Source: Notolepis coatsorum | Taxonomy: Eukaryota; Chordata; Actinopteri; Aulopiformes; Paralepididae | Reading direction: 5' to 3' | DNA: 64,000 nucleotides | Assembly (NCBI GenBank): GCA_963971535.1 | Contig: OZ020590.1 | Span: forward strand, 153,368,034-153,432,033 | Shown: positions 1-64,000 of the stretch, one piece after another | Position numbering within the stretch: position 1 is the stretch's first letter | Layout of the letters: the number at the start of each line of letters is the position of its first letter | Translations under genes and position numbers: made by a program | The notes under the pieces: model-generated | Seen by the model: the letters and a program-made list of their open reading frames with translations, nothing else | Database searches by the model: none | Told to the model about the DNA's origin: nothing

Positions 1-222
1 TAATATTATAGCTATGGAGAGAATAGTCCGGCTCATTTGACAGACAGTATTTTTTCATGTATATGTTTGCGTGTTATCCCGTGGTGAATATTGTATAGTT
101 TCAGAGTGATCCGGGCTAATTCCTGGAAGCTGAGTTATGGAGCGCTATGTGCATTTTGCGAAAGTCCTTCGCGTTGCTCGCCTGGACACGATACTATTTC
201 CAAATCAAAGGTATATAATAGG
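1..222. other. Unassigned flank with a short repeat match
   Basis: No gene is seen. The first ~42 bases are the reverse complement, with a few mismatches, of 8130-8172 and 27150-27192, so the left edge is part of an interspersed repeat. Bases 215-222 (ataatagg) are the left target duplication of the hAT element that follows. Confidence 0.5.
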
Positions 223-283
223 CAGGGCTTGACGTTGACACCTGCCCACCTGCCCAGGGCTAGTGAAAATGCTGAGTGGCTAG

Positions 284-2008
284 CAGTGTTGTGCTAGTTA
301 CTGAAAAATAGTAACTCAGTTACTTTACTAGTTACTTCATTTCAAAGTAACTTCGTTACTGTACTAGTTACTTACACCCAAAAGTAATGAGTTACTGTGA
401 AAAGTAACTATTTAGTTATTTAAAAAAAAGATAAAAAAAAAAGATTGCTCCCGAGTCCCATGCCCTATAGTACTCAAAATCGGTTGATCAACTTGACAGT
501 TTCCATTCACATCACCGAACTCTGCTAAGCAATGTGGTCTAGATACAAACACAAATCTGACACAAACAAATGTTGTCCCGAGTCATATAATAAGAAGTGC
601 GCCGGTTGAAGGAACAGCCTTGATGTCGCCGGAGCGTTTCATTATAACCATTATAATTCAAGGGTACTACGACTATGCTTGCACCTCATGGTACCAAAGC
701 ACCTCAAAGGCGCTTAAAACAAAATTACAAACATCACAAAACAAACTGGTCAGACTACTACTTGACCTGAACCCCAGAACCCACCTCACCCCTGCCCACT
801 TTGACAACCTAGGATGGCTTAGAGTAGACGACAGAGTACAGCAACTTGCAATGGGCCTGGTCTACAAGATACACTATACGACCGGGGTACCCATGTACAT
901 GTCAAAATACTTCCCAAAGGTCAGTGAATACCACAACCACTACACCAGAGGAAGCTCAACAAATCATGTAAAACCCAGATTCGGCTCAAACAAGGGACTA
1001 AACACGTTTCGCAATTATGCCACAACAATGTGGAACGCCCTACCCAAAGCTAGGGGTAACAGTACTGTATATTTGAATACCGTTTATGTCACAAATGTAT
1101 CAGTACTAAATACCTATATGTCCCTATGCCATAAATGTCATGTATGTTGTGTATGTCATAAATGTCTATATGAATTGAAAATGGGGGACCCTGATGGAAA
1201 CAAGACAAACGTCTTTCTCAGGTCTGCATCCCCTTAACAATTGTATGTATTGAGCCGTACTGTATTGTACCCATTCTGCAATCTGTTAAATAAAGTTTTC
1301 ATTCATTCATTCATTCATTCACCATCTTGCAAGTTGCAACGTTGTTTAAGATATCAATCAAAGCATTGCAACGTTAGAATAGTTAGGATATCAATTGTGC
1401 ATGAAAGGACTATATTTATATTGTTTGATTAGTATTATGAGATTCCCTGGCAGATTTCGTACAGTCAAAATCCGTTGATCAACTTGAGTTTCAGTGAACA
1501 CATTGCACTGACTCACCAAAGTCTGCGGTGGTTGAGATGTAGTAACGTTACGTTAGTCCAGTTGACTCCAGCAGCGCCTCAAACATGTTCTTTATCTCGT
1601 TTCCATGTTGTATATTAATTATCTCTCCAAGTAGTTGCTAAATGGTTTGTTAGTTTGTTACTGCGTTCTTTTTATGTAGATTCATAGCGAGCGTTTGTTT
1701 TGTTTACAATAGAGAGGGTCTATTTCTTTCCGTAGCCGCATTTCTTGCGCACTTCTGATTGGCCAGTGGCCAGACTCGCCTCGTATCATTCTACGCGGGT
1801 GGGGATGAGGATAATAATAATAATAATAATCACTACCGCTCGCTATCAATCTACGCCGTATATAACGCAAATAACGCAGTGACGAACCATTCAGTAACGT
1901 AAGTAGCGTTACTGAATTTCAAAAGTAATGCGTTAGAGTACTAGTTGCGGCAAAAAGTAACTTCGTTTCTGTAACGCGTTACTTTGTAACGCGTTAGTCC
2001 CAACACTG
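284..2008. mobile_element. Nested hAT element (CAGTGTTG ends)
   Basis: Terminal sequences cagtgttg... and ...caacactg are inverted. Sub-terminal tracts rich in 'agttact/gtaacgcgtta' motifs resemble well-known fish hAT families. The perfect 8-bp duplication gtggctag lies at 276-283 and 2009-2016, so it jumped into the outer hAT. It contains a LINE fragment and no transposase. Confidence 0.88.
650..1320 (+). mobile_element. 5'-truncated LINE fragment (family B)
   Basis: The reading frame from about 655 encodes the C-terminal tail of a LINE ORF2: the stretch starting YYDYACTSWYQS and the LGWLRVDDRVQQLAMGLVYK block, also found at 6750, 25040, 38150 and 41224. After a deletion near 1046 it jumps into the LINE 3' UTR, with polyadenylation-like aataaag near 1290 and an (attc)n tail ending about 1320. 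It is a dead copy nested in the hAT at 284-2008. The clade is probably CR1/L2-group (jockey superfamily), not resolved. Confidence 0.8.
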
Positions 2009-2077
2009 GTGGCTAGTGACTTTGGAAAACCACTAGCCACAGTGGCTAGTGAGCCAAAAAGTTAACGTCAAGCCCTG

Positions 2078-2225
2078 CATAGGTGTGTCTGATAGTGTTC
2101 ACGGCGTTTGGAGCAATAATATATTTGCTAGGTTTAACACAGCCAAGGCATAGGTGTGTCAATGATAATGTTCACGGCGTTTGGAGCAACAATGTAATTG
2201 CTAGGTTCAACACAACTCTTCCACA
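2078..2225. repeat. Two-copy 71-bp tandem repeat
   Basis: The units starting 'cataggtgtg' at 2078 and 2149 repeat the 'ttcacggcgtttggagcaa' block with a few changes. They lie inside the outer hAT, between its two terminal-block copies. No function is visible. Confidence 0.75.
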
Positions 2226-2705
2226 TCTACACCCTCCATCTTGTCCCAGTCAGCCGTTGCCCTAACTGGAGCTCCTTTTGCGGCTGAGTCACTGGTCGCA
2301 GGCAGTAGTAAACAATGGAGTCAACAGTCAGAAGCACATGTACAGTTGGCGTGTAGCAGTATGATTACAATGATACTGTCCCCAGCAGGGGTTAGTGAAG
2401 AAGAAATTACCTATATTTATAACTTTTTGGGTGGGGGCGTGAGTGCTGGATTTTTGGCTAGTGAAAATGCTGAGTGGCTAGTGACTTTGGAAAACCACTA
2501 GCCACAGTGGCTAGTGAGCCAAAAAGTTAACGTCAAGCCCTGATAATAGGTATTGTTTCATCATAAAGGCATCAATGGGGGGGGTCGTTTTGCGATGCTC
2601 TGATCGTCAGCAACAGCATACGTTTTGAATACTCGTTGCGATCATTGAAATCATTGTATCAAAGTAGGGTTGACGTCATATAGTCCTTACCTTTGCTAGG
2701 AGTTG

Positions 2706-3101
2706 TTATTCCAAAATGAATATTCCAATTGTCTGATCGCGATTTCCAGTATTGATGTCCATCGGGTCCCTGACATGAAATGGCACAAAATATGCATCAA
2801 GTGTGCTGGACGCGTTCCAAGTTGCTCGAATGAAGCGTTTCACTTGCCCGGGTCCAAATTCTCCACCCGGACCATATAAAATGTAACACACAGTATGAAA
2901 TAAGGTTTCAAAGGGTAGGCGATACTGCCACCTAGCAGGATTCAGCCGGCATTGCACTCTTGAGGTCTCAGAATGAGTTCCAATGATAACACCGAGGTCT
3001 GTTTTTAAACAATCTAAAAACGTAATATTAATAATATTTTGTGCAATATTTCCAGGCCTGAATGATTTAACCAGTCCGACCCGGCTGATAATTAAGTGCA
3101 T
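2706..3101 (-). other. Unrecognised 131-aa ORF
   Basis: An open frame of 131 codons on the minus strand lies between the hAT nest and the 311-bp tandem repeat. I recognise no domain, signal peptide or membrane segment. A splice-donor-like AAAG|GTAAGG (minus strand, about 2686-2698) lies just past the stop codon, so the ORF is not a clean exon. It may be an old repeat or a chance ORF. Confidence 0.2.
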
Positions 3102-3166
3102 AATATAGGCACTAATGAGGAACTAACGTTCCATTTTACACCGAATGTGTCAGGACAGATGCATTT

Positions 3167-4048
3167 GTAGCCGGTGTGATCTTGTCTGCGTTGTGTTTTA
3201 GTCGATTCGACCCCTGTTAAGGGATCGCCCTGAGTGGGAGTTGAACCCCGGACGCCCGCATCGCGGGCGGCATCACAGACCACTAAGCAAGAAGTGAATT
3301 CACTTCTTGCTTCCGGGTCTGGATGCCTCTGGGGAGTGAGTTTACTTGCAGTACCGCTTAACGTCCACAGCCACTTCACGACTTGTACCTCGTGACTGTG
3401 GATATACTGCGGTACCTCCGTTACACTCACCCCTCTAAACTCACTCCACCCAGGGCATCCGGGTCACGGCACCACGTGTAGCCAGTGTGATCTTGTCTGC
3501 GTTGTGTTTTAGTCGATTCGACCTCTGTTAAGGGATCGCCCTGAGTGGGAGTTGAACCCCGGACGCCCGCGTCGCGGGCGGCATCACAGACCACTAAGCA
3601 AGAAGTGAATTCACTTCTTGCTTCCGGGTCTGGATGCCTCTGGGGAGTGAGTTTACTTGCAGTACCGCTTAACGTCCACAGCCACTTCACGACTTGTACC
3701 TCGTGACTGTGGATATACTGCGGTACCTCCGTTACACTCACCCCTCTAAACTCACTCCACCCAGGGCATCCGGGTCACGGCACCACGTGTAGCCGGTGTG
3801 ATCTTGTCTGCGTTGTGTTTTAGTCGATTCGACCCCTGTTAAGGGATCGCCCTGAGTGGGAGTTGAACCCCGGACGCCCGCGTCGCGGGCGGCATCACAG
3901 ACCACTAAGCAAGAAGTGAATTCACTTCATGCTTCCGGGTCTGGATGCCTCTGGGGAGTGAGTTTACTTGCAGTACCGCTTAACGTCCACAGCCACTTCA
4001 CAACTTGTACCTCGTGACTGTGGATATACTGCGGTACCTCCGTTACAC
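3167..4048. repeat. 311-bp tandem repeat, 2.8 copies, with palindrome and pol III-like boxes
   Basis: Copies start at 3167, 3478 and 3789 (period exactly 311) and are nearly identical. Each contains a 24-bp palindrome centred on gaattc (3287-3310, 3598-3621; one mismatch in the third at 3909-3932), a short G/C hairpin (cgcccgc/gcgggcg), and on the minus strand a tRNA B-box match, ggttcaactcc, preceded by a weak A-box. This suggests a tRNA-derived SINE head amplified in tandem. The minus-strand ORFs across it are shadows of the repeat. Confidence 0.85.
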
Positions 4049-4658
4049 ATTTATACAGTGGTAGGTATAAAAGGGTTTTAACTATCAGTCAAGTCTCACA
4101 CCTGATAACCGTGCTGGAAAATCCATCCAGAACCACTACAAATATCAAATCCCAATTTTCTTTTACCTTCTTACCTAATTCTAAAAGTTAAATATGAGTT
4201 GAATAATATCCCTTTCTATGCTTTGTTTACAATAGTTCCTCATTAGTTCCCATGTACAGTATGTGCACTTAATCATTACATGTGTCATCTAATGTGTTAA
4301 CGGATAATGTAATGTGATGTGATGTCTCCTCTCAGGTCATGTACCATTTTCGCTCCTTCCCATTTATGTCACAGTTAAGCTGGTTATTCAGCTCATTTAA
4401 TTATGTTGTTTATTTAAATCAGTTATGTCTCACCTCGATTAGCACTGTGGTCGTGCTTTTTATATCAGACAGAATGTTAGATTTACTCTGTGCCAAGGTA
4501 GATAAGAGGAGATGGGGGACTGCTAACGTCTCATTTGAAGATTAGTTTCAATAAAGGCGGGGAGGATTATTTGACGTGTGATGAGTGTTTTATTTCCCTC
4601 TTGGCTTTTCTCTTTATTTTTTGTTGTGTTTTAGAAGACGACGATTAGAATGCCATTG
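4049..4658. other. No gene recognised
   Basis: About 600 bases with no convincing ORF. An AATAAA at 4550-4555 is preceded by a 68-codon ORF (4339-4545) that I cannot assign. This could be the 3' end of a retrocopy, but nothing proves it. Confidence 0.3.
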
Positions 4659-4910
4659 TGGTGCGACAGCCGCTCAGGATGTATAGCGGTCGTCTGGTAA
4701 TCAGACGGTTCCTGGTTCGATTCCGGCTCCTCCCGGGCAGCGTGTCGAGGAGCGAGACACTTTAACCCCTAACTGCTCCCGATGAGCAGGTTGGCACCTT
4801 GCATGGTTGCCTCTGCCGTCAGTGTGTGAATGGGTGAAGAATGTGAGGCATAAGTTGTAAAGCGCTTTGGGAAAAAAGCTGTTATATAAAAATGCAGTCC
4901 ATTTACCATT
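4659..4910 (+). mobile_element. tRNA-derived SINE
   Basis: A tRNA-like head with B-box 'ggttcgattcc' is followed by a body and a 3' part reading 'gtaaagcgctttggg ... aaaatgcagtccatttacc', a tail shared by many fish SINEs. Transcription would be by RNA polymerase III and mobilisation by a partner LINE. No clear target duplication was found. Confidence 0.7.
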
Positions 4911-5326
4911 GGAAAATGGTCTTTCTTCATATCCATCCTAGGCACACATTCTCTAAAAAAAATTATTCCAGATAGCACAGCATCACCCACAGGGCCAAGG
5001 GCACTGAAAGGCTTCAAAACACAATGAGAAGCATTCCTACACTAATATAGTCTTTAATGTCCATAGAAAGCAAGTTACAAACACCCCTTGGCACGTATAT
5101 GCAAAAAGCACGCCTGGTTTTAAATCAAGGCTTGGTTGATCAACTAATCAAGAGCACCTGCATCAATTAACTCCTGACAAACAAGACGTTTGAAATGAAT
5201 GTAGCGCTAGATTATTGTGACACATGAATAGTGAAATATAGACCAGATGTAGCCTACAAACGTGCTCAAACAATCTACATTAACATTTATAAGAGAACGT
5301 GGGTGTATGAAGGAGTCTCTCCTTCA
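4911..5326. other. No gene recognised
   Basis: AT-rich sequence between a SINE and the segmental duplication. It holds no feature I can support. Confidence 0.4.
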
Positions 5327-5339
5327 CAGATGGTGGTTA

Positions 5340-5480
5340 CCGTAGATATAACACCAGCCACCCTTCAGTCACCAGCTCACTGCTGGAATACACACTCATG
5401 TGGGTGCCGGGGATCGAACCGGCGACCTTTTGGTTACCGGTTGGCCTCTCCAGGCCGTTCCTGCCAGTGATTTCACAAGG
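5340..5480 (-). mobile_element. tRNA-derived SINE head (copy A)
   Basis: The minus strand carries a B-box-like 'ggttcgatccccgg' and tRNA-like stem sequence (plus strand 'ggatcgaaccggcgacc'). The same block is at 23626-23766. It is a SINE or tRNA-pseudogene head rather than a functional tRNA, because no full cloverleaf with CCA-proximal pairing is evident. Confidence 0.5.
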
Positions 5481-5974
5481 GGTCATGAGTTCCGTTCCTT
5501 CTTCAGTGGTTCGTAAACCCTATCAGAGGGACACTTTCACAGCACCTTGATAATATGGTCAGAATCTTGTCTGAATCGTCATTCTTAACAATGGTGCCAG
5601 AGCGCCATCAGCAGGTGCCTTGAAATACTACCGTGTGTAATATGAATGAGTGGCTTGAATTCTCAGATTAATGGTCGGATCTGTAAATGTATTTGACCAC
5701 ATGCATTTTAGATGTACACTGTATGTGCATAGATTCTTGAGTTTGACTTGTAGATGGAAAACAATTATTTATTATTATTATTGCTTCTGAAATAATGTCT
5801 AAAGCTCTAAAGTCTAAAGCTCTCCTCCAATAATTAATGAAGTTAAATAGCCTGGAACATTGATAGAAAAAATATAATTTTATGTCAAAGTTCACCATTC
5901 TATCTATGATTGACTATGTAGGGATATCTGATTCGGAAATTCACCAAAACACTCTCTCTCTCTCTAATGCACAC

Positions 5975-6341
5975 TGGGGGTGTAAAGGTACACGTATCCG
6001 TACCGAACCGTTTCAGTGTGTACCATACCGTACCGAACGGCTGTGTACCGAACGAATACAACGGTATGTTTAACCAATACGACTGCCCACTGGGGGCTGT
6101 TTTTTTCACAATCTAATATAATTATTATTATTTTTTTTCTTTACAAGTCGATTATTAATTTCAATATAGAATATTTGTTGACATCCCTACAAGTACAATT
6201 AGTTACTGCACACTACATCACCCCTGAGTGGAACATGGAAAGCCAAACTTTCCCCCACTGTACCGAAAACCCGTAACAAACCGTGACTTCAAAACCGAGG
6301 TACGTACCGAACCGTGGTTTTTGTGTACCGTTACACCCCTA
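5975..6341. mobile_element. hAT-like MITE (copy A)
   Basis: The termini 'gggggtgtaaaggtacac' and 'gtgtaccgttacacccct' form an inverted repeat, and internal motifs alternate around 'accgaacc'. The flanking 8-mers do not match, so no target duplication is claimed. Copy B is at 24305-24669. Confidence 0.6.
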
Positions 6342-6511
6342 CTAGTTACTATATGTATATCTGTACATATCTCTTACCTACTCTTACTAGTTACGCTGCT
6401 GGCCAGTATGACTTACTACCATAGTGTCTTTATACCTGTATCACTGTACATATTAATACTTAATACTACAACTCTGTACATACATCTGATTAGCACTAAT
6501 ACTAATCAGTG

Positions 6512-6665
6512 GCTCGGGAGGTAGTGCAGTCATCTGGTAATCTGGAGGTTCCCAGTTCGATTCCCCTTCTCCCGGGCAGCGTGTCGAAGTGTCCTTGAGC
6601 AAGACACTTAACCCCTAACTTAACCCCATTGCAGTAGTTGAGGGAGGCGAGACGTGACTGTTGAT
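6512..6665 (+). mobile_element. tRNA-derived SINE (copy A)
   Basis: tRNA-like head with B-box 'agttcgattcc' followed by 'gtccttgagcaagacactta', a common fish SINE body. It is closely related to the head of the SINE at 4659. The same unit, shorter on its left, occurs at 24810-24965. Confidence 0.7.
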
Positions 6666-6749
6666 TGGACGAGGAGTTGGGTGGCTTCATTTGTCAGCAA
6701 GGGGCGGATCCTTCTGCCGTTGCTCAGGAGGAACATTCCATGCAGGGCA

Positions 6750-7531
6750 GGGATACAAACTGGTCAGACTACTGCTTGACCTTACTCATAGAACCCACCT
6801 CACCCCTGCCCACTTTGACAACCTAGGATGGCTTAGAGTAGACGACAGAGTACAGCAACTTGCAATGGGCCTGGTCTACAAGATACACTACACGACTAAA
6901 TTACCCATGTACATGTCAAAATACTTCCCAAAGGCCAGTGAATACCACGATCACAACACCAGAGGGAGCTCCACAAATCATGTCAAACCCAGATTCGGCT
7001 CAAACAAGGGACTAAACACCTTTCGCAATTATGCCACATCAATGTGGAACGCCCTACCCACAGCTGTAAAGGAATGTGAATCACTACCCACTTTCAAAGA
7101 GCACCTACGGGAAACTGGCCCCTGAAAATGTCTAAACCCAACCCCTTCCAATGTACAGTAAATGTCCTAACCCAATAATACACAAGACCCTCTTGTTGGG
7201 ACCAAGTAAGGTTTAATCGATATTCCAATGTACAGTTTTGCTTGTACAGTTTCCCCCACCCACCTCCAATGTACAGTTCCCCCCCCCCACCTACCCAACC
7301 TCCTCCAATGTAGTTTCTACGTCAAATGTATATACTCTCTTTTTTTAGACTCTTTTTGTATCACAAACAGTACTGTATTTGTAAATCTGGTATGTCATAA
7401 ATGTATAGATGTAGCATTACTGTCTATCTGTATGTTGTGTATGTCATATATGTTATGATGAATTGAAAATGGGGGACCCTGATGTAAACCAGACGAAAGT
7501 CGAAAGTTCAATCAATCAATCAATCAATCAT
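6750..7531 (+). mobile_element. LINE family B fragment (copy A)
   Basis: Codons from about 6752 to 7125 encode the ORF2 C-terminus, from the KLVRLLLDL block to the MWNALPTAVKECESLP block, ending in a stop at 7123-7125. The 3' UTR follows (…'ggggaccctgatgtaaac'…) and an (aatc)n tail at 7507-7531. The 5' truncation joins a SINE. It is not capable of retrotransposition. Confidence 0.8.
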
Positions 7532-7788
7532 ACACGGCACACTGAGGCCTACAACAAACTGACCGGATCTTCCTTTATTCATTATGTTGTACTGTAGCAC
7601 TATTTTACTCTGTCCATTCTATTGCATAATTTTACTATCTATTCTATTCTACTATTCTATTATTGCACTGTATTATTTTACTCTGTCTATTGCTTTTTAT
7701 TACAGGTTCAAATCTGTCAGGTATTAAACTGTGTGGGTATCAAACAAGAGACTGTCAGGCTTTAAAACTGTGTAGGAACCAGGCCTAG

Positions 7789-7914
7789 AACTGCACCCTG
7801 AGAGGGAACTGCAGCCTGAGAGGGAACTGCACTCTGAGAGGGAACTGCACTCTGAGAGGGAACTGCACCCTGAGAGGGAACTGCACCCTGAGAGGGAACT
7901 GCACTCTGAGAGGG
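7789..7914. repeat. 18-bp minisatellite, 7 units (copy A)
   Basis: Tandem units of 'aactgca(c/t)cctgagaggg' type, exactly 126 bases. The orthologous array in copy B (26665-26922) has about 14 units, so the array changed length after duplication. The minus-strand ORF over it (Ser-rich) is a repeat shadow. Confidence 0.9.
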
Positions 7915-8243
7915 AGGTTCGAAGGGTCAAAGTGGGTATAAGACAGGAGGGAAGACTGTCAAGTTTTAAACTGTGGATACCAAACAGAGAAGGTAAAGAC
8001 GACTTTGAACTGTTGAACAGTAATCCAGAACTATTTTATTGCACTGTAAAAAAATAAAAATAATAATTTGCATGGAATAGCGTACAAACTAAAGTATGTA
8101 GAAATTAATTTGGACTATAAACAATGCCTGTCAAATGAGCCATACTATTGTCTCCATAGCTATAATACAGAACACACAATGGGTCCGCAAACATCGCTAA
8201 AATGGTCAATAACGCTGGCGCCATTGAGTAAAGATGGGAAAAG

Positions 8244-10518
8244 ATTGATTGAATACTTTATTACAGGTATTTGAGACCTGTAAAACACTAAGAAATGGAG
8301 TAACCAATATGATCAAAAAAGCAAAACTGAACTATTTTAACGAAAAAATTGAGGAAAATAAAAATAATCCTCAAAAACTGTGGAAGTCTTTAAAAACACT
8401 GGGTCACAATAATAGACTCAAGACTAAAACCACAAATCTCAACCTGAAAATAGATAACACGATCATCTCTGACAAATTGAGTGTGGCAAATTGTTTAAAC
8501 ACCTTCTTCACAACTGTTGCTACCACTTTGGTGAACAAACTGCCGATCCACTCTGGCCGATATGGCATACAGCACATCCAGGCCTTTTATAAGGAACTGG
8601 GTGTACGTGAAAATGATTTTAAATTGACTGAAGTAACTACTGAAGAGGTTATGAAAAAGCTCAGTATGCTGCAGCCAACAAAAGCCACAGGCCATGACAA
8701 TATTCCCACCAGATTTCTCAGAGACTCTGCTTCCATCATAGCTCCCATTGTAGCCCATATCACCAACCTCTCCATCAACCAGGGTCACATCCCGCAAGAA
8801 CTCAAGCTTGCTAGGGTAACCCCTCTATTTAAAAAAGGAAACAAACTGGATCCAGGTAACTACCGCCCCGTTTCTATCCTTTGTTCCATATCAAAGGTAA
8901 TTGAGAGGCTGGTATATGAGCAGATAGACAACTACCTGACTGAACATAGACTACTGTACCAGTTCCAATCAGGTTTCAGAAAATCACACTCCACTGACAC
9001 CTGTTTACTGTACCTGACCGATTATATAAAACGGGAGATGGACAAGGGGAACTACTGCGGGATGGTAATGTTGGACCTGCAAAAGGCGTTTGACACGGTC
9101 AACCACTCCATCCTACTAGAAAAATTGAGAGCGATAGGCTTTGATAGCAAGTCAGCCAAATGGGTCAAGTCCTACCTGGAGGGAAGAGAACAGGTGGTAG
9201 ACATCAATGGCACCTTGTCCTCGTCCCTTCCAGTGACATGTGGGGTCCCCCAAGGAAGCATTTTGGGGCCTCAACTGTTTTTAATATATATTAATGACAT
9301 GAAATCGGCATGCGATTGCAACCTGTTCCTGTTTGCTGACGACTCGGCACTCCTGGTCTCTGACAGGGATAAGTCTAAAGTGGAAAGTGTCCTGAGCAGT
9401 GAAATGAAAAAGATCTGCTCTTGGCTCAGTGACAATAAATTGTCTCTACATCTGGGAAAAACAGAGGCCATACTCTTTGGGTCAAACGCCAACCTAAAGA
9501 AATCCCAGGGTTTTAAAATTAGAGTAGGTGAAAACATTATTGAGGATAAAGAGGAGGTCGCCTACCTGGGCTTTATTTTAAATAACAAACTTTCTAACGA
9601 AAAAATGGCACAAAAAGTTATTACTAAGGTCAATCAAAAAACCAAATTTTTATTTAGAATTTCCTCGTTCATAAATAGAAACGCTCTGAGGACCCTAGCT
9701 GGAGCCCTCATCCAATGTCACTTTGACTATGCTTGCACTTCATGGTACAGCAACATATCAAAACAAATGAAGACAAAGCTCCAGACCTCCCAAAACAAAC
9801 TAGTGAGACTCCTGCACAACCTTCACTTTAGAACTCACCTAACGCCAGCCCACTTTAGCAGTCTGGGATGGCTTAGGGTTGAAGAAAGGGTACACCAGCT
9901 TAAAATGCTACTGGTTTTTAAAGTACTGAAAGAAACGGTCCCCAAGTACCTAGTAAATTATTTTAATAAAGTAGGAGATGTCCACAAACACGCCACAAGA
10001 GGAAGCCCCACGGACCTGGTCCCGCCGAGAGTCATGACATGCATGGGGAAAGATGCATTTTTTTACTCGGCTACGGTAATGTGGAATGCCCTGCCAACAT
10101 TCATAAAACTCCTGAACTGCCCTCTCGGATTTAAATCCGCCCTAAAAACATGGCTCAGCAGCAACTCAAATTGGTCTTAAAATGTTTTTTATCTCTTTTA
10201 TCATAACTTGGCTTTTATTTCTTTTATCATGAGTTGCTTTTAAGGGTTTGCGGATTTTCTTTTAACATTAGTTAACTGTATGAGTTGTCAGGTTAGGTGT
10301 TTTTATACACATTTTTAGGATGTGTCCTGTCTAGTGTACATGTCCATTTGTGTTTCTGTGCCTTTTTATGTTCCATGTATGGACCACAATGGAAACAAGC
10401 CTTGGCTTTATTGTGTTTTATCCATTTTTGACCAGCGTTGTTGATACTGTTATTGTCTTGTCTTTTAAAAATGTTTTGTCCTACGATTGTGTCAAAATAA
10501 AGTATTCAATCAATCAAA
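8244..10518 (+). mobile_element. LINE insertion, family A, with intact RT ORF
   Basis: Absent from the matching site in copy B (about 27262-27411, where ~150 bases of B are missing from A). It ends in 'aataaagtattcaatcaatcaa'. The 5' edge (8244-8262) is a perfect 19-bp inverted copy of the 3' tip (10496-10514), an unusual end structure. 5'-truncated: the endonuclease domain is missing. Confidence 0.85.
8249..10180 (+). CDS. LINE ORF2 remnant: reverse transcriptase and C-terminal region
   Basis: 643 codons without a stop. The reading frame enters at the truncated 5' edge, so the first Met is not the native start. The RT region runs from about residue 130 to 420: NYRPVSIL block, QKAFDTVNH (first catalytic Asp), GVPQGSILGP and FADDSALL at about residue 362 (catalytic DD). 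The C-terminal 200 residues carry the YACTSWY and HLTPAHF...LGWLRVEERV blocks shared with the shorter family-B fragments. It would copy LINE RNA at a nicked target, but lacks the upstream apurinic-type endonuclease. The intact frame implies recent insertion. Probably a CR1/L2-group clade of the jockey superfamily; exact clade undecided. Confidence 0.88.
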   Translation: MNTLLQVFETCKTLRNGVTNMIKKAKLNYFNEKIEENKNNPQKLWKSLKTLGHNNRLKTKTTNLNLKIDNTIISDKLSVANCLNTFFTTVATTLVNKLPIHSGRYGIQHIQAFYKELGVRENDFKLTEVTTEEVMKKLSMLQPTKATGHDNIPTRFLRDSASIIAPIVAHITNLSINQGHIPQELKLARVTPLFKKGNKLDPGNYRPVSILCSISKVIERLVYEQIDNYLTEHRLLYQFQSGFRKSHSTDTCLLYLTDYIKREMDKGNYCGMVMLDLQKAFDTVNHSILLEKLRAIGFDSKSAKWVKSYLEGREQVVDINGTLSSSLPVTCGVPQGSILGPQLFLIYINDMKSACDCNLFLFADDSALLVSDRDKSKVESVLSSEMKKICSWLSDNKLSLHLGKTEAILFGSNANLKKSQGFKIRVGENIIEDKEEVAYLGFILNNKLSNEKMAQKVITKVNQKTKFLFRISSFINRNALRTLAGALIQCHFDYACTSWYSNISKQMKTKLQTSQNKLVRLLHNLHFRTHLTPAHFSSLGWLRVEERVHQLKMLLVFKVLKETVPKYLVNYFNKVGDVHKHATRGSPTDLVPPRVMTCMGKDAFFYSATVMWNALPTFIKLLNCPLGFKSALKTWLSSNSNWS

Positions 10519-10592
10519 AGACTAAATGTTTTTTCCCCCGAGTATGAGTTCTGATATGTACTTTTAAGTCACGTTTTGCACCAAATATTTTA
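10519..10592 (-). pseudogene. Zinc-finger relic downstream of ZNF copy A stop
   Basis: Minus-strand reading in a shifted frame still spells a recognisable finger (…[14 protein letters not shown]…, then an RTHTR linker), showing the ZNF once continued. The same relic is in copy B (27406-27500). The LINE insertion abuts it. Confidence 0.65.
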
Positions 10593-12391
10593 TCACAGTG
10601 TGCAACTATAGGGCTTTTCCCCAGTATGGCTTCTCATGTGACTATTCAGGTGTCCCTGTGTAATATATCTTTTAGGACACAGTGTGCAACTATAGGGCTT
10701 TTCCCCAGTATGGCTTCTCATGTGAATATTCAGGTGTCCCTGTATAATATATCTTTTAGGACACAGTGTGCAACTATAGGGCTTTTCCCCAGTATGGCTT
10801 CTCATGTGTACTTTTATTTGAGATTTTTGACTAAATCTTTTAGGACACAGTGTGCAACTATAGGGCTTTTCCCCAGTGTGGCTTCTCATATGTACTTCCA
10901 AGAGTGTAATGTCAGTACATTTCTTTCCACAAACAGTACATGTCATGTGAATTTGAAAGTGAAGTTTTAAGCTCTCTGTGGGTTCTAAATGTTTTCCACA
11001 CAAACCACAGTCACTAGAATGGGCTTTAAGATGGCGCATTAAAGCTTTCTTATTAGGAAAACATTTCCCACACACTTTACAGCTCCAGGTCTCACATGGT
11101 ATTTGGTTTGATAATTTCACCTCATGGGATGAAACCACAGAGCTCTTGAACTGGTTGCTGTTAGACAAACTCTGTCCTTTGTTTTTCTGTGTCTTCTTTG
11201 ATGTCAGTGAGTTTAAACCAGGATGAGGTTCACTAGTCTCCAGCCAATCATCATTGTCATCAGTATCAGTTCCAGAACTGTGTGAAGAGAGGAGCTGGCC
11301 ATCTGTAGTTGGTTCTAAATCACCAGCTGGATCTAAGTTACTGACTGGTTCTGATAATCCACAGTCCTCTCCATCAGGTTCAGTTTTCATCTGTTCTGTT
11401 GAGGTGCTGGCTAGAGGCTCTGTCTCTCTGTTTTCCTCAGTCTGGGTTTGGTTAAACCATGAGGACTGAGGTTTCTCTTCATCATATTCACTCTTCACAG
11501 GGACAGGGTTGAAAGTGAACTTAATATCAGCCTCCTCCAGACCTTGAAGCTGCTCTCCCTCCTGACTGGTCCAGAGTTCCTCCTGTTCCTCTTTAATCTG
11601 TAGGAGCTCTGGGTCCTGGGTTTGGTTAAACCATGAGGACTGAGGTTTCTCTTCATCATGTTCACTCTTCACAGGGACAGGGTTGAAATTGAACTTGATA
11701 CCAGCCTCCTCCAGACCTTGAAGCTGCTCTCCCTCCTGACTGGTCCAGAGTTCCTCCTGTTCCTCTTTAATCTGTAGGAGCTCTGGGTCCTGGGTTTGGT
11801 TAAACCATGAGGACTGAGGTTTCTCTTCATCATGTTCACTCTTCACAGGGACAGGGTTGAAAGTGAACTTGATACCAGCCGCCTCCAGACCTTGAAGCTG
11901 CTCTCCCTCCGGACTGGTCCAGAGTTCCTCCTGTTCCTCTTTAATCTGTAGGAGCTCTGGGTCCTGGGTTTGGTTAAACCATGAGGACTGAGGTTTCTCT
12001 TCATCATCTTCACTCTTCACAGGGACAGGGTTGAAAGTGAACTTGATACCAACTTCCTCCAGACCTTGAAGCTGCTCTCCCTCCCGACTGGTCCAGAGTT
12101 CCTCCTGTTCCTCTTTAATCTGTAGGAGCTCTGGGTCCTGGGTTTGGTTAAACCATGAGGACTGAGGTTTCTCTTCATCATGTTCACTCTTCACAGGGAC
12201 AGGGTTGAAAGTGAACTTGATGATATCAGCCTCCTCCAGACCTTGAAGCTGCTCTCCCTCCTGACTGGTCCAGAGTTCCTCCTGTTCCTCTTTCATCTGT
12301 AGGAGCTCTGGCTGCTCCTGGCTCAGACTGGGGCTCCTCTCCTGCTGTTCAGGAGGAACCTCCTCTTCACAGACAGAGAGCTGTGGGGGGT
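10593..12391 (-). CDS. C2H2 zinc-finger gene, main exon, copy A (3' truncated)
   Basis: The long exon encodes about 600 aa. The N-terminal acidic part holds five tandem ~58-aa repeats ([15 protein letters not shown] ... [12 protein letters not shown]), followed by a Ser/Thr linker. Six C2H2 fingers follow ([10 protein letters not shown] ... HLKAH first; the last four joined by [11 protein letters not shown] linkers), and translation stops inside finger seven. A polypyrimidine tract and AG (minus strand tgcctccctccag) place the 3' splice site at 12391/12392, so the ATG at 12414-12416 is probably intronic and the true start lies in an upstream exon. Likely a nuclear DNA-binding protein of the lineage-expanded fish ZNF type. 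The stop arises from a 2-bp loss in a TGTG run, shared with copy B. Confidence 0.75.
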
Positions 12392-12469
12392 CTGGAGGGA
12401 GGCAGAATAATGACATGAATAGTTGTAATTGCTGTCACCATTGGAAAGCCACCAATTTTAAGAATTCAC

Positions 12470-12950
12470 ACATGTTCTTCCTGTGCCCCAGGACAGTTCA
12501 GTCAGTATGTTCTTCCTGTGCCCCAGGACAGTTCAGTCAGTATGTTCTTCCTGAGGACAGTTCAGTCAGTATGTTCTTCCTGTGCCCCAGGACAGTTCAG
12601 TCAGTATGTTCTTCCTGTGCCCCAGGACAGTTCAGTCAGTATGTTCTTCCTGTGTCTCAGGACAGTTCAGTCAGTATGTTCTACCTGTGCTCCAGGACAG
12701 TTCAGTCAGTATGTTCTTCCTGTGCTCCAGGACAGTGACTGAACTGTCCTGGAGCACAGGAGGAACATACTGACTGAACTGTCCTGGAGCACAGGAAGAA
12801 CATACTGACTGAACTGTCCTGGAGCACAGGAAGAACATACTGACTGAACTGTCCTGGAGCACAGGAAGAACATACTGACTGAACTGTCCTGGAGCACAGG
12901 AGGAACATACTGACTGAACTGTCCTGGAGCACAGGAATAATATAGATGGT
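12470..12950. repeat. Inverted 35-bp minisatellite (copy A)
   Basis: About seven units of 'tgttcttcctgtgccccagg...' run forward to 12735 and about six run in reverse complement from 12744 on, with an 8-nt spacer. The result is a ~210-bp potential hairpin within the presumed intron 5' of ZNF exon A. ORFs over it on both strands are repeat shadows. Confidence 0.9.
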
Positions 12951-12984
12951 GAAAAAACGAGGTAGTTCACTATTCGGCCCATGA

Positions 12985-13190
12985 TTAAAATGACATAAAT
13001 GATGCAACATACAGATATATATCATGACATTTGTGACATACAGGTATACAGTACCGTTACATTTGTGACATACAAGATATGCAAATATACAGTAGTTAGA
13101 CAGAGATCTTAACAGAAAATATATACATACGAGGGGGAGGAAACTGTACATTAGGAGGGAGTGGGTGGGTGGGTGGGTATAGGGGACATG
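12985..13190 (-). mobile_element. LINE family B 3' UTR fragment (copy A)
   Basis: Reverse-complement match to the family-B 3' UTR (…'acagtactgtatatttgcatat'-type blocks, 'gtcacaaatgtaac' blocks). It is present identically placed in copy B (30300-30500). No coding part. Confidence 0.65.
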
Positions 13191-13369
13191 TGTATTGTGA
13201 ATTGTGTATTGTGAAAGCCAAGGTAGGTGATTCAATAACGTTACTAGATCAACTGATCTTTACATTCGAATTTTTCAAATAGTCTACTAGTACAAATGTT
13301 TGGATCAAAATGCTGATTGGTACTTTGGTAGTTCGTTCAGGCGGGAGAGGAGAGGAGAGGGGGTGTTTG

Positions 13370-13501
13370 CCTCCTTTCCTCAGACAATTCTTTGCACTCT
13401 TCTCCCTGATTTGTAATAGCTTTTGGCAATCTGAAGTACTCTAAATGCTTTTCCCAGTCCGACCGATTAGTACAGCCAAAAACACAACAATAATTGACCC
13501 T
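13370..13501 (-). pseudogene. THAP-domain relic (copy A)
   Basis: The minus-strand frame reads VNYCCVFGCTNR followed by EYFRLPK and GEECKELSEERR, matching the first half of a THAP zinc-binding domain (C-x4-C and the FRLPK block). Similarity stops abruptly after ERR, so the second zinc-ligand pair (C-x2-H) and the AVPTIF tail expected for THAP domains are missing, and no splice donor is seen there. The Met at 13541-13543 comes from adjoining LINE sequence. It is therefore a broken fragment. THAP domains are DNA-binding and often found in P-element-derived genes. Confidence 0.6.
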
Positions 13502-13706
13502 TTTGAGCAACAATGACCAGACAATGTACAGCCCCCCACCCACCCCACCTACCCAACCTCCTCCAATGTACAGTTTCTATGTCAAATGTATATACTCTCT
13601 TTTCTGGACTCTTTTTGTATCACAAACAGTACTGTATTTGCATATCTGGTATGTCATAAATGTATAGATGTAGCAGTACTGTCTATCTGTATGTCGTGTG
13701 TGTCAT

Positions 13707-15153
13707 CAAGTCAAGTCAAGTCAAGAGTTTTAATTGTCACGGCATACAGGTATACAATGAAATGCGGGTGGTCTTGCCCGCAACGATGTGCAATACAGTG
13801 GTACATATAATAGAATCAAAAAAAGAAACAACATTGTGCAGTAACAGGTAGCAGGTAACATGGAGTGACATCTCGGTATCTGTACATAGTTATTTACAGA
13901 GCATGTGTGACATGCTAGTTAGCTTTGGTAGTGCAATACACTGTTCCTGTTATTCTAATTTAAAGTGTCCTTTCCTTTGGCCATAAGTGTGCGTGTGTGC
14001 GACATGAGTGTGTGCCCGCTCATGTTAAAGTGTTAAGTGGCTGCTCGTGTGTGAGCGTGCACAGTGTGCGTGTCGTGTGTGTGTTCATGTGTGCTTGTGT
14101 GTGGACAGTTCAATGTTCTGAGCACTCAATGTTCATTGTTCATGGCTCTGATGGCCTGGGGGAAGAAGCTGAGCCTAAGCCGCTCTGTCCTAGTAGCTGG
14201 GGTTCGCAGGCGTCTGCCTGACCTCAGCAGCTGAAACAGGCTGTTATTGGGGTGGTGAGGGTCTTTCATTATCCTGCAGGCTCTGGATTTGCACCTCTTG
14301 TTGTATAGAACCTGCAGGGGGGGTAGTGCAATACCCGTGGTCTGCTCGGCTGAGCGCACCACTTTCTGTAGGGCCTTCTTGTCCTGTGCCGTGCTGTTTC
14401 CATACCAGGCAGTGATGTTTCCGGTCAGGATGCTCTCTACAGCTCCTGAGTAGAAGGACTGGAGTATCTTCCCCGATACTCTGAACTTCCTTAACTGTCT
14501 CAGGTGGTAGAGACGCTGTTTCGCCTTCTTTACTACTGTGTCTATGTGTGTTGACCATGTCAGGTCCTCTGAGATGTGGACCCCCAGGTACTTGAAGCTG
14601 CTCACCCTGTCCACGGTAGCCCCGTTTATCATCAGTGGTGTGTGTGTCTCCTGCTGTCCTCTCCTATAATCCACGATCAGTTCCTTGGTTTTGCCAATGT
14701 TCAGGAGCAGGCTGTTGTCCTGGCACCAGCGTTCCAGTACCTCAACCTCCTCCCGGTAGGCCTTCTCGTCGTTGTCCGAGATCAGCCCCACCACCACCGT
14801 GTCATCTGCGAACTTCACTATGGAGTTGGAGCTGAACTTGGCCACACAGTCGTGTGTGTAGAGTGAGTACAGCAGGGGGCTCAGAACACAGCCCTGGGGG
14901 GACCCGATGCTCAGGGTGATGGTGTTGGAGGTCTGACCCCCCACCCTGACCGCCTGGGGTCTTTCGCTCAGAAAGTCCAGTACCCAGGCGCTCAGGGCGG
15001 AGCTCAGACCTAGCTCGATCAGCTTGTCCACCAGTCTGGTGGGGACTATGGTGTTGAACGCTGAGCTGTAGTCAATGAACAACAGTCTCACATAGCCCCC
15101 CTTCTGACGGTCAAGGTGCGAGAGGGTGCTGTGCAGTACCTGGGAGACCGCGT
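13707..15153 (-). mobile_element. L2-type LINE, 5' truncated
   Basis: Flanked by the 6-bp duplication tgtcat (13701-13706 and 15154-15159). The 3' end (left side) carries an (aagtc)-type tail, 'caagtcaagtcaagtcaag'. It encodes the C-terminal part of an RT ORF without interruption. Orientation is opposite to the host LINE. Confidence 0.85.
14126..15153 (-). CDS. L2/Rex1-like LINE reverse transcriptase, partial
   Basis: About 340 codons open from the truncation edge to a stop at 14126-14128. Conserved RT blocks: IDYSSAFNTI (first catalytic Asp), GSPQGCVLSPLLYSLYTHD, KFADDTVVVG (catalytic DD) and an IGKTKE block. The C-terminus has the SFFPQAIRAMN block typical of fish L2-like elements. The annotated Met at 15299-15301 lies in the surrounding LINE UTR read backwards and is not part of this gene. 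Without endonuclease and 5' end it is inactive, but the clean frame shows it is young. Confidence 0.85.
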
Positions 15154-15389
15154 TGTCATATATGTTATGATGAATTGAAAATGGGGGACCCTGATGTAAA
15201 CAAGACGAAAGTCTTTCTCTGGTCTGCATCCCCTTAACAATTGTATGTATTGAGCTGTACTGTACTGTACCCATTCTGCAATCGGTTAATACAATTTTCA
15301 ATCAATCAATCAATCAATTCAATCAATCAATCAAACAATGGCTGAACGGCTCAGGAGACATATATCAGCCACCTAAAGGGAAGGGATGA

Positions 15390-15660
15390 TTAGGTGGGCC
15401 TTGATGTCAGAGACCTGATTGGGAATTTGGCCAGGAACGTCGGGGAACCCCCTACTCTTTGCGAGTGGGTCCTTTAACAACCAAATTCAGTCGCACCTGA
15501 AAGACGGCACTCGCAGCTGTACAGTGTCCCTATCACCATAACAGGGGCATTGTTACTGACCAGTCCAGAGGACAGAGTGCTCCCTGCTGGACATCACTTT
15601 CCAACAGCGGCCTTGACCACAGGGCCATCATGAGTCCAGAGCTCTACCCATGTGGCCACG
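15390..15660. repeat. Probable interspersed repeat
   Basis: Contains 'cacctgaaagacggcactcgcag' in shortened form and 'taacaggggcattgttactgac', which resemble a repeat block common in fish 3' flanks. No ORF. The call rests on recognition only. Confidence 0.35.
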
Positions 15661-15755
15661 CTGCCGGACAGTAATATGATGGTTATAACACTACTCCTGT
15701 ATCTTTACACCCGCACAGCGTCAAGGGCTGGAGGGCGCATTGCAGCCACTCATGT

Positions 15756-15803
15756 GATTCAGATTCAGATTCAGATTCAGATTCAGATTCAGATTCAGAT
15801 TTA
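15756..15803. repeat. (attcag)n LINE tail
   Basis: About eight copies of attcag lead into 'atttatttattcaccatattg', i.e. the 3' end of a minus-strand LINE whose coding relic lies at 16015-16270. Confidence 0.7.
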
Positions 15804-15883
15804 TTTATTCACCATATTGTACAGGTACAAATGGAACGTGATTTGACATTTCAGTGCATGATTGATTTTTTCACAAATAGGAA

Positions 15884-16011
<128 letters not shown>

Positions 16012-16014
16012 GGT

Positions 16015-16270
16015 CCAGCCCTAGCAGCTCGCCATAGAGGGGGGGAGGGGGGGGGGGAGCAGGCGGACACCTGATTCGTTTACCAGGCGAGCTGCTGAGG
16101 GGAAGAAGCTGAGTCTATGGCGGGACTTTAATGTCTTGGGCAGCCGTAGCCGCCTGCCGTGGGGGAGCATGGTGAAGAGGCCGTGACCCGGGTGGGCGGG
16201 GTCAGCCATGATCTTCCTCGCCCTCCTCAAGGCCCTGGTGGAATGTAGTTCTGTGTCCGTCTATCCTGTC
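16015..16270 (-). pseudogene. LINE ORF2 C-terminal relic
   Basis: The minus-strand frame ends with RRARKIMADPAHPGHGLF and SFFPSAARLVNESG, the C-terminal signature of L2-like fish LINEs (compare the copy ending at 14126). Roughly 70 codons survive. Confidence 0.7.
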
Positions 16271-16436
16271 TGCACCAGCCATAACATCTACAGTTCTGAT
16301 CCGATTTGGATGAAACATTGCACACAGGCAAACAGCAGGTCAAGGACCACAACTACTTTTCAGATCGGTCAATGACAAGTATTTTATTTGAATACATCAC
16401 TGTCCAGTGAAATCAATAATGATGGTGAACATAAAC

Positions 16437-16560
16437 TAGGGATGTTCGATATTGGCTTTTTTACCGATATCCGAAATACCGATATTGTCCATTCTTAATT
16501 TCCGATACCGATATATGCGGGGTTCCCCCCCCCCCCCCCAAAATGTTTTATCATTTCAGG
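16437..16560. mobile_element. hAT terminal fragment
   Basis: 'agggatgttcgatattggc' followed by repeated 'ccgatatc/ccgatattg' motifs is typical of a fish hAT MITE end. No opposite end was found before 17480. Confidence 0.5.
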
Positions 16561-16584
16561 TAATTAACATTACATATCTCTTGC

Positions 16585-16665
16585 CGTGGTATATAGCTGA
16601 TGTCAACAGGTGGTAGGGTGTATATAGCTGATGTCAACAGATGGTAGGGTGTATATAGCTGGTGT
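16585..16665. repeat. 37-bp tandem repeat, ~2.2 units
   Basis: 'tatatagctgatgtcaacag' plus 'gtggtagggtg' repeats at 16598, 16619-16655 and partly again. Confidence 0.7.
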
Positions 16666-16669
16666 TGAA

Positions 16670-17510
16670 TGCACAATCCATAAAATCTATACGCACGTTT
16701 ACATAATACAATACGTTTTATTATACACAAACCTATCTAACGTTGTTGTGAAAAACACAATTTGAATAACCGTGAAAGTATTTACTTATTACTAAAACTA
16801 CCCCACAATGTATAGATATAAATAAAAGCGTTAACAATGTCCCTAGTGTATCTATAGATAGAGGAAGACTCTCTAAAGATTGCATAGCGATAGATTGTTG
16901 CTGCTCCCAAAAATAGAACGGGGGAATGAATAGAGTGAACACTGAACAGGCTCATTCTATCCAGAGATATTATGTGAAATGACTGCACATGCCTGAGTGG
17001 TAATGAAGTGTAAGTGGCCCCTGAAGGCCGTCCCTACATGCTTCTCAGCGGGGGGTTTGGGGAGACCCCAGGGGTCCTTCAGGGGGTTCCTGTGGATCCT
17101 TAGAAAAATTGGGAATAATTTAATTTCATTAATTTAATTGACTAGAGTTAGAGAGAATGAGAGAGCAAGAGTGACTATTCTGATCCTCCACTGTTATCCC
17201 CGCCACCTGCACTATACTGTACCAATTCAATTCTGGACTAAATCGTATCCAACAACAGACGTGTCCAAGCTCAACACCAAGTGACCACCGTACTGGTAGC
17301 TATAACAGCTTGCTAGCAGACATACTCAATTAAACAGCTTGTAATTTTGCATAATTTCTCATTAGGGAAGTGGGGGAAAAAACATGGCATTCTGCTGTGA
17401 AGTGCCAGGATGCAGGGACATGAGAAAAGAGGAGGGTTTGGGTTTCCAGACTTATGAGGGAGGACGTTGTGAACGCTGCAAACAGAGATGCTCAAGTCGT
17501 TCTGTGCAAA
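16670..17510. other. No gene recognised
   Basis: AT-rich with short open frames only; none is convincing. A G-rich stretch (17040-17100) precedes the large minisatellite. Confidence 0.35.
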
Positions 17511-19589
17511 TCTGGAGTGTAGTCTGGTCTTTGAGCTAGAGTCTGAGTGTAGTCTGGTCTTTGAGCTACAGTCTGAGTGTAGTCTGGTCTTTGAGCTACA
17601 GTCTGAGTGTAGTCTGGTCTCTGAGCTACAATCTGAGTGTAGTCTGGTCTTTGAGCTAGAGTCTGAGTGTAGTCTGGTCTTTGAGCTACAGTCTGAGTGT
17701 AGTCTGGTCTTTGAGCTACAGTCTGAGTGTAGTCTGGTCTTTGAGCTACAGTCTGAGTGTAGTCTGGTCTTTGAGCTACAGTCTGAGTGTAGTCTGGTCT
17801 TTGAGCTACAGTCTGAGTGTAGTCTGGTCTTTGAGCTACAGTCTGACTGTAGTCTGGTCTCTGAGCTACAGTCTGAGTGTAGTCTGGTCTTTGAGCTACA
17901 GTCTGAGTGTAGTCTGGCCTTTGAGCTACAGCCTGAGTGTAGTCTGGTCTCTGAGCTACAGTCTGAGTGTAGTCTGGTCTCTGAGCTACAGTCTGAGTGT
18001 AGTCTGGTCTTTGAGCTACAGTCTGAGTGTAGTCTGGTCTCTGAGCTACAGTCTGAGTGTAGTCTGGTCTTTGAGCTACAGTCTGAGTGTAGTCTGGTCT
18101 TTGAGCTACAGTCTGAGTGTAGTCTGGTCTCTGAGCTACAGTCTGAGTGTAGTCTGGTCTTTGAGCTACAGTCTGAGTGTAGTCTGGTCTTTGAGCTACA
18201 GTCTAACTGTAGTCTGGTCTTTGAGCTACAGTCTGACTGTAGTCTGGTCTCTGAGCTACAGTCTGAGTGTAGTCTGGTCTCTGAGCTACAGTCTGACTGT
18301 AGTCTGGTCTTTGAGCTACAGTCTGACTGTAGTCTGGTCTCTGAGCTACAGTCTGAGTGTAGTCTGGTCTCTGAGCTACAGTCTGAGTGTAGTCTGGTCT
18401 CTGAGCTACAGTCTGAGTGTAGTCTGGTCTCTGAGCTACAGTCTGAGTGTAGTCTGGTCTTTGAGCTACAGTCTGAGTGTAGTCTGGTCTCTGAGCTACA
18501 GTCTGACTGTAGTCTGGTCTCTGAGCTACAGCCTGAGTGTAGTCTGGTCTCTGAGCTACAGTCTGAGTGTAGTCTGGTCTCTGAGCTACAGTCTGAGTGT
18601 AGTCTGGTCTCTGAGCTACAGTCTGAGTGTAGTCTGGTCTCTGAGCTACAGTCTAACTGTAGTCTGGTCTCTGAGCTACAGTCTGAGTGTAGTCTGGTCT
18701 CTGAGCTACAGCCTGAGTGTAGTCTGGTCTCTGAGCTACAGTCTAACTGTAGTCTGGTCTTTGAGCTACAGTCTGAGTGTAGTCTGGTCTTTGAGCTACA
18801 GTCTGAGTGTAGTCTGGTCTCTGAGCTACAGTCTGACTGTAGTCTGGTCTTTGAGCTACAGTCTGACTGTAGTCTGGTCTCTGAGCTACAGTCTGAGTGT
18901 AGTCTGGTCTTTGAGCTACAGTCTGAGTGTAGTCTGGTCTTTGAGCTACAGTCTGACTGTAGTCTGGTCTTTGAGCTACAGTCTGACTGTAGTCTGGTCT
19001 CTGAGCTACAGTCTGAGTGTAGTCTGGTCTCTGAGCTACAGTCTGAGTGTAGTCTGGTCTCTGAGCTACAGCCTGAGTGTAGTCTGGTCTTTGAGCTACA
19101 GTCTGAGTGTAGTCTGGTCTCTGAGCTACAATCTGAGTGTAGTCTGGTCTTTGAGCTACAGTCTGACTGTAGTCTGGTCTTTGAGCTACAGTCTGAGTGT
19201 AGTCTGGTCTCTGAGCTACAGTCTGAGTGTAGTCTGGTCTTTGAGCTACAGTCTGAGTGTAGTCTGGTCTTTGAGCTACAGTCTGAGTGTAGTCTGGTCT
19301 TTGAGCTACAGTCTGAGTGTAGTCTGGTCTTTGAGCTACAGTCTGACTGTAGTCTGGTCTTTGAGCTACAGTCTGACTGTAGTCTGGTCTTTGAGCTACA
19401 GTCTGACTGTAGTCTGGTCTTTGAGCTACAGTCTGACTGTAGTCTGGTCTTTGAGCTACAGTCTGAGTGTAGTCTGGTCTCTGAGCTACAGTCTAACTGT
19501 AGTCTGGTCTTTGAGCTACAGTCTGACTGTAGTCTGGTCTTTGAGCTACAGTCTGACTGTAGTCTGGTCTTTGAGCTACCGTCTGAATC
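17511..19589. repeat. 30-bp minisatellite, ~69 units
   Basis: The unit 'agtctggtctttgagctaca' + 'gtctgagtgt' is repeated head to tail for about 2.08 kb with no indels. Variation is concentrated at two positions (ttt/tct and gag/gac/aac). Because 30 is a multiple of 3 and the unit lacks stops in three frames, ORFs of 776 (minus), 703 and 651 aa (plus) cover it. These are not evidence for protein. Confidence 0.97.
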
Positions 19590-20246
19590 TAGTCTTTGAA
19601 CTAGAGTCCAAATTAAGTCTGACGTCTTTGAACTAGAATCCAAATAATCAAGTCTGAAGTATTTTAACTAGAGTCCAAATCAAGTCTCAAGTATTTGAAC
19701 TCAGTCAGAATCAAGCCAGAGTCCAAGTCTTGTCTTTGAGCCAGAGTCCAAGTCTTGTCTTTGAGCCAGAGTCCAAGTCTTGTCTTTGAGCCAGAGTCCA
19801 GTCTTGTCTTTGAGCCAGAGTCCAAGTCTTGTCTTTGAGCCAGAGTCCAAGTCTTGTCTTTGAGCCAGAGTCCAAGTCTTGTCTTTGAGCCAGAGTCCAA
19901 GTCTTGTCTTTGAGCTAGAGTCCAGTCTTGTCTTTGAGCCAGAGTCCAAGTCTTGTCTTTGAGCCAGAGTCCAGTCTTGTCTTTGAGCCAGAGTCCAAGT
20001 ATTGTCTTTGAGCTAGAGTCCAGTCTTGTCTTTGAGCCAGAGTCCAAGTCTTGTCTTTGAGCCAGAGTCCAAGTCTTGTCTTTGAGCCAGAGTCCAAGTC
20101 TTGTCTTTGAGCCAGAGTCCAGTCTTGTCTTTGAGCTAGAGTCCAAGTCTTGTCTTTGAGCCAGAGTCCAGTCTTGTCTTTGAGCCAGAGTCCAAGTCTT
20201 GTCTTTGAGCCAGAGTCCAAGTCTTGTCTTTGAGCCAGAGTCCAAG
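19590..20246. repeat. 24-25-bp minisatellite related to the preceding array
   Basis: The unit 'gtctttgagccagagtccaa' + 'gtctt' is repeated about 20 times, with a 24-bp variant. Transitional degenerate units (19590-19730) share the 'gtctttga(g/a)c...agagtc' core with the 30-bp array, so both probably derive from one ancestral motif. Confidence 0.9.
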
Positions 20247-20554
20247 TGTAGTTGAAAAGTGTATGGACTGAGGTCATGCATGAGTGTTTCAGGCAGTTGA
20301 CTTAATGTTCCGCCATCGATTAAAAACACACTTCTTCAATTAATATCTGAAACGACTAACCTTTGTACTGTCCTTTACTAGTTATATGCACTTTGCTACT
20401 AAGTAATCTACCGTAGGCTATATTACTACCTACTATGCTAGTCTATACTACTATGCTAAATGCACTCAAGACTGTAGCACTCAAGTTCAACACTGTTTGA
20501 CGAAACAATCTTACTTACCCTTAGCTGCTAGAGTTGTACCCTTCCTGCTGACTT

Positions 20555-20625
20555 ATTGTACAGAACTTGTAAGTCGTTTTGGATAAAAGCGTCAGCTAAA
20601 TTACTAAAAGTAAATGTAAATGTGC
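20555..20625 (+). mobile_element. SINE/LINE 3' tail
   Basis: 'aagtcgttttggataaaagc' followed by 'gtcagctaaattac' and a (taaatg)n-like end is a 3' tail shared by many fish retroposons. Confidence 0.6.
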
Positions 20626-20639
20626 TGGCCGCTTGCTTC

Positions 20640-21830
20640 TCCCTGTAGATTTAAGGTGATTTATGCGAGGGGGCGTGACACTTTTGATAACAGTCACTCA
20701 AAAGAAATGTCACACACCTCCAGAATTCTGATGTGTGGTTGTGTGTGATTGGATGGCAGGTCAACCTTGCCATGGATATACTTTGGTTTTAGCTGTGCGT
20801 AACAAGGTGAACCTGATGCCTTTTACGGTCTGGTGTTTTTAATTTAATTTAGATTTTAGTGTGATTTTATTTTGCACGTTTTTTAGATTTGTTTTGTAAA
20901 TTGTGGACAGTCCCTTGATTTCCCCCCTGCTAATTGTGTTTTATCTGTCACAGGTGTGCTGATGACCTGCCCCTGTATATATAAGCCCTCACCACATGGC
21001 AACAGCAGAGCAGTTGGATGTTGGTCCAATACAGGAGGGACTCCTTATTATCTTGTCGTTTGATTTCTGCTCTACTCTTAATGTTTGGTCGATCCCGTAA
21101 ATCCACTCTCTCATTTTGGGTTGTTTTAAATGGGTTTTAATTACATATGATACTAAAAAGAAATGTAGGTACTTGAGACTCTTGGCATGTCAAATACAAT
21201 TACAACTTGGAATTCCTGGTTGCTGTTATTGGTTGCACACTCTTGTCCGGAGTCCTAGAAGAGAACCTCCTCTTTTAAACTGTATAAATCAGAGCTCCCT
21301 AAACTATTGGTATGAACCTAGGGTGGCTAGTCATCTGCCTTACTACATTTGTATACATGGACGAGACAAGGACAAGGAGAAGGAATGATCATCACGTCAG
21401 AATAATTACCAGCGTTCTAATGCTTTGCATGGTGCCAGTTCTATTGAAGTCTATATACTTCTATAAAATATACAAGCTATCTGAGGAAATATACATCAAA
21501 CGTTAGTTAGTTAGCAATGCAACAAATTGCCAGTTTAAATGACGGGTTATAAACGAGGAGACGGTTGATCCCATTCAACTGAAAGTTTCCACACTTCACG
21601 ACGTGCTACACAGTGACACAATGACCTTTCCTTCTTTTTCATAGTTTCCTTGGGACGAGACAGAGCAGATGAGATGAACAAAAAGCAGTCGAGCGCGTGC
21701 CTCGCTTTGTTACCATCGAGACGACAGAAACCTTCACCGAAGCATATAAACGATGAATAAGCGACACTTTAATTCATGTCGAACGACAGTTTATCAATGT
21801 TAGGGTAGCGTTTCACTGAGCCCAAAGGCA
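20640..21830. other. No gene recognised
   Basis: About 1.2 kb with only short ORFs and no repeat I can name. Confidence 0.35.
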
Positions 21831-21834
21831 GAAC

Positions 21835-22205
21835 ACAGGGAGAGGAGAATGGAGCGGTTTAGGTTTGTTTAATCCGATAGGTACCATGCAGACAGGTTAC
21901 AGTGAATACAGGAATGTACAAAGGTGCGAGCGCGAGCGTCCGCAGGAGCGTCCAGGCAGGTGGTGTCTCGCGAGACAGCGTAGGCCGGCGGCAGCTGGTC
22001 CTGGGCACAGGGAGACAGAGATTAGAGCAAGGCAGGAAAACAGACAGAGCAGCAAGGTAGGTTACGTCCTGGTACCTAGGTAGGTATAGCAACACTCGGA
22101 CGGTGAGTGGCAGGAACCGCAGGGCTCATATCAGAGCCGGTGATGACCTGACGAGTCTCAGGTGTGCAGATAGGACTTGGCTGACAGCGTGTGGAAACTG
22201 TGACA
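21835..22205 (-). mobile_element. Possible solo LTR (Ty3/Gypsy-like)
   Basis: On the minus strand the block contains GC-rich sequence, then 'ggattaaacaaacc' and ends with 'ctgcctttgggctcagtg', resembling the U5 end of fish Gypsy LTRs. Boundaries and target duplication are not resolved, so this is tentative. Confidence 0.3.
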
Positions 22206-22380
22206 GGAAGATGCCCATATAAGGGATGAATGAAAACTTTATTTAACAGATTGCAGAATGGGTACAATACAGTACGGCTCAATACATACAATTGTTAAGG
22301 GGATGCAGACCTGAGAAAGACGTTTGTCTTGTTTCCATCAGGGTCCCCCATTTTCAATTCATATAGACATTTATGACATA

Positions 22381-22961
22381 GCCAGCTGTCATGGGCAGAA
22401 CACATTGATACCATAGTGAAGAAGATGGGGAGTGGTATCTCCATGGTGAGGAAATGTCTTTCTTATGTCCCTACATATATTGTGGGACAGGTGGCGAAAT
22501 CTTTAATTTTATGTCACCTAGATTATTGTGCACCAGTATGGTCCTCTGCATCCAAAGGTCAACTAAAGAAATTGCAAACTGCCCAGAACAGAGCTGCAAG
22601 GTTAGTTTTACATTGTTCCATGAGAACAAACACCATCACTATGCACCGGCAACTCTCATGGTTAACGGTAGAGAATAGGCTGGTTTTCAACACAGTTACA
22701 TTTTTCAGGAACACTGTCTTTTCGTCTCAACCTGTTTTCTTATACAAACAAATTGTCAGATGCAGTCAGGTTCATTCTTATTTTACTAGGTCAGCTGATG
22801 ATGGACAGATTATGTTACCACGTCCAAAATCAAATGCTTTAAAGAGGACTGTTGTTTATCGTGCCATCAATCATTGGAATAACTGCCCACTGAACATAAG
22901 TAAATTGAATAGTAAAGTGTCTTTCAAATACCACCTGAGAATGCACTACTTAAATATGTGA
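22381..22961 (+). pseudogene. LINE ORF2 C-terminus, third family
   Basis: About 180 codons are open to a stop at 22959-22961, starting within the fragment. The CHLDYCAPVWSSAS, KLQTAQNRAARLVL and INHWNNCPLNI blocks are hallmarks of the C-terminal region of CR1/L2-group ORF2. RT motifs are absent because of 5' truncation. Confidence 0.75.
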
Positions 22962-23267
22962 GCAAAATATTCTGATGTTGATAATGATGTCTACAATGTT
23001 TTACTGTTTTTAGACAATGTTACAATGTTTTTAGATAATGATGTCTACAATGTTTTACTGTTTTTAGACAATGTTACAATGTTTTTAGATAATGATGTCT
23101 ACAATGTTTTACTGTTTTTAGATTATCATTGTTAATTGTGATTGTCATATGTATCTTATGTTGTTATGTTTTGTGTTTTGTGTTGTCTTTCTATGTGGAC
23201 CCCAGGAAGACTAGCTCGCCACTTAGGTGACAGCTAATGGGGATCCTTTTTAAACAATAAACAATAA
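22381..23267 (+). mobile_element. LINE fragment, third family, inserted in LINE UTR
   Basis: Flanked by acata (22376-22380 and 23268-23272). It ends with an (aataaac)n tail. Its 3' UTR holds a 58-bp tandem repeat, about 2.6 units, 22978-23130. Confidence 0.8.
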
Positions 23268-23625
23268 ACATACACAACATACATGACATTTATGGCATAG
23301 GGACATATAGGTATTTAGTACTGATACATTTGTGACATAACGGTATTCAAATATACAGTACTGTTACCCCTAGATCCTGACAGAGTATATACATATGATG
23401 GGGAGGGGAGTGGGGACTGTACATTAGGAGGGGGTGGGTGGGTGGGAGGGAAATATACATACGGCGGGGAGGGAATATATACATGCGGTGGTGAGGAGAT
23501 TTGTCTATTAGGAGGTGGTGGGGGTTTGGAAGTAGTGGCGTGGAAGTAGTAGGTGAGAGGGAGGCCCTGGCTGTGATTGTAACAATCAAGTGTTGAGCGC
23601 CCTGGCATAAATAGATGGTGGTTAC

Positions 23626-23766
23626 CGTAGATATAACACCAGCCACCCTTCAGTCACCAGCTCACAGCTGGAATACACACTCATGTGGGTGCCGGGGATC
23701 GAACCGGCGACCTTTTGGTTACCGGTTGGCCTCTCCAGGCCGTTCCTGCCAGTGATTTCACAAGGG
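23626..23766 (-). mobile_element. tRNA-derived SINE head (copy B)
   Basis: Same B-box-containing block as 5340-5480. Confidence 0.5.
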
Positions 23767-24049
23767 GTCATGAGTTCCGTTCCTTCTTCAGTGGTTCGTA
23801 AACCCTATCAGAGGGACACTTTCACAGCACCTTGATAATATGGTCAGAATCTTGTCTGAATCGTCATTCTTAACAATGGTGCCAGACCGCCATCTGCAGG
23901 TGCCTTGAAATACTACCGTGTGTAATATGAATGAGTGGCTTGAATTCTCAGATGAAAGGTTGAATCTGTAAATGTATTTGACCACATACATTTTAGATGT
24001 ACACTGTATGTGCATAGATTCTTGAGTTTGACTTGTAGATGGAAAACAA

Positions 24050-24052
<3 letters not shown>

Positions 24053-24112
<60 letters not shown>
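24053..24112. repeat. (ATT)n microsatellite
   Basis: About 19 uninterrupted ATT units, against about 4 at the matching place in copy A (5765-5785). Confidence 0.95.
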
Positions 24113-24304
24113 GCTTCTGAAATAATGTCTAAAGCTCTAAAGTCTAAAGCTATCCTCCAATAATTAATGAAGTTAAGTAGCCTGGAACATTGATAGAAAA
24201 AATATAATTTTATGTCAAAGTTCACCATTCTATCTATGCTTGACTATGTAAGGGTATCTGATGGGGAAATTCACCAAAACACTCTCTCTCTGTCGAATGC
24301 ACAC

Positions 24305-24669
24305 TAGGGGTGTAAAGGTACACGTATCCGTACCGAACCGTTTCAGTGTGTACCATACCGTACCGAACGGCTGTGTACCGAACGAATAAAACGGTATGTT
24401 TAACCAATAACGACTGCCCACTGGGGGCTGTTTTTTTTCACAATCTAATATAATAATAATTTTTTTTTATTTACAAGTCGATTATTAATTTCAATATAGA
24501 ATATTTGTTGACAGCCCTACAAGTACAATTAGTTACTGCACACTACATCACCCGAGTGGAACATGGAAAGCCAAACTTTCCCCCACTGTACCGAAAACCC
24601 GTACCGAACCGTGACTTCAAAACCGAGGTACGTACCGAACCGTGGTTTTTGTGTACCGTTACACCCCTA
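24305..24669. mobile_element. hAT-like MITE (copy B)
   Basis: Inverted ends 'taggggtgtaaaggtacac' and 'gtgtaccgttacacccct'. Copy of 5975-6341. Flanking 8-mers do not match. Confidence 0.6.
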
Positions 24670-24809
24670 CTTGTTACTATATGTATATCTGTACATATCT
24701 CTTACCTACTCTTACTAGTTACGCTGCTGGCCAGTATGACTTACTACCATAGTGTCTTTATACCTGTATCACTGTACATATTAATACTTAATACTACAAC
24801 TCTGTACAT

Positions 24810-24965
24810 AGCAGTCATCTGGTAATCTGGAGGTTCCCAGTTCGATTCCCCTTCTCCCGGGCAGCGTGTCGAAGTGTCCTTGAGCAAGACACTTAACCCC
24901 TAACTTAACCCCATTGCAGTAGTCGAGGGAGGCGAGACGTGACTGTTGATTGGACGAGGAGTTGG
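24810..24965 (+). mobile_element. tRNA-derived SINE (copy B)
   Basis: Copy of 6512-6665, shortened at its 5' side by a deletion joining 'ctgtacata' to 'gcagtcatctgg'. Confidence 0.65.
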
Positions 24966-25039
24966 GTGGCTTCATTTGTCAGCAAGGGGCGGATCCTTCT
25001 GCCATTGCTCAGGAGGAACATTCCATGCAGGGCAGGGAT

Positions 25040-26402
25040 ACAAACTGGTCAGACTACTGCTTGACCTTACTCCTAGAACCCCACCCCTGCCCACTTTGAC
25101 AACCTAGGATGGCTTAGAGTAGACGACAGAGTACAGCAACTTGCAATGGGCCTGGTCTACAAGATACACTACACGACTAAAGTACCCATGTACATGTCAA
25201 AATACTTCCCAAAGGCCAGTGAATACCACGATCACAACACCAGAGGGAGCTCCACAAATCATGTCAAACCCAGATTCGGCTCAAACAAGGGACTAAACAC
25301 GTTTCGCAATTATGCCACATCAATGTGGAACGCCCTACCCACAGCTGTAAAGGAATGTGAATCACTACCCACTTTCAAAGAGCACCTACGGGAGACTGCA
25401 GTTGAAAACTGGCCCCTGTAAATGTCTAAACCCAACCCCCTCCAATGTACAGTAAATGTCCTAACCCAATAATACACAAGACCCTCTTCTTAAATCAAAT
25501 CAAATCAAATTTATTTATAAGGCCCAACAACACACGTTAATGTCCCCATGGGCCGTACAGGTCTTCTTTAAACAAGTCAAGAAGAAAACATAACAATAAG
25601 TCAAGAACAGAACAAGGACACCATAAGGTCCAACAAATTTAAAATAAATGCAAATAAATGAAAGAATGCAAGCACTCCCAGACATACCCCACGCGAAGGT
25701 AAGGAAAAACTCACTAAAACCTAACAATAGGTAAAAATGCTCCACAGGCAGTGTGGAGGAGAGAAACCTTAGAAGGGCCATTCAAGGGGGGATCTCCCTT
25801 CTTAGATGTCGGTGATAGTAGTGTTGCAGACGGACAGTTGGTAAGCATGCACTCAAGTGTGTAGTGAAACACAGATGAGTGCATGCAATAGCAACTGAAC
25901 ATTTTGAAAGATTGAAGATAGAGCTGATAGCGAATCTATTTGAGGCACAGGGGCGGCGCAGAGAGGGTCGCGTCCTCCCCGGACCTCCTCTTGGGACCAA
26001 GTAAGGTTTAGTCGATATTCCAATATACAGTTTTGCTTGTACAGTTTCCCCCACCCACCTCCAATGTACAGTTCCCCCCCCCCCCACCTACCCAACCTCC
26101 TCCAATGTACAGTTTCTACGTCAAATGTATATACTCTCTTTTTTAGACTCTTTTTGTATCACAAACAGTACTGTATTTGTAAATCTGGTATGTCATAAAT
26201 GTATAGATGTAGCAGTACTGTCTATCTGTATGTTGTGTATGTCATATATGTTATGATGAATTGAAAATGGGGGACCCTGATGTAAACAAGACGAAAGTCT
26301 TTCTCTGGTCTGCATCCCCTTAACAATCGTGTGTATTGAGCTGTACTGTATTGTACCCATTCTGCAATCTGTTAATAAAGTTTTCAATCAATCAATCAAT
26401 CA
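25040..26402 (+). mobile_element. LINE family B fragment (copy B)
   Basis: The ORF2 C-terminus ends in a stop at about 25419-25421, followed by the 3' UTR with its (aatc)n tail at 26384-26402. The UTR is interrupted by the insertion at 25489-25986. Confidence 0.8.
25489..25986 (-). mobile_element. LINE/SINE 3'-end insertion with (tcaaa)n tail
   Basis: Absent from copy A at 7193. Flanked by cctctt (25483-25488 and 25987-25992). The left edge is an (aatca)-type tail leading to 'aatttatttataaggcccaa', a 3' end seen in fish RTE/L2-associated retroposons. No ORF of note. Confidence 0.7.
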
Positions 26403-26664
26403 TACACGGCACACTCAGGCCTACAACAAACTGACCGGATCTTCCTTTATTCATTATGTTGATTGTACTGTAGCACTATTTTACTCTGTCCATTCTATTG
26501 CATAATTTTACTATCAATTCTATTCTACTATTCTATTATTGCACTGTATTATTTTACTCTGTCTATTGCTTTTTATTACAGGTTCAAAACTATCAGGTAT
26601 TAAACTGTGTGGGTATCAAACAAGAGACTGTCAGGCTTTAAAACTGTGTAGGAACCAGGCCAAG

Positions 26665-26922
26665 AACTGCACTCTGAGAGGGAACTGCACTCTGAGAGAG
26701 GGAACTGCACTCTGAGAGAGGGAACTGCACCCTGAGAGGGAACTGCACCCTGAGAGGGAACTGCACCCTGAGAGGGAACTACACCCTGAGAGGGAACTGC
26801 ACCCTGAGAGAGGGAACTGCACTCTGAGAGGGAACTGCACCCTGAGAGGGAACTGCACCCTGAGAGGGAACTGCACTCTGAGAGGGAACTGCACTCTGAG
26901 AGAGAACTGCACTCTGAGAGGG
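26665..26922. repeat. 18-bp minisatellite, ~14 units (copy B)
   Basis: Same unit as 7789-7914 but twice as long, with some units carrying an extra 'ga'. Confidence 0.9.
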
Positions 26923-27405
26923 AGGTTCGAAGGGTCAAAGTGGGTATAAGACAGGAGGGAAGACTGTCAAGTTTTAAACTGTGGATACCAAACAGAGAAA
27001 GTAAAGACGACTTTGAACTGTTGAACAGTAATCCAGAACTATTTTATTGCACTGTAAAAAAAATTAAATAATAATTTGCATGGAATAGCGCACAAACTAA
27101 AGTATGTAGAAATTAACTGGTTAGTCAGTCTTGGACTATAAACAATGCCTGTCAAATGAGCCATACTATTGTCTCCATAGCTATAATACAGAACACACAA
27201 TGGGTCCGCAAACATCGCTAAAATGGTCAATAACGCTGGTGCCATTGAGTAAAGATGGGAAAAGAGCGTGGCGGTCATGAGTTAACAGGGACGGGGTTGA
27301 ATGTGAACTAGATGAGGGAGGGAGGGACGTGAGTTTGTTTCTTCTCTGGTGTGAATCCTCATGTGTGTCTTTATATATGCCTTCCGAGTAAATCCTTTCC
27401 CACAA

Positions 27406-27611
27406 ACTTCACGACTAAATGTTTTTTCCCCGAGTATGAGTTCTGATATGTACTTTTAAGTCACGTTTTGCACCAAATATTTTATCACAGTGTGCAACTA
27501 TAGGGCTTTTCCCCAGTATGGCTTCTCATGTGACTATTCAGGTGTCCCTGTGTAATATATCTTTTAGGACACAGTATGCAACTATAGTGCTTTTCCCCAG
27601 TATGGCGTCTT
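27406..27611 (-). pseudogene. Zinc-finger relics downstream of ZNF copy B stop
   Basis: At least two further finger-like segments are readable in other frames on the minus strand, including the relic shared with copy A. They show the 3' coding end decayed through small frameshifts. Confidence 0.6.
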
Positions 27612-29179
27612 TTAATGTTCTTTTAGGTGAGATTTTACACTAAATCTTTTAGGACACAGTGTGCAACTATAGGGCTTTTCCCCAGTATGGCTTCTCATGT
27701 GAATATTCAGGTTTCCCTGTGTACTATATCTTTTAGGACACAGGGTGCAACTATAGGGCTTTTCCCCAGTATGGCTTCTCATGTGAATATTCAGGTTTCC
27801 CTGTGTAATATATCTTTTAGGACACAGTGTGCAACTATAGGGCTTTTCCCCAGTATGGCTTCTCATGTGTACTTTTATTTGAGATTTTTGACTAAATCTT
27901 TTAGGACACAGTGTGCAACTATAGGGCTTTTCCCCAGTGTGGCATCTCATGTGTTTATTCAGGTCTCCCCGTCTAATAAATCTTTTAGGACACAGGGTGC
28001 AACTATAGGGCTTTTCCCCAGTGTGGCTTCTCATGTGACTATTCAGGTGTCCCTGTGAAATATATCTTTTAGGACACACAGTGCAACTATAGGGCTTTTC
28101 CCCAGTATGGCTTCTCATGTGTAATTTTAGGTTAGATTTTTTACTAAATCTTTTAGGACACAGTGTGCAACTATAGGGCTTTTCCCCAGTGTGGCTTCTC
28201 ATATGTTGTTCCAAGAGTGTAATGGTAGTAAATGTCTTGCCACAAACAGTACATGTCCTGTGAGTTTGAAAGTGAAGTTTTAAGCTCTCTGTGGGTTCTA
28301 AATGTTTTCCACACAAACCACAGTCACTAGAATGGGCTTTAAGATGGCGCATTAAAGCGTTCCTATTAGGAAAACATTTCCCACACACTTTACAGCTCCA
28401 GGTCTCACACGGTATTTGGTTTGATAATTTCACCTCATGGGATGAAACCACAGAGCTCTTGAACTGGTTGCTGTTAGACAAACTCTGTCCTTTGTTTTTC
28501 TGTGTCTTCTTTGATGTCAGTGAGTTTAAACCAGGATGAGGTTCACTAGTCTCCAGCCAATCATCACTGTCATCAGTATCAGTTCCAGAACAGTGTGAAG
28601 AGAGGAGCTGGCCATCTGTAGTTGGTTCTAAATCACCAGCTGGATCTAAGTTACTGACTGGTTCTGATAATCCACAGTCCTCTCCATCAGGTTCTGTTTT
28701 CATCTGTTCTGTTGAGGTGCTGGCTAGAGGCTCCGTCTCTCTGTTTTCCTCAGTCTGGGTTTGGTTAAACCATGAGGACTGAGGTTTCTCTTCATCATCT
28801 TCACTCTTCACAGGGACATGGTTGAAAGTGAACTTGATATCAACCTCCTCCAGACCTTGAAGCTGCTCTCCCTCCTGACTGGTCCAGAGTTCCACCTGTT
28901 CCTCTTTAATCTGTAGGAGCTCTGGGTCCTGGGTTTGGTTAAACCATGAGGACTGAGGTTTCTCTGCATCATCTTCACTCTTCACAGGGACATGGTTGAA
29001 AGTGAACTTGATATCAGCCTCCTCCAGACTTTGAAGCTGCTCTCCCTCCTGACTGGTCCAGAGTTCCTCCTGTTCCTCTTTCATCTGTAGGAGCTCTGGC
29101 TGCTCCTGGCTCAGACTGGGGCTCCTCTCCTGCTGTTCAGGGGGAACCTCCTCTTCACAGACAGAGAGCTGTGGGGGGT
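27612..29179 (-). CDS. C2H2 zinc-finger gene, main exon, copy B (3' truncated)
   Basis: About 520 aa. The N-terminus has two ~58-aa acidic repeats (five in copy A). The same Ser/Thr linker follows, then nine full C2H2 fingers, mostly with [10 protein letters not shown] linkers, and a tenth finger cut off after HLKEH by a stop produced by a small indel. The splice acceptor (minus strand cctccag) lies at 29179/29180; the ATG further out is probably intronic. Finger sequences differ from A at putative base-contact residues (for example KKSN, RRGD, TQGN versus IQGH, TQGH), so the two copies may have recognised different DNA. Expected role: nuclear sequence-specific DNA binding. Whether it is expressed is unknown. 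Confidence 0.75.
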
Positions 29180-29261
29180 CTGGAGGGAGGCAGAATAATA
29201 ACATGAATAGTTGTAATTGCTGTCACCATTGGAAAGCCACCCATTTAAAGAATTCACACAT

Positions 29262-30254
29262 GTTCTTACTGTGCCCCAGGACAGTTCAGTCAGTATGTTC
29301 TTCCTGTGCCCCAGGACAGTTCAGTCAGTATGTTCTTCCTGAGGACAGTTCAGTCAGTATGTTCTTCCTGTGCCCCAGGACAGTTCAGTCAGTATGTTCT
29401 TCCTGTGGCCCAGGACAGTTCAGTCAGTATGATCTTCCTGAGGACAGTTCAGTCAGTATGTTCTTCCTGTGCTCCAGGACAGTTCAGGCAGTATGTTCTT
29501 CCTGTGGACAGTTCAGTCAGTATGTTCTTCCTGTGCTCCAGGACAGTTCAGTCAGTATGTTCTTCCTGAGGACAGTTCAGTCAGTATGTTCTTCCTGTGT
29601 CTCAGGACAGTTCAGTCAGTATGTTCTTCCTGAACTGTCCTGGGGCACAGGAAGAACATACTGACTGAACTGTCCTGGGGCACAGGAAGAACATACTGAC
29701 TGAACTGTCCTGGGGCACAGGAAGAACATACTGACTGAACTGTTCTGGGGCACAGGAAGAACATACTGACTGAACTGTTCTGGGGCACAGGAAGAACATA
29801 CTGACTGAACTGTCCTGGAGCACAGGAAGAACATACTGACTGAACTGTCCTGGGGCACAGGAAGAACATACTGACTGAACTGTTCTGGGGCACAGGAAGA
29901 ACATACTGACTGAACTGTCCTGGAGCACAGGAAGAACATACTGACTGAACTGTCATGTAGCACAGGGAGAACATACTGACTGAACTGTCCTGGGGCACAG
30001 GAAGAACATACTGACTGAACTGTCCTGGAGCACAGGAAGAACATACTGACTAAACTGTCCTGGGGCACAGGAAGAACATACTGACTGAACTGTCCTGGAG
30101 CACAGGAAGAACATACTGACTGAACTGTCCTGGAGCACAGGAAGAACATACTGACTGAACTGTCCTGGAGCACAGGAAGAACATACTGACTGAACTGTCC
30201 TGGAGCACAGGAAGAACATACTGACTGAACTGTCCTGGACCACAGGAAGAACAT
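29262..30254. repeat. Inverted 35-bp minisatellite (copy B)
   Basis: Forward units from 29262 to about 29630 meet reverse units from about 29632 to 30254, so roughly 370 bp can pair with the adjoining half of a 620-bp arm. Same unit as copy A, array about twice as long. It lies in the presumed intron upstream of ZNF exon B. Confidence 0.9.
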
Positions 30255-30299
30255 AGATGGTGAAAAAAACGAGGTAGTTCACTATGTCGGCCCATGATT

Positions 30300-30500
30300 A
30301 AAATGACATAAATGACGCAACATACAGATATATATCATGACATAAATGACATACAGGTATACAGTACTGTTCCATTTGTGACATACAAGATATGCAAATA
30401 TACAGTAGTTAAACAGAGATCTTAACAGAAAATATATACATACGAGGGGGAGGAAACTGTATATTAGGAGGGAGTGGGTGGGTGGGTGGGAGGTGACATG
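30300..30500 (-). mobile_element. LINE family B 3' UTR fragment (copy B)
   Basis: Copy of 12985-13190. Confidence 0.6.
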
Positions 30501-30689
30501 TCACATGTGTATTGTGAATTGTGTATTGTGAAAGCCAAGGTAGGTGATTCAATAACGTTACTAGATCAACTGATCTTTACATTCGATTTTTTTTTCAAAT
30601 AGTCTATTAGTACAAATGTTTGGATCAAAATGCTGATCGGTACTTTGGTAGTTCGTTCAGGCGGGAGAGGAGAGGAGAGGGGGTGTTTG

Positions 30690-30821
30690 CCTCCTTTCCT
30701 CAGACAATTCTTTGCACTCTTCTCCCTGATTTGTAATAGCTTTTGGCAATCTGAAGTACTCTAAATGCTTTTCCCAGTCCGACCGATTAGTACAGCCAAA
30801 AACACAACAATAATTTACCCT
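30690..30821 (-). pseudogene. THAP-domain relic (copy B)
   Basis: Same fragment as in copy A: the CCVFGC, EYFRLPK and EECKELSEERR blocks are preserved and the second half of the domain is absent. No in-frame ATG is close upstream. In this copy the upstream DNA is CpG-containing and promoter-like (30841-30935), which suggests the relic is the first coding exon of a former THAP gene. Confidence 0.6.
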
Positions 30822-30840
30822 TTTGAGCAACAATGACCAA

Positions 30841-30935
30841 GAACAGTTGCGAGTTCGGTTGCGTTGTAAACATTCAGTATCTCCAAAATGGCCGACTTCC
30901 GGTTTGATGACGCGCCGTGAAAACGCTTGCGTACT
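30841..30935 (-). promoter_or_regulatory. Candidate TATA-less promoter with ETS and YY1 motifs
   Basis: Minus strand reads ccggaagt (ETS/GABP) immediately followed by cggccattttgg (YY1-type) at 30885-30902, with nearby CpGs and a 'cgcgtcatc' CRE-like half. This is the usual architecture of a housekeeping promoter and faces the THAP relic and, beyond it, ZNF copy B. It is missing from copy A, whose duplication ends at the boundary. Confidence 0.5.
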
Positions 30936-31393
30936 ACAACACAGTACATAAGCTACTGTCTAGACATGTGTATGGCTGGGAGCTTTATACAATTAAACTC
31001 TTACACTAAACCAAAATAAAATCAAAACATTACTTAAAACAGAAATGGTAAACTAGCGCCACCTGCTGAACAGAGCAGGAAATGCCACAGTGCATAGAGT
31101 TAGCAGGTAAATTATTTACATTGATAAACATACAATATGCATGGAGCCACATACCTGCAGAAGACACATAAAACAACACCGCTGGAGTCTTCTGGTCGCT
31201 GCACATCTTGCATAATTACCTACATGTACAAAATTAAACAATTCATTCGTTTTTTCACCAGAATAATAATAACTCAGAGAACAGAGAATGGAATCTGCAG
31301 ACATTTAACCTACCTATAAAACTAGAACTAGTGGTCAAATGAGCACAAATGTCATAAAACCATGTAATAAAACGAACGTTAAGCATTATGTAT
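30936..31393. other. No gene recognised
   Basis: AT-rich single-copy-looking sequence. Only short chance ORFs. Confidence 0.35.
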
Positions 31394-31408
31394 TACAAGT
31401 TAAAACTT

Positions 31409-31873
31409 TTTTTTTTATCCACTTTTTCTCCATTTTCTATATTTTTCTCCCATCCCAATTTCGTATCATCCAATTCAACCCTCCCCTGTCACGAATGCTG
31501 TTTCTTGCCTCCCACAAGCCGGCTGCAATGTGGACTAAGTCATACATAGCACAAGTCCCCTCCGGTACTTGAGGTAACAGCAGTCGCATCTTTTCACCTG
31601 CGCAGCTCGATCTCTCAGTGGCGAGGAGTAACGCGTGGGAGGCTCACATTGCCCCCGACACTTCCTGATTCTACTGCGCAGGCGCACCAACCGACCTGTA
31701 GGAGTCGCTGTCCACAACGCCCGATCCCCACCCATCAGTTTCCCACCCCCTAATACGGCCAATGTGTATTAGTACGGACGACCAGCTAAACTGAAAGCAA
31801 TGTGGAGCGCTGGGCTCGCCTGTCTCCAGTATTCGTGGCGAGCGCCTTGCCCACTACGCCACGTAGCCGCACC
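31409..31873 (-). mobile_element. tRNA-derived SINE, full length
   Basis: 465 bp on the minus strand. The head at 31873 is tRNA-like ('gtggcgtagtgggcaaggcg' as A-box region), the body is GC-rich and the A tail appears as T-run at 31409-31416. Flanked by a perfect 15-bp duplication, tacaagttaaaactt (31394-31408 and 31874-31888), showing LINE-mediated insertion with no later damage. Confidence 0.85.
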
Positions 31874-32049
31874 TACAAGTTAAAACTTAAAGTAGTTACA
31901 TTTAGCAGAAACGAGTGAAATAAGGAGCTATATTTCAAACTGAATCACCTCCCCTCAGCAGAGAGCGGCAACACAATCGGGACGACAGACAGCGCGATAT
32001 GTGACAGGATCTCACTGCCACCTAGTGGTAGCTGTTGTTACTGTATGTA

Positions 32050-32215
32050 CTGTGTGGATTGATTGAATTGATTGATTGAAAACTTTATTAACAGATTGCA
32101 GAATGGGTACAATACAGTACAGCTCAATACACACAATTGTTAAGGGGATGCAGACCAGAGCACCGGAACACTGTACAACTGTACAAGCAAAACTGTACAT
32201 TGGAATATTGACAAA
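32050..32215 (-). mobile_element. LINE family B 3' end
   Basis: Reverse complement of the family-B tail, beginning with (attg)n at 32058 and running to 'atgcagaccag', then joined to another UTR piece ('actgtacaagcaaaactg'). Confidence 0.75.
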
Positions 32216-32715
32216 ACCATATGTAGCACCTGTGTCACTAACAGTAACAGACATCATACTGTGATTAAGCATTTATCCTTTAATTCCCCCTTCTTATAGG
32301 AGAATATCCGTACCCATATATCAAGTTAAATCAAATATAAAATACAATATCAAAATAACACAAGGTGAACGGGGTCGACGCCCTTGGAAGTCCTTGTAGT
32401 CTCGTTCAGTTCAAGCCTACCGGACTGTTGGTGTAACAAGAGTTGAGCATCAGGGGTATTCACATCAGGCTGGCATTAGCCTTGAGTTATATCAAATGTT
32501 CCGGGGTTGGCTCGCCATCGGGTATCGGTCCGGCACACCACCTCGTCCCCTGTGGGCACACGTGGTGATGGGTGGTCTGGACTGCTCCGGGATGCTGGTT
32601 GAGACTTGCAGGTTTCAGTCTGTTGGTTAGTCCCGTCCGTCTGGTCAGTGCTGCTGGTTCGGATGTCGAGGAGAAGAGAGGGATGGCTGTTGGACTCGCC
32701 TGTTTTTATAGGAAT
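32216..32715. other. No gene recognised; possible LTR-like block
   Basis: GC-rich stretch with a TATA-like 'tttttatagg' at 32702. I could not find a second copy or ends, so no element is called. Confidence 0.25.
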
Positions 32716-32797
32716 CCAAGATGTTCCGGAACGTTCTATTATGACATCATACGGTGACATCACAAAGGTTCCAGACCCTTCTATCATGACATCATAC
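32716..32797. repeat. 45-bp repeat with heat-shock-element-like and CRE-like motifs (two units)
   Basis: The first unit has a perfect three-pentamer HSE pattern, ttccggaacgttc, followed by tgacatca. The second unit, 45 bases on, is degenerate. Same family as 34490-34650 and 36565-36690. Confidence 0.7.
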
Positions 32798-33142
32798 GCT
32801 AAGCTTTCCATTGGTACCATTTTCATTAAGCCCAACTGTTGGGAAGGGGGTTTTAATAGGCAATGATTCAAAATGATGTAAAATGTTTGCCTAGAAAAAA
32901 CTGCCATGCTCATCTTCCAAAAGGTCCCTTGGCTGTTTTTCATGAATATATCAGAGTGAACATTGGTTTTATAGGTACCCACAACAAGCCTCTTCTTTCC
33001 AGACATACCCACTTCGTCCAACTTGCATGCAATTTGGGGCAATAATCAAGCAGGTTTGTGCATGTGGTACAAATGTGTCGAACATTGGGTTAGGGTTTGT
33101 TGTTAGAATGTTGAACCTAGAAGATCAATTTTGGTGTCAAAC
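32798..33142. repeat. Inverted-repeat arm 1
   Basis: Reverse-complement match to 39794-40136 plus 40553-40587, about 90% identical by eye. The two copies flank the hAT cluster and provide empty-site comparisons for the MITEs at 33143 and 40137. Confidence 0.8.
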
Positions 33143-33786
33143 TAGGGCTGGACGGTATGGTCTAAAATTTATATCACAGTATAATTTGAAGCATAGACGG
33201 TAACGGTATATATCACGGTATATTAACTTATCTTAAAATGTCTATATAAATGCTTCTGAAGGGGTAAAACACTGTTATTCTGTTACAGCTGCTGAGCTCT
33301 ATACTATAGGCTGCTATAGTGGAGCCAGCTAACGTTAGCTTGCTGAGGCTAGTACATCGACAGTTAACATTACATAAGGTTTTAGCGCGACATGGGCATT
33401 CCAGAATGGCGAGGATGCAAAGCATGTTAGACCATTGGACTCGTCGCAGAGTTTACATTACACATAGAAACTGCGCGACTTGCGAGAGAAGTTGTCACAC
33501 AGCCTTCAAACGCAGGGTGGAAGAGCTAGTTTGCGTCTGTGTATTATGAAATGACAATTGCGCGTTGACACGCCCACTGCGTGAAGCCTCTGTGCTCCTA
33601 AATAACTTTTTCCAGTTCGCACATCTGTTATGACTAATTCTATCTATTTTTAGGGGCAAATACGAGTGAAATAGTCGCGCCCTGGCTGTGGTTACATGAC
33701 GTCATTGCTATTTTAGAGCTGCTCTACCGGTTACAAGGTATAGTCAAAATCCATACCATAGCGCAAATTTATACCGTCCACCCCTA
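33143..33786. mobile_element. hAT MITE, 644 bp
   Basis: Ends tagggctggacggtat and ataccgtccaccccta are inverted (15/16). The 8-bp duplication tgtcaaac lies at 33135-33142 and 33787-33794. The arm-2 copy near 39794 shows the unoccupied site. No transposase. Confidence 0.88.
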
Positions 33787-33799
33787 TGTCAAACTACAC

Positions 33800-34484
33800 A
33801 GCTATCACCCCCTTACATCCCCCCTCCCTCTTCTCCCCTACTCTCGCTACCTTACTTATACCCACCCCACCAATGCTCCTCATCTTCCTAGCCCTCTCCA
33901 CCTGCTCCTCACTACCACACCCTACGGCCAGATTACCATCCCACAAAACTCGCGTACTTTACCTCACCTAATTGCTCGACAATGAGTTTGGGCAACTCGA
34001 GCCTACCTACTTTCCTCACTCCCCTCTCCCCCTCAAGCCTAACCACTATATGAATCACTTCTGCAACATAATTTCCTCCACCCTCGCCTTCTGACCCACT
34101 TGAGCTGTCGTCCCTCACTTTCTTCCTCTTGCTCTCCTTCCCCTCACTTACCTCCCTCTTCTTCTCCTCCTTCTCCATATCGTCACCACCCGACCCCTTA
34201 CCCTTGCCCTGGCTATTCTCGCCCCCATCACTGTCGCTCCTCCCCTTTCCCTCACTTACCTCCCTCTTCTTCTCCTCCTTCTCCATATCGTCACCACCCG
34301 ACCCCTTACCCTTGCCCTGGCTATTCTCGCCCCCATCACTGTCGCTCCTCCCCTTTCCCTCACTTACCCTCCTCTTCTTCCCCACCCTTTCCCACCCTTC
34401 TTTTTCACTCTCCTCCCCACTATACTCCATTCTGTCACAACCCGACTCCTTCCCTTTGCCCTGAGACTTGTTGAATATAATGAT
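33800..34484 (-). pseudogene. LINE ORF1 relic (I/Nimb-like)
   Basis: The minus-strand ORF (33933-34490) is highly charged, with an in-frame 36-aa (108-bp) tandem duplication (GGENSQGKGKGSGGDDM...). Its end, RLELPKLIVEQLGEVKYASF, resembles fish LINE ORF1 nucleic-acid-binding proteins. A frameshift near 33945 shifts the continuing similarity to another frame up to about 33800. The ORF1 role would be RNA binding in the retrotransposition particle; here it is broken. The ORF2 C-terminal relic of a possibly related element is at 36049-36540. Confidence 0.55.
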
Positions 34485-34998
34485 ACACAAATGTTCTAGA
34501 ATGTTTGATTATGACAGCATACTGTGACATCACGAATGCTCTAGAATGTTCCATTATGACAGCATACTGTGACATCACAAATGTTCTAGAATGGTTGACT
34601 ATGACATCATACTGTGACATCACGAATATTCTAGAAGGTTCTATTATGACAAATAATACGGTTCAATGACTTTATCTAAATCCAATCAATATTCCTAATG
34701 CCGTTTCAATGTAAGGTTATAAAAATAAACATATAAACATTCATATAATACAATAACCTAAATATATAGCTTTGGCTCCTCTACAATACACTTACCTAGG
34801 ATTTGACTTGATTCAACAACAAAGCAGTCGGGGCAATGGCAAGCCGAAAACGGTCGAAAGTGTAGTTATTTGAAGTTTGGATTTTTTTTCCCGACTGAGG
34901 TAGGTAGATTACATTTTTAGAGACTAAAGTACCGAAAAAGGGTACCGTTGGGTACCGGTATCGATTCACAGGTACCGGTACCGTATCGGTTCAAATGT
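34485..34998. mobile_element. Partial copy of a hAT element (right half)
   Basis: Nearly identical to 36541-37038, ending in the same 'ggtaccggtatcgattcac...' subterminal tract but lacking the terminus. It contains the HSE/CRE-like 45-bp array at 34490-34650. Confidence 0.75.
34490..34650. repeat. 45-bp HSE/CRE-like array, ~3.7 units
   Basis: Units are spaced exactly 45 bases (tctaga cores ending at 34500, 34545, 34590, 34635). The last unit has ttctagaaggttc, a perfect nTTCnnGAAnnTTC pattern; others miss one or two bases. Each is followed by tgaca(t/g)ca and tgacatca motifs. Confidence 0.8.
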
Positions 34999-35777
34999 GA
35001 ACGATAAATAAAGATCAAATCAAATCTAACTGAAGAAGTTATCCCTCTTCTAACAAGAGAGAAAAACGTATAGTTTAGCTTTAAACTATAACGTCATTGC
35101 TTATTAGGGATGGGTACCGAATTCGGTACTTTTAAAGGTACTTACCGAAACACATCGGTACTACCGAGTATCGATTCACGTGAGATACCGTAAAAGAAAG
35201 AAAAATAATTATTTTTTTTGCACTTTTTTTATATTTTTTTTAACCTTTTTTCTTTTCATGTCAACGTTCACACGCACAATATACGTATCAAGGCCGACGT
35301 TCCACTCTATTGGTTAAAGTTGCTTACTCGTGAGTAGTACGTTCGTTGATAAAGAAAAATAAGGTCCACAGCCGCTCCAGTGTAAAACAGATATCCAAAT
35401 GGTTTATTTCTCTTCCACAGCGAAGTCTTTCTTTACAGAAGTGATCCTAAAGTTATTTTCCTAAATATTCACGTCACTACAAGGTAAGAAAACTGTATTT
35501 TCCCCGTCTCCAAAATCACCGCCGACTCGACACATGAAAATTCCTCCTCACCTGAAAGCCGTAAATCAACTTGCCGGCTCTTTCCACAGCAAAACGGGCG
35601 GCAAGGCACCTTGGTTGAGAGATGCAGGCTTCAATCTATGTTGTTTAGTCTATCTGTTCAGTACTGCTCAGCACTGTTTCAAGATGCACAATGAGCTCTT
35701 CTTCTTCTTCTTTAGAATTTCCGGCAGTGTAGACGCATCGTGGCGTATTACTGCCCTCCACACTTCTTTTGATGATC

Positions 35778-35916
35778 TCTTCTTCTTCTTCTTCTTCTTC
35801 TTCTTCTTCTTCTTCTTCTTCTTCTTCTTCTTCTTCTTCTTCTTCTTCTTCTTCTTCTTCTTCTTCTTCTTCTTCTTCTTCTTCTTCTTCTTCTTCTTCT
35901 TCTTCTTCTTCTTCTT
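35778..35916. repeat. (CTT)n microsatellite
   Basis: About 45 CTT units in a nearly pure polypyrimidine tract. Poly-Ser and poly-Phe ORFs across it are artefacts. Confidence 0.95.
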
Positions 35917-36048
35917 TCTTGGCGTATTTCTTCCCTCCTCAGTTCTTATACTACACTAGTGGTGTGCCATCTTTAGGCCTCTTCAACTCACACTTTCTCC
36001 TTCTTCTCTGCTCCTCTTGCCTGTCCAATACTAATACATACACTAACG

Positions 36049-36540
36049 CTATATCCTCTGGTACAACTCTGAAGCATGCAGAAATGTCAGCACTGCCTCT
36101 GTGATCAGCTGGTGGTTCTCATTATCCATGCCAAAGAATGATTTAAGAGAGAAGGAAGAGACTCCCAAATCTACCAGACTTTTATAAAAGATTTCCCTCT
36201 CTTTCCTATACCTTTCACATTTTAGGAAGACATGCCCGACAGTTTCAGTCTCTCCACATTCACACACCCCATCTGGATGTTTGCCCACAATGCACAAGCT
36301 ACTGTTCAACCCACAGTGTCCCAGCCTCAGTCTACACATCTTCACCCTATCACTCCTTGACCCATATCCATCCACCTTGATCTTGACCCGAGGCTGCAGA
36401 GAGAAATAGTGCCTTCCCTTGGTCCCCCTTTCCCACTCAGCCTGCCACTCAGCCTCAACTCCTTTCTTTATCTTCTCTCTGAGTTCTACTCTTCCAATTG
36501 AAATGCCTATCTCTTCCTCCCTTCCCAGGCTCTGTAGAGA
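36049..36540 (-). pseudogene. LINE ORF2 C-terminal relic (I/Nimb-like)
   Basis: The minus-strand frame includes RLRLGHCGLNSSLCIVGKHP and a Cys/His cluster (CECGETETVGHVFLKC), characteristic of the segment after RNase H in I-group LINEs of fish. The same frame continues upstream of the Met at 36373-36375 to about 36530. The end at 36049-36051 is the natural stop. No catalytic RT remains. Confidence 0.65.
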
Positions 36541-36564
36541 GAATTGTTGAATATCTATAGATAC

Positions 36565-36690
36565 ACAAATGTTCTAGACTGTTTGATTATGACAGCATAC
36601 TGTGACATCACAAATGTTCTAGAATGGTTGACTATGACATCATACTGTGACATCACGAATGTTCTAGAAGGTTCTATTATGACAAATAAT
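36565..36690. repeat. 45-bp HSE/CRE-like array, ~3 units (second copy)
   Basis: tctaga cores 45 bases apart at 36578, 36623 and 36668. The third unit has the perfect ttctagaaggttc. It lies inside the hAT at 35105-39358. Confidence 0.8.
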
Positions 36691-37523
36691 ACGGTCCAAT
36701 GACTTTATCTAAATCCAATCAATATTCCTAATGCCGTTTCAATGTAAGGTTATAAAAATAAACATATAAACATTCATATAATACAATAACCTAAATATAT
36801 AGCTTTGGCTCCTCTACAATACACTTACCTAGGATTTTACTTGATTCAACAACAAAGCAGTCGGGGCAATGGCAAGCCGAAATCGGTCGAAAGTGTAGTT
36901 ATTTGAAGTTTGGATATTTTTTTTCCGACTGAGGTAGGTAGATTACATTTTTAGAGACTAAAGTACAGAAAAAGGGTACCGTTGGGTACCGGTATCGATT
37001 CACAGGTACCGGTACCGTGTCGGTTCAAATGTGAACGTACCAGTGGAGGTTTCTCTATGACAACACGTGAAACACAAATTCACTCATAATTCATAATTAT
37101 TATTAATTTACATATACCTATATACAAAAAAAAAAAAAAAAAAACTATATATATATATTTTTTTTTAAATTATTATTATTATTTTTTTTTATTATAAATG
37201 TTTTCCTCTGTAAAAGAAATGCCAGTGAATTTTTTTTTATTCAAAAATGGCCAAAATTGCCAGCTCTGAGCAGGCCTGCACTGCAGTATTGCCTGCAGTA
37301 ATTATTCGTGAAGAAAACTTCACAGGTGTGACCCATTGTTAAATAAATAATAAATAACAGCGAATCAAAATAGGCTATTAACTTCATCTAAGAACGGTCT
37401 GTGCAGTTAAACTCTTGCCATTGAATGGAGGATTGATTGATTGACAGCCCTTGACATCCAATACACGGAGGTTGAATATGATTGGCAGCCTTGCAAATCC
37501 AATCAGAGATTTCTGCATTGCAA

Positions 37524-37772
37524 AGTCAAAATGGGTCCAGCTGCATGTGAGGAGGATAGGTTTAGCTCGGGCCAATCTCAAGTTTCCCAAGTTTCTTTAT
37601 TAGTTGTCATACAGAAGTACAGAATACTTTTATTCAAAATGTAACATAAAGAAGCATTTTGTATAAAAGTATTCTGTACTTCTGTATGACAACTAATAAA
37701 GAAACTTGAGAAACTTGAGATTGGCCCGAGCTAAACCTATCCTCCTCACATGCAGCTGGACCCATTTTGACT
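37524..37772. repeat. Near-perfect hairpin, 118-bp arms, 13-nt loop
   Basis: 37524-37641 pairs with 37655-37772. I find two mismatches. The arm ends in a LINE/SINE-like tail ('tttattagttgtcatacag'). The pairing could form a cruciform or, if transcribed, a long double-stranded RNA. Confidence 0.92.
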
Positions 37773-38146
37773 ATGTGAAAGTTGAGACTATGAGAAAGTT
37801 GTTGTTTAGTAGTTAGTAAGCTGTACAGCTATAACAAGTCAGGCTAAATTAAACTTTGCGCCAACATTAGGACCGAAGTATAAACCAGCAACTGAGCAAC
37901 ATGAAGAAGTGGATTTATGCATCTGGATCAGAAAAAACATTGTGGATGAAAAAGTAAGTAGCTACAGTGCTTGTATGCTAACAGTAGCTAGGCAGCTTAG
38001 CCTACATCACAATGATAATCACCAAGCTAACTTACTGTACACACTGTAGGGCTGGGCAATTAATTGAAACAGAATCGCGATATCGATTCATAGACCTATG
38101 CAATCTAATTTCTAAGTTATGACTATTTTCTTTTATTAAAAAAAAA

Positions 38147-38147
38147 C

Positions 38148-38185
<38 letters not shown>

Positions 38186-38695
38186 TATTTGATCTGGGTT
38201 GAACATGATTTGTGGAACTCCCTCTGGTGTTGTGGTCGTGGTATTCACTGACCTTTGGGAAGTATTTCGACATGCACATGGGTATCTTAGTGGTGTAGTG
38301 TATCTTGTAGACCAGGCCCATTGCAAGTTGCTGTACTCTGTCGTCTACTCTAAGCCATCCTAGGTTGTCAAAGTGGACAGGGGTGAGGTGGGTTTTAGGA
38401 GTAAGGTCAAGCAGTAGTCTGACCAGTTTGTTTTGTGATGTTTGTAATCTTGTTTTTAGTGCCTTTGAGGTGCTTTGGTACCATGAGGTGCAAGCATAGT
38501 CGTAGTACCCTTGAATGAGTGCTCCTGTTAGAGTCTTCAAGGTATTCTTGTTTACCAGAGAGGAGATCCGGTACAGGAATCTAGTTCGTTGGTTGACTTA
38601 GTTTTATTACATTGGATCCCATTTTGTCACAGGAAAGATTTGCCTCTATAGGATGGAACCCAGGTAGGTAATTTCATCTTTCCTTTTAAGATAAG
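38147..38695 (-). mobile_element. LINE family B fragment (minus)
   Basis: The minus-strand frame runs from KTLTGALIQGYYDYACTSWY to MSKYFPKVSEYHDHNTRGSS and breaks into an A-run (T-run 38147-38184). Upstream it extends to about 38695. Confidence 0.75.
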
Positions 38696-38775
38696 ATAAG
38701 ATATTCCTTTATTGATCCCCTTGGGGAAATTCAGGCATCATAGCAGCATGGGGGAAGGGGGGGGGGGGTACAGGT
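38696..38775 (-). mobile_element. LINE 3' end with (aagat)n tail
   Basis: 'taagataagatattcctttattgatccccttggggaaatt' in outline: the common fish LINE tail in which 'ttattgatcccc' and 'ggggaaatt' flank a small palindrome. Confidence 0.6.
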
Positions 38776-39044
38776 AGTGAAAACAACACAAGCAGTGTAA
38801 ACAAATAGGTCAATATAATTTACTATCTAACTAACTGAAATATACATTATTCATTATTCACAGTATCACAGTATCCACATAAGGTGCAGTATGCATAAGG
38901 TAGTGTTATTGTCCTACTTGGGTTCCTATTAGTTCTAGGTCGATGTCTGGCAGCAGTCCCTGCCCACTGTTGTGGAGCCTGATGGCCACTGGTATGAAGG
39001 ACTGTCCGAGGCGGTTAGTTGAGTGTCGGGGGGGTATGAGTCTG

Positions 39045-39235
39045 TGGCTTCCTTGTCACCTTCACCTAATATGTTTTGATCTGGTCAGGTGCGCTGTCAC
39101 CTAAAATGTTTTGATCTGATCAGGTGCGCTGTCACCTAATATGATTTCATCTGGTCAGGTGCGCTGTCACCTAATATGTTTTCATCTGGTCAGGTCCGCT
39201 GTCACCTAATGTTAATATGTTTTCATCTGTGTCCA
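39045..39235. repeat. 40-bp tandem repeat, ~4.5 units
   Basis: 'cacctaatatgttttgatct' + 'ggtcaggtgcgctgt' repeats, with substitutions and one 6-bp insertion. Confidence 0.85.
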
Positions 39236-39793
39236 CTGACCACTGACACACAGTGGGGGATGTTTTAAAAATATTATTTAATATATAATATAATATAATA
39301 ATTTGTGCTTCACCTAAAAATTTGGTCAGCAGCCTCCACTGGAACGTACCCATCCCTATTGCTTATGTCCAGAGATTCCAGCTTTGATAACTAAAGTAAT
39401 GACACTTGACTTACCTGTTATATTATGTTTTGCCTTTTTAAACATGTCCCTTATCACGCTGTCCACGACAGCTGTCACGAGACGCGCACTGAGACCTGGC
39501 CAGTATACCGCGGGACCTTTTATGAAACATTCTGATATTTTCGCGGGTACAAGACCACTGCACAAGACCTGCGAAAATATCTCCATAACAGTTAAATACG
39601 CCTATATGGGCTAAAGAGTTATGATAATAATAATAAATGTAACGAGTGATCATAATAAAATGTCTATTCGATTCATGCATGTCTGACTGTTAAACAAGTA
39701 CAAAATTATGTAAATATGTTGTTAGAATGGTACAAATATTCATCTGGTGACATTCTTCATAGCATTAACACATTTATTGACCCAGAAAATGTA

Positions 39794-40590
39794 TAGTTTG
39801 ACACCAAAATTGATCTTCTATGTTCAACATTCTAACAACAAACCCTAACCCAACATTCACATTTTTGGCAGTTGTTAGAATGTTCGACACATTTGTACCA
39901 CATGCACAAACCTGCTTGATTATTGCCCCAAATAGCATGCAAGTTGGACAAAGTGGGTATGTCTGGAAAGAAGAGGCTTGTGGGTACCTATAAAACCAAT
40001 GTGCACTCTGATATATTCATGTGAATATCCAAGGGACCTTTTGGAAGATGAGCATGGCAGTTTTTTTCTAGGCAAAAATTTTACATAACTTTGAATCATT
40101 GCCTATTAAAACCCCCTTCCCAACAGTTGGGCTTAAAGGGGAACTATTTTACTATTTCTTTCACTATTTGGGCACTTTTACACAATTCCTGTGAGTTTAT
40201 GGAACACCTCTGTAATTATATATTTTTTTAATTCATTGTTTTGTATTTCTAATCAAGTCCTCAAAAACAGCATTTTTCTACCTCAAGATCTCGAGCCGTT
40301 TTGAGGCTGGGCTCCTAAACCACTGTGTGGCCTGGTGGCATCTGCCACATTATCATGCAGCTGAGTCTCTCTGACATCACAAATCATCACAATTTCAGAT
40401 GACTCAGTTCAGTGAGGGTGAATATTGTGAGAGGAGAATTGGAAGAATGCGCCAATATGAGAATTAGAGACATAGATCATATTAATATAAGTCCACATAG
40501 CTAGGAAACAATGCTAAACACTGAAAAAGGCCATTTATAAGATAGTTCCCCTTTAATGAAAATGATACCAATAGAAAGCTTAGCTTCTCT
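39794..40590. repeat. Inverted-repeat arm 2 (with MITE inside)
   Basis: Reverse complement of 32798-33142, interrupted by the TTAA element at 40137-40552. Confidence 0.8.
40137..40552. mobile_element. piggyBac-like MITE, 416 bp
   Basis: Inverted ends aggggaacta... and ...tagttcccct with TTAA on both sides (40133-40136 and 40553-40556). Arm 1 (32798-33142) has the single TTAA at the corresponding place, a natural empty site. Confidence 0.82.
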
Positions 40591-40839
40591 AGTTTACAGG
40601 GATACCAATACCTTTGTGTTCGCTCAAATATTGAGCCCGCTATGGACCAAGATATTTATTAATGGGCAGAACCTTGATTTTACATGGCGGCCATCTTGAA
40701 ATCCATCATGATGACGTGGCCCCTACCCCAAAATGAAAGCTATGATGATGAGGAACACGTGGGGAAAATTTGGTGCTTTTGTCCGGCGTGTCCACATCCT
40801 TCTCAAATCTGATGCTAAGCCACCGCACTAACATTGATG

Positions 40840-41190
40840 TGGCATAATTGCGAAACGTGTTTAGTCCCTTGTTTGAGCCGAATCTGGGTTTAACATGATT
40901 TGTGGAGCTCCCTCTGGTGTTGTGATCGTGTTGTGATCGAATTTTGTTTTTAGCGCCTTTGAGGTGCTTTGGTACCATGAGGTGCAAGCATAGTCGTACA
41001 GTAGTACCCTTGAATGAGTGCTCCTGCCAGAGTCTTCAGGGTATTCTTGTTTACCAGAGAGGAGATCCGGTACAAGAATCGAGTTCGTTGGTGGACTTTT
41101 TTTATTACATTGGATGCCATTTTGTCACAGGAAAGATTAGCCTCTAGGAAGGAACCCAGGTAGGTAATTTCATCTTTCCTTGTTACTGTA
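40840..41190 (-). mobile_element. LINE family B fragments (minus)
   Basis: Two adjoining minus-strand pieces: the NHVKPRFGSNKGLNTFRNYA part (40840-40940) and the upstream part (40950-41180) shared with 38460-38695. An internal deletion joins them. Confidence 0.7.
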
Positions 41191-41214
41191 TGTACTGTGT
41201 GGATTGATTGAACA

Positions 41215-41757
41215 CTTTATTAAATGGGCCTGGTCTACAAGATACACTACACCACTAAGGTACCCATGTACATGTCGAAATACTTCCCAAAGGTCAGTGA
41301 ATACCACTCCCACAACACCAGAGGGAGCTCCACAAATCATGTTCAACCCAGATTCGGCTCAAACAAGGGACTAAACACTTTTCGCAATTATGCCACAACA
41401 ATGTGGAACGCCCTACCCACAGCCGTAAAGGAATGTGAATCACTACCCTCCTTCAAAACCGCCCTCAAAGAGCACCTACGGGAGACTGCAATTAGAAACT
41501 GGTCACTGTAAATTCCAAACCCCCCCACCCACCCACCCCCTCCTAATGTACAGTCTCCTCCCCACCGTATGTATATATTTTCTTTTAGGATCTCTGGGTA
41601 ACAGTACTGTATATTTGCATATCGTATATGTCACAAATGTAACAGTACTATATACCTGTATGTCCCTATGTCATAAATATCATGAATTGAAAATGGGGGA
41701 CCCTGATGTAAACAAGACGAAAGTCTTTCTCTGGTCTCCAGTTTTCATTCATTCATA
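41215..41757 (+). mobile_element. LINE family B fragment (plus)
   Basis: 95 codons open from MGLVYKIHYTTKVPMYMSKY to a stop at 41509-41511, then the 3' UTR and a short (attc)n tail. The head meets the minus-strand fragment at 40840-41190, giving a head-to-head pair. Confidence 0.8.
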
Positions 41758-41828
41758 CTACTGAGCAATAGTGCTAATCAGATGTATGTACAGAGTTGTT
41801 GTATTAATATGTATCTATCCATATATAT

Positions 41829-41940
41829 TGTGACATCCTCCAGGCACGATGCAGTATACAAGTAGATTTCTTGAACTGATTTGAATGAAGCTTGTCCATT
41901 CTCCATCCAAACCGTAAATACATACACAATACATACAAAT
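41829..41940 (-). repeat. Possible distal part of ERV 3' LTR
   Basis: If the BEL/Pao element at 41941-51006 is removed, this joins 51007-51366 to give a ~470-bp block reading (minus strand) TGTAATGG...GATGTCACA. The sequence left of 41829 resembles 6449-6500, so a boundary here is plausible. Inference only. Confidence 0.35.
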
Positions 41941-43301
41941 TGTAACTGAGGGGTACAATTCCCTGACTGTATTGATAAGTATGGTATCATTAAACCACTA
42001 CCGCTTTATGTACTTTAACTACTGGCCATACAGTACACGATATCTAAATATGATGAACACTTTCCACAATGAAATCGGTTCCAGTCAAAGGTAATAATCA
42101 AATATTTAATGGAGCAAAAGGTACATAGAATATTTATCTTACATTTATCATTTGAATGCACTTGTAAGGCAAATGAGTACTCGTAGGCAAGTCAACACTG
42201 AATGTCCAATCTCTGGTTACGCAGGAAGCAAGTATACAACCTGGCTCTTAGGGAATTACATCTATGGTACAATTAATGATATAGCGGGATATTCTGGAGG
42301 GGGTCCTCCCGGTTGTAAGCCGGTAGGGGGGGTAGGAGAGCCGTCGGTAGTAGACCGTCTGGTCAACGATATCTATGGAGACTTCAAGTACAGAAGACAG
42401 TGCAATAGACTCTTGATCCGCAGATGAATACACCTTGGTTCTCTTGTAGGCTGTAGCTCCACAATGAAGAAGAAGCTAGGCGACCTCAGTCTCTCTGAGC
42501 GCCGACTCAACTTGACTCCTCTCGGGGGTAAATCCAACACTCACAGGCGTCGGCGATTATCCGCTCCACAAATCACAGTACCAAAGCAAATATATATTCC
42601 AGCCGCATAGGGCTCAGCAGTCGTCGGGTAGGTAATCCAGTGTACATGTCCCTCGGTCCTCGCCTAGATCTCCTCGGATGAAAGCGCCATGTGGTCGGCC
42701 CAACCTGGATAAGACTCTAGATAACACGAGGAAGCGTTGGAGATGCTGGTCACTTTAGAACTCTAACCGCACGATGCACCATACACGATAGACTATTATT
42801 ACTTGATAGAAATACGTCGCACTCGACGGTACAGTGCCAAACTCTGACAATTCAGTTATTAATTCGCACGAGGTCTCAATGCTATTCTAAGGCCAAACAG
42901 GCCATACTTCACCGCACGTCGTATCGTGGGTGAGGCTTCACGTTCTGTTACTAAGTTGGGAAGAAGGGTAAGAGACTTCTACATTTACTTGCGCCATATT
43001 TATATGCACGGTGAACAAATAGTGCCACTCTCATTTCGGTAGCCGTATCCCTGAGCGGAGCCGGGGCTAGTACGGACATGTCTCGTCGGTACCTTTGAAC
43101 TTGACGCCAGGGGCTGGTCCCCTGGCGCCTGGTCCTTTGTCCAATAAGAGAATGAACTATTATGGGCTATAGTAGGCTAAAGGGATATTCCGTGTATATG
43201 TACAAGGAATATACAAGGGATATCAAACGACATACAAATACTATTCAATATATATCCATAAATAAATATATATATTCGGTTTAATCTGATCCTTCGTAAC
43301 A
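41941..43301 (-). repeat. BEL/Pao 3' LTR
   Basis: 1361 bp, minus-strand ends TGTTACGAAGG... and ...CCTCAGTTACA. The 91-aa and 61-aa ORFs inside it are LTR shadows. Confidence 0.95.
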
Positions 43302-43314
43302 GCCGCCCCCTAAT
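43302..43314 (-). other. BEL/Pao polypurine tract
   Basis: Minus strand reads 'agggggcggc' directly before the 3' LTR. This is the expected place for plus-strand DNA priming. Confidence 0.75.
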
Positions 43315-43394
43315 TAGTCCCACCTAATTAGCTAAGCAGAGACAGATTAACCGCACTGTCCACTACTCAATGTCCGCTGTGAGGGTCAGTCAGT

Positions 43395-46300
43395 TCACAA
43401 AGTCATGGGGTCATGGTCGTCATCGATAGTATCGGGGAGCCTTGGCAGTTCTATTAGCCTCGCCACGGGTCGGGTGTAGGTCCGCCCTTGGACGAGCACT
43501 TCAGCTGCTCGGACCTTTCCATCGGCACCGGTGATCACTTTGCTTACGCGGCCAGCCGGCCACATAGCTCGGGGTAGTGACTGGTCGATAATCATGACGA
43601 CTGTTCCTTCTGTCAAATTGTCTCTCTCTTTCACCCATTTCTGGCGGGTCTGTAGAGACGGTAGGTAGTGGAGTAGGAAGCTGTTCCAAAACTTGTCAGC
43701 CAATACTTGACTGTACCTCCACATTCTTCGGCCGTTCGCTTCTTCAGGCCTGTACATTGTCTGGGGTAGCGCGGGGTCCAGCCGCCCCATCAAGAGTGTG
43801 TTGGGGGTGACTGGGTCGACATCTTCTACATCACTTGAGACGTAACCGAGGGGCTTTGAGTTCAATACTCCCTCGATCTCCGTGAGGACTGTCATTAAGA
43901 CTTCTTCCGCCACGGTCTGGGCCCCAAGCACGGCGTACAGGGCTGTCTTTATAGAACGTCCTTCTCGTTCCCAAGTTCCACCGAAGTGAGGTGCGTTCGG
44001 GGGATTAAACTGGAAGTCAATCTGGGATGGAGCGAGGTGGGTCTTAAGTTCTGGGCCCATAGCTTGGAAGCTCTCTCTCAGCTCTCTTTCTCCGCCTTTG
44101 AAGTTTGTCCCGTGATCAGACAATAATGTAGACGGTTTTCCTTTCCGTGATGTGAATCTTCGGAAGGCCATAAGGAATGAGTCTGTGCTCATGGTTGGAA
44201 GGAGTTCGATATGTATCGCTCTGGTGGTCATGCATTTGAATACAATACCCCACCGCTTCTCGGTTCCTCTTCCTTTCTTTATATACAGCGGGCCGAAACA
44301 GTCCATACCGGTGGAGTGAAAAGGCTTGTCGCCGAGTCGGAGGCGACAGGGAGGTAGGTCAGCCATCCGGGGTATACTGGGCTGGGCTCGCCACTTACGA
44401 CAGTCTAGACAGGTTCGCTGGAAGCGCCGCACTGCTTCTCTCCCTTGCAGTATCCAATAACGGCGTCTGATCTCCGCAAAGACTCTCTCTGCCCCTGCGT
44501 GGTGCACATCCTCGTCGTATTTCTTTATGATCAGCTCGGTGACCTTGTGTCGGCTGTTCAAGACTATCGGGTACTTGACGTCATCCGGTAAGTCTGGGGC
44601 TCTCCGCAGACGACCACCCACTCTGATGAGACTATGGGCGTCGCTCTCGGGGGCTAGGTGGAGCAGTCTGCTGTCTGATGGGACGGGCTTTGCTCCCTGT
44701 AGACAGTCTAGCTCATCGGGGAATGAGTCTCTCTGGGCTCGTTGTAGTAGAAGAAGTTCTGCTTCTTCGTAGTCAGCTGCTGAAATGTCAGTCGTGGGCT
44801 GAACCTCTGGGTGGTGCCACAGAAATGTCTTTAGCTGCGCACTCTGTAGGGTGAGGCAATCGTCTATGTCGGGGTCTGTGGAGACGAGTGTGTTCAATCC
44901 ACAGAACATAGGTTTCTTGTTTTCGGCCTCCTCTTTACTCGCCTCCCGTGGGGTGGGTGTAGGCCACTCTTCTTCGGGGAGCTTGAGAAACTCTGGTCCG
45001 TCACTGTAGAGGTTGTGACGGGTGAGGTCATCCAGGGACATTCCCCGGGTGATGACGTCAGCTGGGTTGTGTTTGGTGTCCACATACCTCCAGCTCGCTA
45101 CTTCTGTTAACTCTTGAATCTCGGTGACTCTGACTCCCACGAAGACCTTGTATCTGCACGAATCAGACCGGATCCATGTGAGTACTGTCGTGGAGTCTGA
45201 CCACAAGATTGTTCTTTGCACCGGGATGGTGAGTTCACGTTGGATTAACGTGGCGAGCTGCGCTCCTGCTAGGGCTGCGCAGAGCTCTAGACGCGGGATA
45301 GATTGTTGCTTTCGTGGGGCTATTCTTGAGCGAGCCAGGATGAAAGCAGTATGTATTTCTCCTCCCTCCTCTCGGGCACGCAAGTAGGCCACCGAACCGT
45401 AGGCTACTTCGGAGGCGTCGCTGAATACGTGCAGGTCCATCTTGCATGTCTCTGGCCTCACTGTGGGTGGGAAGTAGCTGCGGCGTATGTTAACACCTGG
45501 GAGTGAGCGGAGTTCCGTCTCCCACTCTCTCCATGTGGATGCAAGGTGTTCGGGTATGGGATCGTCCCAGCCCTGGTCCTTGTCCCATAGCGCTCTTACA
45601 ATCATCTTTGCCCTGGTGGTGTAAGGTAGAATACATCCCAACGGGTCATATTGTCTGGCGAGTGTTCTGTATACACTCCGTCTGGTGGTCGGTATTGCCG
45701 TCGACCTTCCCTGCTCCTTGGTCAGGGGTTTGTGTCTATAATGGAGCGAGTCTGTTTTGAAGCGCCAGACTAGTCCTAGTGTCATTTCTTGGGCTTCTCC
45801 TGGGATGGTCGCCATCCAGGTGTCGCTGCTCGCTGCCTTGTCCTCGGGGGAGAGGCTGCGCAATACTTGCGGGTCGCTGCTGGCCCACTGCCTGAGATCA
45901 AAGCCGCCTTTGATCAGGGAGGCGCGGAGCTTGAGTAGAAGAGCCTCGGCTTCTTCTGGCGTCGAGACGCTTTGTAAACAGTTGTCCACGTAGAAACTAT
46001 TTGTCACACTTTGTCGGACCTCTTCATCTGCTGCTGGGTCCTCTGCGACGTGTTTTTGTAGTGCAAACGTAGCACAGCATGGGCTGCATGTGGTTCCGAA
46101 AGGGAGGACTTCCCATTGATAGATGGCTGGGTGCTCATCTCCGATCCTCTCTCTCCATAGGAACCGCAGCAGGGGCTTGTCCTCCTCCACTAGTCTCACC
46201 TGCAGGAACATCCCTTTGATGTCGCCGCTGATAGCCACCTTGTCCTGGCGGAAGCGTAGTAGCACGCCTAGTAGAGAGGGGCCGAGTGTTGGGCCGGGCA

Positions 46301-49300
46301 AGAGCTCTTTATTCAGATTTTGTGATCCGATCTGGTAGCTGCAGTTAAACACAATACGATCCTTGCCGTTGTGGTGGACCTTGTGGTGCGGCACGTACCA
46401 TGATTCGGTCGTCTGATCGGCCTCTTTAATGTCAATTTTCTTTATGTGTCCCGCTGTGATTAGCTTGTTAATCTCAGCGCGGTACACAGTCTCTTGAGCG
46501 GGGTCTTTGGCTAGGCGCCGCTCTGTGTTCAATAGATACCGCTCCGTCGCTTCTTTTGTGGCGTGAAAGGTGGGCATTCCCTCTCGCCTCAGGAGTGGAG
46601 TTGCGTATCTCATCACTCCGTTGACTGTGACTCTCTTTGTCCCTTGCTCGAGGAGGGCTATAGCGTAAATATCTTCCTTAGAACGAATGTCTTTCTTTTC
46701 GTTCTTAAAGGGCATTGTCTCTAGTGTCCATAGCCTCTCGACATGCTGCAGGAGAGTGGTGTCTTCTTCTGTCGCTCTGGAGTGGAGGCAGCTAGTGGCT
46801 GCTGTTCGGTTAAGAGACTTGGCGAGGGGGCCTTGTAATGTCCATCCTAGGCGGGTCTCGACTGCTGCAGGACAACCTCTGGGTCCTGTATGGACCCGGT
46901 CTATCGGGACTATGAGGTCTGCATGGTCGGAGCCTATCAGCAGGGTCGGGGTGGCACCGTCTATGAGCGGGATAGGTAGTTGACGCAGGTGCACATATTT
47001 ATCCATCAGCTTGGCGATGGGGTAGGTGTACTGCGATAGTCCTATTTCTTGGCTGGTGAAAGCATTAGTAATCCTATACCGTCTCTCTGGCTGCCCGCTT
47101 GCTGCGATAGTGAAGGAGACATTCTCGCCCTTTATCGTCTTTAGATCTCTTCTTATTGTCCGAATCGTCATCTGGTTTTCGCTCCCCCGCAGCCCCAGCT
47201 GGGCCGCAGCGGACGCGAGGAGAAGGGTCTTCTCTGACCCGTCATCAAGGACGGCGTAAGTGTCCATGACCTTATCTTGGTAACTCAGTGTTACGCGGAC
47301 CACCTTTAAGAGCACCTGGGCGCCCCCGCTGCTAGCGGAGTCAATGTACATAACACTTGCCTTTGTGCTGCTGGATGGTGCAGGCTTTCTTCTGTTACTG
47401 TCGTGTAGGACATCTAGGTGGGCTCCGTCACACCGACTACACCTCTTCTTTAGGCGGCACTCGGCTGCCATGTGACTGCGCGCACATCGGTAACAGTGCC
47501 TGTTGGACTTTATCCAGTGACTCACTTCTTCAGCGGTCATCTTCTTGAACAGGTCACATTGTGACAACCAGTGTTCCTTTTCGCAGTACGGGCACACCAT
47601 CTTCCACTTCTCTTTCGTCGAGGGGGTACTGTGGTTCTTGCTGCTCGGTACTGATTCTGATTGGTGCATGACAGTCACCAATCTTCGGCCATCGTTTGCT
47701 CTCCTAGGTCCCTCTCTGGAGCTTGGTGTGCTCCGCACGAACGTATCCAACCGTAGGCTGCTGACTTCTCTCGCCAGGAAGTCGGCTAGGTCTAGGAGGG
47801 ATGGCTCGGGACCGTTAGGATCACGGTGGTCTCTTTGCCACCTGAAGCGCTCCTGTCGGGCGGGCGGCAGCTTCTCTAAAATCCTCTCGACATTCGAGTT
47901 TGCGTATAGTTCGTGCATACCCTTTTCTCGTTGCGCCCCCAGCATCCCTACCAGGGATTGTACTTTGATAGACAGGTCGTCTAGTGAGCGATTGTCTGTT
48001 GCTGGGGGTAGGCGGTCAATATGCCTTATCTCTTGTATTACGTAATCCCATATACGTCCATATCTTTGGTCTAGTGCTGCTAGAGCCGCGGTGTATGGGG
48101 TCGTAGAGGTGGCATAAGCTAGCGCTATGTTGTGCGCTCTGGGCACTTTCAGGTGCTTCAATAGGATAGCATACTTGTGGCGTTCATCAGCTACATCCAC
48201 CATCATTGTCTCTAAGCACATCCGTAGCTCCGTGTACTGTGCTCGGTTCTCATGGGTGAAGTCTGGAAACGTCGGTGTGCCAATGTATGACGCCGTGGAT
48301 GGCTGGCACATCGGTGAGCGTTGGAAGAGAGGCCTCCTAGGCGAGTCTCCTCTTACGCCTCTCGGTGGGCTGGTACCGGCAGGGTACCATGGCCCGCTGG
48401 TCCAGGTGCTATTCCTCGGGACTGGTCGTGCGTCATGCTCACCCGTGAATAGAGTCGGGGGTCTGTAGCGCAGAGCCGCGGGGGTATAGCCTGGGCTGTA
48501 CTGGACCTCCTGGTCCTGTGGAGTACTGTGCTGCTGTCGGGCTTGGCTCTCCTCCTCTCCCTCTTCTTCCTCTGTCAGGTCATCTAGATCCTGTAGTCGT
48601 CTATTTAGCCTCTCCGCGGTGTACGCCGTTCCTTCCTTGTAGCTGGGTCTCACTGGGACCAGTCGGGGAAGGAGTTCGGAGGGGGGTATAGGCTCTCTCT
48701 GGTGGTCGGGCTCAGGGTCGCTTAATCGGTTAGGGGAGGGTGCCCTTGACCCGTGTCTTGACGAGGCCCTGGAACCCCTTGTGGAGGGAGGGGGTGTTGC
48801 CCTGGCGATCAGCTGCTCCATTAGCTGCGCTTGTAATCGATCGCGCTCGGCTTCGCGCTTGGTGAGAGCGATGTCGCGCTTTGCTTCTCTCTGGGCACCA
48901 GCAGCGGCACGCTGGGTGTCGGCCCGGTCTCTTGCCATATTCTCTTCCGTCTGAAGGCGTCTCATCTCCAGACGTATACGCTCTTCGTCGCTCCGTTGCT
49001 GCGCTTGAATGCGTTCTCTTTCCATGGTAGAATGTTCGCGCTCACTAAGCGTCTGTGCTTGGAGCCGATCGCGCTCTGTGGAGGCTGCTAGGCTGGCGAG
49101 GAACGCCTGTGCCAGCATCTTGTCCGCCTCGCTGGGGGAAGACGCTGGTTGAGGTGATCCGCTCCTGGCAGTACTCGTTGGGGATGCGTTCTCCTGCGGG
49201 GAGTCCTGGAGCTCTATCTCCTCGGCGCTCTCCTCATCTTGTTCCGTGCAGAGTTCCATCTCTGGAGGGTTGTCTTCCTCCCGGAGCTCTCCGGGAACTA

Positions 49301-49601
49301 CTTCTTCGGTCTTGGCGGGGGGTAAAGTCGTGTCAGTTCCCTCCTGGTCCCCACCGTGAGCTTGGTCAGTTACATTAGAACCCACTAGAGCCTCTGTGGT
49401 CGGGGTATCCTGGTTGATAGGGTCGGACATAATTTTACTTTCTACTTTTACCGCGTTTACCGTTTGTAGAAGGCTAGGTAGTATACTGGCAGCGTAATCC
49501 TCTAAGTACTGAGGTGGCTGCCGTCTACGCTGCGGGCGTTCTACTTTAGGAGGACCGTTTCGTGGAGTGTTCATCATAGGCCATTTCAATATTAATACCA
49601 C
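43395..49601 (-). CDS. gag-pol: BEL/Pao Gag-Pol polyprotein
   Basis: 2068 aa in one frame; the first Met lies about 45 bases inside the 5' LTR edge. Domains by approximate residue: acidic/proline N-terminus; long charged coiled coil, 155-280; Gag capsid-like (DUF1759-type), 440-630; Cys/His knuckles, 675-735; aspartic protease (DUF1758-type) with AVLDDGSEKTLL, 784; RT 1080-1260 with SGDIKGMFLQV and FYVDNCLQS (YVDN in place of YVDD); RNase H/peptidase-A17 region with FSDASEVAYG and WSDSTTVL; integrase with HHAG..C..C finger and catalytic D, D, E in GMDCFGP (1765), SDHGTNF (1828) and GGTWERE (1875); DUF5641-type C-terminus with WPAGRV. It makes the particle, copies RNA and integrates cDNA. No stops or frameshifts are seen. 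Confidence 0.95.
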   Translation of the reverse strand: MVLILKWPMMNTPRNGPPKVERPQRRRQPPQYLEDYAASILPSLLQTVNAVKVESKIMSDPINQDTPTTEALVGSNVTDQAHGGDQEGTDTTLPPAKTEEVVPGELREEDNPPEMELCTEQDEESAEEIELQDSPQENASPTSTARSGSPQPASSPSEADKMLAQAFLASLAASTERDRLQAQTLSEREHSTMERERIQAQQRSDEERIRLEMRRLQTEENMARDRADTQRAAAGAQREAKRDIALTKREAERDRLQAQLMEQLIARATPPPSTRGSRASSRHGSRAPSPNRLSDPEPDHQREPIPPSELLPRLVPVRPSYKEGTAYTAERLNRRLQDLDDLTEEEEGEEESQARQQHSTPQDQEVQYSPGYTPAALRYRPPTLFTGEHDARPVPRNSTWTSGPWYPAGTSPPRGVRGDSPRRPLFQRSPMCQPSTASYIGTPTFPDFTHENRAQYTELRMCLETMMVDVADERHKYAILLKHLKVPRAHNIALAYATSTTPYTAALAALDQRYGRIWDYVIQEIRHIDRLPPATDNRSLDDLSIKVQSLVGMLGAQREKGMHELYANSNVERILEKLPPARQERFRWQRDHRDPNGPEPSLLDLADFLAREVSSLRLDTFVRSTPSSREGPRRANDGRRLVTVMHQSESVPSSKNHSTPSTKEKWKMVCPYCEKEHWLSQCDLFKKMTAEEVSHWIKSNRHCYRCARSHMAAECRLKKRCSRCDGAHLDVLHDSNRRKPAPSSSTKASVMYIDSASSGGAQVLLKVVRVTLSYQDKVMDTYAVLDDGSEKTLLLASAAAQLGLRGSENQMTIRTIRRDLKTIKGENVSFTIAASGQPERRYRITNAFTSQEIGLSQYTYPIAKLMDKYVHLRQLPIPLIDGATPTLLIGSDHADLIVPIDRVHTGPRGCPAAVETRLGWTLQGPLAKSLNRTAATSCLHSRATEEDTTLLQHVERLWTLETMPFKNEKKDIRSKEDIYAIALLEQGTKRVTVNGVMRYATPLLRREGMPTFHATKEATERYLLNTERRLAKDPAQETVYRAEINKLITAGHIKKIDIKEADQTTESWYVPHHKVHHNGKDRIVFNCSYQIGSQNLNKELLPGPTLGPSLLGVLLRFRQDKVAISGDIKGMFLQVRLVEEDKPLLRFLWRERIGDEHPAIYQWEVLPFGTTCSPCCATFALQKHVAEDPAADEEVRQSVTNSFYVDNCLQSVSTPEEAEALLLKLRASLIKGGFDLRQWASSDPQVLRSLSPEDKAASSDTWMATIPGEAQEMTLGLVWRFKTDSLHYRHKPLTKEQGRSTAIPTTRRSVYRTLARQYDPLGCILPYTTRAKMIVRALWDKDQGWDDPIPEHLASTWREWETELRSLPGVNIRRSYFPPTVRPETCKMDLHVFSDASEVAYGSVAYLRAREEGGEIHTAFILARSRIAPRKQQSIPRLELCAALAGAQLATLIQRELTIPVQRTILWSDSTTVLTWIRSDSCRYKVFVGVRVTEIQELTEVASWRYVDTKHNPADVITRGMSLDDLTRHNLYSDGPEFLKLPEEEWPTPTPREASKEEAENKKPMFCGLNTLVSTDPDIDDCLTLQSAQLKTFLWHHPEVQPTTDISAADYEEAELLLLQRAQRDSFPDELDCLQGAKPVPSDSRLLHLAPESDAHSLIRVGGRLRRAPDLPDDVKYPIVLNSRHKVTELIIKKYDEDVHHAGAERVFAEIRRRYWILQGREAVRRFQRTCLDCRKWRAQPSIPRMADLPPCRLRLGDKPFHSTGMDCFGPLYIKKGRGTEKRWGIVFKCMTTRAIHIELLPTMSTDSFLMAFRRFTSRKGKPSTLLSDHGTNFKGGERELRESFQAMGPELKTHLAPSQIDFQFNPPNAPHFGGTWEREGRSIKTALYAVLGAQTVAEEVLMTVLTEIEGVLNSKPLGYVSSDVEDVDPVTPNTLLMGRLDPALPQTMYRPEEANGRRMWRYSQVLADKFWNSFLLHYLPSLQTRQKWVKERDNLTEGTVVMIIDQSLPRAMWPAGRVSKVITGADGKVRAAEVLVQGRTYTRPVARLIELPRLPDTIDDDHDPMTL

Positions 49602-49626
49602 TATATTAATATTACACTAATTACCC

Positions 49627-49643
49627 TCCGGCTCGAAGGACCA
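49627..49643 (-). other. BEL/Pao primer-binding site
   Basis: Minus strand tggtccttcgagccgga begins two bases from the 5' LTR and is complementary to an arginine-type tRNA 3' end. It primes first-strand synthesis. Confidence 0.75.
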
Positions 49644-49645
49644 AT

Positions 49646-51006
49646 TGTAACTGAGGGGTACAATTCCCTGACTGTATTGATAAGTATGGTATCATTAAAC
49701 CACTACCGCTTTATGTACTTTAACTACTGGCCATACAGTACACGATATCTAAATATGATGAACACTTTCCACAATGAAATCGGTTCCAGTCAAAGGTAAT
49801 AATCAAATATTTAATGGAGCAAAAGGTACATAGAATATTTATCTTACATTTATCATTTGAATGCACTTGTAAGGCAAATGAGTACTCGTAGGCAAGTCAA
49901 CACTGAATGTCCAATCTCTGGTTACGCAGGAAGCAAGTATACAACCTGGCTCTTAGGGAATTACATCTATGGTACAATTAATGATATAGCGGGATATTCT
50001 GGAGGGGGTCCTCCCGGTTGTAAGCCGGTAGGGGGGGTAGGAGAGCCGTCGGTAGTAGACCGTCTGGTCAACGATATCTATGGAGACTTCAAGTACAGAA
50101 GACAGTGCAATAGACTCTTGATCCGCAGATGAATACACCTTGGTTCTCTTGTAGGCTGTAGCTCCACAATGAAGAAGAAGCTAGGCGACCTCAGTCTCTC
50201 TGAGCGCCGACTCAACTTGACTCCTCTCGGGGGTAAATCCAACACTCACAGGCGTCGGCGATTATCCGCTCCACAAATCACAGTACCAAAGCAAATATAT
50301 ATTCCAGCCGCATAGGGCTCAGCAGTCGTCGGGTAGGTAATCCAGTGTACATGTCCCTCGGTCCTCGCCTAGATCTCCTCGGATGAAAGCGCCATGTGGT
50401 CGGCCCAACCTGGATAAGACTCTAGATAACACGAGGAAGCGTTGGAGATGCTGGTCACTTTAGAACTCTAACCGCACGATGCACCATACACGATAGACTA
50501 TTATTACTTGATAGAAATACGTCGCACTCGACGGTACAGTGCCAAACTCTGACAATTCAGTTATTAATTCGCACGAGGTCTCAATGCTATTCTAAGGCCA
50601 AACAGGCCATACTTCACCGCACGTCGTATCGTGGGTGAGGCTTCACGTTCTGTTACTAAGTTGGGAAGAAGGGTAAGAGACTTCTACATTTACTTGCGCC
50701 ATATTTATATGCACGGTGAACAAATAGTGCCACTCTCATTTCGGTAGCCGTATCCCTGAGCGGAGCCGGGGCTAGTACGGACATGTCTCGTCGGTACCTT
50801 TGAACTTGACGCCAGGGGCTGGTCCCCTGGCGCCTGGTCCTTTGTCCAATAAGAGAATGAACTATTATGGGCTATAGTAGGCTAAAGGGATATTCCGTGT
50901 ATATGTACAAGGAATATACAAGGGATATCAAACGACATACAAATACTATTCAATATATATCCATAAATAAATATATATATTCGGTTTAATCTGATCCTTC
51001 GTAACA
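49646..51006 (-). repeat. BEL/Pao 5' LTR
   Basis: Same length and sequence as the LTR at 41941-43301 in every stretch compared. Contains promoter and poly(A) signals by position; none was assigned exactly. Confidence 0.95.
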
Positions 51007-51366
51007 CAAATGATACCATTAGCAATTGAAAGCCCATCAAAAACGTAGCTAACATCAACCGTCAACATATAACGAAAATCATCATCCATAGCAATCAATA
51101 CCTTATTGGCTGCGTGCCAGTATAAGAGAACATCGATTGTATTGTGTCTTTGTCCTTTTTCTTGTTATATTGTCTTGTGTTAGACAACTATTTTACTTGC
51201 TTGAATTGACCGCAAAGTCAAGACAGCCATCCATCAAGTCACGTCGGGTCTCAAAGAAAGGCGGAAACACGTCACCGGATATTAAGTGGGAAACAAGTCT
51301 TGTGAGACTAAATAATTGCACAAGCAAAAAGAAATGCAAAACATGTTAATTGATATTTCCATTACA
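51007..51366 (-). repeat. Candidate ERV 3' LTR (proximal part)
   Basis: Minus strand begins TGTAATGG at 51366 directly after a purine tract, aaaagggtggagt (51367-51379), as expected for PPT then U3. The BEL/Pao element interrupts it at 51006. LTR identity cannot be proven because the 5' LTR is missing. Confidence 0.4.
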
Positions 51367-51379
51367 ACTCCACCCTTTT

Positions 51380-52087
51380 GATAATTTACTTATCAACAAA
51401 GTGAGAAGAAATATGAATTAATATGCCAAGACCGCGAAACAAAGGGAATCAAACACAATACCGGAGTGAGCACAACAGCAAAAAAAACCAAACATAGCCA
51501 CTAAAGATTAACATAGTCCTTAAAGAGCAAGCAAACGCAACACAAAGCAAATCCAAACATAGTCTACAAGGATTAACAAAACACAACATCTAAAAACAAA
51601 GCAAAGCAAACATAGCCTTTAAAGAACATATCCAAAACAATCGTAAAAAAAAGGTAATAAAAAATAGAAGGCACATGAGGTAGATCGTGTTATACCAAAA
51701 AATTAGGCACACATGAGGTAGAATAAAAGTGAGCGACAGTGTTAACACAGGGTCATCGCATCAGTTCGAGCGTACTTACTCCAACATAAATAAAAGAAAG
51801 ACGCCAAAACCGAAAGAAGACCCGTATTGTGATACCAACAGAATGGTTGTAAGTTTGTGTGGGACGTGGCGAGGTGAAAAACATTATGATCAGACTCTTA
51901 CAGTATGGCAGAGTCAACATACGCCAGCTCACTGTACAGAGTCGGATAACAATCCTTACGCGTCATCTCCAGTCTCATGCAGTTGAATGGTCTCAAAAAC
52001 TCCCATCAGTTTTAGCCCCTCTCCAACACAATTAAACATGTCAGCCCACTGCGTGGAGAGGTTGATAACAAATATAACAACAATGGG
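51380..52087. other. Retroviral 3' noncoding region
   Basis: Very A-rich on the plus strand ('caaacatagcc', 'aacaaaacac' motifs), no coding frame recognised. Lies between the env stop and the purine tract. An accessory gene cannot be excluded, but none is visible. Confidence 0.4.
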
Positions 52088-53419
52088 TCACTCTCCATCT
52101 TCAGTTTTACGCAGTTGAATGGCTTCAACACCCTGTTCAGAATCAGAGTCAGAGTCGCTGAGCAACTCGAGGATTGTATCAGCAGATGCATACTTGGAGT
52201 GAACGTATATCTGACTATGGAGAAGGGTGGTAGTGACAGTACATGCGATAGAGCGTGTCAATATGCTGCGCGCGCAAGGAACAACACAACAGGCGCACAG
52301 AGCGACAAGGCCGACTAGGGAGACGAGAGCTGCCATGAGAGCTAGGGCGAGGGCCTTATATTTACCGAACGTGTTCGCAAGCCAGGAGGTCAGGGAAGTG
52401 TCAACGCCAGAGTTAACGGACATCTCTGTCCTGAGGGAGCGCAGGCCTTCTAAGGCTCTAGCTACTGAGCCGTCTGGGGCCGTCGAATTAGGGATGTAAG
52501 TGCAGCAACTGTCTGAGAACATTACGCAGACGCCACCCTTTTCGGCCAGTAGCATGTCGAGGGCCATCCTATTTTGAAAGGCCATAGTGGAGGTGGCGTG
52601 CAGTTGTTCGGCCAGCCCTTCCAGGGCATCAAGGGTATGATTTAGGAAGATTTGTTGATTAAAAGATATGTAATTCAACCACGCTACATTCTTTGATACG
52701 GTAATGATAGGGAAGAGTGCCTCGATACCCGCCCAAACCTCGTTGCGCGCCTTGAATTCATCAGGGACCCCACGCGGAACTCCAATAGCGTCAATATACA
52801 CACGGGCATCCATGGAGCCTCTGGGGGTGAGAGAGCGACGCATACGGCTGATGTCAGGTTTATCAGGAGAAACGGTGCCAATAGCGACAGGAAGCACCAA
52901 CATAACGGGGGTACAGGTGCCAGTCCAGTTAGCGGGGAGGACCTGGATTAATTTAACACGCGAGCCACAAGCCCACCAGACGTCAGCTCTAGGTCTGCTG
53001 GAGGAGTTGAATGAGGCCAGAGTGGGGGTATAGGCAGGAGACTCATCGAGGCCGGGAATTAGCGTAGAGGTACCATTAGCGTGCATATGCCAAGTGTAGA
53101 CGCAATACGGGAAACGACCTCTGAAGCGGCCTTGGCCAAGTCTATGTGCAGAGAAACACTCATAGACACCGCGGGCAAATTTAGCAGGGGGTGGGGCAGC
53201 GGGTTCAGTTGGGGTGGGTAACAGCAGTAGTGTGGAGCATATGCCGTGGGGCAGAGTTAGGGAAGGCTTGTCAGCTTCCAGGAGACATCGCACACCGTTG
53301 AGGGATGAGGTAGAGTTAAGGGGATAAGGGGATGTGATGAGAGTGGGTTTGCTAGTAGCACAAATATAGCATTCAGCACCGTTGGCGTGCTGAGCCGCGG
53401 TATATGTTGCCCATTTCAT
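52088..53419 (-). CDS. env: ERV Env, SU C-part and transmembrane subunit
   Basis: 443 codons. Near the start is a CxxC pair (C17, C20) and several N-glycosylation sites (for example N35, N116, N138, N164). A furin-type RMRR cleavage site is at 192-195. In the TM subunit: heptad-rich helix, then the segment from Q282 to G296 corresponding to the immunosuppressive-like region, CX6CC at C298/C305-C306, membrane anchor about 356-383, and a cytoplasmic tail ending in an acidic Ser/Asp run (421-428). Role: receptor binding and membrane fusion at the virion surface. The first Met is internal to the SU frame, which stays open about 26 codons further upstream; the signal-peptide part lies in the preceding ORF in a different frame, so this copy is broken. 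Confidence 0.85.
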   Translation of the reverse strand: MKWATYTAAQHANGAECYICATSKPTLITSPYPLNSTSSLNGVRCLLEADKPSLTLPHGICSTLLLLPTPTEPAAPPPAKFARGVYECFSAHRLGQGRFRGRFPYCVYTWHMHANGTSTLIPGLDESPAYTPTLASFNSSSRPRADVWWACGSRVKLIQVLPANWTGTCTPVMLVLPVAIGTVSPDKPDISRMRRSLTPRGSMDARVYIDAIGVPRGVPDEFKARNEVWAGIEALFPIITVSKNVAWLNYISFNQQIFLNHTLDALEGLAEQLHATSTMAFQNRMALDMLLAEKGGVCVMFSDSCCTYIPNSTAPDGSVARALEGLRSLRTEMSVNSGVDTSLTSWLANTFGKYKALALALMAALVSLVGLVALCACCVVPCARSILTRSIACTVTTTLLHSQIYVHSKYASADTILELLSDSDSDSEQGVEAIQLRKTEDGE

Positions 53420-54591
53420 CCACTGATTTTCATTAGAGTTATCAGTCTCAAAGCAATTGTCTCTAGTGTGTCCTGGAAGTCTAACACGCGACCCCGCACT
53501 TTAACAGAGTTACTCTTATCCTTAGGACCGTCTGTCACAGCTTGGACGACTGTCGGGGGTCCAAAGGTAGTGCGTAGTACGGGGCGAACGATGAGTGTGA
53601 GTTCCTGATATATGTCGGCCGCGCCAGGTTTATCTATAGCACACCAGTATTTCCCACCGTCGTTCATCTGTACGTTGCGGATTACGATCTGGAAGGAATT
53701 CCCGATCGATGCTGGTATTAGGGAATAAGAGCTAGCCGACGGTAGGGCAGTAGATACTATGATATCTGCTGTCTTGCAAGGATCCCTGCAGAAATACCTG
53801 GGGACCATGCTAGAACCGTAGTTTGTAAAAGGCCCACACCTAAATGCTGAGGTGGTGCCCTGGATCAGAACGTAACGCTTGGGGGGTGTAGCATGGCTGG
53901 AGGCGAGAGGGATGGGGGCGATGACGAGGGCAACAAGCGCCAGTGTGAGGTGAGAGAGGCCTATGGACTGTGTGCCGCGGCGTAAGTGGCGTGGGAGAGG
54001 GATGGGATAAAAAGGGATGGGAGGGGGAGGTGGAGGGGTAGAGTCTGCAGCACGTGGCGCACTCAGCGCCGCGAGCGAGCTGGGTGACAAATTCAGTGCC
54101 GCGAGCGAACGGGAGTCGGTGTCTAAGGGTGTGATTAAAGGGGGCGTGGGGGACGGAGGTGTGGGTGGCGGAGCCAGGGGTGTATTAGCGCGCGGGGCAC
54201 AGGGGAAATTCATGATAACGGACACCATACGTACCGCTAGAATGACACAGATGGTGATTGAGATGGAGATTCCCGCACACATCAATATGACGATCAGAGA
54301 CGTACATTCGTTGTGTGGTGTCATTTTATAGGCCCACCTGTCAAAAAACATTTCTGGAACACCAAACCAAATCAAAGGAGATATCACCAGTGTTAAAGAC
54401 AAGGAACAAAATAACATTGACAGTCGTGTGTGTCGGTCTAGGAATCGTATTCTGCCTTTGCTGTCTTCACCTCTGTCGCCGGGCATGTCTTTCTGTCGTC
54501 CGTGCAGGGGACGTTTTTGAATAGAGTGGGATGTGGGAGAGAGAGGGAGAGAGAGAGCTATTTCACAGTATATGTTTTCGGAGGGAGACAA
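53416..54591 (-). CDS. ERV Env leader with captured CD300/pIgR-like Ig V domain
   Basis: 391 aa, placed where Env should begin. Residues 58-77 and 98-127 are hydrophobic, 129-200 are Pro/Ser/Ala-rich, 208-233 look like a second signal or anchor segment, and 237-336 form an immunoglobulin V-type domain: C252, the extra pair in YFCRDPC (C268, C272), a NSFQIVIRNV strand, and the DxGxYWC motif (D311, W316, C317). The YFC-DPC pair is the mark of CD300/CMRF35-like and pIgR V domains of vertebrates, so the source is probably a host immune receptor. The stop overlaps the next ORF's ATG (ATGA). Its frame differs from the SU frame, so in this copy the Ig domain is not joined to SU/TM unless by frameshifting or an RNA-level event. 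Could also be a separate accessory protein. Confidence 0.75.
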   Translation of the reverse strand: MSPSENIYCEIALSLPLSPTSHSIQKRPLHGRQKDMPGDRGEDSKGRIRFLDRHTRLSMLFCSLSLTLVISPLIWFGVPEMFFDRWAYKMTPHNECTSLIVILMCAGISISITICVILAVRMVSVIMNFPCAPRANTPLAPPPTPPSPTPPLITPLDTDSRSLAALNLSPSSLAALSAPRAADSTPPPPPPIPFYPIPLPRHLRRGTQSIGLSHLTLALVALVIAPIPLASSHATPPKRYVLIQGTTSAFRCGPFTNYGSSMVPRYFCRDPCKTADIIVSTALPSASSYSLIPASIGNSFQIVIRNVQMNDGGKYWCAIDKPGAADIYQELTLIVRPVLRTTFGPPTVVQAVTDGPKDKSNSVKVRGRVLDFQDTLETIALRLITLMKISG

Positions 54592-54753
54592 GGGAAGAGG
54601 GTCACAGTGTTCGTGGTAGATTGTTCAGGTGTCAGGTGTCGTAACAGTGTTTATTATTAGAGGAAAAAGGGAGGAGGTGTACGAGCGGGAGCGAGAGGAG
54701 GGGATTTTGGGCTCTTCTTTGGAAAAGGATCAGACGGTAGAGCAGCGCACGGC

Positions 54754-55884
54754 TCACACGCTGGGTGGGGGACGAAGCGCTGGCCTGCTGCGCGTCTGAT
54801 ACGGGTGCCTTGGAGATGCGGGGGGAGTGTGCAGAGGAGTTGGCCCGGGGGTCACTGACGGGGTCGCTGCAGGCTGTGGGTTGACCTCTGCAGCTTGTGG
54901 ATCGGCCTCTGCAGCCGTGGGGGTGGTCGCTGGTTGGCTGGGTTTTGGTGGTGGCACCTTCCTGCAGTGATGTACGTGGACCCAGGAGGGTCGCTCAGCC
55001 ACCTTCACGGCGGTGTGTGTCGTCAGCAGGACCTGGAAGGGTCCCAGCCACCGTTCGGAGTTCCACTGCTTCCGGCGGAAGTTTTTGATGGTCACGAAAT
55101 CCCCTGGTTGGATTTGATGGATTGGAGAAGAGGCTGGGTTGGGTAGCGCCGCCTCTACCTGAGATCTTATGTTGAAGAGAGATCTGGAAAGATTGATACA
55201 GTATGTTAGCAGTTGATCCTCACATAAGCCTGTGGAGGGAAGGGGGGGGCTCGGAGGACCTACTCCCACGGAAGGGGGAACGGCGAAAAGGGTTTCATAG
55301 GGAGACAGGCCTGTGCGATTTCTTTTCCTCATTCTCATATACATGAGGGCCAGGGGCAAGACTTTAGTCCATGGCAGCCCTGTCTCTGCACATATTTTAG
55401 CCAGTTTGTTTTTCAGGCTCTGGTTTTCGCGCTCAACGGCGCCGCCACTGGCCGCATGATAGCCACAGTGGTACCTGACGTCAAACCCCAGGTAATTGCT
55501 AACCTCGGTCAAGGCCTGATTCACGAAGTGACTTCCGTTGTCGCTTGACACGCGAGACACTAACCCCCAGCGTGGAAAAATCTCTGTCAGGAGTGCTTTG
55601 GCCACTGTGGCAGCAGTGGCGTGTTTGGCGGGGAAAGCCTCCACCCATTTTGACCACATATCAACGATAACAAGACAATATTTCTTGTTTTCAGATGGGG
55701 AGAGCTCGATAAAGTCCATCATGAGATGTTCAAATGGCCGTGTGGGTTTCTGGTGAGCCGCCGGGGTGGTTTTAATACCGCGTGCTATGTTGTGGTTCGC
55801 ACATATGACACAGTTTCTACAATAATCGCGTGCTGCGACAGAGAAACCTTTGGTGAACCATCGAGAAGTGATCTCACTTAGCAT
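54754..55884 (-). CDS. pol: ERV integrase
   Basis: 376 codons from the first Met; the frame is open about 100 bases further upstream, where the H-x3-H half of the zinc finger lies, and it continues in phase into the RNase H ORF across a single TAG (55987-55989). C-x2-C is at residues 25-28. Catalytic triad D57 (MMDFIE), D115 (SDNGSHF), E151 (AVERENQ), i.e. D-x57-D-x35-E. The C-terminal GPF-type module has RWLGPFQVLL and HVHHCRKVP, as in gamma-type retroviruses, followed by a Pro/Ala-rich extension. It inserts viral DNA into chromosomes. Intact apart from separation from the upstream pol. Confidence 0.88.
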   Translation of the reverse strand: MLSEITSRWFTKGFSVAARDYCRNCVICANHNIARGIKTTPAAHQKPTRPFEHLMMDFIELSPSENKKYCLVIVDMWSKWVEAFPAKHATAATVAKALLTEIFPRWGLVSRVSSDNGSHFVNQALTEVSNYLGFDVRYHCGYHAASGGAVERENQSLKNKLAKICAETGLPWTKVLPLALMYMRMRKRNRTGLSPYETLFAVPPSVGVGPPSPPLPSTGLCEDQLLTYCINLSRSLFNIRSQVEAALPNPASSPIHQIQPGDFVTIKNFRRKQWNSERWLGPFQVLLTTHTAVKVAERPSWVHVHHCRKVPPPKPSQPATTPTAAEADPQAAEVNPQPAATPSVTPGPTPLHTPPASPRHPYQTRSRPALRPPPSV

Positions 55885-55986
55885 AGCTCCCTTTGATGCA
55901 TGGTCACGGCCATGGCTTAGCTTGCAATATGGGAGGAAAAGTGTTTTTGGAAGACATGGTTTAGAATTGGGGCCAAGCCAAATGTT

Positions 55987-57297
55987 CTATGTGCAGTGTG
56001 CGCCTGCTTTAGTCCAAATGTCCTTCTCTGCTTGTGTGGCGTTGCGCTGAATGTGAAGTAGGTCCTTCCTGTCAGGGGTGTGTGTGTTTGACTCAGGCGC
56101 TGTCTGTACTAAAGTCACTGTTACAGGGGCTCCTTCCCTTTGAGGAAGTGGAGCGGTGCCTGCTAAAGGAGCCCCATCTTCAAATGGAAGTGTGGAGGCG
56201 CTTTTAGCGGCAGCATCTGCTCGAGCGTTTCCTTTAGAAATGCTGTCCGTCTGGTTGCTATGAGCAACGCATTTGCAGACAGCAATTTTGGTAGGTAGCA
56301 GAATGGCTTCTAACAAATTTTTTATTTTGTCATGGTGTTGAATGTGTTTGCCAGATGAGGTGAGAAACCCTCTGTGTTTCCATAGCGCCCCAAAATCGTG
56401 CGTTACCCCAAAACAGTATCTGCTATCTGTGAAGATATTTGTTGTTTTGCCTTTTGCCACAACACATGCATGTGTGAGAGCTATTAGCTCGGCGGCCTGT
56501 GCAGAATAATGATGAGGCAGAGGTCCAGAAATCACATTACCATGGTCAGAGACAACCGCAAACCCTGCCCTGGCACGGCCCGTGGCAGGGTCTCTGGAGG
56601 CAGAGCCATCAACATACAATACAAGATCAGGATTAGACATTGGTACAGATGACAAATCAGGCCTGGGTGTACACAGAATATTGATTTCCTGCACACAATG
56701 GTGTGGTTCTCCGTCCATGGGCCCTGGAAGCAGGGTTGCTGGGTTTAGAGGCCCACATCTCTTAACAGTAACATTTGGCAGATCTAATAGCGTCGTGTGA
56801 TATCTCAGCCATCTCTGAGCTGTTAAGTGTGAGGTTTTGTGCTCACTCAGGATGTGTGCCACAGCGTGTGGGACGAGGAGGAGCAGCTCTGTGTAACCGA
56901 CAATATCCTGTGAAGCGGTTATTGCGCGTTCTGCTGCCGCCACCGCTCGAAGGCACGGTGGCAGCCCTCGCGCCACAGCGTCTAGTTTGGTTGAGAAGAA
57001 ACCTACAGGCCGCAATCTGTCGCCATGTTGCTGTAGGAGCACAGAGGTCATGCAGCCATTTTTCTCATCAACAGCCTGTGTAAAAGGCTGGTCTGGGTTA
57101 GGCAGGCCCAACGTGGGTGCACTTTGTAAAACAAATTTCAGTGTCACAAAAGATTGTTCCGCCTCAGGGGTCCATTCAATTCGGCCCTGAGCATTGAGGC
57201 CTTTGCCATGTATGAGGGAGCTTAGAGGCATTTCAATAGCCGCGTAATTTGGAATGTATGTTCTGCAATACGAGCAGATTCCGAGGAAACTCATCAT
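55987..57297 (-). CDS. pol: ERV RT connection and RNase H
   Basis: 436 codons. The N-terminal part is the end of the RT (thumb: FLGICSYCRTYIPNYA and the EAEQSFVTLK block). The RNase H domain from about residue 225 has YVDGSASRD (first Asp), the AELIAL Glu, TDSRYCFGV and the ARADAAAKSA end with conserved Asp. It removes the RNA strand during reverse transcription. The stop is an in-frame TAG before integrase, and the start overlaps the RT ORF in another frame because of a one-base change in an A-run (plus strand T-run 57346-57349). Confidence 0.85.
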   Translation of the reverse strand: MMSFLGICSYCRTYIPNYAAIEMPLSSLIHGKGLNAQGRIEWTPEAEQSFVTLKFVLQSAPTLGLPNPDQPFTQAVDEKNGCMTSVLLQQHGDRLRPVGFFSTKLDAVARGLPPCLRAVAAAERAITASQDIVGYTELLLLVPHAVAHILSEHKTSHLTAQRWLRYHTTLLDLPNVTVKRCGPLNPATLLPGPMDGEPHHCVQEINILCTPRPDLSSVPMSNPDLVLYVDGSASRDPATGRARAGFAVVSDHGNVISGPLPHHYSAQAAELIALTHACVVAKGKTTNIFTDSRYCFGVTHDFGALWKHRGFLTSSGKHIQHHDKIKNLLEAILLPTKIAVCKCVAHSNQTDSISKGNARADAAAKSASTLPFEDGAPLAGTAPLPQREGAPVTVTLVQTAPESNTHTPDRKDLLHIQRNATQAEKDIWTKAGAHCT

Positions 57298-58390
57298 ATT
57301 TTTCTTCGTTATCGGGCGTGGAAGGTCGATAATTGCTGCTACACGTTTTGGATTTGCCCTCCGGTGTGATTATGTGACCAAGGAATGTGACTTCTTGTGA
57401 CACAAACTGGAGTTTTGAGAGGCTTGCCTTATGACCCTCTGCCGCCAGGTGGTGCAGTAGTTTCAGGGTGTCTGCAGTGCATTGTTCCTTTGTGTCAGAA
57501 CAAACCATGATGTCATCTACGTAAAATAACAAGGCAGAGCCTGGGCCCAAAGTAAGGGGTCCCAGACTGTCCCTAATAGCAGCACCGTAGATGGATGGTG
57601 ACGAATGAAAACCCTGGCAGAGACAGGTGAAAGTGTAAGGCCTGCCATCAAAATTAAAGGCAAACCAGTATTGACTGTCTGGGTGTACGGGGATTGAGAA
57701 AAAGGCGTTAGACAGATCCACTACTGAAAACCACTTCGACCCGGCCGGGATTTGTGACAATATGGTGTAGGGATTAGGAACGTCTGGTGCACGAGAATGG
57801 ACTGCCTCGTTCACCGCCTGTAGGTCTTGTACAAAACGCCACTCAACCGGTTTCCCTGCGTCTCTGATCTTTTTAACGGGGAAAATCGGTGTGCGCACTG
57901 GGGAGTCATTACACTGTACAATAACACCAGATTTCAGTAATGATTCAAAAACGGGGCGTATGCCATCCAAGGCCTCCTTTTTGAGTGGATACTGTGGTCT
58001 GTGAGGGCGAAAATCAGACTTTGGTGTGATGACTACGGGTTGGACATTTCTAATTAAACCCACATCATATGCCCCTGTTGCCCACAATTGTTCGGGCACC
58101 CCTTTAAGGTAGGGGGGTATTTCTGTGTTTAGAGAAATCAATGTGCTCCGGGGTGGGGGAGTGTCATCAAAAGGTATCTGAGAACATTTCACAGTTGGAA
58201 TGTATACGGGTGGAAACGTGAGTTTGTGTGTGTCAGACGCAGGTGAATACAACACCTGTGGGTTGGGTGTAAACTGCCAATCACAGATGTTTGTACACAT
58301 GGTCATATATGAAGCCAGGTCTCGCCATGCTTCTGTCCTGTGTCTAGCGAGGGGGATGTGCGGTTTTACGTTTCCTGCTACGGAATACAA
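57233..58390 (-). CDS. pol: ERV reverse transcriptase, N-terminal portion
   Basis: 385 codons, of which about 346 are native; the rest is out-of-frame after the A-run. RT blocks: WRFVQDLQAVN, FSVVDLSNAFFSIPV (D225), CLCQGFHSSPSIY and FYVDDIMVCS (YVDD at 290-293). The frame is open upstream of the chosen Met, so protease and Gag were probably removed by the deletion that joined BEL/Pao sequence at about 58590. Gamma-like by the LPQGF-equivalent and YVDD context. Confidence 0.87.
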   Translation of the reverse strand: MYSVAGNVKPHIPLARHRTEAWRDLASYMTMCTNICDWQFTPNPQVLYSPASDTHKLTFPPVYIPTVKCSQIPFDDTPPPRSTLISLNTEIPPYLKGVPEQLWATGAYDVGLIRNVQPVVITPKSDFRPHRPQYPLKKEALDGIRPVFESLLKSGVIVQCNDSPVRTPIFPVKKIRDAGKPVEWRFVQDLQAVNEAVHSRAPDVPNPYTILSQIPAGSKWFSVVDLSNAFFSIPVHPDSQYWFAFNFDGRPYTFTCLCQGFHSSPSIYGAAIRDSLGPLTLGPGSALLFYVDDIMVCSDTKEQCTADTLKLLHHLAAEGHKASLSKLQFVSQEVTFLGHIITPEGKSKTCSSNYRPSTPDNEEKYDEFPRNLLVLQNIHSKLRGY

Positions 58391-58555
58391 ACGGCACTGA
58401 GTGGGTGTCTCTTCCTAAAGAGTGAGTAGCTGGTTGTTCTTTGCTAGTTTGTTTCTTTTCTCGGCGTTCAGCCTCTTCTTTCCACACATAGAACCATTTT
58501 TCATGTGTGTCACAGAGGTAAACGGCGCTACTCTCAATGCGTTTATTTTTCATTA

Positions 58556-58594
58556 GTTCTATGCGTTTCAGAATGTTCTATGCGTTTAAGAATG
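58556..58594. other. Recombination junction with 19-bp tandem duplication
   Basis: Two copies of 'gttctatgcgttt(c/a)agaat' (58556-58574, 58575-58593) lie exactly where ERV sequence gives way to BEL/Pao gag ('agaatgttcgcgctcact'). This looks like templated filler DNA at a break repaired by end joining. Confidence 0.6.
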
Positions 58595-59161
58595 TTCGCG
58601 CTCACTAAGCGTCTGTGCTTGGAGTCGATCGCGCTCTGTTGAGGCTGCTAGGCTGGCGAGGAATGCCTGTGCCAGCATCTTGTCCGCCTCGCTGGGGGAA
58701 GACGCTGGTTGAGGTGATCCGCTCCTGGCAGTACTCGTTGGAGATGCGTTCTCCTGCGGGGAGTCCTGGAGCTCTATCTCCTGGGCGCTCTCCTCTTCTT
58801 GTACCGTGCAGAGTTCCATCTCTGGAGGGTTGTCTTCCTCCCGGAGCTCTCCGGGGACTACTTCTTCGGTCTTGGCGGGGGGTAAAGTCGTGTCAGTTCC
58901 CTCCTGGTCCCTACCGTGAGCTTGGTCAGTTACATTAGAACCCACTAGGGCCTCTGTTGGCGGGGTAGCCTGGTTGATAGGGTCGGACATAATTTTACTT
59001 TCTACTTTTACCGCGTTTACCGTCTGTAGAAGGCTAGGTAGTATACTGGCAGCGTAATCCTCTAAGTACTGAGGTGGCTGCCGTCTACGCTGCGGGCGAT
59101 CTACTTTAGGAGGACCGTTTCGTGGAGTGTTCATCATAGGCCATTTCAATATTAATACCAC
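58588..59161 (-). pseudogene. BEL/Pao Gag N-terminal fragment
   Basis: 191 codons, differing from residues 1-191 of the full-length polyprotein at only a handful of sites (for example E/D and T/P changes). Includes the start of the charged coiled coil and stops at the junction. Confidence 0.9.
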
Positions 59162-59205
59162 TATATTAATATTACACTAGTTACCCTCCGGCTCGAAGGA
59201 CCAAT

Positions 59206-60562
59206 TGTAACTGAGGGGTACAATTCCCTGACTGTATTGATAAGTATGGTATCATTAAACCACTACCGCTTTATGTACTTTAATTACTGGCCATACAGTA
59301 CACGATATATGAATATGATGAACACTTCCCACAATGAAATCGGTTCCAGTCAAAGGTATTAATCAAGTATTTAATGGAGCAAAAGGTACATAGGATACTT
59401 TACATTATTCTTTGAATGCACTTGTAAGGCAAAGGAGTATGCATAGGCAAATCAACACTGAATGTCCATTCTCTGGTTACGCAGGAGGCAATTATACAAC
59501 CTGGCTCTTAGGGAATTATATCTATGGTACACTGGTGATATAGCGGGATATACTGGACGGGTCCTCCCGGTTGTAAGCCGGCAGGGGGGGTAGGAGATCT
59601 GTCGGTAGTAGAACGTCTGGTCAACGATGCCTAGGGAGACTCCGAGTACAGGAGACAGTGCGATAGACTCTTGATCCGCAGACGAATACAGCTTGGTTCT
59701 CTTGTAGACTGTAGCTCCACAGTGAAGAAGAAAGCTAGTCGGCCTCAGGCTGTCTGAGGCGCCGACTCGACTTGACTCCTCTCGGGGTAAATCCAACACT
59801 CACAGGCGTCGGCGATTATCCGCTCCATAAACCACAGGACCAAAGCAAATATATATTCCAGCCGCAAAGGGCTATGCAGTCGTCGGTTATGTAATCCAGT
59901 GTACATGTCCATACGGTTCTCGCCTAGATCTCCTCGGGTGAAGGCGCCATGTGGTCGGCCCAGCCTGGATAAGAATCTAGCTAACACGAGGAAGCGTTGG
60001 AGATGCTGGCCACTTTAGAACTCTAACCGCACGATGCACCATACATAATAGACTATTATTGACTTAATAGAAATACGTCGCAATCGACGGTACAGTGCCA
60101 AACTCTGACAATTCAGTTATTAATTCGCACGCGGTCTCCATGCTCTATTCTGGGGCCAAACAGGCCATACTTCACCGCACGTTGTATCGTGGGTGAGGCT
60201 TCTACTTAGGGTAACAACTTGACTTCTGACTAAGTGCTTCTGTATTCAACTACGCTATATTTATATGCACGGTGAACAAATAGTGCCACTCTCATTTCTG
60301 TCGCCGTATCCCTGGGCAGGGCCGGGGCAAGTACAGACATGTCTTGTCGGTGACTTTGAACTTGGCTCCGGGGGCCGGTCCCCTGGCGCCTGGTCCGTTG
60401 TCCAATAGGAGAATGAGATATTATGGGCTATAGTAGGCTAAAGGGATATTCCGTGTATATGTACAAGGAATATACAAGGGATATCAAACGATATACAAAT
60501 ACTATTCAATATATATCAATAAATAAATATATATATTCGGTTTAATCTGATCCTTCGTAACA
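59206..60562 (-). repeat. BEL/Pao LTR of the truncated element
   Basis: 1357 bp, ends as in the intact LTRs; substitutions and small indels are scattered through it (for example 59310-59420, 60200-60240). The right flank begins gtagc; no partner duplication was found. Confidence 0.9.
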
Positions 60563-61310
60563 GTAGCAGTCCCTATAAGACAATGTATTGCTATTTCTGT
60601 ACATAATATCATAGAGCTGTAATTAACACAACACAAGGATTCAATGTGCCCGATGACATCACTGGTGGCCATTATTCAACCTCATTTACTCTCAATAACT
60701 GTCAAACTAAATTAATGTGTGCAACACTGTTGAGGGCTTTTGGATGTGCGTGAGATTATGTGCAAAATAAATCTGCATTGTTTTTTGGTGAAGTGCCCCT
60801 TTAAACACGGATGTTGCACTATCCCTAATCACTCTTAGAAAAATGGAATTGAGAAAGTTGAAAATCAAGAGTTTATTTCAAGCCAGTATTCTGCAGTAGG
60901 CTACTGTATGTAAAACCAGAGAGACAAGGTTCACTTCTATCAGTCTTATAATTTGCAGTATTGAAAACATGTTATATACATTCCTCCCTTTCAAAGGGAA
61001 ACTCCCATCTTTAAACAGAATCTGCACAGCATTTAGTCATTCCAATCATCTTCAATAGTTTCATCAATATCTTAATAATAGTTAAAAGCCCCAATATCTG
61101 ATTGTTGGTCAAACAACAAACACATATTGCAAAATGTCTCCACCTGTCTGCCAGAGGAGGTACTGGCTAAATAACTGTTTATTGTCAATATAGTCACAAA
61201 ATAATTGTGTTGTGACAAATAATTACTAAATTCCACGTAGTGATTCTCCATAAAGCTACAGGAGACACACTGATACATTTCACTACACAAGCACAGCCCT
61301 CCCCCTACAC
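60563..61310. other. No gene recognised
   Basis: AT-rich. A 'gtgcccctttaa' at 60786-60797 resembles the end of a TTAA MITE like the one at 40137, but the other end is not seen. Confidence 0.35.
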
Positions 61311-61338
61311 ACACCTACACACACACACACACACACAC
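61311..61338. repeat. (CA)n microsatellite
   Basis: Short dinucleotide run, slightly interrupted. Confidence 0.85.
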
Positions 61339-61339
61339 C

Positions 61340-61893
61340 CTGGTACTCACCGGCACTAGATAAAGCCGGATCACATAAATTAACAGGATGCCACAAGCCG
61401 AATGAAATACGACTAGGTCATCCAGTGGTCACATAGTCCAGTCTCCATTAATCACGGATCGTTATCCTAGACACACACATGCACAAACTTACACGTAAAT
61501 GTGCGTTACATGCACTCATGCACGCCGGACATACAGGCTGACCAATACACAAGTCACACGACGTGCACTGAGGAGAGACACCACATACACACACTGGACT
61601 AGGGAACTAATAAAGATCACCCTCACAGGGAAGGGGGGACTTGACTCTTTCTACTTCTTCTGCTTGGACTGACTGGACGGACGAGACTGCTGCACAATGA
61701 CTTAACTTTTATCCTTCCTTTTATATACTCAACCGGCCGGTTGTAACAATCTTTAGATTTCAATTGTACCTTGCTAATTTACTTTTATGTTAAACTGTTT
61801 ATAATAAATACCTTCAAAAGTGTTTCATCTCTTATATTTTTAAGTATCGTTTACAACTTTCACGTTTGAATCTAAAACGTGACAATTTGGCGT
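61340..61893 (+). mobile_element. Candidate LTR (plus strand)
   Basis: Contains a TATA-like 'ttttatatactc' (about 61719), AATAAA (about 61804), and ends 'cgtgaca' just before a PBS-like 'tttggcgttcctgggtggg'. The left end is not defined and the second LTR would lie outside the window. Confidence 0.4.
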
Positions 61894-61990
61894 TCCTGGG
61901 TGGGCATTCATTCAGACTTACCAACCTAGCTGTTTGCGGACGATATTGACTGGAGACATCCACTCAGAGGATCCACTTTCAAAGGTAAGC
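61894..61990 (+). other. PBS-like site and splice donor of a retroviral leader
   Basis: 'atttggcgttcctgggtgg' (about 61888-61910) follows the presumed LTR. I could not match it to a specific tRNA. A consensus donor, aaag|gtaagc, follows at about 61980-61989. No gag ORF is seen downstream. Confidence 0.35.
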
Positions 61991-62190
61991 AGATAAACCT
62001 GTTACGTAAAGTCGAAATCTGCATAGTTAAAACAGCCGTTATGAGTGGATGCATTCTCAATTATTGTCTTGTAAATAGGTGGCTAAAAATAAGTAAAACC
62101 CATTGAATTGTGTTGTTGAAATGAATATTTGCAAGGTGCAATTTATAACTAGAACTTTTTATTTAATTTTTTTTCCACTCACTCTCTCTC

Positions 62191-62214
62191 TTTTTTTTTT
62201 TTTTTTTTTTTTTA
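62191..62214. repeat. Poly(T) tract
   Basis: An approximately 22-base T-run after a (ct)n stretch. Possibly a minus-strand retroposon tail. Confidence 0.8.
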
Positions 62215-64000
62215 CACTAGGTTAGAACCAACCCATTTATTTAAGTTAGGGTTGTTTGTTTAAGTTAGAGCAATAAGGGTTTGATTGTGTGTGGATGTGC
62301 TCGATGAAAAGCAGTGTGTTTTAATGATTCTGTCCTTTTTCCCCCACTGCTGGTGTTGATGTTTGTTGAATGAAAAGTCCTTCTCTATAAGGCAATAAGT
62401 AGTGTCATAAGTTAGAAGTGACCCATTTATTAAAGATAGACCTCGGGGAGGCCTGACTGATATAGCAGGGACTTAGACCCTATAGTCAGAGTTGTTTTAA
62501 GTAGACATAAAATGGATTGCAGGACTGGAGTGCGTGGGAATTACGAACAGATTACGGTTAAGGTCGATCAGCCTTAATTTGTCCTGATTTAGTCTCTTAA
62601 TTGCGTCAGCCTACTGCAATCCTAGTCTGCGAAATAAGCTTAGTCGATTGAAAAAGTTATGAGTTACGGTGAACCCATGAATGTGGTTAGCGTATGAGTT
62701 ATGTTATACCGATATTTTATTCCCGTATTTTAGTGTTGAGTATTGTATTGTACAGGCTTCTTAAATTCTGAGTGTTGTTATATGTCCGGATGTGTGGAAT
62801 ATTTGTTATGTCTTCCGTAGGTCGTTAGCTGTTTCCCAGGCTCCAGGCCTCACCGTCGGAGAACGGTGTGGGTAGAGAGTACTGTAGTAGTGAATGGTAT
62901 ATTATATTGAAATTAGTATACTGGTGGTAGGGGGGCCATGTCCTGCTCTGCGAGGAGGGGTCCTGGTTCAGCGGACTTTTGAACCCTTGCAGCGGCCGCG
63001 CGAGGGGGCAGGTCTGTACCACTGACGATTGAACCCTCTTCGCATTGCAGTTTCAGACTATGCGTTGACGATTAGATGTATATATCTAGTTCATTAACGA
63101 TAGGCGGGTGTTATATTATATTATTATATTATGCTATATAAGCAGTTGTGGGAGCGGGTATTATATTATTGTATTATGCTATATAGGGGGAGTGGGTACC
63201 TGACTTCTCGTTGCGACCACTCTGAACACCGCCGTGCGCACTGCTGGTCCATCAGCCACCACGGACGCACGACTCGTGGGCTGGAAGCAATCGTTTTCGT
63301 TTTGGTTGGATACAGAGGCGTGCCGTGCACCACGCGCATATTCACAGAAATATTATACACTCAATATCTGCGTTATTACCACACTTATAGATGCTGTTGA
63401 ACCAGCAATCTTTATTTTTTCTAATGCGAATTAACCATATTGCGGGTACAGTCGCACTGATCAACATTCTGTAATGCATTCTGATATTCTAATTAAATAT
63501 ATAAAAGCTGGTTATACATGCAAGATGGACAATAGAACACTGGAAATATTTGAAGGCACATATGGACTATGCATTTATAGCTGTTCGCTTTCAATGCAAA
63601 CCCGCAAGTGTCTGAGGGCGCCGCTGCGTCCTACAGGGTTTCACGTATTACATGAGCATGAATAAACATATTATTGATAAACGCAAGGCACAAAGACCAT
63701 AAAGTATAATATGCCTAGTGGGACGGTATAGATATCATTTTCATCGTTCATTTGTTTGGCTCTGAAAACATAACCTTCCCATGTGATAGAATGGGATATA
63801 CCAAAGACTGTCCTTTTCCGTTATATAAAAAATGGCTTTAAATCCGGACTCAAGGTCCAGTTCGTTGTCCTGCAGAGGTCCTGCATTATATATTATTATA
63901 GTTACACGCACAGTGTGCGGACTCCGACTCCGAACCATACTCCAGGGGAGCGTTTTTATTTTTTTCTCTGGTCCGCGGTGCGGGGACTCTTGGTGCCGCT
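62215..64000. other. No gene recognised
   Basis: Only short ORFs. A ~50-bp direct repeat ('attatgctatata' + 'gtgggagcgggt'-type units) lies at 63118-63200. The window ends in CG-rich sequence. Confidence 0.35.

What the first reader, a model, noticed from the sequence alone, without database searches (positions are those of the whole stretch)
53416..54591. Retroviral Env leader ORF carrying a CD300/pIgR-type Ig V domain
Residues 237-336 contain the full V-domain signature, including the extra disulphide pair in YFCRDPC that marks CD300/CMRF35/pIgR-like receptors, immediately upstream of a classical CX6CC Env. Capture of a host immune-receptor domain into Env would let a virion display a decoy or a ready-made binding module. 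I do not know of a described fish retrovirus with this arrangement.
Basis: partly seen in the sequence, partly recalled or inferred. Interest (0 to 1): 0.88.

Follow-up and report, generated by a model that had tools for sequence, protein, structure and literature searches.

The report
Fish retrovirus Env with captured immune-receptor domain
A family of fish endogenous retroviruses carries, where its surface protein normally has its receptor-binding domain, an antibody-like domain that looks taken from the fish's own pIgR/CD300-type immune receptors, which bears on where retroviral receptor-binding domains come from.

Summary
On the minus strand, 53416-54624 is an open frame with a V-type immunoglobulin domain (53569-53898) of CD300/pIgR/TREM type, ahead of the rest of a gamma-type Env (52088-53500, CX6CC). 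Its best solved relatives by sequence are CD300 and pIgR; an AlphaFold model's first 23 of 50 structural rows are TREM2, CD300, pIgR or FcmR. It is not a lone host exon: the own-genome search lists 15 copies of the domain, 11 of 15 in one open frame of 737-865 aa with SU/TM. Between copies dN/dS of the domain is about 0.17.

It fills the receptor-binding slot, where ordinary gamma-type Envs have a degenerate V fold. The window domain scores 40 bits against host V exons, at most 24 against 48 Env RBDs. The Env backbone puts this family with P0001 and a sister family B (100/100), whose RBDs resemble each other (25 bits) and not the window's (15 and 12); forcing the window domain to join them is rejected (p 0.011-0.020). 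Best reading: a host pIgR/CD300-type V domain replaced the RBD. An unrelated Env, P0018, may be a second case (weaker). Ligand and function are untested.

The parts
53965..54624 (-). Env leader region (residues 1-220 of the open frame): first Met at 54486, two hydrophobic stretches, a proline-rich stretch
   Evidence: hydrophobic stretches judged by eye; dN/dS 0.45-0.47 between copies
53899..53964 (-). hydrophobic, signal-peptide-like stretch directly before the V domain
   Evidence: by eye only
53569..53898 (-). CD300/pIgR/TREM-type Ig V domain in the receptor-binding slot of SU
53416..53568 (-). linker after the V domain, up to the region where this copy's frame is broken (overlap with the SU/TM frame 53416-53500)
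   Evidence: single-frame copies exist
52088..53500 (-). rest of Env: SU C-terminal part and TM, gamma type, with CX6CC at 52502-52528
   Evidence: TLV_coat E 1.7e-9; 385 homologues
54754..55986 (-). pol: integrase
   Evidence: rve 1.4e-16, MLVIN_C 9.6e-12
55987..57369 (-). pol: RNase H part (an in-frame stop separates it from the integrase part)
   Evidence: RNase_H 2e-22; coordinates
57233..58414 (-). pol: reverse transcriptase part (other frame than the next part)
   Evidence: RVT_1 7.5e-25; coordinates

Best explanation
This is the env gene of a broken member of a fish endogenous retrovirus family with a gamma-type Env. In this family the N-terminal receptor-binding domain of SU, normally a degenerate V-type Ig fold, has been replaced by a V domain of the host's pIgR/CD300-like receptor family. 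Shown: the V domain, its slot, one frame with SU/TM in 11 of 15 listed copies, purifying selection between copies, and the conflict between backbone and domain. Inferred: that the donor was a host gene (one V domain taken up without introns, probably long ago, since identity to host V exons is only about 35%) and that the domain is the receptor-binding module, so that the virus attached through the ligand of a pIgR/CD300-type V domain. That old and new domains share a fold may have made the swap workable (inference).
Confidence: 0.7

Rival explanations
1. Retention, not capture: all gamma-type RBDs descend from one ancient pIgR/CD300-type V domain, and the window family and P0018 kept the old sequence while the rest degenerated.
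For: Env RBD rows share the C-strand Cys (21 of 21) and a C' Cys (20 of 21) with the window; host V has the first in 10 of 10, the second in the same column in 3 of 10, the others a few residues on. An ordinary fish RBD folds closest to EnvP(b)1, then TREM2/CD300/pIgR and Siglec V domains. Host V as one clade with the window outside it is not rejected (p 0.178).
Against: Window family and P0018 sit on separate twigs among Envs with ordinary RBDs (one clade rejected, AU 1e-5, lnL 108 worse). Retention would need the same losses in several neighbours, and P0001 and family B RBDs resemble each other, not the window's.
Confidence: 0.17
2. The window family got the V domain at second hand, by recombination with another retrovirus that already carried a host-type V domain (P0018-like).
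For: Among the Envs compared, window V and P0018 V are each other's best match (24.3 and 23.7 bits). Env recombination is common (PMC10536682; title and passages).
Against: The window V matches two host V exons much better than P0018 (40.1 and 38.3 against 23.7 bits); P0018 is a long branch.
Confidence: 0.1
3. The domain is kept for immune evasion (soluble or virion-borne decoy for pIgR/CD300 ligands) and not for receptor binding.
For: Among viral fold matches the named rows include Ig-domain and haemagglutinin proteins of herpes-, pox-, adeno- and iridoviruses; roles of such proteins in evasion are recalled.
Against: It takes the place of the RBD; in the copies printed only about 65 residues lie between it and the conserved SU part, too few for another RBD.
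Confidence: 0.2
4. A host exon that happens to lie beside one provirus, or an assembly artefact.
For: In this copy V and SU/TM are in different frames.
Against: 15 listed places on 12 contigs, 11 in one open frame with SU/TM.
Confidence: 0.01

Closest known systems
EnvP(b)1 receptor-binding domain (PDB 6W5Y) and gammaretroviral RBDs (FeLV 1LCS, FrMLV)
   Different: The paper describes loops and helices inserted between the strands. The 21 Env RBD rows compared here lack Cys at the B position (two lack that stretch) and 20 of 21 at the F position; the window V has both.
CD300/CMRF35-like, pIgR, FcmR and TREM receptors
   Same: V-set fold, B and F cysteines, extra C-C' cysteine pair; best solved matches by sequence and fold.
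   Different: Here the V domain is fused, in one frame, to retroviral SU/TM.
P0018, an unnamed 554-aa Env with a Pfam V-set
   Same: V-set (30.2 bits, over the 26-bit cut-off) and TLV_coat in one protein; its V falls on the host side.
   Different: Env backbone belongs with P0011 and P0015 (99/98); no Cys in the B column; its V is a long branch.
Fish ERVs with captured cellular genes (CNPase, macro domain; Basta 2009 as cited in PMC4977317, passage read)
   Same: Host genes taken up by fish ERVs.
   Different: Those are described as additional reading frames, not as a replaced Env domain.

Membership tests
Gamma-type Env | CX6CC in TM and a TLV_coat profile match | tested here: met
   52502-52528; PF00429 E 1.7e-9
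Gamma-type Env | SU/TM homologous to other gamma-type Envs | tested here: met
   385 proteins E<=0.001, best 53% identity
Gamma-type Env | SU-TM disulphide, furin processing, fusion | not testable with these tools
   needs protein
CD300/pIgR-type V domain | V-set fold | tested here: met
   model pLDDT 76.2, pTM 0.69
CD300/pIgR-type V domain | B-F cysteines plus extra C-C' cysteine pair | tested here: met
   all four present in both window-family rows
CD300/pIgR-type V domain | Pfam V-set over the gathering score | tested here: not met
   19.2 bits and 22.7 bits for the domain alone, cut-off 26
CD300/pIgR-type V domain | groups with host V domains of this type in a tree | tested here: met
   97/93 with host V and P0018; inside or beside is open
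Ordinary gamma-type RBD (EnvP(b)1-like) | groups with the RBDs of its backbone relatives | tested here: not met
   rejected, p 0.011-0.020
Ordinary gamma-type RBD (EnvP(b)1-like) | fold match of the window V to solved gammaretroviral RBDs | tested here: inconclusive
   none among the rows listed, which are capped
Ordinary gamma-type RBD (EnvP(b)1-like) | binds a cell receptor | not testable with these tools
   no ligand known

The most novel reading that the evidence does not exclude
The receptor-binding domain of gamma-type Envs, from fish viruses to EnvP(b)1 and the leukaemia viruses, descends from a captured pIgR/CD300/TREM-type V domain, and retroviruses have since renewed it at least twice (this family; P0018) by putting a fresh host V domain into the same slot.
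Probability: 0.35. Interest if true: 0.92.

Novelty: new variant of a known kind. Interest (0 to 1): 0.78.

Why it matters
The core of gammaretroviral RBDs is known to resemble a V-type Ig fold (PMC7683403); for the loop extensions on it that paper says lack of sequence conservation prevents tracing their origin (passage), and in the passages seen I found no statement on where the core came from. Fish Envs offer a bridge: ordinary fish RBDs join EnvP(b)1 by sequence, share a cysteine pair with the window V, and fold nearest to EnvP(b)1 and then to TREM2/CD300/pIgR and Siglec V domains. A family in which a host-type V domain sits in that slot, open in frame and under selection, makes it testable whether retroviral receptor binding began, and is renewed, by taking host immune-receptor domains.

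Tried and rejected
Rejected: a host exon beside one provirus; a chance ORF. I first took the V domain for the inherited RBD; the percent-identity test fitted that, but bit scores, cysteines and trees did not. I first took 51007-51366 for part of the provirus's 3' LTR; one search showed 51007-51335 to be another repeat, so no LTR is claimed and no copy was dated. Scans of viral contigs with the SU/TM ORF, A6 and P0001 gave no relative. MLV and FeLV RBDs are not among the rows listed; FeLV RBD appears at E 0.07. Protein searches with the 402-aa ORF and its V part gave nothing. Pfam V-set at E<=0.1: 5 of the 120 Envs listed.

What was used: of 385 Env hits the 120 listed; 80 of 120 had a usable N-terminal region by my motif rule; 45 Envs and the window in the identity test; 18 of those 45, chosen for spread, plus one row each of families B, C, D, 10 host V rows and 2 window-family rows in the domain tree. 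Eleven of 33 rows were dropped for the reduced tree, 2 of 50 as short. Of the 16 non-env places, 11 were fetched; ten read as V exons, one (C44) gave no V-like frame by my filter, five (C9) were not looked at.

Full report
What is there. The named interval reads as an ORF on the minus strand only: 53416-54624, 402 aa. Residues 237-350 form a V-type Ig domain. Downstream on the same strand, in another frame and overlapping by 85 bases, lies 52088-53500 with the rest of a gamma-type Env (TLV_coat E 1.7e-9, CX6CC at 52502-52528). Upstream lie reverse transcriptase, RNase H and integrase (54754-58414), broken by a frame change and an in-frame stop. Among ORFs of 100 aa or more I noted no gag of this provirus, and at 58588/58589 its pol side abuts a BEL/Pao gag fragment (BEL/Pao label by eye). 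The window copy is defective.

Copies in the host. In the window's own 3.42-Gb genome the 402-aa ORF gave 34 matches. The V domain alone gave 31 at E<=1: 15 env copies on 12 contigs at 87-100% identity, 11 of them in open frames of 737-865 aa that also hold SU/TM matches (partial in C27 and C8:34.8 Mb; the leader of some has stops). The 16 other places are seven on C13 (16-19 Mb), six on C9, two on C43, one on C44; none is among the Env places listed, though both lists are partial. Ten of the 11 fetched read as V-type exons, two with the C-x3-C spacing of the window. One tested, L010, is pIgR type (pIgR 4.9e-21, CD300 2.6e-9; antibody fragments lie between and below), V-set 42.6 bits. Exon calls are mine; no gene models were at hand. 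Other Env families in the genome are B (49% in SU/TM), C (about 43%) and D.

Host-like or virus-like? Against 45 Env RBDs, families B, C, D and ten host V rows, the window V scores 40.1 and 38.3 bits to host L068/L069, 31.3 and 30.3 to L070a/L071a, 24.7 to L073; then P0018 23.7, five lower host rows 21.7-11.5, P0001 15.1, family B 11.9, P0002 11.6, families C and D about 0. P0001 instead finds eight other Env RBDs at 29-38 bits and family B at 24.4; family B finds P0001 at 25.1 and the window V at 9.1. Cys at both B and F positions: 10 of 10 host V, 2 of 2 window-family rows, 0 of 21 other Env rows (P0001 and P0025 lack the B stretch; P0018 has the F Cys only). Backbone tree, 48 rows: window family with P0001 and family B 100/100, with family B alone 95/87; P0018 with P0011 and P0015 99/98; window family plus P0018 as one clade rejected (p 1e-5). 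Domain tree, 33 rows: ten host V, window family and P0018 against 20 Env RBDs 97/93. Window V held with P0001 and family B is rejected at p 0.0132 (0.0113 in a 22-row set), with P0001 alone at 0.0196 (0.0108); P0018 with P0011 and P0015 at 0.0144, with P0011 alone not rejected (0.0552). Against this: percent identity shows no outlier, long branches meet in both domain trees, and the place of the window V inside or beside the host V domains is open (host alone p 0.178, host plus window p 0.095; beside at 93/93).

Selection. Between three open copies (L002, L004, L013) and the diverged copy L009 the V domain has dN/dS 0.16-0.18, SU/TM 0.14-0.16, leader 0.45-0.47; V dS (0.33-0.37) is higher than SU/TM dS (0.19-0.20). 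For L002-L009, syn against nonsyn in V, Fisher p 2.4e-6; V against leader p 0.065, V against SU/TM p 0.83. In four pairs of close copies, which are not independent, V shows 2-4 synonymous and 0 nonsynonymous changes. So the domain was kept as protein.

Mechanism. Most likely a retrovirus of this lineage took up a processed transcript of a pIgR/CD300-like host gene and one V domain came to replace the RBD; the shared fold may have made this workable. The virus would then have bound what that V domain binds. CD300 and TREM domains bind phospholipids, pIgR and FcmR bind immunoglobulin (recalled; titles name such complexes), so lipid or immunoglobulin bridging are candidates. None of this is shown.

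Novelty. Ten full-text searches listed no such Env, judged from the listings. PMC4977317 (passages) names CNPase and macro-domain captures in fish ERVs; in PMC8672886 the two uses of 'immunoglobulin' concern host genes (passages). Chen et al. 2022, Basta et al. 2009 and Henzy et al. 2017 are not held, so an earlier description cannot be excluded.

Noticed in passing
window 41941-51006, minus strand: Young BEL/Pao-like element (label by eye): LTR copies 99.93% identical, a 2073-aa open frame, and the same 5 bases ATTTG on both flanks (read), i.e. a target-site duplication.
   Followed up: partly
window 58589-60563: A second BEL-like LTR and gag fragment (90.5-92.7% to the first element) runs straight into the provirus's pol region.
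   Followed up: partly
window 51007-51335: A 329-base repeat at 98-99% identity with 39 further listed copies, 28 of them on C21 at 151-154 Mb, close to the window (40 of 685 candidates scored).
   Followed up: no
window 17511-19595: Long tandem array with 30-base steps, open in several frames on both strands.
   Followed up: no
window 10593-12434 and 27612-29222, minus strand: Two similar zinc-finger ORFs in a duplicated block, of a kind that I associate with teleosts (recalled); the fish label of the host rests on this and on the Env relatives.
   Followed up: no
L033-L046: Sister Env family B in the same genome, with an intermediate-looking RBD (KYICISPC, no Cys at the F position) and several open frames of 688-706 aa.
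   Followed up: partly
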